This document shows positions 1 through 64,000 of a stretch of DNA of 64,000 nt, in pieces (the stretch's first letter is position 1; every line of letters begins with the position of its first letter). This DNA comes from Frigidibacter sp. SD6-1. Its GTDB lineage: Bacteria; Pseudomonadota; Alphaproteobacteria; Rhodobacterales; Rhodobacteraceae. Location of the stretch: positions 1-64,000 of the forward strand of contig NZ_JARJNR010000012.1 in the NCBI RefSeq assembly GCF_030143255.1, in the 5' to 3' direction. Position numbers and translations under genes: made by a program. Under the pieces are notes generated by a model. That model had not been told where the DNA came from. It made no database searches and saw nothing but the letters and a program-made list of their open reading frames with translations.

Positions 1-82
1 AAAGCGATCAGCATGGTCCGACGACTTCGCAAGGTCCATCATCGGCCAAATGCGATAGCCCTGCCCACCTCGGGGGCGCCAC

Positions 83-110
83 TTGCATCCTCTGGCGGCT
101 TCTGTATAAG
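83..110 (+). promoter_or_regulatory. Candidate sigma-70 promoter for the rpsF operon
   Basis: TTGCAT at 83-88 and TATAAG at 105-110 are separated by 16 bases and lie about 100 bases upstream of the rpsF start. This fits a housekeeping promoter with a long 5' leader. The leader (about 115-212) could hold an S6:S18 autoregulatory site, as in other bacteria, but I could not fold it to show this. Confidence 0.5.
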
Positions 111-212
111 GCCGCATCCTTCCGCCAGTCACTTCAACCGGCGAAGCCTCTCCTAACGGGTCGCGGAAGGTGTGGACCCGCCCGTGAAGCCGCCCGAGAC
201 GAAAGGAATGCC

Positions 213-644
213 ATGCCGCTTTACGAGCATGTGCTGATCGCGCGTCAGGACCTGTCCAACGCGCAGGCCGAAGGCCTCATCGAACATTTCTCCACGGTCC
301 TCTCGGACAACGGCGGCAAGGTCGTCGGCACCGAATACTGGGGCGTGAAGACCATGGCCTACAAGATCAACAAGAACCGCAAGGGTCACTATGCCTTCTT
401 CCGCACCGACGCGCCCGCTGGCGCCGTGCAGGAGATGGAGCGTCTGGCGCGTCTTCATGACGACGTGATGCGCGTGATGTCGATCAAGGTCGACGCGCAC
501 GAGGATGGCCCTTCGGTGCAGATGCAGAAGCGCGACGAGCGCGAGCGCGGCGATCGCGAAGGCGGCGACCGTCCCCGCTTCGACCGCGGTGATCGTGGTG
601 GCGACCGTGGCGGCGAGCGCCGCTCGTTCGGCGACCGTCGCTGA
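213..644 (+). CDS. rpsF: 30S ribosomal protein S6
   Basis: A 143-residue protein that starts MPLYEHVLIARQDLS, the usual alphaproteobacterial S6 opening, and carries the conserved TEYWGVKTMAYKINKNRKGHY region near residues 46-66. S6 binds the central domain of 16S rRNA as a heterodimer with S18. The last 40 residues are an Arg/Asp/Gly-rich charged tail (GDRGGDRGGERR-type repeats), a disordered extension common in Rhodobacterales S6. The start is preceded by a purine-rich AAAGGAATGCC Shine-Dalgarno region. It is the first gene of the rpsF-rpsR-rplI operon, with rpsR 26 bases downstream. Confidence 0.97.
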   Translation: MPLYEHVLIARQDLSNAQAEGLIEHFSTVLSDNGGKVVGTEYWGVKTMAYKINKNRKGHYAFFRTDAPAGAVQEMERLARLHDDVMRVMSIKVDAHEDGPSVQMQKRDERERGDREGGDRPRFDRGDRGGDRGGERRSFGDRR

Positions 645-670
645 GCCCGGCTTGTTGAAAGGATAAAACC

Positions 671-898
671 ATGGCGAACAAACCCTTCTTCCGCCGCCGC
701 AAGGTCTGCCCCTTCTCGGGCGACAACGCGCCGAAGATCGATTACAAGGACGTGCGTCTGCTGCAGCGCTACATTTCCGAGCGCGGCAAGATCGTGCCGG
801 CCCGCATCACCGCCGTCTCGGCCAAGAAGCAGCGCGAACTGGCTCAGGCCATCAAGCGCGCCCGCTTCCTCGCCCTGCTGCCCTATGCCGTGAAATAA
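671..898 (+). CDS. rpsR: 30S ribosomal protein S18
   Basis: A 75-residue basic protein. The CPFSG segment near the N terminus and the [20 protein letters not shown] region are the S18 signature. The C terminus [12 protein letters not shown] is typical of alphaproteobacteria. S18 pairs with S6 on the small-subunit platform, consistent with its position directly after rpsF. A GAAAGGATAAAACC sequence upstream of ATG supports the start. The gap to rplI is 12 bases and carries AAGGAG, so the three genes are almost certainly cotranscribed. Confidence 0.97.
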
Positions 899-910
899 GG
901 AGCCACGACA

Positions 911-1480
911 ATGCAAGTGATCCTTCTTGAACGCGTGGCCAAGCTTGGCCAGATGGGCGAAGTCGTCAAAGTGAAAGACGGCTATGCCCGCAACTTCCTT
1001 CTGCCGCAGGGCAAGGCGCTGCGCGCCTCGGACGCCAACATCAAGTCGTTCGAAGCCCAGAAGGCCCAGCTCGAGGCCCGCAACCTCGAGACCAAGAAAG
1101 AGGCCGCAAGCCTCGCCGAGAAGCTCGACGGTCAGAAGTTCGTCGTGATCCGCTCGGCCTCGGACGCCGGCGCGCTTTACGGCTCCGTCACCCCGCGTGA
1201 CGCCGCCGATGCCGCGACGGACGCCGGCTTCTCGCTCGACCGCAAGCAGGTCGTCCTGATCCAGCCGATCAAGGAACTGGGCCTTCACGACGTCCGCGTC
1301 GTGCTGCACCCCGAAGTCTCGGCCACGATCACGATGAACGTCGCCCGCTCGGCCGAAGAAGCCGAACTTCAGGCCTCGGGCAAGTCGGTGCGCGAGCTGG
1401 CCGCCGAAGCCGAAGCTGCCGCCGATTTCGAGATCGCGGAACTCTTCGACGAGATGGGTTCGGCTGCGAACGAAGAATAA
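911..1480 (+). CDS. rplI: 50S ribosomal protein L9
   Basis: A 189-residue L9. The N-terminal rRNA-binding domain is intact ([21 protein letters not shown], then [16 protein letters not shown] at about 23-38). A long connecting helix (about 45-75) and a C-terminal domain follow. The protein is longer than E. coli L9 (about 149 residues) because of an acidic, alanine-rich tail ending in [14 protein letters not shown]-like sequence; such tails are common in Rhodobacterales. AAGGAG lies 7 bases before ATG. It closes the ribosomal operon and is followed by a strong intrinsic terminator. Confidence 0.97.
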
Positions 1481-1506
1481 TCGTCGCCAAGACGAGGGAC
1501 AAAAGA

Positions 1507-1537
1507 CCGCGTCCGGGCAACCGGGCGCGGTTTTTTT
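1507..1537 (+). terminator. Rho-independent terminator of rpsF-rpsR-rplI
   Basis: A GC-rich hairpin CCGCGTCCGGG-CAA-CCGGGCGCGG is followed by TTTTTTT at 1531-1537. It starts 27 bases after the rplI stop. The same hairpin recurs almost unchanged at 3234-3263. Confidence 0.93.
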
Positions 1538-1648
1538 CTGCTGGGGAGGCCGTGAGATCAACCAATAATTGCAGGTCGACACATTCTGTTATTGGCTGTC
1601 TCGACCTCGTGCCACTAGCCTTCCGGTGTTGCCCATTGGGAGTGTCGC

Positions 1649-2356
1649 GTGAAAGAAGCGGTGTTCAAAAGCCTCGGACCAGCACTGAAGGCTGCTGCCT
1701 TTGTGGCGTTGCCCGCTTTCACGGCTGTCGCCGCGGACACCGCCCCCGAAACCACAACCGATACCGCACGAATGACCGCGACAGCGCCAGAATTGAGCGC
1801 CACGCTAGCTCTTTTGGGAGAAGAGTCGCTGTCGAAACAGTCGAGTTACGATACTTCGACTTGGAGGCTCGTCTATGCAGATACGCCTGGGCTTTCTTAT
1901 GTGATCACGGTTACGGTCGACGCAAGTGGCAACCCGGCACTCGTCGGCACTCGCGCCTCCGATGGCTATCTGCGTGAGCAGGACATTTTTGATGAGCATA
2001 AACTGAATTGCGACTTGCGTTTTGGCCCTGGCCCCCAGCTGGCGGTTATTTGGGAAGAATTCAGCGACCGCGATTGCAGCAAAACTCTGGCTGAACCGGT
2101 TTTTTCGACCGTACGACTAATCTTCGAAGTGACACCCAGCGATCTTGAACGGTTGACCAAACTCGATCGCGCGGCGGACCTGTGCCACACTGGCTCCCCG
2201 GACAACATTATTGAGTCTCGCGGCTCGACCTTCCTCGAACGGGTCGAGGCGGGTCGGTACTGCGTCGTCGGTGGAAAAGGTTTCTTTGCTGATGAAGTCT
2301 CCCGGCTCATCTCCTACATCTCCGCCCTCACTCTGGGCGAAATTTCCTCTTTCTGA
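1649..2356 (+). CDS. Secreted protein of unknown function, paralogue 1
   Basis: A 235-residue protein of no family I recognise. It starts with GTG and has a signal peptide (basic KEAVFKSLG, then hydrophobic PALKAAAFVALPAFTAVAADT with an AVA/AD cleavage site), so it is probably periplasmic. It contains several cysteines (CDLRFG, DRDCSKT, ADLCHTG, GRYCVVGG) that could form disulfides. Its C-terminal half (DLERLTKLDRAADLC, then RYCVVGG, then ISALTLGEISSF) aligns by eye with the next gene (DLDRLHTMVSSAHLC, EYCSAW, IALLTAGSFTPF). The two genes are tandem divergent paralogues. Base composition is clearly lower in GC than the flanking genes, which suggests acquisition. Confidence 0.7.
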   Translation: MKEAVFKSLGPALKAAAFVALPAFTAVAADTAPETTTDTARMTATAPELSATLALLGEESLSKQSSYDTSTWRLVYADTPGLSYVITVTVDASGNPALVGTRASDGYLREQDIFDEHKLNCDLRFGPGPQLAVIWEEFSDRDCSKTLAEPVFSTVRLIFEVTPSDLERLTKLDRAADLCHTGSPDNIIESRGSTFLERVEAGRYCVVGGKGFFADEVSRLISYISALTLGEISSF

Positions 2357-2372
2357 TAAGGCGAGGTGCGTC

Positions 2373-3092
2373 GTGCGCAGAGGCTTCCGTGGTAGGTCGT
2401 GGCGCGGACCGCAAGCGATGTTCTTCGCTGCCATATTATTCACGATGGGCACGAACGCCCGCGCATGGATGTCGGATACTGCATTTGACCGGCAAATGCG
2501 CCTCGACCTCAACCAAGCCCTGGCCACGCTTGGCGAGGGCGATCTGCGCGTGCAAAAGGACGACGCAACCATCACTTGGAGGTTTACATGGCTCGACTGG
2601 AACCATTTTGCGCATTCCATTCGGGTCGAAGAGCAACCCGGCGGCGCAGGCAAGGTCACAATGCGCGAATTGGATGACGATTACCAACGCGCCTATCTCC
2701 AAGCTTTGAGCTGGGCATACGAATGCGGGAAACAGCCTGCCGTGCAAGGCTGGCCAACGGAAAGCATTGCAGCCTCAAACGACATCCACGCCAATATCAT
2801 CTGCACAACGGTACCACGAACGCGTGCCGCAGAGCCAACGACGGAGACGTTTCAGGCATCTGTAGAAGATCTTGATCGGCTACACACCATGGTCTCCTCT
2901 GCGCATTTGTGCGACGATCCGCCAGTAATGTCGACCGATGTGATTTCTTTCGACGGAACTACTTGGTTCATCGAACAATCCGGAAAGGGCGAGTATTGCT
3001 CGGCGTGGCTGAACTCCCCCGATCGCGGCGCATTCCGCAGGCTCGGCTTCGCGATAGCCTTGCTCACTGCCGGATCCTTTACACCATTCTGA
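2373..3092 (+). CDS. Secreted protein of unknown function, paralogue 2
   Basis: A 239-residue protein. I place the start at GTG 2373 because AAGGCGAGG lies just upstream, and because the protein then opens with a basic N region and a hydrophobic stretch (MFFAAILFTMGTNARAW) that reads as a signal peptide. An in-frame ATG at 2418 is the alternative, and a longer reading frame from 2211 would overlap the upstream gene by about 145 bases. The cysteine spacing and the C terminus ending in PF resemble the preceding paralogue ending in SF. The 16-base gap implies one transcript. Function unknown. Confidence 0.68.
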   Translation: MRRGFRGRSWRGPQAMFFAAILFTMGTNARAWMSDTAFDRQMRLDLNQALATLGEGDLRVQKDDATITWRFTWLDWNHFAHSIRVEEQPGGAGKVTMRELDDDYQRAYLQALSWAYECGKQPAVQGWPTESIAASNDIHANIICTTVPRTRAAEPTTETFQASVEDLDRLHTMVSSAHLCDDPPVMSTDVISFDGTTWFIEQSGKGEYCSAWLNSPDRGAFRRLGFAIALLTAGSFTPF

Positions 3093-3233
3093 ACTGCGAA
3101 CTCTCTCCAACCACCAAAGTTAGTCGTTTCGATTTCCTGTCGGAAAGTCGGCTTTTTCACTTTTGGCTCCGCAAACCTGCAACTCGCTCGACTGGCCGCG
3201 ACCGGAGATCGAAAACTTCGAGGACAAGAAAAG

Positions 3234-3263
3234 CCGCGTCCGGGCAACCGGGCGCGGTTTTTC
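3234..3263 (+). terminator. Intrinsic terminator, near-copy of the rplI terminator
   Basis: CCGCGTCCGGG-CAA-CCGGGCGCGG plus TTTTTCTTT. The stem-loop is identical to the one at 1507-1530, and the preceding bases (CGAGGACAAGAAAAG against CGAGGGACAAAAGA) are also alike. It closes the paralogue pair. Confidence 0.88.
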
Positions 3264-3357
3264 TTTGGGCGGCAGATTCCAGCCGACCGGAATTGCCGGG
3301 TTGTCACGCAACCGTTTCAGGTCTTCCATAGGCTGGTGATCTGCCATGGAGGGAAAA

Positions 3358-5316
3358 ATGTCCATTCGTCTGACACGCCGTGGGTTCATCGCCGGTTCGA
3401 CCGGCCTTCTGGTCCTGCATCCATTCGCCGTCCGTGCCGAAGCCGGACAGGCGCATCTGCGGATCATGGAGACGACCGATCTGCATGTGCACGTGTTCCC
3501 CTACGACTATTACGCCGACAAGCCGGTCGACACCGTGGGCCTCGCCCGCACCGCCAGCCTGATCGCGGCCATCCGGGCCGAGGCCGCGAATTCCATCCTG
3601 CTCGACAATGGCGATTTCCTGCAGGGCAATCCGATGGGCGACTATATCGCCTATGAGCGGGGCATGGCCGAAGGCCAGATGCACCCGGTCATCGCGGCGA
3701 TGAACACTTTGGGCTACGATGGCTCCACGCTCGGGAACCACGAATTCAACTATGGCTTGCCCTTCCTTATGAATTCGGTCGCCGGGGCGAATTTCCCGGT
3801 GGTGTCGGCCAATGTGGCGACAAAGGCCGGGACCACGCCGCGCGACGACAAGACGCTTCTGCCGCCCTATCAGATCATCGACCGCACGGTGACCGATGGC
3901 GCGGGGGCCGAGCATGCTATCCGCATCGGCCTGATCGGCTTCGTGCCGCCGCAGATCATGAACTGGGACGCGAAGCATCTGGAAGGCAATGTCACCGCCC
4001 GCGACATCGTCGCGACGGCCAGGGCCTGGGTTCCCCAGATGCGCGAGGAAGGGGCGGAGCTTGTCGTCGCCCTTTGCCATTCCGGCATGGGCGAGCCGAA
4101 CGCGGCCGATGGCGCCGAGAATGCGGCAATCGCGCTCGCCGCGGTCGATGGGATCGACGTGATCCTGACCGGCCACAGCCATCTCGTCTTCCCGAGCGGG
4201 GATTTCGAGGCGCTCGCCGGCGTGGATACGGCAGCGGGCACCATCGCAGGCAAGCCCGGGGTGATGGCGGGCTTCTGGGGCAGCCATATGGGCCTTGTCG
4301 ATCTTTTGCTGGAAAGGCAGGAGAACGGCTGGAAGGTGATTTCCCACACATCCGAGGCCCGGCCGATCTCGAAGCGGAACGAGGACCGGTCCATCACCGC
4401 GCTGGTCGAGGATACGCCAACGGTCCTTGCGGCGGCGCAGGCCGAGCATGAGGCGACGCTCGACTATGTCCGCCGTGCCGTGGGCAAGACGGACGCGGCC
4501 CTCTACAGCTACTTCGCGCTTGTGGCGGACGATCCCTCGGTGCAGATCGTGTCGATTGCGCAATTGTGGTATATAAAGCAGATGCTTGCCGGAACGGACT
4601 ATGCCGACCTGCCGCTTCTCTCTGCCGCTGCCCCCTTCAAGGCCGGCGGGCGGCAGGGTCCGGAATATTATACCGACGTGCCCGTAGGGGACGTGGCGAT
4701 AAAGAATGTGGCCGACCTTTATCTTTATCCCAACACGGTCAGGGCGGTCGTCGTGACCGGAGCGCAGGTGAAGGACTGGCTGGAACGTTCGGCGGGCATC
4801 TTCAACCAGATCACCCCCGGCCAGCCCGACCAGTTGCTGATCAACCCGGACTTCCCCAGCTACAATTTCGACGTGATAGACGGGGTCACCTACAGGATCG
4901 ACCTGTCGCAGCCCTCGAAGTTCGATAAGGACGGGGCGCTGGTGGAGGAAGATGCCAGCCGGATCGTCGACCTCAGCTACAATGGCGCCCCCATCGACCC
5001 CGAACAGCGCTTCGTCGTGGCCACCAACAATTACCGCGCGGGCGGCGGCGGCAAGTTCCCCGGCGCAGATGGCACGACGATCATCTTCGAAGGGCCCGAC
5101 ACCAACCGCGACGTGATCGTGCGCTATATCGTCGAACAGGGCACGATCGATCCGGCAGCGGATGCGAACTGGGGTTTCGCACCGCTGCCGGGGACGACGG
5201 TCCTGTTCGACACCGGGCCGGGCGGCACCAAGTATCTGGGCGAGGTCAAGGGCGTTGCCATCGAGGCGGCGGGCGACGGCGCCGACGGTTATGCCCGCTT
5301 CCGCATAACCCTCTAA
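3358..5316 (+). CDS. cpdB: 2',3'-cyclic-nucleotide 2'-phosphodiesterase / 3'-nucleotidase precursor
   Basis: A 652-residue periplasmic metallophosphoesterase of the UshA/CpdB family. A twin-arginine signal ([22 protein letters not shown]) is followed by the metallophosphoesterase domain: TTDLHVHV (about 34-41), [19 protein letters not shown] and GHSHLVFPS are the metal-site motifs. The C-terminal 5'-nucleotidase domain holds the substrate region [12 protein letters not shown]. Length matches CpdB (about 650). An in-frame ATG exists at 3346, but GGAGGG at 3348-3353 sits directly before ATG 3358, so the later start is chosen. It releases phosphate and nucleosides from extracellular cyclic nucleotides. 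Confidence 0.9.
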
Positions 5317-5462
5317 CCTCCGGGGCGCGCCGGGATCGTCCGGCGCGCTTCCTTCGATTTCTCTGCCAGGTTTCGCCGAAGCGACAAGAAACTGCGACAG
5401 AGCCAAGGAATAGTCGCGCCCGTGCGTCGGAAGATCATATCCGGCGGATCAGGGAGGGTGCG

Positions 5463-5939
5463 ATGGATCTTGGGCTCAATCTCGGCGTGCTGGCACTTGT
5501 GGCCTTCCTCGCCACGCTCGACACGGCCTGGGCCTGCCTTCCGCCGCTGCTGCCGGACGCCGGGGCGACCAGCGATGATCCGGCGCGTTCCGCGTTGGGC
5601 GAAATCGCCGGCCTCACATGGCGGGTCGACGGGATCGGCGGCACGCCCCTGCCTGACGGCGTCCGGCCCTTCGTGACCATCGCCGCCGACGGATCCGCCA
5701 GAGGCACGCTGGTCTGCAACAGGTTCAGCACCGATTACGCGATCGTCGGCCAACCGCTCGCCTTCGGCGCTTTCATGATGACGCGGGCTGACTGCGGGGG
5801 CGAGGGCGCGGCACTGGAAGAGCGGCTTGCGCAGGCGCTTGCCTCGATCGAGAGCTTCAGCCTTGGCGAGGATGGCTGGACCCTGACCCTTGAGACCGGC
5901 GCGGGCGCGCTGGACCTACGCCGCGTCGATCTTTTCTGA
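5463..5939 (+). CDS. Secreted META-domain-like (HslJ-like) protein
   Basis: A 158-residue protein. A hydrophobic N terminus (LGLNLGVLALVAFLATLDTAWA) looks like a signal peptide. The body (GEIAGLTWRVDGIGGTPLPDGVRPFVTIAADGS, then CNRFSTDY, then a late LTLETGAGALDL strand) has the order of a META/HslJ domain: W-x-V, a variable P-loop, G-x-x-x-G-x-x-x-CN, and a terminal hydrophobic strand. GGAGGGTGCG precedes ATG. It sits alone between cpdB and an exporter. Members of this family are mostly uncharacterised envelope proteins, so no precise role is proposed. Confidence 0.65.
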   Translation: MDLGLNLGVLALVAFLATLDTAWACLPPLLPDAGATSDDPARSALGEIAGLTWRVDGIGGTPLPDGVRPFVTIAADGSARGTLVCNRFSTDYAIVGQPLAFGAFMMTRADCGGEGAALEERLAQALASIESFSLGEDGWTLTLETGAGALDLRRVDLF

Positions 5940-6041
5940 TCCCGGTCGCCCACAGGCAAAGCCTGTCGGTAATCTGCGATCCGGGCGCGGGCCTTGCCCC
6001 TAGAGTTCGCCCATGGCCCGCCAAGGGCCCATGGGTGCCCG

Positions 6042-6980
6042 ATGGTCCTGCGATCCCGCCGCCTTAACGGCATCCTGTTCCTGCTCGCGGGGATCGCGGT
6101 CTTTTCGGTGCAGGATCTCATTCTGAAATTCCTCTCGGGCGCCTATCCGCTGCATGAGGCGATGGTGATGCGCAGCCTGGCGGCCATCCCGGCGCTCCTC
6201 CTGATGGCGCTGTGGGACGGCGGGCTTGCGACGCTTGCCTCGCGCGGCTGGCGGGCGATGGCGGCGCGGGGCGTGCTGAACTTCTGCGCCTATACCGCCT
6301 ATTACCTCGCGCTGGCCGCCCTGCCGCTTGCGACTACCGTCGCGCTTTTCTTCACCGCGCCGCTCTTCATCACCGCGCTTTCCGTCCCCTTCCTGGGCGA
6401 GCGGGTGACGGGCGCGCGCTGGCTGGCGCTTCTGACCGGGTTCGCGGGCGTGCTGGTCATCGTGCGCCCCGGCAGTTCGCTCTTCGACTGGGCGGCGCTT
6501 CTGCCGCTTGTCTCGGGCCTCTTCTACGCCGCCGCCCAGATCTTCGCCCGCCGCATGGGCGTGCGCGAAAGCGCGACCGCGATGAGCTTCTATTCCAACT
6601 TGGCTTTCCTCGGCGGGGCGACGATCCTTTCCGCCATCTTCGGCGGCGGCGCCTTTGCAGAAGAAGGGCAGGCAAGCCTCGGTTTCCTGACCCGCGGCTG
6701 GGTCGAACCCTCGCTGCGCGACCTCTGCCTCATGCTCTCCTGCGGGGTGATCGCCGCTGTGGGCCTGACCTTCCTGACGCAGGCCTACAAGCTCGCCGAG
6801 GCAAGCCTGGTGGCACCTTTCGAATATACCGCGCTGATCTGGGGCCTGACCTGGGGCTGGCTCTTCTGGCAGGACTGGCCGGAACCCATCGAATGGGCGG
6901 GGATCGCGGTGCTTGTGGCGGCGGGCCTGATCCTGCTTTATGGCGACAGACGCAGCGCAGAGCCAGAGCCCCAGCCATGA
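6042..6980 (+). CDS. DMT superfamily transporter (two EamA domains)
   Basis: A 312-residue inner-membrane protein with about ten hydrophobic segments and two EamA repeats (roughly 12-145 and 160-300). Landmarks are ILFLLAGIAVFSVQDLILKFLSG near the N terminus, the PLATTVALFFTAPLFITALS hinge of repeat 1 and EASLVAPFEYTALIWGLTWGW in repeat 2. This RhaT/YdcZ-like class exports or imports small metabolites; the substrate cannot be read from sequence. A TTG at 5994 would add a proline-rich leader with no membrane character, so ATG 6042 is preferred. The stop overlaps the next start (ATGA), so the next gene is translationally coupled. Confidence 0.85.
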   Translation: MVLRSRRLNGILFLLAGIAVFSVQDLILKFLSGAYPLHEAMVMRSLAAIPALLLMALWDGGLATLASRGWRAMAARGVLNFCAYTAYYLALAALPLATTVALFFTAPLFITALSVPFLGERVTGARWLALLTGFAGVLVIVRPGSSLFDWAALLPLVSGLFYAAAQIFARRMGVRESATAMSFYSNLAFLGGATILSAIFGGGAFAEEGQASLGFLTRGWVEPSLRDLCLMLSCGVIAAVGLTFLTQAYKLAEASLVAPFEYTALIWGLTWGWLFWQDWPEPIEWAGIAVLVAAGLILLYGDRRSAEPEPQP

Positions 6981-7543
6981 CCGACGACCGCCTTGCCGCC
7001 ACGCTTGCCGCCATCGACGCGGCCAACGCGGCCGACCCCGATGTCAGCGAAGGCGCCCCTGCCGCGCTTCTCTACGGTCAGCGGATGACCGAGGACCTGG
7101 ACCGGTTGTTTCCGGACGCACCCGACCGGCTCCGCATTGCCGCGCGCGGCCAGCATATCGAACGCTGGACCAGCCCGCGCAGCGCCTATCCCGAGGGCAA
7201 GCAGGGCTATCTGAACTGGCGGCGCGATCTGGCCGCCTTTCACGCCCGCCGGGTGGGCGAGATCATGGCGGCTGAGGGCTATGGCGCCGACGAGGTCGAG
7301 CGGGTCGGCCGGATGATCCGCAAGGAGGGCATCAAGCGCGATCCGGACGTGCAGGCGCTTGAGGATGTGATCTGCTTCACCTTCCTGCGCTGGTATTTCA
7401 AACCCTTCGCCGCAGGGCGCGCCCCCGACGCGCTTCTGAAGATCGTCGAGAAGACGGCGCGCAAGATGTCCGACTCAGCCCGCGCCCGGGCACTTGCCGA
7501 CTTCGCCCTGCCAGAACCGTTTGCGGCGGCGTTCCGGGGCTGA
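6977..7543 (+). CDS. DUF4202 domain-containing protein
   Basis: A 188-residue soluble protein. The core ARGQHIERWTSPRSAYPEGKQGYLNWRR (around 55-82) and the later EGIKRDPDVQALEDVICFTFLRWYF are the conserved DUF4202 blocks, rich in His, Arg, Asp and Glu. This suggests an HD-like or metal-dependent hydrolase fold (inference). Translation starts at an ATGA overlap with the upstream exporter. DUF4202 genes often neighbour inorganic-sulfur or sulfate genes in other bacteria, but no such partner is adjacent here. Biochemical function is unknown. Confidence 0.82.
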   Translation: MTDDRLAATLAAIDAANAADPDVSEGAPAALLYGQRMTEDLDRLFPDAPDRLRIAARGQHIERWTSPRSAYPEGKQGYLNWRRDLAAFHARRVGEIMAAEGYGADEVERVGRMIRKEGIKRDPDVQALEDVICFTFLRWYFKPFAAGRAPDALLKIVEKTARKMSDSARARALADFALPEPFAAAFRG

Positions 7544-7652
7544 ATCCGCGCCCTGTCGGCAACAATGCTGCAAATTTGTGACAACTGCCGCAACTGTGGA
7601 TAACTCCCCGCAGAAAGTCGCTTGTCTGCATCCGATCCTGTCGCATTCTATC

Positions 7653-7681
7653 TTGACGATGCCGCAAACCGACCCTATCTG
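7653..7681 (+). promoter_or_regulatory. Candidate sigma-70 promoter
   Basis: TTGACG at 7653-7658 and TATCTG at 7676-7681 are spaced by 17 bases. This is a good consensus match upstream of the small ORF at 7765. Confidence 0.4.
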
Positions 7682-7764
7682 CGCCGCGCCATTGCCGTGC
7701 AGATGCGGAAAGATGGTGAGGCAGAGAAGGGACGGCCGGGAAACGGCCGAGAGTGGGTGCGAAG

Positions 7765-7932
7765 ATGGACAAGGTGCAGCAGATGGGTGCGGCGCGTCCG
7801 GAGGACCGACAGGGCGACGAGCCCCGCCGCGTGCCACAGGCGCAGAACGGCCAGATGAGCCAGCAGGCGGGGGGCGGCCAGGCGCCCCGCCAGATGCAGG
7901 CCACGCAATACAGGGACTGGGCGGCGATCTGA
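7765..7932 (+). CDS. Small glutamine-rich hypothetical protein
   Basis: A 55-residue ORF starting MDKVQQMGAARPEDRQ and ending QYRDWAAI. Eleven residues are Gln, and most third codon positions are G or C, as in real genes of this genome. A candidate promoter lies 84 bases upstream, and a 6-bp hairpin (CGGCCG-GGAAA-CGGCCG) sits in the leader. There is no strong Shine-Dalgarno; AAG abuts the ATG. I recognise no family. A competing frame starting at 7622 has an Arg/Cys-rich nonsense-like tail and is not supported. Confidence 0.38.
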   Translation: MDKVQQMGAARPEDRQGDEPRRVPQAQNGQMSQQAGGGQAPRQMQATQYRDWAAI

Positions 7933-7968
7933 ACTTGGGTGGCTCCGTGCCCTGAGCTATTCAGGGCC

Positions 7969-8313
7969 ATGGCCACACCTGTTTCATCGATTCCCAATCT
8001 CGGCCCCGCTTCCGAAGCAGCCTTTGCCCGCGCGGGCATCCATTCGGCCGAGGAGGTCCGCGCAATGGGCGCGGACGCGGCCTATCTGAAGCTTCTGCGG
8101 TCGGGCTCGCAGCCGCATTTCATCGGCTATTACGTGCTGGTCATGGGCCTGCAGGGTCGGCCCTGGAACGATTGCAAGGGCAAGGAAAAGGCCGCGCTCC
8201 GCGCGACGTTCGACGCGCTGAAGGCCGAGGCGGCGGGCAGCCCCGATGCCGCGGGCGATCTGCACCGGCTGGAGAAGGTCTTCGACGAGATCGGCCTCAG
8301 GCCAAGGGCCTGA
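7969..8313 (+). CDS. TfoX/Sxy C-terminal domain protein
   Basis: A 114-residue protein with only the C-terminal TfoX/Sxy helix-hairpin-helix-like domain: IPNLGPASEAAFARAGIHSAEEVRAMGADAAYLKLL at about 5-40 is diagnostic. The N-terminal domain of full-length Sxy is absent, as in many alphaproteobacterial stand-alone versions. In gammaproteobacteria Sxy is a competence coactivator with CRP; a role here is unknown. I start at ATG 7969 because the extension to 7939 lacks domain sequence. Confidence 0.82.
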   Translation: MATPVSSIPNLGPASEAAFARAGIHSAEEVRAMGADAAYLKLLRSGSQPHFIGYYVLVMGLQGRPWNDCKGKEKAALRATFDALKAEAAGSPDAAGDLHRLEKVFDEIGLRPRA

Positions 8314-8411
8314 CTGGCCGCTCATACTGCGCGGCCGCGCAGTCTTCGCTCTGGCGAGCGCGCGCCAAGCGATGAGCGCTGAAAGGCGCGAAGAGCGGCC
8401 TGCCCGTCGCC

Positions 8412-9362
8412 TCAGGCGCGGCCGAGCTTTTCCAGCCGCGCCGCGCGCAACCGGGCGAAATCGTCGCCCGCGTGGTAGGACGAGCGCGTCAGCGGCGTGG
8501 CAGACACCATCAGGAACCCCTTGCCATAGGCCGATGTCTCATAGGCCTTGAACTCCTCGGGCGTCACGAACCGGTCGACACGGTGATGCTTCGGCGTCGG
8601 CTGCAGATACTGGCCGATGGTCAGGAAATCGACATCGGCCGCCCGCATGTCATCCATGATCTGCAGAACCGCCTGCCGGTCCTCGCCAAGGCCCACCATG
8701 ATCCCCGATTTGGTGAACATCGCGGGGTCAAGCTCCTTGACCCGCTGCAAGAGCCTCAGCGAATGGAAATAGCGCGCGCCGGGCCGGACCGAGGGATAGA
8801 GGCCGGGGACGGTTTCCAGATTGTGGTTAAAGACGTCCGGGCGCGCCTCGACCACCTTTTCCAGGGCCGCGGGCGGGCATTTCAGGAAATCCGGCGTCAG
8901 GATCTCGATCGTCGTGCCGGGCGAACGGTGGCGGATCGCGCGGATCGTCTGGGCGAAATGCTCCGCCCCGCCGTCATCGAGGTCATCGCGGTCGACCGAG
9001 GTCACCACCACATGATTGAGCCCGAGCGTCTGGACGGCGTGGGCCACCCGGCCCGGTTCGAACTGGTCAAGCTGACTGGGCTTGCCGGTCGCGATATTGC
9101 AGAAGGAACAGCCCCGCGTGCAGATGTCGCCCATGATCATCATGGTGGCGTGGCCCTGGCTCCAGCATTCGCCGACATTGGGGCAGCCCGCTTCCTCGCA
9201 GACCGTCACCAGCTTGTTGGTCTTCAGGATCTCGCGGGTTTCCTTGTAGCCCGTCGAGGTCGGCGCCTTCACCCGGATCCAGGCCGGTTTCTTCGGCTGC
9301 GCCTGATCGGGGCGGTGCGCCTTTTCGGGGTGACGCTCCTGTGGAATTTTGATGTCCCGCAT
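8412..9362 (-). CDS. lipA: Lipoyl synthase
   Basis: A 316-residue radical SAM enzyme that inserts two sulfurs into octanoyl-lipoyl domains of 2-oxoacid dehydrogenases and GcvH. The auxiliary cluster motif C-x4-C-x5-C is at [12 protein letters not shown] and the radical SAM C-x3-C-x2-C at CTRGCSFC. The C-terminal part holds [15 protein letters not shown] and the RSSYHAGD serine region. The start at 9362 is supported by AGGGGAAAA upstream; the longer frame to 9491 runs into the aqpZ start. It is divergent from aqpZ. Confidence 0.96.
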
Positions 9363-9484
9363 CGGATTTTTCCCCTGAAAGGCCCGCATCTCTCCCAATA
9401 AGGTCTCGCCTGCGGGAAGGCAACCGCGCCCGCCGCCTTCGGGCAGCAAAGTCAGGCTCCGGGGAAGGGGCCGCAGGAGGGAAC

Positions 9485-10168
9485 ATGACACGCAAACTCA
9501 TCGCCGAAGTGATCGGCACCGCCATTCTGGTTCTGTTCGGCTGCGGATCGGCCGTCATCGCCGGGCCGGAGATTGGCTTCACCGGCATCTCACTGGCCTT
9601 CGGCCTCGCCATCGTCGCGGCGGCCTACGGGCTCGGCGCCATCTCGGGCGCCCATCTCAACCCCGCCGTCTCCTTCGGCATGGTGTCGGCGGGCCGCATG
9701 ACGGTCACCGAGGCCGTGCAATATTCGGTTGCGCAGATCGTGGGCGCCATTCTCGGTGCAGCTCTGCTCTACATGATCGCCAGCGGCAAGCCGGGCTTTG
9801 CGCTTGGGGAGTGGGGCCTGGGATCGAACGGCTACGGTCCCGGCTATCTGGGGGAATATGCGCTTGGCGCCGCGCTGATCTTCGAAGCGGTCATGACTTT
9901 TCTCTTCGTCACGGTGATCCTTGGCGCCACAGGTGCCGGCGCAGCTCCAGGTTTTGCCGGGCTGGCGATCGGTCTGACACTGGCGGCTATCCACCTCGTC
10001 GGCATCAATGTCACCGGCGTTTCAGTGAACCCGGCCCGCTCGATTGGCCCCGCGCTTTTCGCAGGCGGAGCCGCACTCGCGCAGCTCTGGGTCTTCATCG
10101 TCGCGCCGCTCGCGGGCGGCCTCGTCGCCGGGGCGCTCTACAAGGCGGGCATGACCCGCGCGGCCTGA
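9485..10168 (+). CDS. aqpZ: Aquaporin Z
   Basis: A 227-residue MIP-family channel. The two half-helix motifs are [12 protein letters not shown] (about 56-67) and [13 protein letters not shown] (about 180-192). The histidine in [10 protein letters not shown] and the arginine after the second NPA form a water-selective ar/R filter, so a water channel is preferred over GlpF. There are six transmembrane helices, and length is typical (about 230). AGGAGGGAAC precedes ATG. It stands alone between lipA and katG. Confidence 0.95.
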
Positions 10169-10185
10169 CACGCAACAACATGCGC

Positions 10186-10208
10186 GCCAGCCCGCATACC
10201 GGGCTGGC
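10186..10208 (+). terminator. Hairpin after aqpZ
   Basis: A perfect 9-bp stem GCCAGCCCG / CGGGCTGGC with a CATAC loop lies 18 bases after the aqpZ stop. There is no proper U-tract, so termination would be weak or Rho-aided. Confidence 0.5.
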
Positions 10209-10259
10209 CGTTCCCTGCCGCTCACAGGAAAGTTTTTCGTGACCTCCGGCTCGCGGTCT

Positions 10260-12567
<2,308 letters not shown>

Positions 12568-12572
12568 TCCCG

Positions 12573-12600
12573 AAAGGCCCGCGGAATGCGGGCCTTTCCT
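12573..12600 (+). terminator. katG terminator
   Basis: A perfect 10-bp stem AAAGGCCCGC / GCGGGCCTTT with a GGAAT loop is followed by CCTT, starting 6 bases after the katG stop. The A/T ends make it usable in both directions, but the other-strand gene is not adjacent. Confidence 0.82.
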
Positions 12601-12682
12601 TCCGGCGGGCCTCGTCGAGCATTTCATGCACTCCTCGGGCCACCCCGACGAGGCACGCAGTGACCGAGGAGGCCCCGTCTGG

Positions 12683-13999
12683 CTAGCGCGCGAGGATCAG
12701 TTCCGCCTTCAACCCGCCCAGCCGTTCGCTTTCGCCCAGCCTGAGACTGCCGCCGTGGCTCCGCGCAATATCTGCGGTAATGGCAAGCCCCAGCCCGACG
12801 CCCGATCCCTGATCCTGGTTGCGCCCGGGAACCAGCCGAACGAAAGGCTTCAGCGCCTCCTCGCGCTTGTCTTCGGGAATGCCCGGTCCGTCATCCTCTA
12901 CCGTGAAGCGCACGGATCTTTCCAGGATCGCGACCGACACCTCGGCGATCCCGCCATAGGTCACCGCGTTCGAGATGAGATTGTCGAGCGCGCGCCTGAC
13001 CGCGCCCGCCCGCCACAGCGCCACGCCCTCACCGGCCGCGCCCTGGAAGATCACATGCCGCCCCATCCGGTGCGCATCATCAACCGCGCGGCGCGCAATC
13101 TCCGCCGGGTCGACCTCCTCGGCATCCCCTTCAAGCGCATCGGTGCGGGCGAAGGCAAGAAACCCGTCCAGCATCCGGCGCATGTCCTCGACATCGCGCT
13201 CCAGCGCCTCCACCTCCTCGCCGTCCCCCAGCATCGCGAGGCCAAGCTTCAGCCGGGTCAGCGGCGTGCGCAAATCATGGCTGACGCCCGACAGCATCTG
13301 CGTCCTTTGCTCCATCTGCCGCTCGATCCGCGCCCGCATGTCGAGGAAGGCCGCCCCTGCGGCGCGCACCTCGCTCGCCCCGGCAATCCGGTAAGGGACC
13401 GTACGGCCCTTGCCGAAGGCCTCCGCCGCCGCCGCAAGCCGCCGGATCGGCCGGAGCTGGTTGCGCAGGAAGACGAAGGCGACAAGCGTCATGAGGGCAC
13501 CGGTCGCCAGCATGTAGACCAGAAGCTGGTGGGGATTGCGCGCCGTCACCCGATTGCGGCTGAACTGCAGCTGATAGGGGCCGTGCGGGCTCTCGAACGA
13601 CAGGCGCACCGTTCGCAGATCGGACAGATCGACGCCCTTGAGGCTCTCGAACGCCTCGCGCAGCGTGCGGATCACCACACGGCCGGAGAAATCATAGAAA
13701 GCGCGGCCGTCCCCGGTCTGGGCCTCGGCCTGCCGCGTCAGGACGAGCCCCAGACCGCTCGCCCGGCTCGCCGCCGCCGCAAAACCCGCCTCGGCCGAGG
13801 CCGCGCCCCGCAGCTCCGTCTCGATCATCCTGAGTTCGGGCATCATGTTGCGCGACATCTGCTGGGTGACATCGGTGAAATAGCGCTGGACAAAAAGCAC
13901 CGAGACGACCAGTTGGATGGTCAGGATCGGCAGGATCAGGATAAGCGCCGCCCGGCCGTAAAGACCCTTGGGCAGAAAATGCTTGAGCCAGTCGAACAT
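12683..13999 (-). CDS. EnvZ-type sensor histidine kinase, orphan
   Basis: A 438-residue inner-membrane kinase. TM1 is around 15-38 (AALILILPILTIQLVVSVLFV), the periplasmic sensor spans about 39-155, TM2 is around 158-178 and HAMP follows. The H-box GVSHDLRTPLTRLKLGLAML carries the phosphoacceptor His near 240. The N box (RALDNLISNAVTYG), G1 (VEDDGPGIPEDKRE) and G2 (GSGVGLGLAI) complete the HATPase domain. Architecture and length match EnvZ/RstB-like kinases. No response regulator is adjacent, so the partner lies elsewhere. It is divergent from the MBL-fold gene by 40 bases. Confidence 0.9.
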   Translation of the reverse strand: MFDWLKHFLPKGLYGRAALILILPILTIQLVVSVLFVQRYFTDVTQQMSRNMMPELRMIETELRGAASAEAGFAAAASRASGLGLVLTRQAEAQTGDGRAFYDFSGRVVIRTLREAFESLKGVDLSDLRTVRLSFESPHGPYQLQFSRNRVTARNPHQLLVYMLATGALMTLVAFVFLRNQLRPIRRLAAAAEAFGKGRTVPYRIAGASEVRAAGAAFLDMRARIERQMEQRTQMLSGVSHDLRTPLTRLKLGLAMLGDGEEVEALERDVEDMRRMLDGFLAFARTDALEGDAEEVDPAEIARRAVDDAHRMGRHVIFQGAAGEGVALWRAGAVRRALDNLISNAVTYGGIAEVSVAILERSVRFTVEDDGPGIPEDKREEALKPFVRLVPGRNQDQGSGVGLGLAITADIARSHGGSLRLGESERLGGLKAELILAR

Positions 14000-14039
14000 G
14001 ATCCAAGCCTAGCGGCAGGCGCGAAGGGAGGAAAGCCTC

Positions 14040-14960
14040 ATGCCCGTCGATGCGCCCCCTGCCCCGCCCGGCGTTGCCGAATGGCTGCGCCCCGGCAAGG
14101 ACGGCGGCCTGAGGCGCGTTCTGGCGCCGAACCCCTCGCCCATGACCGGCCGCGGCACCAATTCCTATATTGTCGGCACCGGCAGCGTCGCCCTGATCGA
14201 CCCCGGCCCCGATGACGACCGCCATCTCGCGGCCCTCCTCGCGGCGCTCGATCCGGGCGAGCGGATCAGCCATATCTTCGTCACCCACGCCCACCGCGAC
14301 CATTCCGCGCTTGCCCCCCGCCTTGCCGCCGCCACCGGCGCGCCGGTCCTCGCCTTCGGTGATGCGACGGCAGGCCGGTCCGAGCTGATGGAAGACCTCG
14401 CCCGGCGCGAAGCGCCGACGGGCGGCGAAGGCGCCGACCGCGCCTTCCGGCCCGATCGACTCGTCGCCGACGGCGATCAGGTCGCCGGGGGCGACTGGTC
14501 CCTCACCGCCCTTCACACGCCGGGCCATTTCGGCAACCACCTGTGCCTGGACTGGCAAGGCGAGGTCTTCTCGGGCGATCACGTCATGGGCTGGTCGACC
14601 TCGATCGTCGCGCCCCCCGACGGCGACATGGGCGCCTACATGCGTTCGCTCGACCGGCTTGCGGCCGCCAGACCAGCGCGGCTCTGGCCCGGCCATGGCG
14701 ATCCGGTCCTCGCCCCCCTCGCCCGGATTGCGGAGCTGACCCTCCACCGTCAGGCGCGCGCCCGCGCCATCACGGAAGCCCTGCGCGAAGGCCCCGCAAC
14801 GCCGCTTAATCTCGCCCGGCAGATCTATACCGACACACCGACCGCGCTCCTCGGCGCCGCGGCCCTCAACACATTCGCACATCTTATTGAATTGTCAGAG
14901 AAAAATGAAGCCATCGCCGAAGGCGATCTTCGCTTCTCGGCCCGCTTTCGCCTTACCTGA
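14040..14960 (+). CDS. MBL-fold metallo-hydrolase (LACTB2-like)
   Basis: A 306-residue metallo-beta-lactamase fold. The zinc motif H-x-H-x-D-H appears as THAHRDHSAL (about 81-90), a further metal His in LHTPGHFGNHLCL, an Asp in VFSGDHVMGW and the last His in LWPGHGDPV. A C-terminal winged-helix-like region follows (from about 235), as in the LACTB2/ribonuclease-Z-like hydrolase subgroup. Substrate unknown. GGGAGGAAAGCC precedes ATG. It is the last gene before tRNA-Asn. Confidence 0.87.
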   Translation: MPVDAPPAPPGVAEWLRPGKDGGLRRVLAPNPSPMTGRGTNSYIVGTGSVALIDPGPDDDRHLAALLAALDPGERISHIFVTHAHRDHSALAPRLAAATGAPVLAFGDATAGRSELMEDLARREAPTGGEGADRAFRPDRLVADGDQVAGGDWSLTALHTPGHFGNHLCLDWQGEVFSGDHVMGWSTSIVAPPDGDMGAYMRSLDRLAAARPARLWPGHGDPVLAPLARIAELTLHRQARARAITEALREGPATPLNLARQIYTDTPTALLGAAALNTFAHLIELSEKNEAIAEGDLRFSARFRLT

Positions 14961-15041
14961 CCAGCGGCCGCCCGACCGGCCAAAAAACTTGGAAAACCCA
15001 CTGGACGCCCCCCGGACCAGTTGCTATATCGCCCCCGGTGT

Positions 15042-15116
15042 TCCGGCGTAGCTCAGCGGTAGAGCAGTTGACTGTTAATCAATTGGTCGTAGGTTCGATC
15101 CCTACCGCCGGAGCCA
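15042..15116 (+). tRNA. tRNA-Asn (anticodon GTT)
   Basis: A complete 75-base tRNA including encoded CCA. Acceptor strands are TCCGGCG (15042-15048) and CGCCGGA (15106-15112), followed by a G discriminator and CCA. The D arm contains AGCTCAGCGGTAGAGC, the anticodon loop is CTGTTAA with GTT at 34-36, and the T arm has GGTTCGATCCC. The 3' portion from the anticodon loop onward is duplicated at 25283-25330, marking it as the integration site of the element. Confidence 0.97.
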
Positions 15117-15118
15117 AT
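15071..15118 (+). repeat. attL: 48-bp direct repeat in the tRNA-Asn gene
   Basis: Identical over 48 bases to 25283-25330. It begins in the anticodon loop (ACTGTTAATC) and runs through the tRNA 3' end (GCCGGAGCCAAT). The bases just outside differ on both sides. This is the attachment core regenerated by integration, so the tRNA stays functional. Confidence 0.95.
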
Positions 15119-15280
15119 TAAACCAATAAAAGCAGCTACTTACCGAGACCGCCACTGGCGGTCTTTGTAGTTCTAGAACTACCTAGCAACCAATTAGCAA
15201 GCAAACGCGGTTGCTCGGTTTCGCTGTCCGAGCCAGCGTGCTAAATTTCAGCACCCTCATTTCGATTCAGTGGCTTGCTC

Positions 15281-16057
15281 ATGAAGTTCGTTCCTCCCTC
15301 CGTCAAAGAGACCGCCTTCAACTGCCCGCACTGCGGTGTTCTGGCATCCCAATACTGGCATTCACTTCATGCGGACCCTCGTGGGCGGAACGGCCTACCA
15401 GAAGTGATTGACGACGACAAACTCAAGGAGCTGGCGTCGGGCCCTTTCAAGGACGAGAAAGAACGGGAACAGAAGTTGCGCTTCATTGAGCGATTACGGA
15501 CCGCCCGGCCCTTCCTTACCCCCTTTCAAGTCAGACGGGATTACGATCTGAAGAATGCTTGGTGCAGCAGGTGCCACAACTGCGACGAAGTCAGTCTTTG
15601 GATAACAGATCAAATGATCTATCCTCAGATCGGTGATGCACCGTTGGCCAATCCCGACATGCCCCCGGATATCCGCAACGATTATGATGAGGCCAGTAAC
15701 ATCCTCGGCCAATCGCCCCGAGGCGCGGCAGCTCTTATTAGGCTCTGCATCCAAAAGCTCTGTAAGCACCTTGGTCAACCGGGCAAGAGCATTAACGATG
15801 ACATCAAGGAACTTGTCGCGGGAGGGCTTGACCCGCGCATACAGAAGGCTTTGGACGTGGTCCGCGTGGTAGGAAACCACGCAGTTCACCCCGGCCAAAT
15901 CGAACTCAAGGATGACAGAGCGACCGCGGAAAGCCTCTTCCGGTTGCTCAACTTGATCGTGGAAAAGATGATCTCCGAACCCAAACACGTTGATGAGGTC
16001 TACGCGGCGCTCCCGGAGGAAGCACGCAAAGCGATTGAGAAGCGCGACGGTAAGTAA
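15281..16057 (+). CDS. DUF4145 domain-containing protein
   Basis: A 258-residue soluble protein with the DUF4145 plan. A zinc-ribbon-like CPHC (residues 16-19) pairs with WCSRCHNC (about 94-101), then comes a helical C-terminal domain with the signature SPRGAAALIRLCIQKLCKHLG and VVRVVGNHAVHPGQIE. DUF4145 often occurs beside or fused to restriction and other defence nucleases, so an accessory defence role is possible but not shown. ATG 15281 is chosen over TTG 15275. It is the only gene between attL and the minus-strand operon, a classic cargo position. Confidence 0.78.
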   Translation: MKFVPPSVKETAFNCPHCGVLASQYWHSLHADPRGRNGLPEVIDDDKLKELASGPFKDEKEREQKLRFIERLRTARPFLTPFQVRRDYDLKNAWCSRCHNCDEVSLWITDQMIYPQIGDAPLANPDMPPDIRNDYDEASNILGQSPRGAAALIRLCIQKLCKHLGQPGKSINDDIKELVAGGLDPRIQKALDVVRVVGNHAVHPGQIELKDDRATAESLFRLLNLIVEKMISEPKHVDEVYAALPEEARKAIEKRDGK

Positions 16058-16175
16058 GGCGCCCCCACAACCCATGCCGCGAGGGCGCCTGTCGGTTCGG
16101 GCAGCGAAGGAGCACCGCCGCCGACTGGTCCCGATGGTTTAGCGTCCGTCGGTTTCCTCAAGGACGTGCAGGTGG

Positions 16176-16553
16176 CTAGCCTGCGCCGCCGCGTGCCACT
16201 CCGGCGCGGCGGTCAGTGGGTTGCTTGCATCCGTGACAGAGGCGGATCGCTGTCACGTCAGTGCTCCAAAACGGCGATCCGCAGCGTAGGCAGACCCGCC
16301 AGCCGACACGACGAACCACACGGGGCGGCGACTGGTCATGGTCCAGAACCGGCTCCCGCCGCACCCCGCCATCCCATGCCCAAGCCTCCGAGGGCGGTTC
16401 CTCGAACCCCTGCCAGTATAGTCCGCCGCGCGTCTTCTCGGGCGCGGTGGACACGGGTGCAGGCTTCGTGGTGCGCTTTGGTGCGGGTTTCGGGATCGTC
16501 GCTGTGGGGTTCGAGGCTCGCCACGCGACCAGCCAGTCGGGCTGCTCGGTCAT
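16176..16553 (-). CDS. Small zinc-finger-like element protein
   Basis: A 125-residue protein with a proline/lysine-rich, probably disordered first half and a C-terminal C-x2-C...C-x2-C unit (CLRCGSPFWSTD, then LCHGCKQ) likely to bind zinc. The start MTEQPDW at 16553 overlaps the stop of the upstream gene (ATGA), so it is translationally coupled and is the last gene of the 17862-to-16176 operon. I recognise no family. Role unknown. Confidence 0.6.
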   Translation of the reverse strand: MTEQPDWLVAWRASNPTATIPKPAPKRTTKPAPVSTAPEKTRGGLYWQGFEEPPSEAWAWDGGVRREPVLDHDQSPPRVVRRVGWRVCLRCGSPFWSTDVTAIRLCHGCKQPTDRRAGVARGGAG

Positions 16554-16792
16554 CGGGTCCACACCCGGTTCCCGCCGCGCCGCCACTGCGCCCATGTACC
16601 GTCCCGCTCCCAGCGGGCGAGGCAGTCAATCGGAAAGTCCTTCGCTAGCTTGCCCGCCTCCATCTCGGCGCGGCACTCAGCCTCGAACTGCTCGAACGTC
16701 CCGTAGATTGCTGCGAACGGCGAGAGCTGCGCGGCGGTGCGGTCCCGTTCCAGCTTTCGGACGCGGGCAAGGAGCGATTGCGTGCTGGGCAT
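16550..16792 (-). CDS. Small hypothetical element protein
   Basis: An 80-residue protein, MPSTQSLLARVRKLERDR... An N-terminal amphipathic helix (about 5-20) could be a short coiled coil. The middle is acidic (EQFEAECRAEMEAGKLAKD) and the end is Trp/Arg-rich. It is separated from the upstream gene by 4 bases and overlaps the downstream gene by 4. Proteins of this look are common near phage terminase genes, but this is only a resemblance. Confidence 0.6.
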   Translation of the reverse strand: MPSTQSLLARVRKLERDRTAAQLSPFAAIYGTFEQFEAECRAEMEAGKLAKDFPIDCLARWERDGTWAQWRRGGNRVWTR

Positions 16793-16796
16793 GTGG

Positions 16797-17090
16797 TCAC
16801 CCCGCGCCTCCCGCCGCTCTCAATGCCGCCCCCAGCTCCCGCAGCCCTGCCAGTGCGCGGTCGCGCGATGCGAGCCGCGCCCGTGCGGCTCGCATCGCGC
16901 GCAGCCCCAGCAGGCGTTGTTCCGAGGGGGTCACCGTGTTGTCGGGATCGTCGCGCATAGTCTCGCGGCGGAAGAACCGCCCCGAGTGGAAGCTGAGGCC
17001 GGTGTGGTCATCTTCGCTGGCCTGCGCCCGGTGCGGTTCGGGGTCAGCGGCCCGTGCCGGGGATAACCACATCGCAGCGCGGGCGTTCAT
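16797..17090 (-). CDS. Small hypothetical element protein
   Basis: A 97-residue protein starting MNARAAMWLSPARAADPEP at 17090. The start overlaps the upstream stop by 4 bases (ATGA), so translation is coupled. The longer frame to 17234 would overlap the upstream gene deeply and is rejected. The C-terminal half (TPSEQRLLGLRAMRAARARLASRDRALAGLRELGAAL, given here only as a landmark region near 52-90) is Arg/Ala/Leu-rich and probably helical. No family recognised. Confidence 0.5.
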   Translation of the reverse strand: MNARAAMWLSPARAADPEPHRAQASEDDHTGLSFHSGRFFRRETMRDDPDNTVTPSEQRLLGLRAMRAARARLASRDRALAGLRELGAALRAAGGAG

Positions 17091-17404
17091 TGGTAACGCC
17101 CCTCGTAGGCGGCGATTGCCGTCTCGCGAACGTCTTGGGGCAGCTCGCCCCAAAGCTCCGTCAGCGATGCCTTGTTCCGCTCGACGTACTCCTTCGCGGT
17201 GATAGGCAAGAGGGTGACCGGATGGTGCTGCCACGTCGCAATCTTCTTGGCGAACGCCAGCACCTCATCGTAGCGCCTCAGCGGCACCGTGTGCAGATCG
17301 CTCGACCCGGCGGGCGTGCCAATGATGACGACCACAAACCGATCTGCGGGTGTCGGTTCGTAGGCGACGACCATGCCGCCGTTCTCAACGTGATGGACCG
17401 GCAT
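17087..17404 (-). CDS. Hypothetical element protein
   Basis: A 105-residue protein. It opens MPVHHVENGGMVVAYEP and has a beta-rich start (DRFVVVIIGTPAG) followed by helices ending in ELPQDVRETAIAAYEGRYQ. It starts inside the stop of the DUF5681 gene (1-base overlap) and its own stop overlaps the next start. I recognise no family. It belongs to the same coupled operon. Confidence 0.6.
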   Translation of the reverse strand: MPVHHVENGGMVVAYEPTPADRFVVVIIGTPAGSSDLHTVPLRRYDEVLAFAKKIATWQHHPVTLLPITAKEYVERNKASLTELWGELPQDVRETAIAAYEGRYQ

Positions 17405-17862
17405 CAGTTCACCTCCCGCGCTTCCAGCGCGATAATCCGCTGTTCCAGTTCCTCGTCCTTCCGGATCGAGGAAAGGGAGCCGATGGCGTTGATAATCATC
17501 TGCCCCACATCCGGCGGCACCTGACCGGATGCCACCGCCGCCAGCACCTGCTCGACCTGCTTGCCGATGGGCAGCTCGGGGTCAAAGTCGAACTCGACAG
17601 TCTGTGTCTGGCTGCGGAGCGTGGGCGCGATGCGGGCGAGGACAAGCCCCGCCGCCTGCATGTCCCCTGCCAGTGCGGCCTCGATCACCTTCTCCGCGAC
17701 AGCCAACCCATCATCGCGCAGGGCGGCTTGCACCCGCTGCCGCTTATCCGGGACGCCCTTCGGACGTCCGGCAGGGTTGCCGCTGACACCTTTCTGAAAG
17801 CGTCCGCTGCGTGTGTTGGGCACGTAGCCCTGCATCCACTCGGGCTGTGTCTGATCGGTCAT
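17404..17862 (-). CDS. DUF5681 domain-containing protein
   Basis: A 152-residue protein whose N terminus has GRFQKGVSGNPAGRPKGVPDK at about 20-40, the hallmark of DUF5681. The FxKGxSGNPxGRP motif occurs in proteins usually encoded next to phage terminases or on integrated elements. A helical C-terminal region ends in RKDEELEQRIIALEAREVN, a likely coiled coil. First gene of the coupled 17862-to-16176 operon, 37 bases after the stop of the 245-residue gene. The DUF5681 context suggests a DNA-packaging-related role; no large terminase is present. Confidence 0.75.
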   Translation of the reverse strand: MTDQTQPEWMQGYVPNTRSGRFQKGVSGNPAGRPKGVPDKRQRVQAALRDDGLAVAEKVIEAALAGDMQAAGLVLARIAPTLRSQTQTVEFDFDPELPIGKQVEQVLAAVASGQVPPDVGQMIINAIGSLSSIRKDEELEQRIIALEAREVN

Positions 17863-17899
17863 GGGGGCTTCCTGATCTCAACAGTTGGCGCGCAGCGGG

Positions 17900-18637
17900 T
17901 CAGGCGTGCTTCGCATAGACCGCAGCGGACTTGTCGCGCTTGGCGCGGATCGCCTCGGGACCGTCGGTGCGGATCACGTGCCCGGTGCGGGCATCGGTGA
18001 CGGGCAAGCCGCCCACGGCCTTGACCGCCTCGGCCAGCACCTTGCCGCCGTGGTTCTCGAGGTAGGTCTTGGCGGAGCGCAGGGCACGCAGGCGCTGTGC
18101 GATGACGGGCTGGCGCGCGGTGTGGTACTCGACCAGAAGCACGCGGTGAATTTCAGGCGTCAGACCGGACAGCATCGGCGGCGCCCCCAGCGCACTGGCG
18201 GCAACCTCGTCGTCGCCGTCCGCGATTGCCTTTCTCACAAGGTCGATGCGGTTGGGGCTGGCTTTCAGGTGCGCCCGAACCTCGGTGCTGATGACCTCGC
18301 CCGCCTTCTGCTTCACCGGGGCGGCCAGATCGCGCTCGTACGAACCGATGGTCTTCTCGAACTGCGCCACGGCGCTGTCGATCTTGCTGGTCACCCCCGC
18401 CAGCTTCGCCCGTGCGTGGTCATCGGTTTTCAGCAACGCCGCTTCCGGGGTCAGCGTCGGGTCCGCGAAGGCCGCAGCCCGCAGGTCGTGGATGCCGGAC
18501 AGGTAGCCATAGGCTGCGTCCAGTGCCTCGGTGGCGCTCGCCACCAGCGGGGCGGTCTCGTCGGTGTACCCGTCGAGGTTGGCGATGTTGGCGCTGTGAA
18601 GCGCGGGTGAAATTCGGGTGTCGATTTGGTCGGCCAT
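17900..18637 (-). CDS. Helical hypothetical element protein (245 aa)
   Basis: Begins MADQIDTRISPALHSANIAN and is predicted almost wholly helical, with charged heptad-like stretches around 65-115. It has no cysteines, signal peptide or catalytic motif I can name. It heads the rightmost part of the minus-strand block and is followed after 37 bases by DUF5681, so cotranscription is likely. Size and composition would fit a scaffold, minor structural or DNA-binding role, but that is a guess. Confidence 0.6.
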   Translation of the reverse strand: MADQIDTRISPALHSANIANLDGYTDETAPLVASATEALDAAYGYLSGIHDLRAAAFADPTLTPEAALLKTDDHARAKLAGVTSKIDSAVAQFEKTIGSYERDLAAPVKQKAGEVISTEVRAHLKASPNRIDLVRKAIADGDDEVAASALGAPPMLSGLTPEIHRVLLVEYHTARQPVIAQRLRALRSAKTYLENHGGKVLAEAVKAVGGLPVTDARTGHVIRTDGPEAIRAKRDKSAAVYAKHA

Positions 18638-18977
18638 GGTGTGGGAAACCCTGATGTGGCTTGCTGTTGCATGGCTACACTAGCTGTTAACCCCCGGGCG
18701 GTCTCCTGATATTTGTTTTAGATCAATGCGTTACGTCTAGTCGTCCCATTGATTGTCAATCTTTGGCATGGGCACCTCGCGCACCCTGCATGGGGCGGGA
18801 CCGCGCAGCCGCGCGTACAGCGCGCGCTACAGCGGGGGTTTGCTGGGGCGCTACCCTGGCACCCCAAAGCCGCGCTCACCCCCTACAGCGCGCGCTGCGG
18901 TGCGGCAGGGGTGCGAAAGCAAACGGGGCGCTACCCTGCGGCAGCGCCCCGGTGCGGGACAGGTGGTGGAGCCGGGG
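18638..18977. other. 340-bp intergenic region with repeats and hairpins
   Basis: No gene seen. It holds an 11-bp perfect palindrome GATTG-T-CAATC at 18751-18761. Its minus-strand reading includes TTGACA, a possible -35 for the 245-residue gene. Two identical 14-mers GGGGCGCTACCCTG lie at 18845-18858 and 18925-18938, 80 bases apart, with GCGCGCGCTACAGCG-like strings between. Confidence 0.6.
18924..18951 (-). terminator. Terminator of the SAP-like gene
   Basis: A 9-bp stem CGGGGCGCT / AGCGCCCCG with a 10-base loop. Read on the minus strand it is followed by TTTGCTTT, and it begins 27 bases after the stop at 18978. Confidence 0.65.
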
Positions 18978-19331
18978 CTACGCGGCGATGAACTGCTTCC
19001 AGCGGTAGAACTGGACGTTCAGGGTGCCCGCCGCCCATCCCCGCTCGGCTGCGACTGCCTTCGCCTCCTTGAGCGTCGGTGCCTTGCCGGTCTCGGCGAG
19101 CATCCCGTCCAGCGCGGTCCACACCGCATCGAGCTTGCCCCCGGCACGCGGGCGGATGATGCCGTTGTTCTCGACCTTGACCTTGATCGGGGCGGGTTGC
19201 TCGTCGGTGTGGGTAACCACACCCGTCAGCGCGGCGCGCATTCCGTCATTGTCGAGGTTGGCGTAGCTGATCCCCGCTTCCTTGCACGCGGCGCGGAGCT
19301 GGGTCTTGTTCATCGTGGCATAGTCGGTCAT
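18978..19331 (-). CDS. SAP/Rho-N-like small DNA-binding protein (putative)
   Basis: A 117-residue protein. The first 35 residues (MNKTQLRAACKEAGISYANLDNDGMRAAL is the landmark) have the helix-turn-helix spacing of SAP or Rho-N-like nucleic-acid-binding domains. A second conserved block near 70-115 (KAPTLKEAKAVAAERGW, then LNVQFYRWKQFIAA) is common in phage-encoded proteins. ATG 19331 is chosen over 19355. It is divergent from the nuclease-like gene. Function is inferred from fold resemblance only. Confidence 0.6.
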   Translation of the reverse strand: MTDYATMNKTQLRAACKEAGISYANLDNDGMRAALTGVVTHTDEQPAPIKVKVENNGIIRPRAGGKLDAVWTALDGMLAETGKAPTLKEAKAVAAERGWAAGTLNVQFYRWKQFIAA

Positions 19332-19481
19332 CGGTGGTTCCTTTTCTGTTCTCACCTACGACCTGCATCACATCAGCCGTCGCGCCTGTCTCCGGCGAAA
19401 ATGCATCCATGCCCCGCTTGCGCCTCACGCCTGACACCGTTCATGTTCACCCTCTCGAACAATTCGCCGAAAGCCAGCAGC

Positions 19482-19919
19482 ATGGACGTAAAGAAACCCC
19501 GACCACAATTGACCGGCAATGCCGGGCTGAATTACGCCTCGTGGCAACTCTCGCGGCGGGGCTGGCACGTCATGCCGACCATTCGCAATGCCCGAGGATC
19601 GGACCTAATCGCCACCAACGACGACGAAACGGTTTTCCTCGGCATTCAGTCCAAAGCGCTAAGCAAGCGCTCGGCGGTCCCCCTCGGGCAGCACATCAAC
19701 AACCTGCGTTCGGATTGGTGGATCATTACGATCCACGCCAACAGCGACAACCCGGTTTGCTTTATCCTCCGGTTGGAAGAGGTGCGGTCGCTGGCGGGGC
19801 AGGACCGGAACGGTGGCGCGTGGTGGCTGGAACCAAAGAACTACGACAAGCCTGAGTTTCGTGAGGCGTGGGACCGCCTCACGAACCCCATTTCGCCGAT
19901 AGCCACACCCGGGAGCTAG
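19482..19919 (+). CDS. PD-(D/E)XK nuclease-like protein (putative)
   Basis: A 145-residue protein from ATG 19482 (ATG 19443 would add 13 residues; neither has a good ribosome site). After NYASWQLSRRGWHVMPTIRN it has the pattern of a PD-(D/E)XK core: Asp in RGSDLIATNDDE, then a strand FLGIQSKAL where Q-x-K replaces E-x-K. WWIITIHAN and a terminal helix follow. Small single-domain proteins of this layout include resolvases, restriction-type nucleases and catalytically changed relatives. It is one of only two plus-strand genes in the element and may be cargo. Activity unproven. Confidence 0.6.
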   Translation: MDVKKPRPQLTGNAGLNYASWQLSRRGWHVMPTIRNARGSDLIATNDDETVFLGIQSKALSKRSAVPLGQHINNLRSDWWIITIHANSDNPVCFILRLEEVRSLAGQDRNGGAWWLEPKNYDKPEFREAWDRLTNPISPIATPGS

Positions 19920-19924
19920 CGGCG

Positions 19925-20590
19925 CTACCCCATCTTCAGGGGACCAAACATCCCTGACTGCACCATCGCCATGTAGATGTTCTTCATCGCAATGGCGGTG
20001 TCCTGTTCCACGAACAGCGACGACCTAGCCCCGTGAGGTACGCCAAGAAGGTAGGGGCGCATGGTCTCCCAAGATTCCGCCCTTTCCGCCCACCGCCAAC
20101 ACGGCAGCTCCTGCTCAAGCATGAGCGGCACCGCAAGCGACTTCGGAACCATCTTGCCGGGGTTGAGGGGCTGCGACCATTCACAGCGCACCAGAACCGG
20201 GGTGGTCCCGTCTGCGTAGAACGGAATGTCAACCTGCTCGGCGGTGATGGTCGCGCACGGGTGGCTGGGCAGCGCCTCCACCGCCTCAATCACCCTGTCG
20301 GGGTTACCGTAGGGGCAGGTGATAAAGCCGTGGGCGAAGTGCCTCGTGTGGTCGAGTCCCTCATACCCGCAGCGTTCGTTCGGGTTCGTTTCGGGATGCC
20401 GCCCATCATGGTTCACAACAAGCGGGTGCCAGGTCGGGTAGGCGTCCACCACGGGACCGCACTTGTCTACGATGTCGAGCAGCGCTTCTTCTGCGCGCTG
20501 ACGGTCGGGACCGGACAGGTGCCTGCCCAACAGGTACGACTTGACCCTCTCGTAGCCACCGGCTGCGTCTTCTTCTGCACGAAATGCCAT
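19925..20590 (-). CDS. Hypothetical element protein (221 aa)
   Basis: Starts at ATG 20590, where GGAG lies 6 bases upstream; frames extending to 20758 have no such site. Landmarks are YERVKSYLLGRHLSGPD, NERCGYEGLDHTRHFAHGFITCP, and an Asp/Trp-rich middle (VLVRCEWSQPLNPGKMVPK). The several His and Cys around 85-110 could bind a metal. I recognise no family. Directly upstream (20600-20672) are repeated ACGCATG motifs that look like operators. Confidence 0.6.
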   Translation of the reverse strand: MAFRAEEDAAGGYERVKSYLLGRHLSGPDRQRAEEALLDIVDKCGPVVDAYPTWHPLVVNHDGRHPETNPNERCGYEGLDHTRHFAHGFITCPYGNPDRVIEAVEALPSHPCATITAEQVDIPFYADGTTPVLVRCEWSQPLNPGKMVPKSLAVPLMLEQELPCWRWAERAESWETMRPYLLGVPHGARSSLFVEQDTAIAMKNIYMAMVQSGMFGPLKMG

Positions 20591-20614
20591 GTTTGACTCC
20601 ATACGACATGCTTC

Positions 20615-20672
20615 ACGCATGAATTTATCACGGTACGCATGAAATTCAAGTATCGTGCGCAACATGCGTTCA
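20615..20672. promoter_or_regulatory. Repeated ACGCATG operator-like sites
   Basis: ACGCATGAA occurs at 20615-20623 and 20635-20643, exactly 20 bases apart (two helical turns). An inverted copy AACATGCGTTCA lies at 20661-20672. They sit just upstream of the 20590 start. Confidence 0.4.
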
Positions 20673-20851
20673 CCACGCACGGCGCGGCGCTCATCGCTGC
20701 GATGGCTCCCCAGCTGGATGCTACGGAAGGTTTGGATGACCACACCGGCAACGGACACAACGGGTTAGGTGCCCCGTGCCGTTGATACCCGGTCAAGTGG
20801 ACGACCATTACACGGACGCAAATAACCGCGTAATGCAGGTAGTTGTAACTG

Positions 20852-21005
20852 CCACCCCTATATGCAAATCCGAGTTACAACACTAACAACACTAACAACA
20901 CACCAAATGTTAGCGCTAACTGTTTACTATTCGTTTTGGACGAACAGCAATTTCAGATGTTAGTGTTGTAAGTGTTGTTATCCCAATTTGCATAGGGGGG
21001 GTGGG
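20852..21005. other. Candidate replication origin: iterons in a long inverted repeat
   Basis: AT-rich DNA inside a GC-rich element. The left arm (20852-20898) and right arm (20958-21005) are imperfect inverted repeats sharing CCACCCC, TATGCAAAT and the repeat block. The left block is three tandem 9-mers (ACAACACTA, ACAACACTA, ACAACACAC at 20877-20903); the right block has two inverted copies at 20961-20978. Between them is a TTAGCGCTAA palindrome. It lies directly downstream of the RepA-like gene's stop. Confidence 0.6.
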
Positions 21006-21021
21006 ATTACAACACCCCGCG

Positions 21022-22479
21022 TCAGTTCGTTTCCTCGGCCTTAATCGGGCGGTACAGGGTGAGGTTCTTTGCCCCTGTGGTCAGCTCGACTTTATGGACA
21101 AATTCGAATTGACGCAGGTCCATATCGACCTTCGCCCATTGCGCCCGGTTCACCTTCACGTCCGGCAACTGGCACTCGACCTGCTCACGGGTAATGAACG
21201 GTTCGCTGCCCGCGTGGACCATCTCGACCAGCTTGTTCCGAACAATGTCCGCCACGGTGAGCTTGCGACGGTCCTCGAAGCCTTCACCCTCCTTCGGCAC
21301 TGTGGTTGCCTCCTGCCACAGCTCCTCCATCGCGCGCCTGCCCCACACAACCGCCCCCGGCTCGACCTTCACCAGCACCGTGTCGGGACCATCCTTGCGC
21401 TCGTACAGCACATGCACCGGCGCGGTCTTGTACGACAGCCCGAACCAGACGAGGTTGGTTTTAGCAACGACCGCGACGTATTCATTTTCTTCCCGAAGGT
21501 CTTGCGCGTGCAGGAATGACAAGCGCGGGCTGTTCACCCACGCCGTTGCCCCCATCACCGAATCCGCGAGGTATTCATGCTTCCCCTTGTTGGCGTGTCC
21601 GATCACGGCAATCGTCAGGTTGTGCCGCTCCGCAATCCCTTGGAGGTAGGCCATCAGCTTCTTGACGCCCTCATCGCTGTTCGGTCCCGCCTGCCGCTCC
21701 CATGTGGTCAGCCCGACCGCCGTGTCCAGCACCACCAACCGCAGCGATTGCACCCCCGCGTGGGCGGGCAGGTTCTCGATGCGCACGGCAGCGGCAATGA
21801 TCGCCGGTTCCAGGTGCTCGTATACGTTGAAGGTCGAGCCAACCGTGCGCCCTTGGTGATCCTGCTTCACGGCGACCGCCTTCACGACCTGAAGCGTCCC
21901 GTCCCCGCCGCCGGCCTTCGTGTGGCGCACCTTGATCCAGTCCGTCAATTCCTCGCAACTGATCCAGAGGGTGGAGGCGAAGCCGCTGATGTGAGCAGCC
22001 ATACTCGCGACGAAGGACGACTTTGCGCTGGACCCTCGTCCGTAGAAGCCGACAACGCACCGCTCAGGCAGATACGGGTCCAGAAGGTAGCGAAGCGTGA
22101 TCTTGGCGGTATCGCTGGACATAGCAAACTCCAATTCGATGCTGTTCGGGTCGGCCTGCGGCGGGAGTCTGGTCTGTGCGCCCTGCTTCATCCCCTCGCG
22201 CCGCGTCCGTTCTTCCTCCTGCTTGAGCTTCAGTTCTTCGCCCTTCGTAAATTCCTCTTGCAGCTTCTTGGCTTCGGCCATTCGGTCCCGCTCAGCCTCA
22301 GCTTTGCGCGCCTCAAATTCCGTTTTCCGGGTCTGAGGGTCCATTGCCGCTCTTTCTTCATGTTCGGCGCGCAGATGTTCCGGGGCGATTGACGCAAGGA
22401 ACCGATCTTCCTCAGGCGTGGTCTCACGCACCGCGAACCAATCAAGCGCTTTACCATCGGCTTTGGAATTGTCAGCCAC
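21022..22479 (-). CDS. RepA-like AAA/RecA-fold ATPase
   Basis: A 485-residue protein starting GTG with GGAGGT upstream. An acidic/basic coiled coil (about 45-100) precedes a RecA-fold ATPase (about 125-330): Walker A-like GFYGRGSSAKSS (144-155), Walker B LVVLDTA and sensor-like IAVIGHANKG. It resembles the AAA_25/RepA hexameric helicase family of plasmids and P4-like elements. The glycine normally before the Walker A lysine is alanine here. A C-terminal winged-helix-like region (about 390-470) may bind DNA. Adjacent to the iteron region, so probably the replication protein. Confidence 0.78.
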   Translation of the reverse strand: MADNSKADGKALDWFAVRETTPEEDRFLASIAPEHLRAEHEERAAMDPQTRKTEFEARKAEAERDRMAEAKKLQEEFTKGEELKLKQEEERTRREGMKQGAQTRLPPQADPNSIELEFAMSSDTAKITLRYLLDPYLPERCVVGFYGRGSSAKSSFVASMAAHISGFASTLWISCEELTDWIKVRHTKAGGGDGTLQVVKAVAVKQDHQGRTVGSTFNVYEHLEPAIIAAAVRIENLPAHAGVQSLRLVVLDTAVGLTTWERQAGPNSDEGVKKLMAYLQGIAERHNLTIAVIGHANKGKHEYLADSVMGATAWVNSPRLSFLHAQDLREENEYVAVVAKTNLVWFGLSYKTAPVHVLYERKDGPDTVLVKVEPGAVVWGRRAMEELWQEATTVPKEGEGFEDRRKLTVADIVRNKLVEMVHAGSEPFITREQVECQLPDVKVNRAQWAKVDMDLRQFEFVHKVELTTGAKNLTLYRPIKAEETN

Positions 22480-22608
22480 GGCGCACCTCCGCCGCGCGAA
22501 TGCACGAATTGGGTTTACGCCTGTAATTGAAGCGCTGGCCGTGCAGCGCGGTATCGGGTAGGTTTCCCATTGTGCTTGTCTCGCTATGCAAGGTGGGATT
22601 GCGTTGCT

Positions 22609-22646
22609 ATCGCCCGGGAGCTGGTCACTTCCGGGCGATTTTATTG
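22609..22646 (+). terminator. Hairpin with T-tract between repA-like and AlpA-like genes
   Basis: A 9-bp stem ATCGCCCGG / CCGGGCGAT (22609-22617 and 22631-22639) is followed by TTTATT on the plus strand. It would block plus-strand read-through into this block; the flanking genes run on the minus strand. Confidence 0.45.
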
Positions 22647-22700
22647 GCGGCGCTTACTGCGGACTTGCTGCGGGCGGCTCGTGTCCAAATTCGGCAGCAA

Positions 22701-23030
22701 TTACCTGCCCCCGCCATTGATGGACCGTAAAGCGTTCGCGGAATACTCGCTGGTACTCCCGGCGCTATGCTGTTCGATCCACTCAAGAACATCACCGAGC
22801 CGGTAGCGCACGGGCGATTGGGCAGTCGGACCAAGTTTGATGAAGCGCGGTCCCTTGGACTTGAATCTCCATATCTCGAGAGAATTGTTCCGAATGCCGA
22901 GCAGCTCGGCGGTCTCTTGGGAGGTGAGAAGTTTGTTGGGATCGGGCGCGCGATATGTCGCGGTCTCGGTCGGCGGAATAGAAGCCGCACGGTTCCCGTT
23001 GATCCACGGAGGCGTAATGGTGTCAGACAT
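22701..23030 (-). CDS. AlpA/MerR-like helix-turn-helix regulator
   Basis: A 109-residue protein starting MSDTITPPW at 23030 (AGGA upstream). The core LLTSQETAELLGIRNNSLEIW, then GPRFIKLG and VRYRLGDVLEWIEQH, is the winged HTH of AlpA/excisionase-type proteins. These act as excision factors or activators of integrase and replication genes in P4-like elements. Position between the integrase side and the RepA-like gene fits this role. Confidence 0.78.
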   Translation of the reverse strand: MSDTITPPWINGNRAASIPPTETATYRAPDPNKLLTSQETAELLGIRNNSLEIWRFKSKGPRFIKLGPTAQSPVRYRLGDVLEWIEQHSAGSTSEYSANALRSINGGGR

Positions 23031-23364
23031 ACTAGCGGTCCTATGGGGATCGGGTTCCCGCCTGTGAGCCATGTCACTCAGACGTAGCCGCGTCCCCATG
23101 GACCGCAATTTTTCGCCCAAACCACTTGGCTCAATGCCGAGAGCGCTTCCTCAGCGCGGCAGTAAGGGCAGGCCTTGGGAAGCTACAATAAGCTGCTTAA
23201 TTCTAGCAAGCGAAATATTGCACGCGTTCTGCGGGTAAATGCGGTTGCACGGCCACCCCCCAAAAAACGCGCGTACAGCGCTGAGAGCGCGGGGCCACTG
23301 GTAGGGTAGCGGCCCACCCCGCACCCCCGCTGCCGCGCGGGAAAACGGGGTGTACGGGGTGCTA
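23031..23364. other. 334-bp intergenic region, no gene seen
   Basis: Contains the AlpA-like gene's upstream region with a 9-bp palindrome AAGCTGCTT at 23190-23198 in AT-rich DNA. A GC-rich tail follows with GGGTAGCGGC (an inverted CGCTACCC repeat) near 23303-23312 and CCCCCCAAAAAACGCGCG-like runs near 23255-23272. Nothing coding is supported. Confidence 0.5.
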
Positions 23365-23598
23365 TTAGCGCTGGGGTAGCGGCACCACATTGCTGCGGGC
23401 CGATCCCGTTTCACGTTCCCATTTTTCGAGGTGAGCGACCAACGACTGTTGGACAGCAAATTGGAGGTCGCGCAAGGACACGCGCGGGCGGTCAGGGTCG
23501 CAGCAATCGGAGTAAGTGTTTTTATCAACTTCGCAAGCGGCGTAGTCCAAAACTGAAAGAGCCTCTTCGATACTGATGCGAATACCGAGATCGGTCAT
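23365..23598 (-). CDS. Small acidic hypothetical protein
   Basis: A 77-residue protein, MTDLGIRISIEEALSVLDYA..., ending NVVPLPQR. It is helical and acidic with two cysteines (CCDPDRP). GGGATGACC lies before the ATG at 23598; an alternative ATG is at 23607. It lies between the AlpA-like gene and the integrase. No family recognised. Confidence 0.5.
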   Translation of the reverse strand: MTDLGIRISIEEALSVLDYAACEVDKNTYSDCCDPDRPRVSLRDLQFAVQQSLVAHLEKWERETGSARSNVVPLPQR

Positions 23599-23789
23599 TG
23601 TGGTCATCCCATTTGGATGCAGCCGTCTGCATTGCAGACGGCTAGCGGGTTGTGATGTGATTAGAACCCGCCATTGACCCATGTCCTGCATGGCGCGCCG
23701 TTAGAAAGAATCACAAAAGAACAGCGCGAGCAAGTGTTATTCCTGCCCGCGCTTTCAACAGTCGGTTTTTGAGCTATGGACGATGTTGG

Positions 23790-25130
23790 TCAGGCGGTAG
23801 CCCCGAGCTGCACCACGTTCTTCCCCGCTGCGACCGCCGCCTTCTGTTCGATCCAGCCGCCGATTTGTTCAATCTCGGGGTGCAGCCAGCGCAGGTCGGT
23901 CAGGTCAAGATACGCGCGGCTGGTCACGTCCTCTTGGGCAGGCTTGTGACCGATCAACAAATCGGTGCGGAATTTCTCGATGCGCAGCTCGCGCTGCGAG
24001 ATGTTGGAAAGCGTCTTGCGCAGCCCGTGCGCTCCGACGATGCGCCCAGCCAGCCTGTCCACTTCAGCCAACACCGTGCGCGGGTCGGTGATATGCCCAT
24101 CCTTGCCCCGGCTGGGGAACACATGGTCGTTCCCCTCCACCCGCTTGCAAGCATCAAGGATGGCAATGGTGGCGGAGGACAACGGCAACATGATCGGCTT
24201 GCCCTGCTTCCGGTCCCCGAGGAACCAATACGACCTGGCGGGGCCTTCGCGGTCGATGTGAACGTCAGTCCACAGCAGCTTGGACGCCTCGCCCCTGCGG
24301 CAACCTGTGGTGAGCAGGAACATCACGAAATTCACCCCGGCCAACACATCACGGTTGCGAGCGGTCTCGCGCGCGGCGAGCAGCATGTTCCAGACCGCAC
24401 CCACCTTGTCGAAAGGGACATAACGGTCGGTGCGGTCGCCCAGCGTTGCCCAGTGCCGCTTCATCGCACCGACGGGGTTGACCGGGATCAGCGGGCTACC
24501 GTCCGCAAGCTGGTGTTCGTCGGCGGCGTAGTTCAGGATGATGCGCAGGACCACCATCGCCGAGTTGGCGCTGGCCGGTGCCCCGCCCTTCCGCTTCTTC
24601 CCCTTCAACCCGCCGCGTACCAGTTCCGCGTGCCGCTCGCGCACCATGTCGCGGGTGATGCTGACCACAGGCTTGTCTGCCCAGTCCTTGAAGGTCTTGT
24701 CGATGAAGAAGCGATACCAGTCTTTCGTGCTCTCCTTCAGCTTGCCCGGCCTGCCAAGGTAGCTGTCGAACACGTCCTTGAGCGTGATGCCTTCCAGCTC
24801 CTGCTTCTTCTTCGCGGCTTCCTCCTGCGCCTTCTTCTCCGCTTCCACGGCGCGCGGGTCGATACCCCGGCTCATTGCCAGCACCAACTCCCGCGCCTCG
24901 TCCCGTGCGCGCTCGACTGTCAGCGGACCATAGGCGCCCACCGTGATCCGCACTGCGGCGCTGGCACCGCCCTTGATGCGGCGCTGCACGATGAAGATGC
25001 GCTTGCCCTTGGGGGTCACCTTTAAGCCGAACCCGGCAATGTCGGTGTCCCAAAAGAAGGCGTCTTGGTTGCTAGCAACCACCTTGTCGACGAAGGTCTT
25101 GGTGAGTTTGACGGTTGTTCTGTCGGACAT
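23790..25130 (-). CDS. P4-type tyrosine recombinase (integrase)
   Basis: A 446-residue integrase with an N-terminal DUF4102 arm-binding domain (TDIAGFGLKVTPKGKRIFIVQ), a central SAM-like core-binding domain (about 130-230), and a catalytic domain with Arg in TTGCRRGEASKLLW, HGLRKTL (His-x-x-Arg) and the nucleophile Tyr in TSRAYLDL. Start 25130 is supported by GGGGATT. It ends an element whose attR lies 150 bases from its start codon, the usual arrangement for tRNA-targeting P4-like integrases. It is expected to recombine the tRNA-Asn 3' end. Confidence 0.93.
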   Translation of the reverse strand: MSDRTTVKLTKTFVDKVVASNQDAFFWDTDIAGFGLKVTPKGKRIFIVQRRIKGGASAAVRITVGAYGPLTVERARDEARELVLAMSRGIDPRAVEAEKKAQEEAAKKKQELEGITLKDVFDSYLGRPGKLKESTKDWYRFFIDKTFKDWADKPVVSITRDMVRERHAELVRGGLKGKKRKGGAPASANSAMVVLRIILNYAADEHQLADGSPLIPVNPVGAMKRHWATLGDRTDRYVPFDKVGAVWNMLLAARETARNRDVLAGVNFVMFLLTTGCRRGEASKLLWTDVHIDREGPARSYWFLGDRKQGKPIMLPLSSATIAILDACKRVEGNDHVFPSRGKDGHITDPRTVLAEVDRLAGRIVGAHGLRKTLSNISQRELRIEKFRTDLLIGHKPAQEDVTSRAYLDLTDLRWLHPEIEQIGGWIEQKAAVAAGKNVVQLGATA

Positions 25131-25282
25131 AGCAAAATCCCCAGCAAGCAAATAGCAAACGGTTGCGGTACGGCTGCATAAAGCTACGCTCGGGCAGGTT
25201 AGTCAGTCAAGTATCTGATTTTGCTACAAAAATAAAGCTACACCGGGGTTATGCAAAGCTGCGTAAAGGTGCGCGGCTCGAT

Positions 25283-25330
25283 ACTGTTAATCAATTGGTC
25301 GTAGGTTCGATCCCTACCGCCGGAGCCAAT
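25283..25330 (+). repeat. attR: 48-bp direct repeat of the tRNA-Asn 3' part
   Basis: Exact copy of 15071-15118, without the 5' part of the tRNA, so it is not a functional tRNA gene. It marks the right boundary of the element. Confidence 0.95.
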
Positions 25331-25431
25331 CAGTAGAAACCGATGGGAAGTACCGCGATAGCGGGCGCGGACCGCGGTAGGGATTGCGGATGGCCGACCG
25401 GAAGTGCGGAACCTCAGCCTCAGCCTAACCC

Positions 25432-26337
25432 TCAGCCGCCGCCGCCCATCGCGACCGACATGAAGGCGCGGAAGATCGTTGCGGGCTGGCTGTGCGGACG
25501 CTTGCGCGACCAGGCGAGGCCGACATCCATGCTGGGAATGTCCTGATCGACCGGCCTGAGTTCGATCCGCTGCCCTTCCAGGGACCAGGGGCGATAGACC
25601 ATGTCCGACAGGATCGTCACGCCCATGCCCGCTGCCACCAGCGACCGGACGGCCTCGACCGAGCTGGTGGCGAAGATCACGTTCGGCGCCAGCCCCGCCT
25701 CCTGCCAGTAGCGTCCGGCGGTGGTGCGCGCCTCGTCGACGGTCAGCATCACATAGGGTTCACGGGCCACGTCGGCCAGGGTCACGCGGTCCTGGCCCAA
25801 AAGCGGGTGGTCGGCGGGAAGCCACAGCCTGCGCCGCGACCGCATCAGCGTTTCCTGTTCGATCTCGGCCCGGTTCGCGAGGTTCGAGACCAGCATCACC
25901 GCGATGTCGACCGAGCCCTCGATGATGCCCTTCTCGATCTCGCCGCGTGGCAGTTCGATCATTTCCAGTGCGATATCGGGATAGGCGCGGCGGAAGCGGG
26001 CATAGTGCCGGGTCATGAAATAGCCCGCGACAGTATAGGTGGCGGCGACGCGCAGGCTGCCCTGCGCCGCGCGCCCCTCGCCGAGCGGGCTGCGCACGGC
26101 GTCCTCGACGGCGGCGGCGATGTTGCGCGCGTGATGCAGGAAGCGCGCGCCCGCGATGGTGGGCGTCACGCCGGCCGGCGTGCGTTCCAGAAGCTGGACA
26201 CCCAACTGCGCTTCGAGCGCCTGTATCGCGGCCGTGACGGCAGATTGCGAGACGTTCATCTCCATGGCGGCATGGCTGATCTGTCCGGTTTCCACCGCGG
26301 CGATGAAGTATCGCACCTGCCGGAACGTAATGGACAT
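25432..26337 (-). CDS. LysR-family transcriptional regulator
   Basis: A 301-residue LTTR. The N-terminal winged HTH (FRQVRYFIAAVETGQISHAA, then VSQSAVTAAIQALEAQLG, residues about 4-45) is followed by a periplasmic-binding-like effector domain from about 90. ATG 26337 has GAGG upstream; GTG 26340 is possible. It is divergent from the pxpA operon, so it most likely controls that operon in response to its substrate. The 110-base intergenic region is AT-rich (AGAATTTAGAATTTTA near 26374-26389). Confidence 0.88.
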   Translation of the reverse strand: MSITFRQVRYFIAAVETGQISHAAMEMNVSQSAVTAAIQALEAQLGVQLLERTPAGVTPTIAGARFLHHARNIAAAVEDAVRSPLGEGRAAQGSLRVAATYTVAGYFMTRHYARFRRAYPDIALEMIELPRGEIEKGIIEGSVDIAVMLVSNLANRAEIEQETLMRSRRRLWLPADHPLLGQDRVTLADVAREPYVMLTVDEARTTAGRYWQEAGLAPNVIFATSSVEAVRSLVAAGMGVTILSDMVYRPWSLEGQRIELRPVDQDIPSMDVGLAWSRKRPHSQPATIFRAFMSVAMGGGG

Positions 26338-26447
26338 CACTCAACCTCATCTGATTTTTCGATACGATGATACAGAATTTAGAATTTTACAATATGAGGG
26401 TCGCGCCGCACGATCCCCTCGACAAGGTTCATTCGGGGAGGCGGGTG

Positions 26448-27182
26448 ATGGCTGTCACCATCAACTGTGACATGGGCGAAGGATTTGGCCTGTATCACAT
26501 GGGCGACGATGCCGGCATGATGCCGATGATCGACATCGCCAATGTCGCCTGCGGGTTCCATGCGTCCGACTTCAATCATATGCGCAAGACGGTGCGGATG
26601 GCCAAGGCGCATGGCGTCAGGGTTGGCGCGCATCCCTCGCTGCCGGACCTGCAGGGCTTTGGCCGACGCGAGATGAAGATGGGGCGCGAGGAGATGGCGA
26701 ACTGCCTGATCTACCAGATCGGCGCGCTTTGCGGTTTCCTCAGGGCCGAGGGGATGGAGCTGAACCATATCAAGCCGCATGGCAGCCTGTTCGGCATGGC
26801 CGCACGGCAGGAAGAGATCGCCCATGCCGTCTGCGACGCCGCCGACATCTTCGGCGTGCCGATCCTGGGCATGGTCGGCACATTGCACGAGACGATCTAT
26901 CCCGCGCGCGGGCACCGGCTGGTGGCCGAATATTACGGCGACCTGGATTATCGCCCCGACGGCACGCTGATCGTCACGCGCGAGCACGAGGCGAAGGACC
27001 CGTCCGAGATGGCCGCGCGTGTCCTGCGCGCGATCGAGAAGCGGGAAGGGACGGCGACCGACGGCTCTCACTTCCCGACGCGCTGCGAATCGGTCTGCAT
27101 CCATTCCGACACGCCGAACGCCCTTGAAATCGCCGCCGCCGTGCGCGCGGCCATCGCGCCCCATTCCGACCGCAAGGAGTAA
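26448..27182 (+). CDS. pxpA: LamB/YcsF family protein (5-oxoprolinase subunit A-like)
   Basis: A 244-residue protein. NCDMGEGFG (about 5-13), ANVACGFHASD and HPSLPDLQGFGRREM are the YcsF/PxpA metal-site landmarks. PxpA supplies the ring-opening hydrolase part of prokaryotic 5-oxoprolinase PxpABC. GGGGAGGCGGGTG precedes ATG 26448; upstream in-frame starts lack a ribosome site. First gene of a tight operon that inserts biotin carboxyl carrier and biotin carboxylase genes between pxpA and pxpB, so the substrate may differ from 5-oxoproline. Confidence 0.88.
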   Translation: MAVTINCDMGEGFGLYHMGDDAGMMPMIDIANVACGFHASDFNHMRKTVRMAKAHGVRVGAHPSLPDLQGFGRREMKMGREEMANCLIYQIGALCGFLRAEGMELNHIKPHGSLFGMAARQEEIAHAVCDAADIFGVPILGMVGTLHETIYPARGHRLVAEYYGDLDYRPDGTLIVTREHEAKDPSEMAARVLRAIEKREGTATDGSHFPTRCESVCIHSDTPNALEIAAAVRAAIAPHSDRKE

Positions 27183-27185
27183 CTC

Positions 27186-27419
27186 ATGGCCCAGATCCTC
27201 TCGCCCCTGCCGGGCACCTTCTACCGCGCCTCCTCGCCCGACAAGCCGCCCTACAAGGCCGACGGTGATGCCGTCGCAGTGGGCGACGTGATCGGCCTGA
27301 TCGAGGTGATGAAAAGCTTCCACGAGGTGAGGTCGGACGTGGCGGGCGCGAACGTCCGCTTTGTGGCCGACAATGAAGAGCCGGTGATGGCCGGTGCGCT
27401 GCTGGCGGAGCTTGACTGA
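27186..27419 (+). CDS. Biotin carboxyl carrier protein (stand-alone biotinyl domain)
   Basis: A 77-residue single biotinyl domain. The biotin-accepting lysine is in LIEVMKSFHEV (about 37-47), MKS instead of the usual MKM. There is no Pro/Ala linker or N-terminal domain, unlike AccB of acetyl-CoA carboxylase (about 150 residues). It starts 3 bases after pxpA and its stop overlaps the biotin carboxylase start. It therefore belongs to a dedicated enzyme, not to fatty-acid synthesis. Confidence 0.87.
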   Translation: MAQILSPLPGTFYRASSPDKPPYKADGDAVAVGDVIGLIEVMKSFHEVRSDVAGANVRFVADNEEPVMAGALLAELD

Positions 27420-28795
27420 TGCTGAAGAAGCTTCTCGTCGCCAACCGCGGAGAGATCGCCGTGCGGATCATCCGGGCGGCGCGCGACCTTGGTATCGCGA
27501 CGGTGGCGGTGCATTCCGACGCCGATGCGACCGCGCTGCATGTGCAGATCGCGGACGAGGCGGTGAACATCGGCCCGCCGGCGGCGAAGAAGAGCTATCT
27601 GAACACCGAGGCGATCCTGAAGGCCGCCGAGGCGACCGGGGCGGATTCGATTCATCCCGGCTATGGGTTTCTGGCCGAGAACGCTGCATTTTCCGATGCG
27701 GTCGCGGCTAAGGGTTTGACCTTCGTCGGCCCGTCGGGCGACGCGATTCGAATGATGGGCGACAAGGTCACGGCACGCTCGGCGGCGGCGGCTGCGGGCG
27801 TGCCGGTTGTTCCGGGGTCGGCGGGCCGCGTCGACGGAATCGAGGCGGCCCGCCAAATCCTGATCGACACCGGCTTTCCGGTCATGATCAAGGCGGCCGC
27901 AGGCGGCGGCGGGCGCGGCATCCGCATCGCCAATTCGCTGGCCGAATTCGAACAGGCCTTCCCCCAGGCCGAGGCCGAGGCACTCGCGGCGTTCGGCGAC
28001 GGCGGGCTTTACATGGAAAAGGTCATCGCGCGGGCCCGTCATATCGAGGTGCAGGTGCTGGGCGACGGCAGGGATGCGGTCCATTGCTTCGAACGCGAAT
28101 GTTCGCTGCAGCGCCGCCGCCAGAAAGTGTGGGAGGAAGCGCCCTCGCGCGCCCTGTCGGACCGGGTGAGGGAAGAGCTTTGCGCCTCGGCCGTCGCGCT
28201 GGCGCGGGCGGTCGGCTATTCGGGCGCGGGCACGGTCGAATACCTTTATGACGATGCGGCCGACCGGTTCTACTTCATCGAGATGAACACCCGGATCCAG
28301 GTCGAGCATCCGGTGACCGAGGCGATCACCGGCATCGACCTCGTGGCCGAGATGCTGCGGATCGCGGGGGGCGAGCCCTTGCGGTTCCGGCAATCCGATC
28401 TGCGGGTGAAGGGCCATGCGATCGAGGTCCGGCTGAACGCCGAGGATCCGGCCCGCGATTTCGCGCCTTTCCCCGGCACGGTGGGCGATCTGCGTATTCC
28501 CGGCGGGCCGGGGGTGCGGTTCGATTCCATGCTCTACCCCGGCTATCAGGTGCCGCCCTTCTACGATTCCCTTCTCGCCAAGCTGATCGTCCATGCCGAA
28601 ACGCGCGAGGCCGCGATCACGCGGCTGGTCCGCGCGCTCGATGAGCTGGACATCGGCGGGATGAAGACGACGAAGCCACTCTTCCTCGCATTGGCGCGGG
28701 ACGCCGACGTGCAGGCGGGGGCGGTTCACACCCGCTGGCTGGAAGGCTGGCTTGAAACCCATTCGGGCGCGCTCGCGCCCGATCCGCAACCCTGA
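27419..28795 (+). CDS. Biotin carboxylase subunit
   Basis: A 458-residue AccC-type ATP-grasp enzyme. It has MLKKLLVANRGEIAVRIIRA at the N terminus, AAAGGGGRGIRI as the glycine-rich ATP loop, ECSLQRRRQKVWEE, and the metal/bicarbonate motif EMNTRIQVEHPVTE. It carboxylates biotin using ATP and bicarbonate. The C-terminal biotin carboxylase domain is complete, so length is standard (about 450). With the adjacent carrier and PxpB/PxpC it would form a four-part carboxylase like the BC, CT and BCCP parts of urea carboxylase. Confidence 0.92.
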   Translation: MLKKLLVANRGEIAVRIIRAARDLGIATVAVHSDADATALHVQIADEAVNIGPPAAKKSYLNTEAILKAAEATGADSIHPGYGFLAENAAFSDAVAAKGLTFVGPSGDAIRMMGDKVTARSAAAAAGVPVVPGSAGRVDGIEAARQILIDTGFPVMIKAAAGGGGRGIRIANSLAEFEQAFPQAEAEALAAFGDGGLYMEKVIARARHIEVQVLGDGRDAVHCFERECSLQRRRQKVWEEAPSRALSDRVREELCASAVALARAVGYSGAGTVEYLYDDAADRFYFIEMNTRIQVEHPVTEAITGIDLVAEMLRIAGGEPLRFRQSDLRVKGHAIEVRLNAEDPARDFAPFPGTVGDLRIPGGPGVRFDSMLYPGYQVPPFYDSLLAKLIVHAETREAAITRLVRALDELDIGGMKTTKPLFLALARDADVQAGAVHTRWLEGWLETHSGALAPDPQP

Positions 28796-28809
28796 GGGAA
28801 GGAGGGACC

Positions 28810-29685
28810 ATGTCTATCCGTTTCAGCTTTGGCGGTGACGAACATATCTTCGCCGAGGTGTCCGAATCCATGTCGCTCGAGGCGTTCTTCACCTCGCTGT
28901 CGATGACCAATGCGGTCAAGGCGGCCGGGATCAGGGGCGTGACCGAGATCTGCCCCGCGAACGCAAGCTTCCAGATCAAGTTCGATCCCGACCGGATCAG
29001 GCCCGCCGATCTTCTGAAGGAATTGCAGTCGATGGAGGGCGCAGCCTCGAAATCCGATGCTACGCTGAAGACAAGGATCATCGAGATCCCGGTCTTCTAT
29101 CAGGACCCCTGGACGCATGAGACGCTGATGCGGTTCCGCGAACGCCATCAGGACCCGAGTTCGACCGACATCGAATATGCGGCAAGCGTGAATGGCTACG
29201 GATCGGTCGAGGATTTCATCGCCGCCCATTCCGGCAGCCCCTGGTTCGTCTCGATGGTGGGTTTCGTCGCCGGTCTGCCGTTCCTGTACCAGATGGTCGA
29301 ACGCAAGCGGCAGATCGAGGTGCCGAAATACCTGCGCCCCCGGACCGACACACCGAAACTGACGGTCGGCTATGGCGGCTGCTTTTCCTGCATCTATTCG
29401 GTCAGGGGCGCGGGCGGCTACCAGATGTTCGGCATCACGCCGATGCCGATCTACGACCCGAACCAGAAGATCAGCTACCTGACTGAGGAGATGTGCCTCT
29501 TCCGGCCCGGCGACATCGTGAAATGGAAGCCTATCGGGCGCGACGCCTATGACGCCGCGGTCGAGGCGGTGGAAGAGAACCGGTTCGAGCCGGTGATCCG
29601 CGACTGCAGCTTTTCGCTGGCCGATTTCAACCGCGACATCGACGGAACCAATGCCAAGCTGATGGAGGTGCTCCATGGCCGTTAA
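28810..29685 (+). CDS. pxpB: KipI/PxpB-like carboxyltransferase subunit
   Basis: A 291-residue allophanate-hydrolase-subunit-1 (KipI) family protein, about 50 residues longer than E. coli PxpB (YbgJ). Landmarks are FHD-like HEYAASVNGYGS region, GFVAGLPFLYQM, and PMPIYDPNQKI. In urea carboxylase the carboxyltransferase domain is homologous to KipI plus KipA. It starts 14 bases after the biotin carboxylase stop with AAGGAGGGACC, and its 3' end overlaps the next gene by 11 bases. Confidence 0.86.
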   Translation: MSIRFSFGGDEHIFAEVSESMSLEAFFTSLSMTNAVKAAGIRGVTEICPANASFQIKFDPDRIRPADLLKELQSMEGAASKSDATLKTRIIEIPVFYQDPWTHETLMRFRERHQDPSSTDIEYAASVNGYGSVEDFIAAHSGSPWFVSMVGFVAGLPFLYQMVERKRQIEVPKYLRPRTDTPKLTVGYGGCFSCIYSVRGAGGYQMFGITPMPIYDPNQKISYLTEEMCLFRPGDIVKWKPIGRDAYDAAVEAVEENRFEPVIRDCSFSLADFNRDIDGTNAKLMEVLHGR

Positions 29686-30646
29686 GGTGATCTCTCCGGG
29701 CCTGTCGACGACCGTGCAGGACCTCGGGCGGCCGGGTTACTACCATCTGGGTATCCCGATCTCGGGCGGCATGGACCGTTTCGCGCTGCGTGTCGCCAAC
29801 ATGCTCGTGGGCAACGACGAAGGCGCCGCGGTGCTTGAGGCCGTGTTCATGGGGCCGGAACTGGAATTCACCGCACCGGCCACGGTGGCGGTGACGGGGG
29901 GCGATCTTCCGCCGAAGGTCAATGGTGAGGATCGCGACAGCTGGTCCGCGTTTCAGGTTAAGGCGGGGGATCGTCTCTCGTTCGGGTTCCTCAAGGGGGG
30001 CGCCCGGGCTTATATCGCCGTGTCGGGCGGGATCGACGTGCCCGTAAAGCTCGGCTCGCGCTCGACCTACACGCTCGGCGCGCTTGGCGGGCATGAGGGG
30101 CGCGCGCTGAAGGCGGGCGACGAGCTTGCCGTCGGCGGCGGCGGCGGGCCGGGCAAGGGCGCAGTGCCCGCCAACCTGCGCCGCATGCCGGGCAATCCGG
30201 CGGAACTGCGCATGTTGCCGGGGCTCTACTGGCACCGGATCACATCTGCCGCCGGAAAGCAGTTCTTCGCCGATACCTGGAAGGTCGCGCCCGAGGCCGA
30301 CCGGATCGGCTATCGCTTCAAGGGCGGTACCGCGCTTGATTTCGTGCCGCGCGAACAGCCGTTCGGCGCAGGCTCGAACCCGTCGAACATCGTCGATGCC
30401 TGCTATCCCTACGGCTCGATTCAGGTGCCGGGGGGCACGGAACCCATCGTCCTGCACCGCGATGCCGTGTCGGGCGGCGGCTACATGATGCTCGGCTGCG
30501 TGATCGCCGCCGACATGGATCTGATCGGCCAGCTTCAGCCCCACGCGCCCGCCCGCTTCGTCGAGGTGACGATGGATCAGTCGCTGGCCGCGCGGGCCGA
30601 CCGGCAGGCCGCATTGCAGCGCGTCCGCGACCATCTGGGACTGTGA
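29675..30646 (+). CDS. pxpC: KipA/PxpC-like carboxyltransferase subunit
   Basis: A 323-residue allophanate-hydrolase-subunit-2 (KipA) family protein. MAVKVISPGLSTTVQDLGRPG is the family opening, followed by GGMDRFALRVANMLVGN and, later, SGGGYMMLG. PxpC pairs with PxpB; in urea carboxylase the same two folds form the carboxyl-transfer site. It overlaps pxpB and is followed 15 bases later by bioY, supporting one biotin-linked operon. Confidence 0.88.
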   Translation: MAVKVISPGLSTTVQDLGRPGYYHLGIPISGGMDRFALRVANMLVGNDEGAAVLEAVFMGPELEFTAPATVAVTGGDLPPKVNGEDRDSWSAFQVKAGDRLSFGFLKGGARAYIAVSGGIDVPVKLGSRSTYTLGALGGHEGRALKAGDELAVGGGGGPGKGAVPANLRRMPGNPAELRMLPGLYWHRITSAAGKQFFADTWKVAPEADRIGYRFKGGTALDFVPREQPFGAGSNPSNIVDACYPYGSIQVPGGTEPIVLHRDAVSGGGYMMLGCVIAADMDLIGQLQPHAPARFVEVTMDQSLAARADRQAALQRVRDHLGL

Positions 30647-30661
30647 GGGAGGGAGACAAAC

Positions 30662-31219
30662 ATGACGAAATCAGCAAATGGCCTCATGGCTTCAAGCCTG
30701 CCGCAAAGCCTCTGGGCGCGGGCGGGGATCGTTCTGGCGGGAACAGCACTTCTGGCGCTGTCGGCCAAGGTGCAGGTGCCGTTCTGGCCGGTGCCGATGA
30801 CCCTGCAGACGCTTGCCGTCCTGATGATCGGCGCGACGCTTGGCGCGCGGATGGCGGGCGCGGTGCTTCTGGCCTATCTGGCCGAAGGCGCCGCCGGCCT
30901 GCCGGTCTTCGCCTCGGGCGCGGGGCTTGCCTATATGGCGGGGCCGACGGGGGGGTATCTTCTGGGCTTCCTCCTCGCCGCCGTCTTCGTCGGCTGGGCG
31001 TCCGATCGCGGCTGGCTGAGGGGGCTGGTGCCGACCGCCGCCGTCATGCTGGCAGGCGTGGCTCTGATCTATATCCCGGGGGTTGCCTGGCTTGCGGCGC
31101 TGATCGGTTCCGGCAAGGCAATCGCAGGCGGGCTTGTGCCCTTCCTGCCGGCCGAGGCCTTCAAGCTCGCGATCGCCACGGCGCTTGCGACCGCCGCCGC
31201 CCGTCGCGGCGCGCGCTAG
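30662..31219 (+). CDS. bioY: Biotin transporter BioY
   Basis: A 185-residue S-component with about six membrane helices. KVQVPFWPVPMTLQTLAVLMIG (about 36-57) and the EGAAGLPVFASG loop are BioY signatures. It is an ECF-type biotin-binding membrane protein; the energising BioMN genes are not adjacent, and BioY can work alone in some species. AGGGAGGGAG precedes the start. Placement behind the biotin carboxylase genes suggests the operon brings in its own cofactor. It overlaps the convergent AraC gene by 4 bases. Confidence 0.92.
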   Translation: MTKSANGLMASSLPQSLWARAGIVLAGTALLALSAKVQVPFWPVPMTLQTLAVLMIGATLGARMAGAVLLAYLAEGAAGLPVFASGAGLAYMAGPTGGYLLGFLLAAVFVGWASDRGWLRGLVPTAAVMLAGVALIYIPGVAWLAALIGSGKAIAGGLVPFLPAEAFKLAIATALATAAARRGAR

Positions 31220-32178
31220 GCGGGATCGGTGCGGCGATGACCGGCGCGCATCTCTTTCGGCGTAAGGCCAAAGCGGGCCCGGAAGGCGCGGGAAAACTGC
31301 GCCTGATCGGCGAAGCCATGGGCATAGGCAATCTCGCCGATGCTGCGGGCATCGGCGGGGTTGGCAAGGTCTTCCTGCGCGGCCTGCAGGCGCCGGTCCC
31401 TGATCCACTGGCCGAGCGTCGTATTGGTGTCTCGCAAAAGCTCGTGCAGGTAGCGAACCGATATGCCGCAGCCGGCGGCCACGCCCTCCGGCCCGAGGTC
31501 GGGATCATCGATATGGCGATGCACGAAGGCCTCGATCCGTGCCAGATGCCCGGCGCGAACGGACGACAGGCCCGAGGTCAGCACCCGGTCGTCGGACTGA
31601 AGCGCCAACGCCAGAAGGTCGACCAGCTGGCGGCCGACCGTGGCGCGCGTCTCCTCGGTCATCGCGTCATAGCGGCCGGGGACGAGGTGCAGCATGTCGA
31701 CGAAAAGCCCGTTCGCCCCGTTCGTCGCGTCGAATTCGAGCGAGCAGAACCGGTCGGGCGCGCGCACCCGGCCACCGAGCATGTCGGCGGTGACCTTCAT
31801 CACCCAAAGATCGGCCGCCTCGGCGTGGCTGAACTCGTAGGGTTCGTCGCTGCGTTCAAGGATGAAGGCGCCGGGATTGGCCCGCACCTCCTTGCCGCAC
31901 TGGCTGAACCGGACCTCGGACTTGGCGGGGACGGTGACGAGGAATTCCTCAGGCCCCTGAGCGGTCAGATGACGCGGCAGGCGGCGGTAGAGAAGCGCGT
32001 CGGAGGTCAGGCGGGACAGCGAGACAGTGCCAAGCTGCCAGCTTGTCAGTTCGCCGTCGAACGCCTCGGGCCGGCGGAAGCTGAGATCAAGCGGGAAGTA
32101 AGCGCGCCCGATCGTCTCGTGCCAGTGGCGGCTGCGCGCCGCCTGATCCACCCCGCGCGTCGTGATCGTCGTTTTCAT
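31216..32178 (-). CDS. AraC-family transcriptional regulator (AraC-binding-like N-terminus)
   Basis: A 320-residue regulator. The N-terminal cupin-like region (about 5-190) is of the AraC_binding_2 type (FPLDLSFRRPEAFDG, later SQCGKEVRANPGAFIL). The C-terminal double HTH contains AAGCGISVRYLHELLRD and IGEIAYAHGFADQAQFSRAFRARFGLTPKEMR. ATG 32178 has GGAGGTGCC. It is divergent from the hydantoinase/Liv operon and most likely controls it. The 251-base divergent region is GC-rich and I see no clear operator. Confidence 0.86.
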   Translation of the reverse strand: MKTTITTRGVDQAARSRHWHETIGRAYFPLDLSFRRPEAFDGELTSWQLGTVSLSRLTSDALLYRRLPRHLTAQGPEEFLVTVPAKSEVRFSQCGKEVRANPGAFILERSDEPYEFSHAEAADLWVMKVTADMLGGRVRAPDRFCSLEFDATNGANGLFVDMLHLVPGRYDAMTEETRATVGRQLVDLLALALQSDDRVLTSGLSSVRAGHLARIEAFVHRHIDDPDLGPEGVAAGCGISVRYLHELLRDTNTTLGQWIRDRRLQAAQEDLANPADARSIGEIAYAHGFADQAQFSRAFRARFGLTPKEMRAGHRRTDPA

Positions 32179-32429
32179 CCCCGGCACCTCCCGAAGGCAA
32201 GTGTGAAAGAGCCACGCCGCGCCTGTAAAGACCTGTCTTCCTGCGCGGGCCTTCCGTGCACTCCCCGACAAGAAAGCATGCGCCCGGCGCAAAGACCGGC
32301 CGGGAAAACCGGCGCTAGCCTGATCGTCGCAACGGTGCAAAGAACGCCGCGCGACAGGGAGTTTCCGCGATTCGACCGGGCGATCCGCCCGTCCGTCCCC
32401 CTTGTGCGCGGCCTCAAGAGAGAGGCGCG

Positions 32430-34214
32430 ATGATGGCGAAAGCTGCCAAAAAGCCCGTGAAGGTCGATCCGATCACCCTGTCGGTCGTGCGCGGGATTCT
32501 GGAAACCACCCAGCGCGAGATGACGCTGTCGCTGGAAAAGACCGCGCGGTCGTCGGTCTTCAACCTCGCGCATGATTATTCGACGGCGCTCTTCAACGCG
32601 GTGCCCGAGATGATCCTGCAGGGGCAGGACATTCCGATCCACCTCGGCTCGCTCATCCCCGCGATGAAAGTGGTCGCCGGTTATTTCGGCGACGACATAC
32701 ACGAGGGCGACCTCATCATCCACAACGACCCCGCCTGGGGCGGGTCGCACGCCATCGACACCTGTTTCTACCGGCCGGTCTTCTGGAAGGGGAAGCTCAA
32801 GTACTGGACCGTCTGCAAGGGTCACCTGACCGATGTGGGCGGCCCGGTGCCTGCGGGCTACAACCCCGGCGCCAAGGAGATTTACGCCGAATGCCTGCGT
32901 ATTCCGCCGGTCAAGGTCTGGGACCGGGGGCAGCCGCGCAAGGATGTCCTGAACTTCATCCTGACCAACATGCGCGCCCGCCGCGATCAGGAGGGCGACT
33001 TCAACGCGCTGATCGGCGCTTGCCAGGTCGGCGAACGCGCGCTTCTGAACATGCTGGAGAAGTACGGCGAGGCCGAGGTCGATGCCTGCATCGCGACCCT
33101 TCTCGATATGGCCGAGAAACAGATGCGGGGCCTTATCGCGAGCGTGCCGGATGGCACCTACGAAGGCGCGGCGATCCTTGAGGATGCCGGCCACGGCTTT
33201 GGGGATTTCGAGATCAGGGCAAAGGTGACGATCAAGGCGGATACCTGCCACATCGAGATCTCCAGCCCGCCGCAGATCCCCTATTTCATCAACTCCTACG
33301 AGGGCAATTCCTATTCCGGCGTCTACCTCGGCCTGATGATGTTCGCCCAGCTCCCGCCCCCCTATAACGAGGGGCTTTACCGCTGCGTGACGGTCGACAT
33401 GGGGCCGAAGGGAACCTTGTGCAACGCGCGTGAACCCGCGCCGCACATGAACTGCACGACAACGCCGATGGAGACGCTGACCGACGCGGTGCGGCTTGCC
33501 TTCGAAAAGGCGGTGCCGTCGAAGGTCTCGGCGTCATGGGGCCATGCCAACGGCCTCAACATCGCCGGTTGGGACAAGCGGCACGACGAGGAATATGTGA
33601 CGATGGTGCTCGCCACCATCATCTCGGGCGCCGGGGCGACGCCAAGCCAGGACGGCTGGCACGCCTGCGGGCCGGAATGCTGCTTCGGCGCGCTGACCTC
33701 GGGCGATGTGGAACTGCTGGAATATTCCTACCCGATCATCATCCACCGTTATTCGCTGATGACCGATAGCGGAGGCGCCGGCAAGTTCCGCGGCGGGTCG
33801 GGAACGGCGTGGGAGGTCGAGCCCCTCAACGACGACATGACCTTCATCACCTTCGGCGAAGGCCGCCGCATCCCGGCGGTGGGCGCGGCCGGCGCGGCCT
33901 CGACCATGACCGACGAAAAGGTCGGGCGGCTGGAACTGGTGAAGGGCGGTGACGCGAAGACGATCCGCGAGAACGTGATCGAGGTCATCAAACCGGGCGA
34001 CCGCATCACCAACATGAACCCCGGCGGCGGCGGTTACGGCGACCCGATGGAGCGCGCGGTCGAGAAGGTCGTCTGGGACGTGAAGAACGGCCTCGTCTCG
34101 CTGAAAGGCGCGAAGGAGGATTACGGCGTCGTCATCACCGATGCCGCGACGCTCGCCGTCGACATGAACGCCACCAAGGCCCTGCGCGCCGACCGGCGCG
34201 CGGGCGCGAACTGA
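32430..34214 (+). CDS. Hydantoinase B/oxoprolinase family protein
   Basis: A 594-residue HyuB-type subunit. VDPITLSVVRGILETTQREM and HNDPAWGGSHAIDTCF are family landmarks; the late GGSGTAWEVEPL and NPGGGGYGDPMER blocks are also conserved. HyuA/HyuB enzymes hydrolyse cyclic amides (hydantoins, N-methylhydantoin, 5-oxoproline) or carboxylate acetone with ATP. GAGAGAGGCGCG precedes ATG (ATG 32433 is also possible). It is first in a seven-gene operon with a complete Liv-type transporter. Confidence 0.9.
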   Translation: MMAKAAKKPVKVDPITLSVVRGILETTQREMTLSLEKTARSSVFNLAHDYSTALFNAVPEMILQGQDIPIHLGSLIPAMKVVAGYFGDDIHEGDLIIHNDPAWGGSHAIDTCFYRPVFWKGKLKYWTVCKGHLTDVGGPVPAGYNPGAKEIYAECLRIPPVKVWDRGQPRKDVLNFILTNMRARRDQEGDFNALIGACQVGERALLNMLEKYGEAEVDACIATLLDMAEKQMRGLIASVPDGTYEGAAILEDAGHGFGDFEIRAKVTIKADTCHIEISSPPQIPYFINSYEGNSYSGVYLGLMMFAQLPPPYNEGLYRCVTVDMGPKGTLCNAREPAPHMNCTTTPMETLTDAVRLAFEKAVPSKVSASWGHANGLNIAGWDKRHDEEYVTMVLATIISGAGATPSQDGWHACGPECCFGALTSGDVELLEYSYPIIIHRYSLMTDSGGAGKFRGGSGTAWEVEPLNDDMTFITFGEGRRIPAVGAAGAASTMTDEKVGRLELVKGGDAKTIRENVIEVIKPGDRITNMNPGGGGYGDPMERAVEKVVWDVKNGLVSLKGAKEDYGVVITDAATLAVDMNATKALRADRRAGAN

Positions 34215-34227
34215 GGGGGGCGGGATC

Positions 34228-36315
34228 ATGAGAACCGACTATCGCCTCGGCATCGACGCGGGTGGCACCTTCACCGATTTCGTGCTGGCCGACAAAAGCG
34301 GGCAGGTCAGGCTCTACAAGGCGCTGTCCACCCCGCAGGACCCGACACAGGCCATCCGGAACGGCCTTGCGCTGATCACCGAAGACCTCGGCGTTCCGGC
34401 GGAAAAGATCATCTCGAACTGCGATCTCTGCATCAACGGCACGACCGTGGGGCTGAACGCGCTAATCCAGCACAAGGGCGCCAAGACCGGGCTGATCTGC
34501 ACGGCCGGGCACGAGGATAGCTTGGAAATCCGCCTTGGCCACAAGGAAGACGGCTACCGCTACGACCCGGAATATCCCCCCGCGACCATGCTCGTGCCCC
34601 GCTACCTGCGGCGCGGCATCCGCGAGCGGGTGCTGTCGGACGGATCGGTGCGCGAGGCGTTGAACGAGGCCGACGTGCGCGCGGCCTGCGAAGTGTTCAA
34701 GGCCGAGGGGGTCGAGACGGTGGCGATCAGCTTCGTCTGGTCGGTCCTTCACCCCGACCATGAACGCCGCGCGGGCGAGATCCTGCGCGAGATGCTGCCG
34801 GACGTCATCCTGACGCTGGGGTCAGAGCTTTACCCCCAGGTCCGCGAATACACCCGCACCTCGACGGCGGTGGTGAACGCCTATCTCGCCCCGATCATGA
34901 AACGCTACGTGACCGCGGTGGACGCCTATTTCCAGTCGCTCGGCGCGAAGCAGCCGGTGCGCTACTACCAGTCGAACGGTGGCCTTGCGATCGGGCAGGC
35001 GATGACGGACCGGTCGGTCTATGCGATCAACTCCGGCCCGGCTTCCGCGCCCGCCGCCGGGCAATATGTCTGCGAGCCCTTCGGCAAGACCGACGTCATC
35101 ACCGTCGACATGGGCGGCACATCGTTCGACATCACGCTGACCAAGGGCGGCGTGACCAACGTCAACAAGAACATCGACTTCCTGCGCTACAGGATCGGCG
35201 TGCCGATGATCCAGGTCGAGACTTTGGGCGCAGGCGGCGGCTCCATCGGCTGGATCGACGAGATGGGGCTGATGCAGATGGGGCCGCAATCGGCGGGGTC
35301 GGACCCGGGGCCTGCCTGCTACGGACAGGGCGGGGCGGAGCCCACGGTGTCGGACGCGAACCTTGTCCTTGGCTATCTGAACCCCGACGGTCTGGTCGGC
35401 GGGCGGCTGCCCTTGGACGCGAAGCTCGCGCGGGCTGCGGTGAAGACGAAGCTCGCCGATCCTCTTGGGCTTTCGGTCGAACGCGCCGCCTACGGCATGT
35501 TCACCATCGTCAACGCCAACATGGTCAACGGCATCCGCCGCGTGACCGTGGAACGCGGCTACGACCCGCGCGATTTCGTGCTGGTCGGCGCGGGCGGCGC
35601 GACAGCCGCCCATATCTGCGCGCTGGCCGCCGACATGGGGATCGACACGATCGTCCTGCCGAAACTCGCCTCGGGCCTCTGCGCCTTCGGCCAGATCATC
35701 TCGGACGTGAAATACAACTACATGGCCACTGCGCCGCTTCGGCTCGACAACGACGCGGCCTATGCCAGGATCGACAGCCTTTTCAACGAGATCGAGGCAC
35801 AGGGCATCGCCCATCTGAAGGCCGACGGCTTCGCCCGCAAGGACATCGACATCCGCCGCAGTCTCGACATGCGCTATGTGGGTCAGGTCCATGAATGCAC
35901 GGTCGAGATCGGCACCTTCAAGGTCGACGCGAAGTCCATCGCGAAGATCAAGGAGGCGTTCCACAAGCGGCATGAAGAGCTTTACACCTATTCCGAACGT
36001 CACTCGACGGTCGAGGTGGTGAACATCGAAAGCACCGTCTATGGCCGGGTGGACAAGCCGAAGCGCATGGCGCTTGGCAAGGGCACCCCTGTCGCCAAGG
36101 CCCTGAAGGGGCACCGCGACGCGGTCTTCTCGGCCGATGGCAAGCGGGTGAAGACCCCGGTCTATGACGGCGGTTTGCTCGGCACGGGGGCGAAGATCGC
36201 AGGCCCCGCGATTATCGAGGAAGTGACCACGACCATCGTGATCGAGCCCGGCTGGACGGCCGCGCTGGACGACAGCGGGTCCTACCTCATCACCAGGGAA
36301 AGAAAGGGGGGCTGA
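34228..36315 (+). CDS. Hydantoinase A/oxoprolinase family protein (ATP-binding subunit)
   Basis: A 695-residue HyuA-type subunit with an ASKHA-type ATPase fold. LGIDAGGTFTDFVLADKSG (about 6-24) and ITVDMGGTSFDITL (about 289-302) are the phosphate loops, and TVGLNALIQHKGAKTG contains the family TTV/GLNA-like motif. FVLVGAGGATAAH is also typical. It phosphorylates the cyclic amide to allow ring opening by the partner HyuB. The gene starts 13 bases after hyuB and its stop overlaps the ABC ATPase start (TGATG). Confidence 0.92.
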   Translation: MRTDYRLGIDAGGTFTDFVLADKSGQVRLYKALSTPQDPTQAIRNGLALITEDLGVPAEKIISNCDLCINGTTVGLNALIQHKGAKTGLICTAGHEDSLEIRLGHKEDGYRYDPEYPPATMLVPRYLRRGIRERVLSDGSVREALNEADVRAACEVFKAEGVETVAISFVWSVLHPDHERRAGEILREMLPDVILTLGSELYPQVREYTRTSTAVVNAYLAPIMKRYVTAVDAYFQSLGAKQPVRYYQSNGGLAIGQAMTDRSVYAINSGPASAPAAGQYVCEPFGKTDVITVDMGGTSFDITLTKGGVTNVNKNIDFLRYRIGVPMIQVETLGAGGGSIGWIDEMGLMQMGPQSAGSDPGPACYGQGGAEPTVSDANLVLGYLNPDGLVGGRLPLDAKLARAAVKTKLADPLGLSVERAAYGMFTIVNANMVNGIRRVTVERGYDPRDFVLVGAGGATAAHICALAADMGIDTIVLPKLASGLCAFGQIISDVKYNYMATAPLRLDNDAAYARIDSLFNEIEAQGIAHLKADGFARKDIDIRRSLDMRYVGQVHECTVEIGTFKVDAKSIAKIKEAFHKRHEELYTYSERHSTVEVVNIESTVYGRVDKPKRMALGKGTPVAKALKGHRDAVFSADGKRVKTPVYDGGLLGTGAKIAGPAIIEEVTTTIVIEPGWTAALDDSGSYLITRERKGG

Positions 36316-37061
36316 TGCGGCGGCTTGGCGCAGACGGGGTGACGGTGGCGTTCGACGGTCTCACGGCCCTCAGCGAGGTGAATCTGGCGGTCGCTCCCGG
36401 CCGGATCACCGGGCTGATCGGTCCGAACGGCGCGGGCAAGACCACCCTTGTCAATGTGCTGACCGGGTTTCAGGCCCCGACCGGCGGGGCGGTGACGCTG
36501 GACGGCACCGCCCTGACCGGACTGAAGCCGCATGAGATACGTCGGAAGGGCATTGCCCGCACCTTCCAGGGCGGGCGGCTCTTCCGCGATCTTCCCGTGA
36601 TCGACAACCTCGAGGTCACCGGCGTCGGTCTTGGCCAGAGCCGCCGCGCGGCGATTGCCGAGGCCGAGGCGATGCTCGACTGGGTCGGCATCGCCGCCCT
36701 CGCCGACCGGATCGCGGGCACCCTGCCCTATACCGACGAACGGCGCGTGGCCATCGGTCGCGCGCTGATGGGGCGTCCGGGCTACATCCTGCTGGACGAA
36801 CCCGCCGCGGGCATGAGCGCCGCCGAGGCCGCCGACCTTGCCGCGCTCGTCCGCCGGATCGCGCTCGAGATGGGCTGCGGCGTCCTTCTGATCGAGCACA
36901 ATGTCGGGCTGGTGCTCGAGCTGTGCGACCATATCGTCGTCCTCGATTCCGGCGCGGTGATCGAGACCGGCGATCCGGCCGCGATCCGCGCCTCGGAAAA
37001 GGTCCGCCACGCCTATATGGGCACCGCCGCCGAGGCACAGATGCCGGAGGGGGTGGCATGA
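36315..37061 (+). CDS. ABC transporter ATP-binding protein, LivG type
   Basis: A 248-residue ATPase. Walker A is GPNGAGKTTLVN, Walker B is YILLDEPAAGM, and the H-loop is IEHNVGL. The signature region is shortened: DERRVAIGRALM follows PYTDE rather than LSGGQ, a weak point compared with LivF. The family is branched-chain-amino-acid/amide (HAAT) importers. One-base overlap with hyuA and a 4-base overlap with the next ATPase. Confidence 0.9.
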   Translation: MRRLGADGVTVAFDGLTALSEVNLAVAPGRITGLIGPNGAGKTTLVNVLTGFQAPTGGAVTLDGTALTGLKPHEIRRKGIARTFQGGRLFRDLPVIDNLEVTGVGLGQSRRAAIAEAEAMLDWVGIAALADRIAGTLPYTDERRVAIGRALMGRPGYILLDEPAAGMSAAEAADLAALVRRIALEMGCGVLLIEHNVGLVLELCDHIVVLDSGAVIETGDPAAIRASEKVRHAYMGTAAEAQMPEGVA

Positions 37062-37792
37062 GCCTTCTGAAACTCGCCGACGTGACCATCCGCTACGGCC
37101 GTCTGACCGCCGTCAGGTCTGTGTCCCTGTCGCTGGCGGAAGGAGAAATCCTGTTCATCACCGGGCCGAACGGGGCGGGCAAGTCCTCGCTCCTGCGCGC
37201 CATCGCCGGGGTGACGCCGCCTGCGGGCGGGCGGATCGATTTCGCCGATCATGATGTCACTGGCCGCGCGCCCGAGGATATTGCGCGCCTTGGCCTGTCG
37301 ATGGTGCCCGAGGGCCGCGATGTCTTCGGCTCGCTCACCATCGAGGAAAACCTTCTCGTCGGCACCGGCATGCATGCGGGTGAACGCGGCTGGCGGGCGC
37401 GTGCCGCCAGCGCGCTTGAAGAAGTCTACGCGACTTTCCCGATCCTGAAGGACCGCCGGAACGCGCAGGCCGGGCTTCTCTCCGGCGGGCAGCAGCAGAT
37501 GCTGGTGATCGGCCGGGCGCTCATGACCAATCCGCGCCTGATCGCCATCGACGAGCCCTCGCTGGGCCTCGCACCCAATATCACCGACCAGGTCTATGAA
37601 CGGCTCATCGCGCTCCGCCGCCAGCGGGCGCTGACGCTCCTGATCGTCGAGCAAAGCTCCACCCGCGCCATGATGGTCGGCGGCCGGATGATCCTGATGC
37701 GCGGCGGGCAGGTGATGATGGACGGCGACGCAAGCGCCATGGGGCAGTCCGAGGCGATGCAGGACGCCTATTTCGGTTACGGGGAGCATTGA
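37058..37792 (+). CDS. ABC transporter ATP-binding protein, LivF type
   Basis: A 244-residue ATPase. Walker A is GPNGAGKSSLLRA, signature LLSGGQQQMLVIGRALM, Walker B LIAIDEPSLGL and switch His replaced by IVEQSSTRA, where Gln occupies the H-loop as is usual in LivF (VEQ). It starts in an ATGA overlap with LivG and its stop overlaps the permease start by one base. Confidence 0.92.
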   Translation: MSLLKLADVTIRYGRLTAVRSVSLSLAEGEILFITGPNGAGKSSLLRAIAGVTPPAGGRIDFADHDVTGRAPEDIARLGLSMVPEGRDVFGSLTIEENLLVGTGMHAGERGWRARAASALEEVYATFPILKDRRNAQAGLLSGGQQQMLVIGRALMTNPRLIAIDEPSLGLAPNITDQVYERLIALRRQRALTLLIVEQSSTRAMMVGGRMILMRGGQVMMDGDASAMGQSEAMQDAYFGYGEH

Positions 37793-38706
37793 TGTCCGCG
37801 ATCCTTCAGATCCTGTTCGACGCGCTCAGCCTCGGCTCGCTCTACGCGCTTGGCGCGCTGGGTATCGCGCTGATCTTCGGGGTGATGCGGCTGGTGAACT
37901 TCGCCCATGGCGACGTGATCGCCTTTTCGATATTCGCGCTCCTCTGGCCCTCGACCGACGCGGTTGCGGTGATCTTCGCCGGAAATCTGCCGTGGTTCCT
38001 GCTGGTGCCCTTCGTGCTGGTCATGGGGGCGGGGCTGTCGGTTCTGGCGGAAATCACCGTCTTCCGGCGGTTCAGGAAAGCGAGCCCCGCGACGATGATG
38101 ATCGCCTCCTTCGCATTGGGCTTCGTCATCCGCTACTTCCTGCTGATGCTCTTCTCCTCGCGGCCGAAGTCGATCTCGCTTCTGCCCGCGCTCAGCCAGC
38201 CGGTGGAAATCCTTGGCGCGCGCATCCCGCTGTTGCAGGTCATCACTATTGCGGTGACGGTCGCGATCCTCTTCGGGCTGACCTCGTTTCTCAAGCGCAC
38301 GCGCTTCGGGCTGGAAATGCGGGCGGCGGCGGAGAATTTCACCATGGCGCGGGTGCTGGGGGTGCGGGCGAACCGGGTGATCATGGGGGCCTTCGCGCTT
38401 TCGGGCGCGCTCGCCGCCGCCATCGGTCTGATCCTTGGCAGCCAGACCGGCACGGCGGATATCCAGATGGGGGCGAATGTGATGCTGATGGCCTTCATCG
38501 CCACCGTGATCGGCGGGCTCGGCAGCCTGCCCGGCGCGGTGATCGCGGGGTTCCTTCTCGGCGCCGCCTCGGTCGTGATGCAGGTCACGCTGCCCATCGA
38601 CGCGCGGCCCTTCCGCGATGCCTTCGTCTATGGCGCGGTGATCCTTGTCCTGATCTTCCGCCCGCAGGGGCTTCTGGCCGCACGCGGCACGAAAGAGAGG
38701 GTCTGA
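37792..38706 (+). CDS. ABC transporter permease, LivH type
   Basis: A 304-residue permease with about eight helices. Its N terminus ALSLGSLYALGALGIALIFGVMRLVNFAHGD (landmark only; about 10-40) is the canonical LivH start. AVIGGLGSLPGAVIAGFLLG carries the coupling-helix EAA-like region. ATG 37792 overlaps the previous stop; TTG 37789 is rejected. Partner of the LivM-type permease 1 base downstream. Confidence 0.93.
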   Translation: MSAILQILFDALSLGSLYALGALGIALIFGVMRLVNFAHGDVIAFSIFALLWPSTDAVAVIFAGNLPWFLLVPFVLVMGAGLSVLAEITVFRRFRKASPATMMIASFALGFVIRYFLLMLFSSRPKSISLLPALSQPVEILGARIPLLQVITIAVTVAILFGLTSFLKRTRFGLEMRAAAENFTMARVLGVRANRVIMGAFALSGALAAAIGLILGSQTGTADIQMGANVMLMAFIATVIGGLGSLPGAVIAGFLLGAASVVMQVTLPIDARPFRDAFVYGAVILVLIFRPQGLLAARGTKERV

Positions 38707-38707
38707 G

Positions 38708-39790
38708 ATGTCCGCCCGCACCTCCGTCGCCCGCCGTACCCTGGCCACGCCACTGATCCTGTCGGCGCTCTTGATCGTCTTCGCGCTTCTGGCCTGGTTC
38801 GTCGGCTCGAAGCCCTTCAACCAGACGATCATCGACATCTTCCTGCGCGTGATCCTCGTCGTCGGACTTTACATCTTCGTCGGCAATTCCGGCGTGATCT
38901 CGTTCGGGCACGCGGGCTTTACCTGCCTCGGCGCCTATGCCGCCGCCTGGCTGACCATGCCGCCGATGATGAAACAGACGCTTCTGCCGGGCTTGCCGGA
39001 GTGGCTGACGGCACTGCAACTGCCCTACTGGGCGGGGGCGGGGCTGGCCGCCCTGTGGGCCGCAGTCTGGGCGGCGCTCTTCGGCAAGATCCTGATGCGG
39101 CTGTCGGGCATCGCCGCTTCGATCGCGACCTTCGCGATGCTCGCCATGATCAACACGATCTATTCGAACTGGGAGGATGTGACAGGTGCCACATCCTCGG
39201 TCGTCGGCATTCCCATCGTGCGCACCGTCTGGCCCTACCTGATCGCCGCGATCCTTGCGGTCTTCATCGCCTGGGCCCATGCGATCAGCCGCGCGGGGCT
39301 GGCGTTGCGGGCGGCACGCGACGAACCCACCGCCGCCTCGGCCTCTGGCATCGACCTGCCGCGCGAACGGCTGATCGCCTTCGTCGTCTCGGGCGCGGTC
39401 ATGGGCATGGGCGGCGCGCTTTTCGCCCATTCGATCGGCGTCGTGACGCCCGACACATTCTACCTCGGCCTGACCTTCATCACCCTTTCCATGCTGGTCG
39501 TCGGCGGCATGGGCAGCCTGTCGGGCGCGGTCATCGGCGTGCTTTTCCTGTCGGTCCTGATCCAGGCGCTGCGCTGGCTGGAGGCAGGCGTCACCATCGG
39601 CGCCTCGAAATTCGCCCTGCCGAACGGCGTGCAGGAAATCGCGCTCGGGGTCGTGATGATCCTGATCCTCGCCCGCCGCCCCTCGGGCCTGATGGGCAAC
39701 AAGGAACTCGGCTGGCGGCGCGCCGGCTCAGTGGCTCCGGACGTATCCGGACAAAAACAACCTGACCTCAGCAAGGGAGTATCCAAATGA
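38708..39790 (+). CDS. ABC transporter permease, LivM type
   Basis: A 360-residue permease. IFVGNSGVISFGHAGFTCLGAY (near 57-78) and MLVVGGMGSLSGAVIGVLF (near 258-276) are LivM landmarks; about nine helices. The extended Pro/Gln-rich tail is unremarkable. Its stop overlaps the binding-protein start by 4 bases. Confidence 0.93.
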   Translation: MSARTSVARRTLATPLILSALLIVFALLAWFVGSKPFNQTIIDIFLRVILVVGLYIFVGNSGVISFGHAGFTCLGAYAAAWLTMPPMMKQTLLPGLPEWLTALQLPYWAGAGLAALWAAVWAALFGKILMRLSGIAASIATFAMLAMINTIYSNWEDVTGATSSVVGIPIVRTVWPYLIAAILAVFIAWAHAISRAGLALRAARDEPTAASASGIDLPRERLIAFVVSGAVMGMGGALFAHSIGVVTPDTFYLGLTFITLSMLVVGGMGSLSGAVIGVLFLSVLIQALRWLEAGVTIGASKFALPNGVQEIALGVVMILILARRPSGLMGNKELGWRRAGSVAPDVSGQKQPDLSKGVSK

Positions 39791-40974
39791 AAAGACGGAC
39801 ATATCTGACCGCGACGCTTCTGGGCGCCGCGCTGGCCAGCACCCCGGCGCGGGCGGACGACGACAGGATCGTCGTCGGCTTCGCCACGGCGGAATCGGGC
39901 TTCATGCAGGCCTATGACAAGCCCGCGCAGGATGCCGCGATGATCCGCATCAAGGAGATCAACGATGCGGGCGGCCTTCTGGGCAAGCAGATCGAGGTGG
40001 TGAACGCCGACACCAAAACCGACCGCGCCGAAGGCGCGAAGGCCGGCCTGTCGGTGATCGACCAGGGCGCCGACCTTGTCGTCGTGTCCTGCGACTACGA
40101 TTTCGGCGCGCCCGCAGCGCTGACGGCCGAAAGCGCGGGCCTCGTCTCGTTCTTCCTCTGCGCGGAATCGATCAAGGCCGGTATCCAGGGCGTCGGCCCG
40201 CACAGCTTCTCGGCCTCGGTCCTGGCCGCGGTGCAGGGTGCCACCATGGCGCAATGGTCCTACGAGAAGAAGGGCGCGCGCAGCTACTACCGCCTTCTCG
40301 ACACCTGGACCGAATATAACAAGGGCATCTGCGACGGGTTCGACTGGGCGCTGCCGCAACTGGCCGATGCCACGCTCGTGGGCGAAGACACGTTCAAGAA
40401 CGAGGATGCCTCGATCGCCGCGCAGATCACCCGCATCAAGTCGCTGCCCGAAGAGCCGGACGCGATCATGCTCTGCACGATGATGCCGGGTGCGGTGTCG
40501 GCCATCAAGCAGATCCGGGCGGCGGGCATCAATTCGATGATCCTGAACGGTTCGGGCGTCGATGGCAGCTACTGGCTGTCGGCGGTGCCGGACCTGTCGA
40601 ACTTCTTCGTGCCGGTCCAGGGTTCGATCTACGGCGACGATCCGAACGCGGATGTGACGGCTTTCAATGCCGCCTACAAGGAAGCGACCGGTGGCGATCC
40701 CTCTACCCAATATGTCTATCCGGGTTACGTGCTGATCGACGTCTGGGCCAAGGCGGTCGAGCGCGCCGGCACTACGGACGCCGATGCGGTGGTGGCCGAG
40801 CTTGAGAAGATGAACGAAGAGCCGACGCTCTTCGGTCCGCGCACCTTCTCGAGCGAGATCCATCACCAGAACAAGGCGCGCTATCTGATCGTCGAGACGA
40901 CCAATGGCAAACCTGGCGTCGTTGACGAATGGACCATCCCGGAGGCGATTCCGGTTGCCGACCTGATGAAGTGA
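39787..40974 (+). CDS. Periplasmic substrate-binding protein, LivK/AmiC type
   Basis: A 395-residue type I periplasmic binding protein. The signal peptide ends ASTPARA/DDD near residue 23. IVVGFATAESGFMQAYDKPAQD and GGLLGKQIEVVNADTKTD are the ligand-site strands. Together with LivGFHM it completes an amide/amino-acid importer. Cotranscription with hyuBA predicts that the ligand is a cyclic amide or an N-carbamoyl or related amino acid (inference). Confidence 0.92.
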   Translation: MKRRTYLTATLLGAALASTPARADDDRIVVGFATAESGFMQAYDKPAQDAAMIRIKEINDAGGLLGKQIEVVNADTKTDRAEGAKAGLSVIDQGADLVVVSCDYDFGAPAALTAESAGLVSFFLCAESIKAGIQGVGPHSFSASVLAAVQGATMAQWSYEKKGARSYYRLLDTWTEYNKGICDGFDWALPQLADATLVGEDTFKNEDASIAAQITRIKSLPEEPDAIMLCTMMPGAVSAIKQIRAAGINSMILNGSGVDGSYWLSAVPDLSNFFVPVQGSIYGDDPNADVTAFNAAYKEATGGDPSTQYVYPGYVLIDVWAKAVERAGTTDADAVVAELEKMNEEPTLFGPRTFSSEIHHQNKARYLIVETTNGKPGVVDEWTIPEAIPVADLMK

Positions 40975-40989
40975 TCGTGCAGACCTTCG

Positions 40990-41014
40990 CTGGTCCCGGG
41001 TCAGCCGGGGCCAG
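40990..41014 (+). terminator. Hairpin after the Liv-type operon
   Basis: CTGG-T-CCCGG / CCGGG-G-CCAG stem with a GTCAG loop, 16 bases after the stop. There is no U-tract, so only a weak terminator call. Confidence 0.4.
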
Positions 41015-41162
41015 CATCTCCTGCGGGCGCGAAGCTCTCGCTCAAGAGCGCTCGCTCCGTCTCGACACCCGCCAGCGCCCGCCACCCGATGCGCATACAT
41101 GCCGCCCGAGGGCATTGCCGGTCTGTGTCGCAAACTTCCCGGATACGTGATCCCAAGGTTTA

Positions 41163-42093
41163 GGCCTTGTTGACAAAAGGGATTCGCAGGGCGGGCTGAA
41201 CGTGATTCAAGCCGGTATCTGCAATGGAGACGATCTTGGCAAGAGACCTGATATCGGACGAGTAGTGGGCGTCTCATGAACGCTTCATCCTGGCCGCCAG
41301 CGCCCCGAACGGACGCAAACCCCTGAACCATCGCCTTTTCTGGACGGGATTTTCTGGATTGCACGCGCCGGATCGCCGTGGCGCGATCTACCGGAAGAGT
41401 TCGGCAAGTGGTCGTCGGTCTATCGCGGGTTCCGACGCTGGACGCTGGCCGGGCTCTGGGAGCTGATCTTGGACGCGCTGAACGAAAGTCGGCTGGTTCC
41501 CGATGCCCTGCAGATGATCGACATCGAGCCGGTGAACGCCACTGGTGCGAGAGAACCGGCGAGGGTGGTTCGCGCACGTCATCAGGCAGCGGGCGCTAAA
41601 GGGGGACTCCAAGACAGGTTTTTGGCCGTTCGCGAGCGTCCGGTGGGAAAACGATCCACCGGATCGTTTTCTGGACCACCTTCCACGTCACGACCAAGAT
41701 CCACCTCCGCGTCAACGGCGTAGGCCTGCCCATGAGGTCGGAGATCACGCCCGGGCAGACATCGGACTACCTGGGCTTTGATCTGGTCATGGCCGACAAC
41801 CTGCCCGAGGCGACCATCCTGCTCGCCGACCGCGGCTATAACTCTGACATCGTTCGCAAAACCATGGAGGCGTGCAATGTGGTGCCGGTCATCCCGATGC
41901 GCAAGACACGCAAGCTGCGCGTGGCCTTCGATCGCACCCTCTACCGGCTGCGCACCCTCGTCGAGCGGTGTTTCAACAAGCTGAAGAACGCCCGCCGCGT
42001 CGCCACCCGCTGCGACAAGACCGCCGAGAGCTTCCTCGGCTTCATCGACATCACGTCGATCCGCCTATGGCTCCGCCATTTGTCAACATGACC
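41163..42093. mobile_element. IS5-family (IS427-like) insertion sequence, decayed
   Basis: Terminal inverted repeats GGCCTTGTTGACAAA at 41163-41177 and, reversed, GGTCATGTTGACAAA at 42093-42079 match at 13 of 15 positions. TA flanks both ends (41161-41162 and 42094-42095), the expected target duplication. The 931-bp length fits IS427-type elements. The transposase inside is broken. It lies between the Liv operon and the enolase-family gene. Confidence 0.85.
41224..42091 (+). pseudogene. IS5-family transposase pseudogene
   Basis: A start METILARDLISDE is followed by TAG at 41263, codon 14. Transposase sequence then continues in shifting frames: APNGRKP, RDLPEEFGKWSSVYRGFRRW, DALNESRLVPDALQMID, and RARHQAAGAKGG. 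It resumes intact from about 41696 to 42091 with RVNGVGLPMRSEITPGQTSDY, DRGYNSDIVRKTMEACNVV and the DDE glutamate region LVERCFNKLKNARRVATR. At least two frameshifts plus the nonsense codon make it inactive. Confidence 0.9.
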
Positions 42094-43295
42094 TAGTCCG
42101 ACCAATAGGCGTCAGGCGGCGGACCATAGTCCAGCAACGCGCAGGAATAGACAGCTGTCTCGTCGAATGGGTAGCGCTCTTCCATCTCGGGGGTCAGAGA
42201 CAGGCCAAGGCCGGCTGCCGAAGGGCGCAGGAGTTTGCCCCCCACAATCCGCGCCTGATCGCCCATCATCTCGCGCCCAAGCGGGAAGTCGAGCATTGGA
42301 AACTCGACCAGTTTGCCACCTGCCGCAAAGGCCGCATGGTAGGAGGCCATGATCGCCGCCGCGCCGCCCCAGGCGTGGACGACCACATCGGTGCCCTTCG
42401 CCCTTGCCGCCGCGAAGACATCCATCACCGCCGATATCCCGCCCATGACCGAGGCATCCGGCTGGACGAAGTCGTAGACCTCATTGTTCAGCCGTTCGAT
42501 CATCTCCTTCGGCGTGGTGATGATCTCACCGCCGCAGACCGGCACGTCGATGCGGGACCTGAGTTCCTTGAACCCTTCGGGCGCATCGGGGCCGATCGCC
42601 TCCTCGACGAAAACCATGCGGAAATCGGTCTTGGCATGGACGGCCTCGACGAAGCCCACCACATCATCCACCGCCTGCGGTGGGTCGGCGAGGTTCTGGC
42701 ACATGTCGACGCCGACCTCGATCCCGCGCCGCCCGGCTTCCTCCAGCACCCAGGCGGTGCGCAGGATATCATGCTTGACCGAGCGCATCTTGAAGATGGT
42801 GATGCCGAGGCTCTCCAGCAGGTCCAGTTCGCGCAGGAACTGTTCCTTGCGGTCGCAGCATCCGCCGGAGCCGTAGATGCGGATTGCATCGGCCTTCGGC
42901 CCGTCGCTGAGAAGATCATAGACCGGTTTGCCGAGCGATTTGCCCTTGGCATCCCAGAGCGCGATCTCGAAGGCGGCGATGACGTGGCGCGCGGCCCCCT
43001 GCAACGACCAGTAATCGCAGAGCGACCGCAGATCGCGCACCCGTGCGGCGATGTCGAACCCGTCCTTGCCCATGACCTGCGGCGCGCAAAGCTCGACGAT
43101 GGACTGGAAGACCTTGGGCGCGAAGACGGCGATGTAGCCCTCGCCGAGTCCTGTCACGCCGTTGTCGAGCGTCACCTCGACCATGCCGATGGTGCGCTTC
43201 GGACCGTTGGGGAAGCATTCCTTGATCTCGGGATCGTCGGCATCGGCGTAAGGCGAGGACAGGAGTATGCAGCGGATATTGGTGATTTGGTGCAT
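42093..43295 (-). CDS. Enolase-superfamily (mandelate racemase/muconate lactonising) enzyme
   Basis: A 400-residue enzyme with the N-terminal capping domain and a TIM barrel. Metal ligands are likely Asp in VGVDMCQNL, Glu in VFVEEAIGP and Glu in VCGGEIITTP. The second-strand motif is FKMRSVKHD instead of a clear K-x-K, and the end-of-barrel base is unclear, so specific chemistry (acid-sugar dehydratase or racemase) cannot be fixed. The start overlaps the upstream dehydrogenase stop. The stop codon TAG spans the IS boundary and its TA duplication. Confidence 0.85.
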   Translation of the reverse strand: MHQITNIRCILLSSPYADADDPEIKECFPNGPKRTIGMVEVTLDNGVTGLGEGYIAVFAPKVFQSIVELCAPQVMGKDGFDIAARVRDLRSLCDYWSLQGAARHVIAAFEIALWDAKGKSLGKPVYDLLSDGPKADAIRIYGSGGCCDRKEQFLRELDLLESLGITIFKMRSVKHDILRTAWVLEEAGRRGIEVGVDMCQNLADPPQAVDDVVGFVEAVHAKTDFRMVFVEEAIGPDAPEGFKELRSRIDVPVCGGEIITTPKEMIERLNNEVYDFVQPDASVMGGISAVMDVFAAARAKGTDVVVHAWGGAAAIMASYHAAFAAGGKLVEFPMLDFPLGREMMGDQARIVGGKLLRPSAAGLGLSLTPEMEERYPFDETAVYSCALLDYGPPPDAYWSD

Positions 43296-44203
43296 CAGTA
43301 GCCTCTGGCGAAATCAATAAGCCCGCGCAGCGGTTCTCCGGCGCGGAACCGGGTGAGGTTGTCGAGGAACCAGTCGATCTTGCGGTCGGTTTCCTCGGCG
43401 AAACCACCGCCGGAATGCTGGGTGAGGATGGTGTTCGGGGTGGACCAGAAGGCATGGCCCTTGGGCAGCGGTTCGTCGCGGGTCACATCGATCACCGCAC
43501 CGACAAGTCGGCCTTCGGTGAGGGCTTCGGCCAGCGCCGCCTCGTCGACGAGCGAGCCGCGCCCGAGATTGCAGAAAACCGCCCCGGACGCCATCCGCGC
43601 GATCCGTGGGGCATCGAGCAGACCGGCGGTCTGCGGTGTGTGCGGCACGGTCGCGACAACGATGTCGGCGTCGGCCAGGGCTGCGTCGAGCGCCTGTTCC
43701 GTCCAGTCACGGCCAAAGGAGGTGATTTTGCAGCGGAACGGCGTCAGCAACTCTGCCAGCCGCCCGTTGATCGCCCCGCGCCCGAAGAGAACCACCCGCG
43801 CCCCGGTCAGAAGCCGCAGCTCCGCCCGGACCGGGTCGCCCACCCAGTCGCCCGCCCAGCGCAGCGTCCCGAGGCGGTCGATCCCGCGCATCAGCGCAAG
43901 AATGCCCGCAAGCGCGGTTTCGGCCACCGGATCGGCGAAGAACCCCGCAAGGTTCGTGACCTGCGCGTTGCCGCCGGGCCGCGACCAGTCGAGCCCGGCA
44001 TATTCCCCGAACCCGACCGATTCCAGTTGCATCCAGCGCAGGCTGGCATTGGCTGCGATGACCTCCGGTTCCGGATTTCCGAACACGATGGGCGCATCGC
44101 AAGGATCGGCCGGATCGCGAAGCCGCAGCGTCGCATCCCCGACCCCGCGCCTGAGACGGACCTGTTGCGCCTCTTTCAGTGGAAGGCAGACGGCGATTTC
44201 CAT
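43295..44203 (-). CDS. D-2-hydroxyacid dehydrogenase (glyoxylate/hydroxypyruvate reductase-like)
   Basis: A 302-residue NAD(P)-dependent dehydrogenase. The nucleotide fold is RVVLFGRGAINGRLAELLTPF (G-x-G-x2-N rather than G-x-G-x2-G). VPHTPQTAGLLD, the catalytic Arg region FCNLGRGSLVDEAAL, Glu in DVTRDEPLP and His in TQHSGG match the GhrA-like family. It overlaps the ALDH stop and the enolase-family start (ATGA at both ends), so all three are translationally coupled. It probably reduces or oxidises a 2-keto/2-hydroxy acid in the pathway. Confidence 0.88.
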   Translation of the reverse strand: MEIAVCLPLKEAQQVRLRRGVGDATLRLRDPADPCDAPIVFGNPEPEVIAANASLRWMQLESVGFGEYAGLDWSRPGGNAQVTNLAGFFADPVAETALAGILALMRGIDRLGTLRWAGDWVGDPVRAELRLLTGARVVLFGRGAINGRLAELLTPFRCKITSFGRDWTEQALDAALADADIVVATVPHTPQTAGLLDAPRIARMASGAVFCNLGRGSLVDEAALAEALTEGRLVGAVIDVTRDEPLPKGHAFWSTPNTILTQHSGGGFAEETDRKIDWFLDNLTRFRAGEPLRGLIDFARGY

Positions 44204-45705
44204 CAGGCGGCCCCTGGCTGAGAGGTGCAGATCCAGATCGTCTTGGTCTGCAGATACTGGTCCATAGCCTCGGCCCCGTTGTCGCGCGAGAGCGAGCCGG
44301 ACTTCCTGTAGCCGCCGAAGGGCGTTGTGACGTTGCCTTCGGAAAACCCGTTGACCGAGACGGTGCCGCAGGGCAGCCGCCGCGCCATGTGGATCGCGCG
44401 GTCGATATCGCGGGTGAAGACCGAGGCATGCAGGCCATATTCGGAATCCCGCGCGATCTGCAAAGCCTCGTCCATGCCCTTGACCGGCAGGATGCCGAGG
44501 ACCGGGCCGAAGATCTCCTCGCGTGCGATCGTCATGTCGCGGGTCAGGCCCGCAAAGACCGCGGGCCGGATGAAAGAACCCGGCCCGAAGGCATCGCCGC
44601 CGGTCAGAAGCCGCGCGCCTTCGGCCTTGCCCTTGCCGATATAGGACATGACACGGGTCTGATGCTCAACCGTCACCATCGCGCCGATAGAGGTGTCCGG
44701 GTCGAGCGGATCGCCGACCACGAACTCTTTCGCGCGGGCGATGATCCGTTCGGCATACTCAGCCGCCAGCTTTGCATCCACCAGTTGCCGCATGTTGGCC
44801 GAACAGTTCTGCCCGCCATTCCAGAAGGCCGACATGGCGGCATGTTCGATGAGGTCATCATTCAGATCGGCATCGTCGAGCACGATGAACGGGCTCTTTC
44901 CCCCCATCTCCAGCCCGATGACCTTCAGGTTGCTCTCACCCGCATAGCGCAGGAAATAGCCGCCGACCTCGGTCGAGCCGGTGAAGGAGACGATGTCGAT
45001 GTCAGGGTGCCGACCGATAGCCTGTCCTGTCGTCTCCCCCAGTCCGGGCAAGACAGACAGAACACCGTCCGGCACTCCGGCCTCGCGCGCCAGTTCCGCC
45101 AGCCTGAGCGCCGTGAGCGGTGTCTGTTCGGCAGGTTTGACGATGCAGGAGCATCCTGCCGCGAGCGCGGGCGCGAGTTTCCAGGCCGCCATGAGAAGCG
45201 GGAAGTTCCACGGCAGGACAAGGCCAACAACGCCCGCCGGTTCCCTGACGATCAGCGCGAGGTTGGCTTCGCCCGTCGGCGCGACCTTGCCAAAGCTCTT
45301 GTCGGTCAGTTCAGCATACCACTGGAAGAAGGTCGGCACCTCGTTGCCGATCTCGTGCAGGCAATCGGTGATGGTCTTGCCGCTGTCGAGGCTTTCGAGG
45401 ACTGCCAGCTCGTCGCGATGTTCACGCACGAGGTCGGCCAGTTTCAGCAGCACCGCCTTGCGATCCTCTGGCGCGGCGCGTGACCAGACGCCGTCGTCAA
45501 AGACCTTGCGTCCGGCCGCAACGGCGCGGTCCACATCGGAGCCGGTGCAGTGGGCTACATTTGACAGCGTCTCACCCGTCGAGGGATTGATCGTGACAAA
45601 GGTGCCACCGTCGGACGCATCGCGAAACGATCCGGCGATGAAGGCCCGGGTTTCGGGTTTGAGGCCTGCGGCGATCTTCTGCGCCTGTGCCTTGGTCAGA
45701 GACAT
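44203..45705 (-). CDS. NAD(P)-dependent aldehyde dehydrogenase
   Basis: A 500-residue ALDH. Catalytic Cys is in FWNGGQNCSANMR and general-base Glu in GLEMGGKSP; the cofactor site includes VLPWNFPLL and FTGSTEVGG. GEHIFGPVL-like EEIFGPVLGILPV is the family C-terminal motif. ATG 45705 has GGAGG 5 bases upstream; the longer frame to 46155 runs through the permease gene and is a shadow. Likely converts a semialdehyde produced by the DapA-like or other enzymes to an acid. Confidence 0.93.
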   Translation of the reverse strand: MSLTKAQAQKIAAGLKPETRAFIAGSFRDASDGGTFVTINPSTGETLSNVAHCTGSDVDRAVAAGRKVFDDGVWSRAAPEDRKAVLLKLADLVREHRDELAVLESLDSGKTITDCLHEIGNEVPTFFQWYAELTDKSFGKVAPTGEANLALIVREPAGVVGLVLPWNFPLLMAAWKLAPALAAGCSCIVKPAEQTPLTALRLAELAREAGVPDGVLSVLPGLGETTGQAIGRHPDIDIVSFTGSTEVGGYFLRYAGESNLKVIGLEMGGKSPFIVLDDADLNDDLIEHAAMSAFWNGGQNCSANMRQLVDAKLAAEYAERIIARAKEFVVGDPLDPDTSIGAMVTVEHQTRVMSYIGKGKAEGARLLTGGDAFGPGSFIRPAVFAGLTRDMTIAREEIFGPVLGILPVKGMDEALQIARDSEYGLHASVFTRDIDRAIHMARRLPCGTVSVNGFSEGNVTTPFGGYRKSGSLSRDNGAEAMDQYLQTKTIWICTSQPGAA

Positions 45706-45722
45706 GGAAACCTCCGCTTCTT

Positions 45723-46529
45723 TCAGTGAGCGGTCCGGCGGACCGAGATGTGCCAGGGGATCAGCAGCCGTTCGGCGAGCGTCACGATGCCGAACAGGGC
45801 AAGCCCGAGCAGCGTCAGGAAGAAGATCCCCGCGAAGGCAAGATCGGGCCGCATGTTGCCGGTCACGATCTGGATGTAGAATCCCAGCCCCTCGTCCGAG
45901 CCGATGAACTCGGCAATCGCCGCGCCGACGGTCGCATTGATCGCCGCGTATTTGAAGCCGACGAAGCACTGGGGCAAGGCGGCGGGCAGCCGGATCTTGA
46001 GGAAGGTCGTCCAGACGCTCGCCCCGGTCGAACGGGCGAAGCGGGTGAGTTCTTCGCTGAGCGAATTGAACGCGAGGATCGCATTCAGGACGATGGGGAA
46101 GAAGCAGACGAGGAAGACGATGATCACCTTGGGCAGAAGGCCGAAACCCAGCCACGAGATGAACAAGGGCGCGAAGGCGATCTTCGGCACCATCTCGATA
46201 CAGACGAGGAACGGATAGATGGTGCGCCGCAGGATCGTCGAGAAGGCGATGGCCAGACCGATGGGCAGGGCAAGGACCACGGCGACAACATAGCCCAGCA
46301 CCGTCTCAAGCCCCGTGACATAGGTGTAGTAGAGAAGCCGGTCCAGATCGGCCGCGCCCTTCTCAACGATCAGCGAGGGCGGCGTCAGGATGTAACGCGG
46401 GATGTCGAACCAGACGACGGCATATTCCCAGAAGAGGAAAAAGCCGATGAAGAAGGCAATGAACATCCAGGAGTTGGCCAGATGAATCCTCAGCGCCGCG
46501 AAGTAGGGTTTTTTGTCAGATGACGCCAT
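45723..46529 (-). CDS. ABC transporter permease, SsuC/ThiX type
   Basis: A 268-residue permease with six helices (first around 15-35, NSWMFIAFFIGFFLFWEYA). The EAA-like coupling loop is LTRFARSTGASVWTTFLKIRLPAALP. The start MASSDKKPY at 46529 overlaps the ATPase stop by 14 bases. The family imports alkanesulfonates, taurine, nitrate or pyrimidine precursors; the ligand here is open. Confidence 0.9.
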   Translation of the reverse strand: MASSDKKPYFAALRIHLANSWMFIAFFIGFFLFWEYAVVWFDIPRYILTPPSLIVEKGAADLDRLLYYTYVTGLETVLGYVVAVVLALPIGLAIAFSTILRRTIYPFLVCIEMVPKIAFAPLFISWLGFGLLPKVIIVFLVCFFPIVLNAILAFNSLSEELTRFARSTGASVWTTFLKIRLPAALPQCFVGFKYAAINATVGAAIAEFIGSDEGLGFYIQIVTGNMRPDLAFAGIFFLTLLGLALFGIVTLAERLLIPWHISVRRTAH

Positions 46530-47283
46530 AATTGCGGAAAATCTCCTGTGTTTCGCGCACATAGGCGGTGAACTCGGGCGAGCTTTTGACATCGAAGTCG
46601 CGCGGGAAGGGCAAGTCGATGTCGATGATCCTTTCTATCCTTCCGGGGCGCGGCGTGATGACCGCGACGCGGGTCGAAAGCTGGATCGCCTCTTCGATGG
46701 AATGGGTGACGAAGATCACAGTGGGCCGTTTCTGCATCCAGAGCGATTGCAGGTCCTTGCGGATGTTTTCACGGGTCATCGCGTCGAGCTTGCCCAGGGG
46801 TTCGTCCAGCAGCATCGTCTTCGGCCGGTGCACCATCGCCTGGCAGAAGGCCGCGCGCTGCTGCATGCCGCCGGACAGTTCGTGTGGAAAGCGTTGCTGA
46901 AAGTCCTCCAGATGGACCGAGCGCAAGAGTTCCTCGACATCCTCCTCCCGGCTGGCCGGGTCGATGCCGCGCATTTCCAGTTGCAGGTCGATATTGCCGC
47001 GCACGGTGCGCCATGGGACGAGAGTATTGTCCTGGAACATGATGCCGATGTCGGTCTGCGGTCCCGTCACATTACGACCCGCAAGTGTGATTTCGCCCTT
47101 GGTGATGCCCAGAAGCCCGGCGATCATCAGCATCAGGGTGGACTTGCCGCAGCCCGAAGGCCCCAGCAGCGAGATGAATTCGCCGTCTTCGATGGTCATA
47201 TCCACCGGCCCGAAGGCATGCACCGCGCCGGTGCCGGAGCCGAAGACTTTCGTCACACCGGCAAGATCAATCAGGGTCGACAT
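46516..47283 (-). CDS. ABC transporter ATP-binding protein, SsuB/TauB type
   Basis: A 255-residue ATPase. Walker A is GPSGCGKSTLMLMIAG, Q-loop IMFQDNTLVPWRTV, signature ELSGGMQQRAAFCQAM, Walker B MLLDEPLGKLDAMTR and H-loop FVTHSIEEAI. It partners the downstream permease and the upstream binding protein (60 bases away). Highly standard for the nitrate/sulfonate/taurine subfamily. Confidence 0.93.
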   Translation of the reverse strand: MSTLIDLAGVTKVFGSGTGAVHAFGPVDMTIEDGEFISLLGPSGCGKSTLMLMIAGLLGITKGEITLAGRNVTGPQTDIGIMFQDNTLVPWRTVRGNIDLQLEMRGIDPASREEDVEELLRSVHLEDFQQRFPHELSGGMQQRAAFCQAMVHRPKTMLLDEPLGKLDAMTRENIRKDLQSLWMQKRPTVIFVTHSIEEAIQLSTRVAVITPRPGRIERIIDIDLPFPRDFDVKSSPEFTAYVRETQEIFRNYGVI

Positions 47284-47342
47284 GTCCGATTTCCGTCAAT
47301 GAAGGCGCCGGGGACAGGGAGCGCGGCCCCCGGCGCGACAGG

Positions 47343-48338
47343 TCACTCGATGAAGTCGTTGGTGTAGAACGACGCCGGATCCGCGTTGGGATCAAGGTCG
47401 TTGTATTCCTTCATCAGGGCAACCATGCCCTCCCAATCGGACGCCACGTTCAGACCGATCTTCCGGTCGGTATTGGCGTTCGAGTAGAGAAGGCCCAGCG
47501 TCACGTCGAGCACGGCGCGCGACTGCGCCTTGCCCTCGTCCTCGGCCATCGTGCCGCCGACGATATCGGCCATGGCGTTCACGGCGGCATCCGGGTCGGC
47601 CTCGGTCGCGGCATAGGCTTTCATCGTCGCCGCCACGAAGCGCTTCACCAGATCGGGGTTGTTCGCAACCAGATCCTTGCGCGTCGAGATGCAGTAGCCG
47701 ACCTGGTTCACCCCATAGTCGCTGTAGGGGAAGATCACCGGCGCCTCGCCGCCATTGGCCTTGATCTCGGCCGGCTTGTCGTCGATGCCGCCCAGCATGC
47801 CTACCGCATCGCCCGCACCCTGAAGATAGCTCGACACCAGCGCTCCGTCGGGGACGTTGGTCAGGTTGATGTCGGCCTCGGTCAGCCCGGCATTGGCCAG
47901 AACGATCGGAAAGAACGTGTTCACCCCGGCATTCGCCGTGGTCAGCAGCTTCTTGCCCTTCAGGTCGCCGATTTCCTTCACGCCGCTGTCAGGCCGGACA
48001 AGGATCGCTTCGGACCCCATCGCGTCGATAACGCCGACCGAGATGATCTCGGCCCCTTGCGAGGCAAGGTTCACAAGCGCGCCGCAGGACCCGTAGGCAA
48101 AATCGCTGTCGCCATTGGCGACCAGCCGGTGGGCCGACGAAGACCCGTTGCCCGACCGGATATCGAGGTTGATCCCGGCCTCCTTGTACAACCCCATGTC
48201 CTTGCCATAGGCGAACCCCGCATGGGATCCGTAATACATCCAGTTCAGCCGCAGGCGCACATCGTCCTCGGCCATGGCCGCCCCGGTGAGCGCGGTCAGC
48301 GTCACGGCAGCGGCAATCACATTCTTCATCTTGGTCAT
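47343..48338 (-). CDS. ABC transporter substrate-binding protein, NMT1/ThiY-like
   Basis: A 331-residue periplasmic protein with a signal peptide (NVIAAAVTLTALTGAAMA/ED). RLRLNWMYYGSHAGFAYGKDMGLYKEAGINLD and RLVANGDSDFAYGS (landmarks only) are the NMT1/THI5-like opening. This family binds nitrogen-containing aromatics, pyrimidine precursors, sulfonates or riboflavin-like ligands. GGAGGAGACTGGG precedes ATG. Gene 31 bases downstream of the DapA-like gene. Confidence 0.9.
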   Translation of the reverse strand: MTKMKNVIAAAVTLTALTGAAMAEDDVRLRLNWMYYGSHAGFAYGKDMGLYKEAGINLDIRSGNGSSSAHRLVANGDSDFAYGSCGALVNLASQGAEIISVGVIDAMGSEAILVRPDSGVKEIGDLKGKKLLTTANAGVNTFFPIVLANAGLTEADINLTNVPDGALVSSYLQGAGDAVGMLGGIDDKPAEIKANGGEAPVIFPYSDYGVNQVGYCISTRKDLVANNPDLVKRFVAATMKAYAATEADPDAAVNAMADIVGGTMAEDEGKAQSRAVLDVTLGLLYSNANTDRKIGLNVASDWEGMVALMKEYNDLDPNADPASFYTNDFIE

Positions 48339-48368
48339 CCCAGTCTCCTCCCTAGAAGTCGTTGGATT

Positions 48369-49331
48369 TCACTTTTCGATCAACCGCGGCACACCGATGG
48401 CTTTCATCATCGCGTGGCAACGGTCCCGGTAACGGTTCCGGACATCCCGCGTGGGCGGGCGGCAGCGGCTGGACGGCAGGCCGATCAACTCCATGCAGAG
48501 CTTGTCGAGATAGCCGTCGCCAGAGGTGTAAGTGCGCTCGATATCGACCCAGAGCTTGTAGAAGGGCATGCCTTCCTCAACCAGCATCCGGGCAATCTCG
48601 GCATAGTTCCCCGCCCGGACCTCATCGACCAGCTTGATCCCCCACTCCGGCCAGAAGTTGCAGTGATGCACCTCGAAGGCACGGGCACCGAGCGCGGGCA
48701 TGGCGCTGACGGGGAACAGAAGGTTGTTGTCGATGATGGTGAAGCGGTCCGAGAAGTTCGAGGTCACATCCTCGAATTCCATCGCGTCGGTGCGGGGCGT
48801 CGCCCATTTCAGACCGACGATGTTCGGGATCTCGGACAGCCGCTCGATCATGCCGAACGAGAGGTTCTGGCTGGTCCAGAACGTGTTGTAGATGATCAGG
48901 CCGACACCCGGTGCGGCTTCGGCGGCGGCGCGCACATAGTCTTCGAAATCGGCCTCGGTATGGGCGAAGTAAAACGGGCAAGACACTTGGATAAAGGTCG
49001 CGCCAAGTGCCTCGGCTGCCTTGGCGAGCCGCACCAGTTCCAGCGTCGATGTGGTCTGCGCCCCCATCGCGACGGGGGCCGCGCCGCCAACCTCTTCCAC
49101 CACGACTTCGGCCACGCGGATGCGTTCGTCGAAGGTCATGGTCGAGAAATCGCCCGCAGCGCCACCGGCAAGGAAAGTCGCGTAATCCGCCGTCAGTCCG
49201 GCATCGACGAGAAACCGGACATAGGCCCGCAGCGCCGCCTCGTCGACCTCCATCTCGGGGGTGTCCCGGAACGGCGTCGGGATGGTCACGTAACACCCTT
49301 CCAGCGCTTTTTTCATCTTTTCTGGCGTCAC
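48369..49331 (-). CDS. Dihydrodipicolinate synthase (DapA) family lyase/dehydratase
   Basis: A 320-residue TIM-barrel class I aldolase. GCYVTIPTPFRD is the opening; the Schiff-base Lys is in NIVGLKWATPR and the catalytic Tyr in GLIIYNTFW. The usual GTTGE motif is replaced by LAGGAAGDFS, so it is not DapA itself; 2-keto-3-deoxy acid dehydratase/aldolase activity is more likely. Start is GTG 49331 with GAGGG upstream. It is first in the minus-strand catabolic operon. Confidence 0.87.
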   Translation of the reverse strand: MTPEKMKKALEGCYVTIPTPFRDTPEMEVDEAALRAYVRFLVDAGLTADYATFLAGGAAGDFSTMTFDERIRVAEVVVEEVGGAAPVAMGAQTTSTLELVRLAKAAEALGATFIQVSCPFYFAHTEADFEDYVRAAAEAAPGVGLIIYNTFWTSQNLSFGMIERLSEIPNIVGLKWATPRTDAMEFEDVTSNFSDRFTIIDNNLLFPVSAMPALGARAFEVHHCNFWPEWGIKLVDEVRAGNYAEIARMLVEEGMPFYKLWVDIERTYTSGDGYLDKLCMELIGLPSSRCRPPTRDVRNRYRDRCHAMMKAIGVPRLIEK

Positions 49332-49396
49332 AATCGACCCTCGTCTGATCGGTCACAGTCCACCCGCGGACGGAAAGCGCACTTGCAATCCGTCGC

Positions 49397-49416
49397 GGGC
49401 CGAAAGGCCCATTTTT
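49397..49416 (+). terminator. Hairpin with T-tract in the divergent region
   Basis: GGGCC-GAAA-GGCCC followed by ATTTTT on the plus strand. No plus-strand gene ends just before it, so it may be an attenuator or a stray terminator. Confidence 0.35.
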
Positions 49417-49491
49417 CATTTTTCAGGATCAGGGCTGCGGCACGCGGCGTTCCCCGATGGCGTAGTCTTGCGTCCTCTCTCGCCATTGGAC

Positions 49492-49528
49492 TGATAATTC
49501 TGGCCAATAAGTTGATTTTCTCGGCCAA
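49492..49528. promoter_or_regulatory. Direct repeats TGAT-N6-GGCCAA upstream of the GlxA-type regulator
   Basis: TGATAATTCTGGCCAA (49492-49507) and TGATTTTCTCGGCCAA (49513-49528) share 11 of 16 bases and are 21 bases apart, two helical turns. They lie 20 bases before the regulator start, a typical layout for an AraC-type half-site pair. Confidence 0.4.
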
Positions 49529-49547
49529 ATATTGTCAGTCTGTCAGA

Positions 49548-50585
49548 ATGAACACGCCCGCATCACCCTCTGCCGTTCCGCAGTTCAATTTCCTGCTGCA
49601 ACCGGAATTTCCACTCAACGCGCTGATTCTGGCCTCGGACGCACTTCGGATCGCGAACCAGAACTCCGGGGTCGACCTCTTCCGGTGGTGTTATGTGACC
49701 GAGACGGGCGAACCGGTCCGCGCCTCGAACCAGATGTGGTTCGCAGCCGATCATGCGCTCGACGACATGCCGCGGGCCGATGTCTATCTGTTGTTTGAAG
49801 GTAACCTGCCCACGCAGAACATCTCGCGCACGCTTCTCGGACGGCTGCGTGAAGCCGGGCGCTATGGCGCGATTGTGGGCGGTATCGACACCGGCGCCTT
49901 CGCGCTGACCAGGGCGGGGCTGAGCGGCACCGAGACCTCCCCGGAAACCGTGGTGCATTGGGAGGCTGAAGCCTCTTTCCGCGAGGAGTTTCCGGCGGCA
50001 AGGCCCGAGGATCGCATCTATCGCGTCTCCGGAAACCGCGCCCATTGCGCGGGCGGGGTGGCGACGCTTGACATGATGCTTGATCTCGTCGGCCGGTTCC
50101 AGAACGAGGCGCTGGCCAATGAGGTGGCCAATGCCCTGATCCACACCCGCCGCCCGTCAGAAACCCAACAGCGCGGCGATACGGGGGTCGGATCGAAACA
50201 GGCGCGACAGGCCGAGCGCATCGTCAGCCTGATGGAACGGAACCTCGATTTTCCGCTGAGCCTGCACGAAATAGCGGAGGCCGCCGGGATGCCGGAACGG
50301 TCCCTTGTCAGGATGTGCCGCCGCATTTTCGGCGAATCTCCGATGCGGCTTTACCTGCATATCCGCCTGCAGGCCGCGCGGAATATCCTGTTTTACGAGG
50401 AATATTCGATCAAGGACGTCGCCCTCTCCTGCGGCTTCTCTTATCCGGCCGTTTTCTCACGCGCGTTCAAGCAGCAGTTCGGCCAGACCCCGCGCGCCTT
50501 CCGCACGACCTTGCGCGACCGGCAGCGGCAGGGAATGCGGCCCGAGATTCGACGTTTGATCACCTCGTCGGAGCGCACGGCCTGA
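49548..50585 (+). CDS. GlxA-family AraC-type transcriptional regulator
   Basis: A 345-residue regulator. The N-terminal DJ-1/PfpI-like domain (VPQFNFLLQPEFPLNALILASDALR at the start; GAIVGGIDTGAFALTRAGL nearer 120) is fused to an AraC HTH (LSLHEIAEAAGMPERSLVRMCRRIF and IKDVALSCGFSYPAVFSRAFKQQFG as landmarks). GlxA-type regulators often control quaternary amine or amino-acid catabolism. The nucleophile position holds Asp-Thr (GGIDTGAF), so it is probably a sensor, not an amidase. It is divergent from the DapA-like operon, its likely target. Confidence 0.88.
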   Translation: MNTPASPSAVPQFNFLLQPEFPLNALILASDALRIANQNSGVDLFRWCYVTETGEPVRASNQMWFAADHALDDMPRADVYLLFEGNLPTQNISRTLLGRLREAGRYGAIVGGIDTGAFALTRAGLSGTETSPETVVHWEAEASFREEFPAARPEDRIYRVSGNRAHCAGGVATLDMMLDLVGRFQNEALANEVANALIHTRRPSETQQRGDTGVGSKQARQAERIVSLMERNLDFPLSLHEIAEAAGMPERSLVRMCRRIFGESPMRLYLHIRLQAARNILFYEEYSIKDVALSCGFSYPAVFSRAFKQQFGQTPRAFRTTLRDRQRQGMRPEIRRLITSSERTA

Positions 50586-50879
50586 GCCACGAGCGCAGTT
50601 CAGCCACACTGTGTTTCAGACGCGGCGAATGGCCGGCGTGGTGAAGCAGCACTGCAGTGCTTGAGGATGCGATCAAAGCCCGGATTGGACCGACCATCTC
50701 GAACTACCATCAACATCCTGTCCAGGTGCAGCTGGGCGTCCAAGAACGCTTGCGATCTTCGGCGATCCTGCTCTTCTAGATGCATGGTCAAGCTCGTTCT
50801 CTTGCACAAGGCAGATTTCGATCTACGAGGACGAGCTCGACGTCGTCTACGACTTCGATAGTGCCCCGCGGGATGGTGT
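50586..50879. other. Intergenic DNA, no supported gene
   Basis: 294 bases between the GlxA-type gene and the IS256 fragment. Frames on both strands are short and read as low-complexity Arg/Ser strings. It is probably decayed mobile-element DNA. Confidence 0.4.
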
Positions 50880-51387
50880 AAGAGCGCCGAGGTAAGTCGC
50901 ATCCAGCCAGAGATAGGGCCACGCCCCTCCAGCGGTCGCGCCAGGAAGGCATTCACCCGCTCGTCGATCTCGGCGCACAGCCGGCTGACCTGGCTCTTGG
51001 ACATGCCGCCCGCGCCCATCGCCTTGACCAGATCATCGACGGCGCGCGTCGAGACGGCGTGGACGTAGGCCTCCTGGATCACCGCAACGAGGGCCTTCCC
51101 GGCAGTCCGGCGAGGTTCCAGGAAGCTGGCGAAGTAGCTGCCCTTGCGCAGCTTCGGGATCTCCAGCGCGATCCGCCCCGCCCGCGTGTCCCAATCGCGG
51201 TCGCGGTATCCGTTGCGCTGAACCTCCCGCATCGGCGAGCGCGCGCCCTTGGCCGCGCCTGTCCGGGCCTCGATCTCGGCTCCATGATGCGGTCGGCCGC
51301 GTAGGCCAGCATCTCGCGCACGAGGTCGCCATCGGCCTGCTTCTCAACCAGCTCGATCAGCGCCACTCTCTCTTCGGTCATCGTCAT
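50880..51387 (-). pseudogene. IS256-family transposase fragment
   Basis: Starts MTMTEERVALIELVEKQADGD at 51387. After a frameshift it reads NGYRDRDWDTRAGRIALEIPKLRKGSYFASFLEPRRTAGKALVAV and VDDLVKAMGAGGMSKSQVSRL (landmarks), then, after another frameshift, AWPYLWLDATYL with the first catalytic Asp of the DDE triad. Sequence ends there, so about 60% of the protein is missing. Inactive. Confidence 0.85.
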
Positions 51388-51962
51388 CTCCGTTGTCGGT
51401 TCAAGGTCTCGCAACCCGAACCTTCCCCGGAAGATCGGCGATGACCGCCTGTTGTCGGGGGCCGGCTACCTTAGTTGCAAGTCTGTGCCTGGCGGGCGTT
51501 GATCGCAACTGCTACCGAATGGCGTGCTGGCGGCTTCTTGGGCACATCTCCGTTCCCGGGGCAGAAGGAACAAACGAGACGCACAAAGATGTTGGATGAA
51601 CGGGCAAAGGCAATGTTGCTCGCGCTCATGTCTGCGCCATGATGGGCGCGATCATGGCAGCTTTGTCGGAAGGGGCGCTCTGCTCTATGAGGTCGTAGCC
51701 CGCGTCCCCGGTCAACGCCCAGGTTCCCGAACTGGCCACAACTTCACAATGAGAACCAGTCTGCTTCCATTGCGTCCACTGCCTGTTGCATGCTGCAGGC
51801 AATATGATCCAACCCCCAACGTTGGACCGACTGGTTAATGTCGTGCTCCTTCTTTCTGACACCGTGCTGTGAGGAGCTACCCTTGGCGCTCCCCAGTCTT
51901 TGATGGCCTGATTGCTTGAAGTCATCCGAACCGGTCGACAGTAGCAGGCCGCCGGATGCGCA
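51388..51962. other. 575-bp region without a supported gene
   Basis: A 134-residue minus-strand frame (51626-52030) overlaps soxT and has no domain, ribosome site or codon bias, so it is not called. Some segments could be IS flank. Nothing else recognisable. Confidence 0.4.
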
Positions 51963-53009
51963 TCACTCCGGCTGGTAGCCCGCGATGAGTTGGCGCAGGC
52001 CGACAAGCGCGCCTGCGGCAATTGCCGCAATGGTCACCGGGCCGGACCAGGCCAGGGTTGCAAAGGCGGTCATACCCTGGCCCAAGGAACAGCCCATGGC
52101 GACCACGCCGCCGATCCCCATCAAGGCCGCTCCGCCTACCTGTCGGCCAAGCTCGCGCGGGTCCTCGCAGGCCTCCCACCGGAACAGGCCGCGGATCGTC
52201 GAGCCGATCAGCGAGCCTGCCATCACGCCCACCACCGAGCCGACCGAGAAGGTGATCCCCCCTGCAGTCGAGGTCATCAGGAAGATCAGCGTCCGGCCGA
52301 CGGGCGCGGTGAATGACGGGCCTTCGACAGTTATCTCGCCCAGGCTTTCGGCGGCAAGGTAGGTCGTTCCGACAAAGCACCAGGCGACCGCAAGGCCCGC
52401 TGCAACGCCCCAGGCGATCTGGCGTGGGCTCTGGCGAAGTCCGGCATGGGACAGGCCCCAGATCAGGAAACCCCCGGCTATGGCAACGATCACCACTGCG
52501 GGTGGCAGGCCAAGCTGGCCGAGGTCATGCACAATCCCCTGCGGCCCGGTGGCATCTGGTTGGGGAAACAGCATCACCCGAAGCGGGGCGAGTGGTCCGG
52601 ACAGCGCAATGAAGCCGAAGATCCCCATGACGACCACGACGACCAGCGACCGCAGATCACCCCCGCCAAAGCGCACCAGCGCGCCGAAGCCGCAGTTGCC
52701 CGCCAGGGCCATGCCGTAGCCAAAGACCAGCCCGCCCAGTATGGACCCCAGCGCATTCCACTGGATCGCGTGATAGAAGGTGCCGCCAAGATCGATCCAT
52801 CCGATCATCGCGCCTGCCTGGGTGGTCAGGATCGCGGTCGCCAGCACCACACCCCAAAGCCTGAGCCGGGTCTGGTCGCGGCCGTAGACCGCCGATTCCA
52901 GCGCCCCGAGCGTGCAGAAATCCCCCAACCGCGCCGCAAGGCCCAGGACAAACCCGCCCGCCAGACCGACGAATGCCGCGAGCACCCCGATCGGAACCGA
53001 TTCCAGCAT
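51963..53009 (-). CDS. soxT: YeeE/YedE-family thiosulfate/sulfur transporter (SoxT)
   Basis: A 348-residue membrane protein with about nine helices. Conserved cysteines occur in GDFCTLGALE (about 31), GNCGFGALV and AMGCSLGQG, the YeeE/YedE positions that bind sulfur compounds. GGAGGCGCAG precedes ATG 53009. It lies next to soxR with the same orientation; SoxT-type proteins are linked to thiosulfate uptake in sox loci. The short gap (20 bases) to soxR suggests cotranscription. Confidence 0.85.
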   Translation of the reverse strand: MLESVPIGVLAAFVGLAGGFVLGLAARLGDFCTLGALESAVYGRDQTRLRLWGVVLATAILTTQAGAMIGWIDLGGTFYHAIQWNALGSILGGLVFGYGMALAGNCGFGALVRFGGGDLRSLVVVVVMGIFGFIALSGPLAPLRVMLFPQPDATGPQGIVHDLGQLGLPPAVVIVAIAGGFLIWGLSHAGLRQSPRQIAWGVAAGLAVAWCFVGTTYLAAESLGEITVEGPSFTAPVGRTLIFLMTSTAGGITFSVGSVVGVMAGSLIGSTIRGLFRWEACEDPRELGRQVGGAALMGIGGVVAMGCSLGQGMTAFATLAWSGPVTIAAIAAGALVGLRQLIAGYQPE

Positions 53010-53029
53010 CTGCGCCTCCCTTCGGCCTC

Positions 53030-53386
53030 TCAGCCGCGCTCTGCCAAATATAGCCGCGCCAGGACCTCGATCATCTCGGTGACCTTCGGATCCAACAGCG
53101 AATAGTAGATCGCCTGCCCCTCGCGCCGGGCGCTGACCAGACCCTCCAGCCGCAGCCGCGCAAGTTGCTGGCTGACGATAGCCTGACGCGCGGACAGAAG
53201 GTTTTCAAGCTCGGTCACACTTTTCGGTCCGGTCCGAAGGTGACACAGGATAGTGAGCCGCCCGTCATGGCCCATGGCCTTGAGGAGCGTCGAGGCCTGT
53301 TCGGCAGCCGAAATCAGGTCGGAAAGATCGCAGCCATCTACCGGGCCATCCTGTCCGTTCTGTTTCTGGAAGTCGTCACCTGCCAA
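53030..53386 (-). CDS. soxR: ArsR-family repressor SoxR
   Basis: A winged-helix repressor of about 118 residues. The first helix SDLISAAEQASTLLKAMGHDGRLTILCHL (landmark) requires a start upstream of ATG 53275; TTG 53386 is my choice, but other non-ATG starts are possible. The recognition helix is SARQAIVSQQLARLRLEGLV. Cys in CDLSDL and ILCHL may form the sulfur-sensing pair described for SoxR. It represses the sox genes without thiosulfate. It sits between soxT and soxS. Confidence 0.82.
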   Translation of the reverse strand: MAGDDFQKQNGQDGPVDGCDLSDLISAAEQASTLLKAMGHDGRLTILCHLRTGPKSVTELENLLSARQAIVSQQLARLRLEGLVSARREGQAIYYSLLDPKVTEMIEVLARLYLAERG

Positions 53387-53496
53387 TGCGTCTGCCCCGG
53401 TTTCACCTGACTCCGTTATTGCGTGCGCCCGACGCAAAGGGCAACCCAACTTACTTCTCTTGCCTGCGATTGTCCGGGCAAAGCGGCGCGGCTGCC

Positions 53497-53856
53497 TCAG
53501 TTCTTCCTTGCGTCGGCGATCAATCCGGCCAAGAGAGGCCAGAAGAAATCCTCGCTTACATAGCCCTCGATCCGGCCGGATTCCATCCCGTCCTCGACCA
53601 GCACGAAGGTCGGCGTGAGAACTGGGGGCGAGACAACTGTCAGCCCCTCGGGTAGGGCGGCGCGCAACTGCAGGCGGCGCAGTGGGGCGGCTTTCCCCTC
53701 GGCAGTAAGCGGATACTCGGGCGCGATCTCTTCGTTCCACGCCGCGCAATAGATGCAACCGGGCTGTTCGAACATCAGCAATTGCAAATCGCCAGCCGTC
53801 ACGTCGGCAGGGGTCAGCGCCAATACCGTCAAGGCAAGTCGACCGGGATACGCCAC
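53497..53856 (-). CDS. soxS: Periplasmic thioredoxin-like protein SoxS
   Basis: A 119-residue protein with a GTG start (AGGA upstream) and a short signal peptide (RLALTVLALTPADVTA/GD). The redox motif is EQPGCIYCAAWNEEI. The segment VVSPPVLTPTFVLVEDG carries the cis-Pro loop. In Paracoccus SoxS keeps SoxYZ in an active reduced form. Divergent from soxV. Confidence 0.86.
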   Translation of the reverse strand: MAYPGRLALTVLALTPADVTAGDLQLLMFEQPGCIYCAAWNEEIAPEYPLTAEGKAAPLRRLQLRAALPEGLTVVSPPVLTPTFVLVEDGMESGRIEGYVSEDFFWPLLAGLIADARKN

Positions 53857-53866
53857 GTTGACAGTC

Positions 53867-53886
53867 CTATAGAAACATAGAACTAT
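53867..53886. promoter_or_regulatory. Candidate SoxR operator between soxS and soxV
   Basis: CTATAGAAACATAGAACTAT contains two overlapping inverted repeats, CTAT-N6-ATAG and ATAG-AA-CTAT, in an AT-rich island between divergent sox transcripts. SoxR of Pseudaminobacter is known to bind the soxSV and soxWX intergenic regions. Confidence 0.55.
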
Positions 53887-53941
53887 CGTAATCTACCTTT
53901 GCCCTTCCGGCAAGGCAGCGCTTTCCTCAGGAGGAGGGGCA

Positions 53942-54679
53942 ATGCTGGATATTTCCTTTGGCGGTGCAGCCCTTGCCGGCCTCTTGTCGTTCCTTTCGCC
54001 CTGCATCCTGCCGATGGTGCCGTTCTACCTGTCCTATATGGCGGGCCTAACGGTGCGCGAACTTCGCGACGGCGGCACGATCGCCCCCGGTGCGCGTGGG
54101 CGGCTGGTGGTGCAGGCGCTGGCTTTCGCGCTTGGAGTGACAACGATCTTCGTCCTCCTTGGCCTTGGCGCCACCGCCCTGGGGCGTGGCTTTGCGCAGT
54201 GGAAGGAACCGCTGTCCTACGTTGCCGCCGCGATCCTCATCATGTTCGGCCTGCATTTCCTTGGCGTCTTCCGCATCGGGTTCCTCTACCGCGAGGCGCG
54301 GGTGGACTCGACCGCCAACCCCCGCACCCTCGTCGGCGCCTACGTCATGGGCCTTGCCTTCGGGTTCGGTTGGACTCCCTGCGTCGGACCGGCGCTGGCC
54401 GCGATCCTGATGGTCGCGTCGGGCATGGGCGACCTCTGGCGCGGCGGGGCGCTCCTGCTGGTCTACGGCCTGTCGATGACCCTGCCCTTCGTGCTTGCTG
54501 CCCTCTTCGCAGGGCCTTTCCTCTCGTGGGTCGCCCGGCACCGCGCGCTGGTGCGGTATGTCGAGAAAGCGATGGGCGTAATGCTCATTCTCTTCGGCAT
54601 CTTAATCGCCACCAATACAGTCAACCTCATCGCTGACTGGATGATCCGCGCCTTCGACTGGTCCGCAACCGTGACCTGA
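53942..54679 (+). CDS. soxV: CcdA-like thiol-disulfide transporter SoxV
   Basis: A 245-residue six-helix membrane protein of the CcdA/DsbD-beta family. The two active cysteines are in LSFLSPCILPMVPFYLS (about 23) and GFGWTPCVGPALAAIL (about 145). It moves electrons from cytoplasmic thioredoxin to periplasmic SoxW. GGAGGAGGGGC precedes ATG. Followed by soxW after 11 bases. Confidence 0.92.
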   Translation: MLDISFGGAALAGLLSFLSPCILPMVPFYLSYMAGLTVRELRDGGTIAPGARGRLVVQALAFALGVTTIFVLLGLGATALGRGFAQWKEPLSYVAAAILIMFGLHFLGVFRIGFLYREARVDSTANPRTLVGAYVMGLAFGFGWTPCVGPALAAILMVASGMGDLWRGGALLLVYGLSMTLPFVLAALFAGPFLSWVARHRALVRYVEKAMGVMLILFGILIATNTVNLIADWMIRAFDWSATVT

Positions 54680-54690
54680 AAGGACACCCC

Positions 54691-55254
54691 ATGCTGCGCC
54701 GACTGTTCCTGATTGCTGCCGCCACTCTGGCCCTGCCGGCCTTTGCCGTCGAACTCGGCGATGATGGGTTGCACAAGCCCACCTGGCTACGCGAGACCTT
54801 CAAGGACCTGCGCGAGGACCTGGTCGAGGCTAATGCCGAGGGCAAGCGCCTGCTGCTCAGCTACGAGCAGCGTGGCTGCATCTACTGCACCGAGATGCAC
54901 GAGAAGATCTTCACCGACCCCGCAATCGACAAGCTGATCCGCGATCACTACTTCGTCGTGCAGCTGAACCTCTTCGGCGATGTCGAAGTGACAGACTTCG
55001 ACGGCACCACGCTGTCCGAGAAGGAAATGGCGATGCGCTGGGGCGTAATGTTCACACCAACACTGATCTTCCTGCCGGAAGACGTGGGCGAGGGGGTTTC
55101 GGCCCCCGACGCGGCCGTGGCGATGATGCCGGGGGCTTTCGGCAAGGTTACGACAGAAGCACTGCTGATCTGGGTGCGCGACCACGGTTACGAGGGTGGC
55201 GAGAATTTCCAGAAATTCGTTGCAGAACAGTCGATTAAAGAAACTGACCAGTGA
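54691..55254 (+). CDS. soxW: Periplasmic thioredoxin SoxW
   Basis: A 187-residue thioredoxin-fold protein with a signal peptide (RRLFLIAAATLALPAFA/VELG). The C-x2-C motif is in YEQRGCIYCTEMHEKIF (about 57-60). FTPTLIFLPED carries the cis-Pro. It takes electrons from SoxV and delivers them in the periplasm to the SoxYZ system. Confidence 0.92.
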   Translation: MLRRLFLIAAATLALPAFAVELGDDGLHKPTWLRETFKDLREDLVEANAEGKRLLLSYEQRGCIYCTEMHEKIFTDPAIDKLIRDHYFVVQLNLFGDVEVTDFDGTTLSEKEMAMRWGVMFTPTLIFLPEDVGEGVSAPDAAVAMMPGAFGKVTTEALLIWVRDHGYEGGENFQKFVAEQSIKETDQ

Positions 55255-55279
55255 CTTCGAACACCTAGCAACATATGTA

Positions 55280-55297
55280 TATAGGTTTCCTACTATA
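55280..55297. promoter_or_regulatory. Candidate SoxR operator / promoter upstream of soxX
   Basis: TATAGGTTTCCTACTATA has inverted TATAG/CTATA ends and lies in the only AT-rich stretch of the soxW-soxX gap, 65-82 bases before soxX. It resembles the soxSV site, which on its other strand reads CTATGTTTCTATAG. Confidence 0.5.
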
Positions 55298-55361
55298 TTT
55301 TTCTTGCCCGACGCCCGATTCCCTCGCATAGTCGCAGTCGGACGAATACGGGGAGGATAGG

Positions 55362-55835
55362 ATGAGACGCCAGTTAGGCTTGGTGACAGTGGTCGCGCTG
55401 TCGCTGGCAACACCAGCTCTGACCGAAACCGCACCGAAAGACGTGGTCTTCGATGGCGGCAAGGTCGAAGCGTCCCTGACCGGCGCGCCGGGTGATCCCG
55501 CAAACGGGGTCAAGGTGATGACCACGAACGCGCTTGGCAACTGTGTGGCCTGCCACACCATTGCCGCGCTGCCCGACGTGCAGTTTCCGGGCAATATCGC
55601 GCCACCGCTTGACGGCGTCGCCAGCCGCTGGACCGAGGCGGAACTGCGCGGCATCGTCACGAACGCGAAGATGACCTTCGATGGCAGCTTCATGCCGGCC
55701 TTCTACAAGACCGAAGGCTTTGTCCGGCCCGGCGGAGGCTACAGCGGCAAGGCGCCGGAGGGCGACCTGCCGCCGATCCTGAACGCCCAGCAGATCGAAG
55801 ATGTGGTGGCCTACCTCCTCACCCTCAAAGAATGA
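55362..55835 (+). CDS. soxX: SoxX, c-type cytochrome subunit of SoxXA
   Basis: A 157-residue monohaem cytochrome with a signal peptide (GLVTVVALSLATPALT). Haem motif NCVACHTIA (about 62-66), distal Met probably in GSFMPAFYKTEGF. It joins SoxA to conjugate thiosulfate to SoxY. GGGGAGGATAGG precedes ATG; a promoter-like AT-rich region upstream makes it the start of the soxXYZABCDEF transcript. Confidence 0.94.
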   Translation: MRRQLGLVTVVALSLATPALTETAPKDVVFDGGKVEASLTGAPGDPANGVKVMTTNALGNCVACHTIAALPDVQFPGNIAPPLDGVASRWTEAELRGIVTNAKMTFDGSFMPAFYKTEGFVRPGGGYSGKAPEGDLPPILNAQQIEDVVAYLLTLKE

Positions 55836-55869
55836 CGGGCCAACGGCCCCCCACTGACAGGAGAACCCC

Positions 55870-56289
55870 GTGACCCTTACCAGACGAAAGGCGCTCACTC
55901 TCGGCGTCGGCGGCATTGCCTTCGCCGCGATCCCCGGTCTTTCCGCCGCCGCGACTGTCGAGGAGCTGACCGCCGCCTTCACCGCCGGCGCCGCGCCCGC
56001 GATGGATGGCATCACCCTGACCACCCCGGAAATCGCCGAGAACGGCAACACCGTACCTGTCTCGGTCGATGCGCCCGGCGCGGTCGCCATCATGCTGATG
56101 GCTTCGGGCAACCCAGAACCGGCCGTCGCCACCTTCACCTTCGGCCCCGCCGCCGGTCGCCAGTTCGCCGCCACGCGCATTCGCCTGGCCAAGACCCAGG
56201 ACGTGATCGCGCTGGCCAAAATGGCCGACGGCTCGATCAAGCAGGCGCAATCCACCGTCAAGGTCACCATCGGCGGCTGCGGCGGCTGA
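55870..56289 (+). CDS. soxY: SoxY, sulfur-carrier subunit
   Basis: A 139-residue protein starting GTG with AGGAGAACCCC. Twin-arginine-like TRRKALTLGVGGIAFAAIPG signal. The C-terminal IGGCGG carries the carrier cysteine near residue 137, to which all Sox intermediates are bound. Forms SoxYZ with the next gene (19-base gap). Confidence 0.96.
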   Translation: MTLTRRKALTLGVGGIAFAAIPGLSAAATVEELTAAFTAGAAPAMDGITLTTPEIAENGNTVPVSVDAPGAVAIMLMASGNPEPAVATFTFGPAAGRQFAATRIRLAKTQDVIALAKMADGSIKQAQSTVKVTIGGCGG

Positions 56290-56308
56290 GACATCAAGAG
56301 GAAACACC

Positions 56309-56638
56309 ATGGTCGAAGAAGTCAAACCTCGGGTGAAAGTCCCCAAGTCTGCAGCCGCAGGTGAAGTCGTCACCATCAAGGCCCTGATCTCGCACACGAT
56401 GGAGTCCGGTCAGCGCAAGAACAAGGACGGCAACCTGATCCCGCGCAGGATCATCAACCGCTTCACCTGCGACCTGAACGGCATGAACGTGATCGACGTC
56501 GCCATCGATCCGGCCGTCTCCACCAACCCGTATTTCGAATTCGACGCCAAAGTCGATGCAGCGGGCGAGTTCAAGTTCACCTGGTATGATGACGACGGCT
56601 CTGTCTACGAAGACAAGAAGCCGATCGCGGTCGGCTAA
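56309..56638 (+). CDS. soxZ: SoxZ, partner of SoxY
   Basis: A 109-residue Ig-like protein without its own signal peptide, exported with SoxY. PRVKVPKSAAAGEVVTIKALISHTMESGQRKN and the PYFEFDAKVDAAGEFKFTW region (landmarks) are SoxZ hallmarks. AGAGGAAACACC precedes ATG. Confidence 0.96.
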   Translation: MVEEVKPRVKVPKSAAAGEVVTIKALISHTMESGQRKNKDGNLIPRRIINRFTCDLNGMNVIDVAIDPAVSTNPYFEFDAKVDAAGEFKFTWYDDDGSVYEDKKPIAVG

Positions 56639-56665
56639 CGGTCGGGCCACGGGGAGGAGAAAGCC

Positions 56666-57529
56666 ATGCACCGTAAAGCCACATCATTGGTCGCCCTGAC
56701 CTTCGGCCTCGCCCTCGCGGGCGCGGTTGCGGCCGATCCGGTCGACGACACGCTGGTCGTCGAAACCGAAGACGGGACCATCGAAATGCGGACCAAGGCG
56801 CCCGCGCCGGACCATCTTAAGGATGTGATGGAGTTCGTCTATTCCGGCTGGCACTACCGCGAGGATGAAACCCGCGATCTGCAGCGCGACGATTTCGACA
56901 ATCCCGGGATGGTCTACGTGGACCGCGGGCTCGATCTCTGGAACTCGGCCATCGGCACGGGCGGCGAAAGCTGTGCGGGCTGCCACCAGGGGCCGGAAAC
57001 CATGGCGGGCCTCCGCGCAGTCACCCCGCGCGTCGATGAGAAGACCGGCGCGCTGATGACGGTCGAGAACTACATCGACGCCTGCGTGACCCAGCGGATG
57101 GGCCTTGAGGCCTGGGGTTGGACCGGCAACGAGATGAAGGACATGCTTGCCCTCATCTCGATGCAGTCGCGCGGCCAGACGGTCGACGTCAAGATCGACG
57201 GCGCCGCCGCCCCGTTCTGGGAAAAGGGCAAGGAAATCTACTACACCCGCTTCGGGCAGCTGGAGATGTCCTGCGCCTCTTGCCATGAGGATAACCAGGG
57301 CAATTTCATCCGCGCCGACCACCTGAGCCAGGGCCAGATCAACGGCTTCCCGGTTTACCGGCTCAAGGACGCGGGCATCCTGTCCGCCCAGCAGCGCTTT
57401 GTCGGCTGCGTCCGTGACACCCGGGCGGAAACCTTCAAGCCCAACTCGGACGAGTTCAAGGCGCTGGAGCTTTACGTCGCCTCGCGCGGCAACGGGCTGA
57501 TGGTCGAAGGCGTCTCGGTCCGCCACTGA
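56666..57529 (+). CDS. soxA: SoxA, dihaem cytochrome c subunit of SoxXA
   Basis: A 287-residue protein with a signal peptide (TSLVALTFGLALAGAVAA). Two C-x2-C-H motifs, CAGCHQG (about 106) and SCASCHEDN (about 205), make it the dihaem type as in Paracoccus and Rhodovulum. The ligand/active-site cysteine that is modified to a persulfide is in RFVGCVRDTR (about 250). It catalyses formation of SoxY-thiosulfonate. Confidence 0.95.
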   Translation: MHRKATSLVALTFGLALAGAVAADPVDDTLVVETEDGTIEMRTKAPAPDHLKDVMEFVYSGWHYREDETRDLQRDDFDNPGMVYVDRGLDLWNSAIGTGGESCAGCHQGPETMAGLRAVTPRVDEKTGALMTVENYIDACVTQRMGLEAWGWTGNEMKDMLALISMQSRGQTVDVKIDGAAAPFWEKGKEIYYTRFGQLEMSCASCHEDNQGNFIRADHLSQGQINGFPVYRLKDAGILSAQQRFVGCVRDTRAETFKPNSDEFKALELYVASRGNGLMVEGVSVRH

Positions 57530-57539
57530 CATCCGGGAC

Positions 57540-57559
57540 GGGCGCCCAGACGGGCGCCC
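57540..57559 (+). other. Stem-loop between soxA and soxB
   Basis: GGGCGCCC-AGAC-GGGCGCCC can form an 8-bp stem 10 bases after the soxA stop. It has no T-tract. It lies in the middle of a long operon, so an mRNA-stability or processing element is as likely as partial termination. Confidence 0.4.
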
Positions 57560-57645
57560 CCCGTTCACTGAAAGATCAGGCGTGGACCCTCTCCCGACGT
57601 GCTTGGCGCGGACGGGTTGCCATGCCCTATGACAAGGAGCAGGGG

Positions 57646-59337
57646 ATGATCACCCGGCGCGAATTCCTGCAAGCCTCACTCGCCGCATCGGCCATCTACG
57701 GTGTGTCCGGCTTCGGCAACTGGTCCCGGCTGGCCGCCCAGCAGGCGCTGACCCAGGACCAGCTGTTGCAGTTCGACGATTTCGGCAACGTCACGCTGAT
57801 CCACATCACCGACATCCACGCCCAGCTGAAGCCGATCTGGTTCCGCGAGCCGGAATGGAACATTGGCGTGGGCGAGGCGAAGGGCCAGCCGCCGCATGTC
57901 GTGGGCAAGGCCTTCCAGGAAATGTTCAAGATCGCCCCTAGCTCGCCCGAAGCCTATGCCCTGACCTACGAGGATTTCGCCGCCCTTGGAAAGGCTTACG
58001 GCCGGATGGGCGGGATGGATCGGGTCGCGACCGTAGTAAAGGCGATCCGCGCCGCACGGCCTGACTCGCTGCTTCTGGATGGCGGCGACACCTGGCATGG
58101 CTCGATGACGAGCCTTTTGACCAAGGGCCAGGACGTCGTGAACGTGATGAATGCCCTCGGCGTCGAGGCGATGACCTCGCACTGGGAATGGACGCTTGGC
58201 ACCGAGCGGGTGAAGGAGATCGTCGACAGCCTGCCCTTCCCCTTCCTCGGCGCCAACATCTTCGACGCCGAATGGGATGAACCCGCGTTCGAGCCCTACA
58301 AGATCTTCGAAAAGGCCGGCCTCCGCATTGCCGTCATCGGCCAGGCCTTCCCCTACATGCCGATTGCCAACCCGAAGTGGATGTTCCCCGAATACTCCTT
58401 CGGCATCCGCGAGGAGCGGATGCAGGAAGTCGTGGACGAGGTCCGCGCCGAGGGTGTCGATCTGGTCGTCTGCCTGTCGCACAACGGCTTTGACGTCGAC
58501 AAGAAGATGGCATCCCGCGTCACCGGCATCGACGTGATCCTGACTGGCCACACCCACGACGCGATCCCCGAACCCGTGCTCGTCGGCCAGACCATCCTCA
58601 TCGCCAGCGGAAGCCACGGCAAGTTCGTCAGCCGCGTCGATCTGGACGTGCAGGGCGGCAAGATGATGGGCTTCCGCCACAAGCTGATCCCGATCTTCTC
58701 GGACGTGATCACCCCCGACGCGGACATGGCCGCGCTCATCGACGCCGAACGCGCGCCCTTCAAGGCGCAGCTTGAGGAGAAGATCGGCACGACCGAAAGC
58801 CTCCTCTACCGCCGCGGCAACTTCCAGGGCACCTGGGACGACCTGATCTGCAACGCAGTCCGGTCCGAGCGCGACACCCAGATCGCGCTGTCCCCCGGCG
58901 TCCGCTGGGGCGCCTCGCTTCTGCCCGGCGACCCGATCACGCGCGAGGACATCCACAACGTCACCTCGATGACCTACGGCCAGGTCTATCGCACCGAGAT
59001 GACCGGCGAGACGCTGAAGACGGTCCTCGAAGACGTGGCCGACAACATCTTCAACCCCGACCCCTACTACCAGCAGGGCGGCGACATGGTCCGCATCGGC
59101 GGCATGGGCTTTTCCTGCGACGTGTCAAAGGACATCGGTAACCGGATCAGCGAGATGGTGCTTCTGGACACGGGCGAGGCAATCGATCCCGCCAAGTCCT
59201 ACACCGTCGGCGGCTGGGCTTCGGTCAACGAAGGCACCGAAGGCCCGCAGATCTGGGACGTCGTCGAAGCGCATATCAAGAAGCTCGGCACAGTCCGGCT
59301 TGAACCCAACTCCTCGGTCAAAGCGACCGGGATCTGA
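57646..59337 (+). CDS. soxB: SoxB, thiosulfohydrolase (dimanganese)
   Basis: A 563-residue protein. ATG 57646 is preferred over 57622 because AAGGAG sits 6 bases upstream and MITRREFLQASLAASAIYG is a Tat signal directly at the N terminus. Metal motifs are HITDIHAQL, LLDGGDTWHGS, SHWEWTLG (GNHE-like), LSHNGFDVD and LTGHTHDAI. Family relatives are 5'-nucleotidases. It hydrolyses SoxY-bound sulfone to sulfate. Length agrees with SoxB (about 560). Confidence 0.95.
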   Translation: MITRREFLQASLAASAIYGVSGFGNWSRLAAQQALTQDQLLQFDDFGNVTLIHITDIHAQLKPIWFREPEWNIGVGEAKGQPPHVVGKAFQEMFKIAPSSPEAYALTYEDFAALGKAYGRMGGMDRVATVVKAIRAARPDSLLLDGGDTWHGSMTSLLTKGQDVVNVMNALGVEAMTSHWEWTLGTERVKEIVDSLPFPFLGANIFDAEWDEPAFEPYKIFEKAGLRIAVIGQAFPYMPIANPKWMFPEYSFGIREERMQEVVDEVRAEGVDLVVCLSHNGFDVDKKMASRVTGIDVILTGHTHDAIPEPVLVGQTILIASGSHGKFVSRVDLDVQGGKMMGFRHKLIPIFSDVITPDADMAALIDAERAPFKAQLEEKIGTTESLLYRRGNFQGTWDDLICNAVRSERDTQIALSPGVRWGASLLPGDPITREDIHNVTSMTYGQVYRTEMTGETLKTVLEDVADNIFNPDPYYQQGGDMVRIGGMGFSCDVSKDIGNRISEMVLLDTGEAIDPAKSYTVGGWASVNEGTEGPQIWDVVEAHIKKLGTVRLEPNSSVKATGI

Positions 59338-59354
59338 ACAGGAGCGTTCGCCAG

Positions 59355-60608
59355 ATGACCGACGAACCCACACGCCGCGCCTTCCTTGCGGGCACCGCAG
59401 CCGCAGGCGCAGGCCTTGTCGCAACCGCCGCGACGGCCCAGACGGCCGACCCCCTGATCACCGAGGTCCAGGAATGGGCCTCGGTCTTCGGCGACGCGGT
59501 CGATGCCACGCCTTACGGGATGCCGATCGAGTTCGAATCCCACGTCGTCCGCCGCAATGTCGAATGGCTGACCGAAAGCACCGCGTCCTCGATCAACTTC
59601 ACGCCTATCCACGCGCTGGAAGGCACGATCACCCCGCAGGGCTGCGCGTTCGAGCGCCACCATTCCGGCGCGATCAAGCTGTCCAAGCAGGACTACCGAT
59701 TGATGATCAACGGCCTCGTGGACCGCGAACTGGTGTTCACCTACGAAGACCTCCTCCGCTTCCCGCGCCAGATTTCCATCGCCTTCTGCGAATGTGCTGC
59801 GAACGGCGGAATGGAATGGGGCGGCGCGCAGCTGGAGGGCTGCCAGTTCACTCAAGGCATGATCCACAACATGGAATACACTGGGGTCATGCTGCGCGAC
59901 CTCCTCGCCGAGGCGGGGGTCAAGCCGGAAGGCAAGTGGATCTATGTCGAAGGGGCGGATGCCTCGTCGAACGGCCGTTCGATCCCGCTGGAAAAGGCGC
60001 TGGACGACGTGATGGTCGCCTTCTTCGCCAATGGCGAGGCGCTGCGCAAGGAACACGGCTATCCGGTCCGCCTGGTCGTTCCGGGCTGGGAAGGCAACAT
60101 GTGGGTCAAGTGGCTGCGCCGGATCGGGGTCTATGACCAAGCCGTCGAAGGCCGCGAGGAGACCTCGAAATACACCGACCTGATGCCTGATGGCCGGGCG
60201 CGGAAGTGGACGTGGGTGATGGACGCGAAATCCGTCATCACTTCGCCCTCGCCGCAGGCCCCGATCCGCCACGGCAAGGGTCCGCTGGTCATCACTGGCC
60301 TCGCGTGGTCCGGTCACGGCAAGATCACCCGCGTCGACATATCGACCGATGGCGGCAACAGCTGGACTCCCGCCCGCATCACCGGCGAGGCGCGGCCCAA
60401 GGCGCTGACCCGCTTCCACTACGACATGAACTGGGACGGGTCCGAGATGTTCATCATGTCCCGCGCCACGGACGAGACTGGCTATGTCCAGCCGACCAAG
60501 CAGGCCCTGCGCGACATTCGCGGGCTGAACAACGTCTACCACAACAACGGCATCCAGGTCTGGTGGGTGCGCGCCGACGGAGAGGTCGAGAATGTCGAAA
60601 TCGCTTGA
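59355..60608 (+). CDS. soxC: SoxC, molybdenum subunit of sulfane dehydrogenase
   Basis: A 417-residue sulfite-oxidase-fold protein with a Tat signal ([18 protein letters not shown]). The Mo-ligand cysteine lies in [16 protein letters not shown] (about 138). The molybdopterin domain is followed by a dimerisation domain (about 300-400). With SoxD it oxidises SoxY-bound sulfane sulfur. AGGAGCG precedes ATG. It overlaps soxD by 17 bases. Confidence 0.95.
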
Positions 60609-61791
60609 TGATATGCCGACCACCATTGCCTTGGCCGCAGCCGTTGCCGCGGCCTTCCTGCTAGGCGCCGCTGCCGCCCGTGCCGAAGGCGGGCCGCTCG
60701 GCCTTGGCCGCCCGGCACTGCCGGAGGAAATCGAGGCTTGGGATGTGGCCGTCCTGCCCGACGGCCAGGGCCTTCCCGTAGGCTCGGGCGACGTCGAAAC
60801 CGGCGACATGGTCTTTGGCGAAAACTGCGCGTCCTGCCATGGCGACTTCGCCGAAGGCCTCGACAGCTGGCCCGTACTTGCAGGCGGCGCAGGCAGCCTA
60901 AAGGACCCGCGCCCCGTCAAGACCATCGGCAGCTACTGGCCCTATCTCTCGACCGTCTTCGATTATGTCCACCGCTCGATGCCCTTCGGCCAGGCGCAGA
61001 CCCTGTCAGCGGACGACACCTATGCAATCACGGCCTTCCTTCTCTATTCGAACGGGCTCGTCGAAGACGACTTCGTCCTGACGAACGAGAATTTCACTTC
61101 GATTGTCATGCCGAATGCCGAAGGCTTCTACGTCGATGACCGGCCGGAGACGGAATATCCGCTGTTCTCTGTCGAACCCTGCATGGAGAACTGCCGGACC
61201 GCCGCGCCCGAAGTCACCAAGCGCGCCATCGAACTGAACGTGACGCCCGAGGATGAGGACGGCAAGCCTGCCGGGACCCTTCCGGTGATCTCGGCTGCCC
61301 TGACTGGTGCAACGGAAGCTCCGGCAGAGCCTGCAACCGAAACGGCGGAAGCTGCCCCGGAACCCGCCGCCGAACCCGCCACGACTGAGGTGGCCGAGGC
61401 GACCCTCGCCGAGCCGACGGCCGAAGCCGCTCCCGCTGCCACCGCCGAGGCTGCGCCCGCCGGGGCGGACCCTGCGTTGGTCGCCGCTGGCGAGACGGTT
61501 TTCAAGAAGTGCGCTGCCTGCCACAAGGTCGGCGAAAACGCGAAAAACGCGGTCGGTCCGGCGCTCAACGGAATGGTCGGCGGGCCCATGGGCCAGGCCG
61601 AAGGCTTCAAATACTCCGCCACTCTGGCCGAGATGGGGGCCGCAGGCGGGGTCTGGGATGCGCCCTCGCTGCATGCCTTCCTGGAAAACCCCAAGGGCTT
61701 CGTCAAGGGCACCAAAATGTCCTTCGCGGGCCTGAAGAAGCCCGAGGATCGCGACGCCGTCATCGCCTATCTGTCCACCTTCGGCCCCTGA
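60592..61791 (+). CDS. soxD: SoxD, dihaem cytochrome c of SoxCD
   Basis: A 399-residue protein with a signal peptide ([21 protein letters not shown]). Haem motifs are NCASCHGDF (about 79) in the first domain and KCAACHKVG (about 304) in the second. They are joined by an Ala/Glu/Pro-rich linker (about 240-290, repeats of AEAAPE type). MSFAGLKK in the C-terminal domain provides the axial Met. Receives electrons from SoxC. GAGAGG lies shortly before ATG inside soxC. Confidence 0.93.
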
Positions 61792-61793
61792 CG

Positions 61794-62498
61794 ATGCGCA
61801 AGGGTCGCTCTCTCTTCGGTCTTCTCTTTGCCTTGGGGGCCTTCCCCGGGGCAGCCGAAGAGATCGGCGATGCCGACCACGGCGGCGGCGTCTTCAACAA
61901 GGAATGTGCCGCCTGCCACCGCATCGGTCCCGAAGCGCAGCACCGCGTCGGGCCGCGCCTGACCGGGATCTTCGGTCGCCGCGCCGGGTCGGAAGAGGAT
62001 TTCAGCTACTCGAAGTCCATGGCACGGATGGGCGCGGACGGCCTGACCTGGACGCTAGAGACGCTTGACGCCTATATCGCCAATCCCAAGGCGCTGGTTT
62101 CAGGCACAAAGATGAACTACCGCGGCCTTGCGTCTGACGCCGACCGCGCCGACCTCATGGCCTTCCTGCGCGAGTTTTCCGACGAGCCGCAGAACATCCC
62201 CGAGGCAGAGCCGACAGCGTTGAAGACCAACCCCGACCTGTCGCCCGAAGTCCTCGCGATCAAGGGCGACCCGGCCTACGGCGAATACCTCGCCTCGGAA
62301 TGCCAGACCTGCCACCAGGCCGATGGCTCGGACCAAGGGATACCGTCGATTATCGCCTGGCCACCTGAGGACTTTGTCATCGCCATGCACGCCTACAAGC
62401 AGAAGCTGCGCCCGCATCCCGTCATGCAGATGATGGCAGGCCGCCTGAACGAAGAGGAAATCGCGGCACTTGCCGCATATTTTGCAACGCTTGAATGA
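61794..62498 (+). CDS. soxE: SoxE, dihaem c-type cytochrome
   Basis: A 234-residue protein with a signal peptide (RSLFGLLFALGAFPGAA). Haem sites are ECAACHRIG (about 38) and ECQTCHQAD (about 166). The first domain resembles class I cytochrome c (GTKMNYRGL axial Met); the second aligns with FccA-like haem domains. Starts 2 bases after the soxD stop. Upstream of soxF; SoxE and SoxF form a flavocytochrome like sulfide dehydrogenase FccAB. Confidence 0.9.
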   Translation: MRKGRSLFGLLFALGAFPGAAEEIGDADHGGGVFNKECAACHRIGPEAQHRVGPRLTGIFGRRAGSEEDFSYSKSMARMGADGLTWTLETLDAYIANPKALVSGTKMNYRGLASDADRADLMAFLREFSDEPQNIPEAEPTALKTNPDLSPEVLAIKGDPAYGEYLASECQTCHQADGSDQGIPSIIAWPPEDFVIAMHAYKQKLRPHPVMQMMAGRLNEEEIAALAAYFATLE

Positions 62499-62549
62499 CG
62501 AGGCGCGGGCCAACCGCGCCGGACTGCAACCCATGGGGAGGAGGACCCA

Positions 62550-63815
62550 ATGAAGCTGAACAGACGCCTCTTTCTTGGCACCGGCATCGCCGCTAGTGCG
62601 CTTCTGACCGCCCCCACCGTCTGGGGTCAGGCCAAACCCAAGGTCGTCGTCATCGGCGGCGGCGCAGGCGGGGCCACCGCCGCGCGCTACCTCGCCAAGG
62701 ACAGTCAGGGCGCGCTCGAAGTGACCCTCGTCGAGGCGAACCCGATCTACACCACCTGCTTCTTCTCGAACCTCTACCTCGGCGGCTTCCGCGAGTTCGA
62801 AAGCCTCCAGCACGGCTATGACAAGATGGCCGGCGCGGGCGTGACCGTGATCAACGACATCGCCACCGCCGTTGACCGCGCGGCAAAGACGGTGACGCTT
62901 GCCGGCGGCCAGGTCCTGCCCTACGACCGCCTCGTCCTGTCGCCCGGCATCGACTTCAAGGACGGCTCGGTCCCCGGCTGGTCCGTCGACACCCATGCCG
63001 AGATCATGCCCCACGCCTACAAGGCCGGCCCCCAGACCCAGCTTCTGAAGAAGATGGTTGAGGAAATGCCCGAAGGCGGCACCTTCGCCATGGTCGCCCC
63101 CCCGAACCCCTACCGCTGCCCGCCCGGCCCCTATGAGCGGATCAGCATGATCGCCCATGTCCTGAAGGGAAAGAACCCGACGGCCAAGATCCTGGTCCTT
63201 GACCCCAAGGACAAGTTCTCCAAGCAGGCGCTGTTCGAAGACGGCTGGCAGCGGCACTACGGCACGATGGTCGAATGGATCGGCCCCGATTTCGGTGGCG
63301 GCGCGGTCGAGGTGCGCCCCGACACGATGGAGGTCGTGATCGACGGCGAAGCCACCAAGGTCGATTGCTGCAACGTGATTCCCGGCCAGATGGCCGGCAA
63401 GATCGCGGCCCTTGCCGGGGTCACCGATGACAGCGGCTGGGCGCCGGTCGATCCCGCAACGATGAAGTCGAAGATGGACGAGAACGTTTGGGTCCTCGGC
63501 GACAGCTCGGCCCAGGGCGACATGCCGAAATCCGGCTTCTCGGCCAACAGCCAGGCCAAGGTCGCGTCCATGACCATCCGGGGCGAGCTGACCGGGTCAA
63601 AGACCTTCCCGGCGAAATACTCCAACACCTGCTGGTCGCTGCTTGCCCCCGACGACGGGGTCAAGGTCGGCGCGTCCTACGAATCCACGCCGGAAAAGAT
63701 CGCATCCGTGGAAAGCTTCGTCTCGGAGGTCGGCGAGGACGCCGCACTCCGCAAGGCGACCTACGAGGAGAGCCTCGGTTGGTACGCCGGGATCACCGCC
63801 GACATGTTCGGCTGA
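62550..63815 (+). CDS. soxF: SoxF, FAD-dependent sulfide dehydrogenase subunit
   Basis: A 421-residue flavoprotein with a twin-arginine signal (NRRLFLGTGIAASALL). FAD-binding GGGAGGATAARYL is at about 34-46. Redox cysteines are TTCFFSN and VDCCNVIPG, and NVWVLGDSSAQG is the second FAD motif. It is homologous to FccB and enhances Sox reactivity in Paracoccus. GGGGAGGAGGACCCA precedes ATG. Confidence 0.93.
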   Translation: MKLNRRLFLGTGIAASALLTAPTVWGQAKPKVVVIGGGAGGATAARYLAKDSQGALEVTLVEANPIYTTCFFSNLYLGGFREFESLQHGYDKMAGAGVTVINDIATAVDRAAKTVTLAGGQVLPYDRLVLSPGIDFKDGSVPGWSVDTHAEIMPHAYKAGPQTQLLKKMVEEMPEGGTFAMVAPPNPYRCPPGPYERISMIAHVLKGKNPTAKILVLDPKDKFSKQALFEDGWQRHYGTMVEWIGPDFGGGAVEVRPDTMEVVIDGEATKVDCCNVIPGQMAGKIAALAGVTDDSGWAPVDPATMKSKMDENVWVLGDSSAQGDMPKSGFSANSQAKVASMTIRGELTGSKTFPAKYSNTCWSLLAPDDGVKVGASYESTPEKIASVESFVSEVGEDAALRKATYEESLGWYAGITADMFG

Positions 63816-63878
63816 TCCCTTCCTCCCCAACTGGCGGGCGCGAGAACAGCGCACCCGTCATTCTCACGGAACTCGCCC

Positions 63879-64000
63879 ATGCTGACCCGCCGCTTGCTTC
63901 TGACCGCCACGGCCGCCGCCGCCCTCGCCCCCCGCAGGCTTTGGGCCTCCAGCACGCTGACCCTCGGCAGCCTCCAGATCGACACGCTCTCGGACGGCAA
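63879..64000 (+). CDS. SoxG/SoxH-like MBL-fold protein, partial
   Basis: Only the first 40 codons are present; the window cuts the gene. MLTRRLLLTATAAAALAPRR is a Tat-like signal, followed by LTLGSLQIDTLSDG, the first beta strand of metallo-beta-lactamase proteins found as soxG and soxH after soxF in Paracoccus. Which of the two it is cannot be decided. Confidence 0.7.
   Translation, partial: MLTRRLLLTATAAAALAPRRLWASSTLTLGSLQIDTLSDG

Follow-up and report, generated by a model that had tools for sequence, protein, structure and literature searches.

A tRNA-Asn-integrated element of Frigidibacter with a proposed small-terminase gene, and its relatives among the Proteobacteria

Ends and genes of the tRNA-Asn element

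The window analysed here comprises 64,000 nt of Frigidibacter sp. SD6-1 (contig NZ_JARJNR010000012.1, positions 1-64,000), and the element under study occupies positions 15071-25330. At its left stands the insertion target, an intact tRNA-Asn (GTT) gene (15042-15116, plus strand) found by both ARAGORN and Rfam. An exact 48-bp direct repeat has one copy on the tRNA side (15071-15118) and the other, equal to the 3' part of the tRNA, on the integrase side (25283-25330), giving 10,212 bp from start to start. The preliminary description had claimed both the intact tRNA and the exact repeats, and a repeat search bore out the coordinates and exactness of the latter. Such exactness over 48 bp is far above chance expectation, and equivalent tRNA-derived repeats occur in 24 other members of the family described below. 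In relatives, the left flank including the tRNA is conserved, while the right flank of the window, from a LysR gene onward, was found in 0 of 19 loci (about 1.5 kb past the match in each, with the tRNA missing from some); used as a query, it matched 8 of 20 other genomes, over short parts of its length only. Because the right flank is not syntenic in these relatives, the comparison, which yielded no clean empty site, does not bear on the question.

The right end carries a tyrosine integrase gene (23790-25151, minus strand), whose product matches Arm-DNA-bind_3 (Pfam, 1.5e-12), an arm domain that we take to be the mark of P4-type integrases, and Phage_integrase (2.8e-6), as had been claimed; it is 98% identical to the integrase of the related locus L005. 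Beside it lie orf108 (23365-23691, minus strand), which is specific to this element, the other 47 loci having none related to it, and a gene for an AlpA-like HTH regulator or excisionase (22701-23120, minus strand). The AlpA-like assignment, also made in the preliminary description, agrees with an HTH_17 match at 1.4e-4, under Pfam's own cut-off, and with a match to the excisionase/regulator family PHROG 66 (7e-6). The next gene encodes a replication ATPase/helicase of the AAA_25 type (21022-22479, minus strand; Pfam 4.3e-9), consistent with the RepA-like ATPase first proposed, and the same Rep family is found in L053 and L061. Directly behind this rep gene, a proposed replication origin (20835-21020) consists of direct and inverted TAACAAC-type iterons that flank an AT-rich spacer. 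Its inverted repeat (20835-20897 and 20958-21020) carries the repeated motifs ACAACACT/TAACAACA, and the region has the densest 8-mer repeats of the whole element, in line with its earlier description as origin-like.

Four further genes are accessory or cargo. A plus-strand gene next to the tRNA (15275-16057) encodes a DUF4145 protein (Pfam 7.7e-16; PHROG 1305, 5.6e-34). This cargo assignment could be sharpened to the PD-T7-4 anti-phage family, whose PADLOC model it matches at 4.7e-85 with the best stretch at residues 88-259. At the other cargo position, the ORF at 19485-19919 (plus strand; relatives in 8 of 48 loci, a count that takes in the window) had been called nuclease-like; it retains a motif, recognized by eye, that we take to be PD-(D/E)xK-like, and the longer ORF that holds it had no Pfam match. 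The adjoining orf277 (19925-20758, minus strand) is of unknown function, with a single relative (L075) in the other 47 loci. The accessory gene orf125 (18978-19346, minus strand) has relatives among phage proteins with no assigned function (PHROG 21588) and is 95% identical in L005.

The remaining genes, all on the minus strand, form the core: orf245 (17900-18637), DUF5681 (17404-17862), orf105 (17087-17404), orf97 (16797-17090), orf80 (16550-16792) and a Zn-ORF with CxxC pairs seen by eye (16176-16553). Neither orf245 nor the small core ORFs matched a named profile among those searched. No match to a capsid, portal, TerL, phage-tail or relaxase profile was obtained for the 14 element proteins (Pfam E<=0.1, PHROGs E<=1), so that the claimed absence of structural genes stands, with the qualifier that we class DUF5681 as a packaging-type gene because of its position in phages.

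A family of related loci

A first sister element was reached via the integrase and the family via orf245. Searches with orf245 yielded 47 distinct loci in Alpha-, Beta- and Gammaproteobacteria, mostly Alphaproteobacteria; one of these searches used a single peptide pattern, and its 40 loci are therefore a lower bound. L042, L044, L045, L072 and L073 duplicate other loci and were left out before gene content was compared. The 48 oriented loci include the window, and L005 and L047, which are one element, are both among them, with only L047 counted among the complete elements. We found tRNAs in 38 loci; the scan accepted a tRNA only if it lay on the opposite strand and downstream of orf245, which makes the orientation partly a matter of construction. 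Seven of the 48 loci have no tRNA in view, 15 have a tRNA and no detected repeat (some being cut by contig or locus ends), and L064 has a repeat of only 14 bp. The presence of tRNA-derived repeats at both ends, with a cut-off of 21 chosen after the repeat list had been viewed, was the entry condition for the 25 loci that we call complete elements.

Complete elements measure 7,979-10,953 bp in 24 cases and 16,405 bp in one (median 9,205 bp). The integrase, orf245 (which was also the search key) and DUF5681 are present in 25 of 25, AlpA and rep in 24 each, orf105 and orf80 in 23 each, and orf97 and the Zn-ORF in 15 each. The recurrent order is int, AlpA, rep with iterons, cargo, orf245, DUF5681, orf105, orf97, orf80, Zn-ORF, cargo and tRNA. 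Structural or conjugation genes in alleles had been named beforehand as evidence that would speak against the satellite reading; none of that kind turned up among the core genes that these loci share. Profile scans covered a part of their small ORFs and cargo, namely 46 sequences with PHROGs and 10 with PADLOC. We found no description of such a family in the open-access literature searched.

At one place within the family, different Rep types are exchanged, namely AAA_25, PriCT_2 with AAA_25, DUF5906 and DUF3987 among the eight Reps scanned. Particular motifs accompany particular types: TAACAAC/TAACACC occurs in 3/3 repW loci, CGTAGC in 3/3 rep19 loci and TCT[CT]TG in 4/4 rep24 loci. The densest repeats lie behind rep in 22 of 36 loci (21 of 35 with L005/L047 counted once), and repeat coverage there reaches at least 30 in 18 of 36 (17 of 35). 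Iterons behind rep are weak or absent in many loci; none were found in six of the eight rep28-type loci, and those of L048 and L058 are weak. In several Rep families, though not in every group, Rep thus swaps together with its own iterons. A tblastn search of 72,556 plasmid records gave no match to the window Rep itself. Used as a query, this Rep found no relatives in plasmids, phages, viral or genome contigs, none in 100 related genomes and no match in a sequence search of the PDB; of a further 389 genomes of the order, 3 gave partial matches.

Some of the cargo matches anti-phage models. Among ten cargo proteins run against PADLOC, strong matches were given by the window DUF4145 protein (PD-T7-4), a protein of L028 (class-VI RT) and one of L022 (PDC-M34A); there was one further weak match, and six had none.

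DUF5681 and orf245

The DUF5681 protein, whose presence had been claimed before, matches Pfam at 3.7e-13 and PHROG 9747 at 2e-11, and found homologues in 420 of 50,697 phage records. In all seven annotated phages examined from these 420, the homologue lies directly before TerL, the position of a small terminase; in three of the seven this adjacency spans the ends of a linear record, with an HNH gene between in one of the three. We also surveyed 61 genomes (the host and its relatives), in which 18 matches fell in 13 genomes. DUF5681 stood directly before a TerL-like ORF at four of these 18 loci (two in one genome) and within the orf245 family at three, the window's own included, and at 11 (two of them overlapping views of one place) it had neither within about 1.5 kb. 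When three of the TerL-like neighbours were tried against Pfam, only that of L114 matched a terminase model. Upstream of DUF5681 in relatives, ParB/methylase genes were found in 7/7 tested. Scored with the DUF5681 profile of the family, the prophage homologues in relatives give weak matches (about 1e-5 to 1e-8 for the TerL-adjacent ones). A fold search with the DUF5681 protein gave no solved-structure match at E 0.001 and none that was informative, one BFVD match (1.8e-4) being to a protein of unnamed function. On homology and position, we propose that DUF5681 is a small-terminase-like (TerS) protein.

The AlphaFold2 model of orf245, an all-helical hallmark protein of the family, has a mean pLDDT of 92.4. 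Fold searches returned helical bundles only (best Z 9.7, a value that may carry no meaning for helical models), with no BFVD match at E 0.001 and no informative match. Known TerS folds are absent among the fold matches listed for DUF5681 and orf245, an absence that excludes nothing. Searches of 50,697 phage records and, by tblastn, of 72,556 plasmid records gave no match to orf245, which is perhaps a morphogenesis factor or packaging partner.

Interpretation and comparison with known systems

Taken together, we consider it probable that the element is a PICI-like, TerS-carrying phage satellite belonging to a separate, new family. We favour this reading because of the position of DUF5681 before TerL in the phages examined, the joint exchange of Rep and iterons, and the anti-phage cargo. 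The preliminary description had spoken of a satellite or episomally replicating island; these same observations, with the recurrent size and gene order, strengthen that proposal, which as a whole is partly supported. On the other side of the balance are the DUF5681 loci away from TerL, the weak profile matches of prophage DUF5681 proteins, the lack of informative fold matches for DUF5681 and orf245, the loci with weak or absent iterons, the missing empty site and resident helper, and the six cargo proteins that PADLOC did not match.

As its anatomy shows, integration by the integrase takes place at the 3' end of tRNA-Asn and restores the tRNA. AlpA, by analogy with PICIs and PICMIs, may trigger excision upon the action of a helper phage. 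The Rep ATPase would then open the proposed iteron origin that directly follows rep and amplify the circle, a role in keeping with the Rep-iteron pairing of several Rep families. The DUF5681 protein could serve the element as a small terminase of its own, bringing the helper's TerL to element DNA, and orf245, perhaps with orf105, orf97, orf80 and the Zn-ORF, would fit a part in capsid assembly or in packaging to a genome of about 9 kb. Particles would carry the element into new cells, where its anti-phage cargo might protect the new host. In Frigidibacter oleivorans, a sister element (integrase 98% identical to that of the window) adjoins a prophage with genes for TerS, TerL, portal, protease, major head, tape-measure and tail-fibre proteins; this prophage is only a candidate helper because its own TerS is of another family (phrog_426) and its attachment site was not seen. 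In the SD6-1 host, a search for phrog_2 TerL revealed no resident helper, the sole such gene lying 11 kb upstream of GTA_TIM and therefore belonging to the gene-transfer-agent cluster.

Two other readings are each improbable. An integrative mobilizable element or integrated small plasmid, the latter offered as an alternative in the preliminary description, would maintain its circle through Rep and iterons and be moved by a conjugative helper via oriT. The plasmid-like replication module and a ParA-like gene in the relative L025 are consistent with this; however, the 14 window proteins include no match to a relaxase, the defining gene of such mobilizable elements, neither the window Rep nor orf245 has a tblastn match in the plasmid records, and a small-terminase-type gene is present in 25 of 25 complete elements. 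We think it equally unlikely that this is a passive defence island of the I55 type (PMC12595487), integrating site-specifically and spread with its anti-phage cargo by general or jumbo-phage transduction, with no packaging functions of its own. The cargo, the lack of capsid genes and the absence of a visible helper in the host accord with such an island, whereas the narrow size range, the conserved small core gene set including DUF5681 and the iteron origin beside rep in many members do not. A decaying prophage remnant that kept its early genes and TerS gene and lost its morphogenesis genes is very unlikely, since, for all its phage-like int, AlpA, rep and TerS-type gene and the damaged loci (orf245 split in L068, L076 and L077, several loci without int in view), the same gene set and size recur with mostly open frames across three proteobacterial classes and orf245 is missing from the phage records.

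Returning to the satellite reading, the family is widespread and apparently undescribed; its members seem able to replicate themselves, often bring anti-phage genes with them, and to judge from sequence most likely travel in the particles of other phages. Its fullest form, to which we give slightly less than an even chance, is an undescribed satellite family of Alpha-, Beta- and Gammaproteobacteria defined by orf245-DUF5681, with DUF5681 a private TerS redirecting the helper's TerL, orf245 an all-helical redirector of capsid size or packaging, and Rep with iterons and the defence cargo as exchangeable cassettes. If true, this would give Alphaproteobacteria and other classes a satellite family that is defined by sequence and can be searched for by a two-gene marker, propose a small-terminase function for part of the DUF5681/PHROG 9747 family, supply a set of naturally occurring replicon exchanges in which Rep varies along with its iterons, and show one route by which PD-T7-4-like anti-phage genes may reach these hosts.

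Phage satellites are best described from enterobacteria, Vibrio and Gram-positive cocci. P4-like satellites combine a P4-type integrase arm, an AlpA/Vis-like protein, a tRNA-type site and defence cargo in about 10 kb, all of which the present element shares; unlike them, its family has an exchangeable replication gene. P4 also carries the packaging and decoration genes psu, sid and delta; to the extent that Pfam and PHROGs model them, their products had no match among the window element proteins. PD-T7-4 is an anti-phage system (PMC9519451); here the DUF4145 protein that matches its PADLOC model is cargo of a satellite-like element, beside the tRNA end.

PICMI115, according to PMC10803314, is a 6.1-kb Vibrionaceae element of six genes downstream of fis, and the word 'terminase' does not occur in that paper. 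Like PICMIs, the present element has int, alpA, a replication gene and no known capsid-remodelling gene, and the DUF3987 and DUF5906 primases of the PICMI model, as outlined there, also serve as Rep in some relatives. Instead of the fis site and DUF3987/DUF5906 primase that define PICMIs, the window has a tRNA-Asn site and an AAA_25 Rep, and the family is further distinguished by tRNA sites, a size of about 9 kb, DUF5681 and orf245.

Gram-negative PICIs, according to PMC6092414, have int at one end, an AlpA regulator, a replication gene with origin and accessory phage-resistance genes, and some, not all, have a terS gene; the mean PICI size is given as 9.5 kb (PMC10803314). The present family differs in its TerS candidate of DUF5681/PHROG 9747 type, in orf245 and small ORFs without named profile match, in its sites at tRNA 3' ends and in its mostly alphaproteobacterial hosts, a distinction drawn from descriptions of PICIs. 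Like Gram-negative PICIs, the window element joins an integrase to a specific attachment site and has the gene for an AlpA-type regulator placed between int and rep. Its proposed origin and its TerS candidate may be further parallels, and it resembles them also in its terminal int, its anti-phage cargo and its size.

The window element and its relatives

On the element (15071-25330), the 48-bp repeats and tRNA-Asn were recovered where the preliminary description had placed them, as were the genes for the integrase, the AAA_25 ATPase, the AlpA-like protein, DUF5681 and DUF4145. The unit measures 10,212 bp. The proposed absence of structural genes was also borne out, with capsid, phage-tail, portal, TerL and relaxase profiles finding no match among the 14 window proteins scanned. 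In relatives, searches beside tRNA-Asn did not recover the right flank (25331-27420, from the LysR gene on), which may have been acquired or rearranged. Two relatives carry a lone exact copy (48 bp) of the tRNA-Asn attachment sequence (G006:C22:249-296, about 14.7 kb away from the full tRNA, and G002:C44:2958-3005), which suggests that the site has taken up other islands.

The window element has its Rep ATPase almost to itself. The IMG/VR contig L005, however, encodes an integrase 98% identical to that of the window and carries a sister element starting with the same tRNA-Asn attachment sequence. The AlpA, orf125, orf245, DUF5681, orf105, orf97, orf80 and Zn genes are common to both, whereas Rep, iterons and cargo all differ. 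With an orf245 profile, matches came from 9 of 394 genomes in the host's family, host counted, and from two viral contigs, L005's among them. In a genome-contig collection (84,980 species), we found at least 40 orf245 loci, a lower bound given the single search pattern. Named carriers include Thioclava, Aliiroseovarius, Sinirhodobacter, Gemmobacter, Sphingobium, Rhizobium, Magnetospirillum, Azoarcus, Zoogloea, Ectothiorhodospira and Porticoccus; one 3.2-kb contig from an Acidobacteria MAG may be misbinned. Since L005 and L047 are one Frigidibacter oleivorans element, our 48 oriented loci represent 47 distinct ones. Among the matches listed in the open-access literature, we found no description of an orf245-DUF5681 element family.

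Gene order, replication and cargo

Genes and slots recur in the order int, AlpA, rep, variable slot, orf245, DUF5681, orf105, orf97, orf80, Zn-ORF, variable slot, tRNA. The tRNA was in view in 41 loci, and 25 of these had a matching integrase-side repeat at the cut-off we chose. Of these complete elements, 24 had units of 7,979-10,953 bp and the remaining one a unit of 16,405 bp; the median was 9,205 bp, and the tRNAs were those for Asn, Pro, Ser, Arg, Met and Thr. All 25 contained int, DUF5681 and, as the search key, orf245; AlpA and rep were each present in 24, orf105 and orf80 each in 23, and orf97 and Zn-ORF each in 15. Some loci are damaged, with a split orf245 (L068, L076, L077) or a short DUF5681 (L023). 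Trees of orf245 (44 rows), int (29 rows) and DUF5681 (43 rows) group the elements differently, L024 and L041 for instance being sisters for DUF5681 and in separate clades for orf245, which argues that modules have been exchanged among elements.

Pieces of further copies were also seen. In Thioclava marina (L020, 2303-3428), remnants of a second, related element, consisting of a Zn-ORF piece and DUF4145 pieces directly left of the integrase-side repeat, suggest repeated insertion at one tRNA. In Sphingobium terrigena (L053, 3249-4022), the attachment repeat has to its left pieces of orf80 and Zn-ORF from another copy, probably inserted in tandem.

The Rep at its one fixed place was AAA_25, PriCT_2 plus AAA_25, DUF5906 or DUF3987 in the eight proteins scanned. 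Repeats were densest in the stretch behind rep in 22 of 36 loci, and coverage there was strong in 18 of the 36; in those Rep families that have motifs the motif tracks the family. TAACAAC/TAACACC, direct and inverted, occurs in the window, S. terrigena and a Pseudomonadales MAG (L061); CGTAGC in three rep19-type loci; TCT[CT]TG in four rep24-type loci; and, among repA_big types, AACGCACC in L005/L047 and L043, and ACACTGTG in L020, L039 and L062. Six of eight rep28-type loci lacked a motif behind rep. Where present, such Rep-matched motifs are what would be expected of an initiator with its own origin.

PADLOC was tried on ten cargo proteins from six elements and matched four: the window DUF4145 gene (PD-T7-4, 4.7e-85), RT class VI in L028, PDC-M34A in L022 and, weakly, PDC-M28B for a ParA-like protein of L025. 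The other six had no match. Counting the window, the nuclease-like ORF and its relatives occur in 8 of 48 loci, in either slot. L026, a 16.4-kb member with extra genes, gave no PADLOC match for the three of these tested.

Possible packaging role, candidate helpers and known satellites

The window DUF5681 protein had matches in 420 of 50,697 phage records, most of those listed covering about residues 55-147. We examined gene context in seven annotated records among the first 15 matches listed. In Vibrio phages 1.039.O and 1.276.O and Salmonella phage seszw, DUF5681 overlaps a gene annotated as terminase large subunit or terminase-like. Streptomyces phage SF3 has, next to DUF5681, a gene whose product matches profiles of the large terminase subunit. 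DUF5681 lies at the record end and terminase at the start in three others, Vibrio phage 199E37-1, Escherichia phage ZCEC08 and Pseudomonas phage Torfinnsbu, adjacency that presupposes circularly permuted records, with an HNH gene intervening in ZCEC08. The place directly before TerL is the classical small-terminase position. PHROG 9747, which has no assigned function, was matched by the window protein and all four phage DUF5681 proteins tested. Salmonella phage STGO-35-1 is reported to have a DUF5681 protein in its structural proteome (PMC8954984).

Across 18 DUF5681 loci in the host and relatives, a TerL-like ORF came next in four, three belonged to this family and 11 showed neither. Upstream genes in relatives were ParB_N plus N6/N4-methylase in seven of seven tested. 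This recurrent gene precedes DUF5681 in the relatives' loci L113, L116-L119, L127 and L128, and in L113 a TerL-like ORF follows. The window DUF5681 model is all-helical (mean pLDDT 81.8), and a fold search gave no informative match among solved structures. The orf245 structure, predicted with high confidence as a bundle of long helices (mean pLDDT 92.4), likewise had no informative fold match, and tblastn of orf245 at E 0.1 found no match in phages or plasmids; from its constant place beside DUF5681, orf245 may be a partner in packaging or morphogenesis.

The F. oleivorans sister element directly adjoins a prophage with TerS (phrog_426, a family other than DUF5681), TerL, portal, protease, major head, tape-measure and tail-fibre genes, whose own attachment site was not seen. 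This prophage carries a 335-aa ORF with a GTA TIM-barrel domain (L005 5889-6896), apparently a fragment of a tail gene of the gene-transfer-agent type. A 709-aa protein beside the attachment site (L005 7519-9648; weak DUF6538, 4.4e-5, below cut-off) is possibly the integrase of the prophage. The sole phrog_2 TerL of the window's genome lies 11 kb upstream of a GTA TIM-barrel gene and was therefore assigned to a gene-transfer-agent cluster. With TerL sought by phrog_2 alone, no resident helper was seen there, and the helper is either non-resident or was missed by this search.

PICIs follow a plan of int, AlpA and replication/origin, with terS in some (PMC6092414), which resembles that of this family with its putative origin and candidate terS. 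PICMIs (PMC10803314) differ from this family in site, size and genes, but have two primase families in common with some relatives of the window element.
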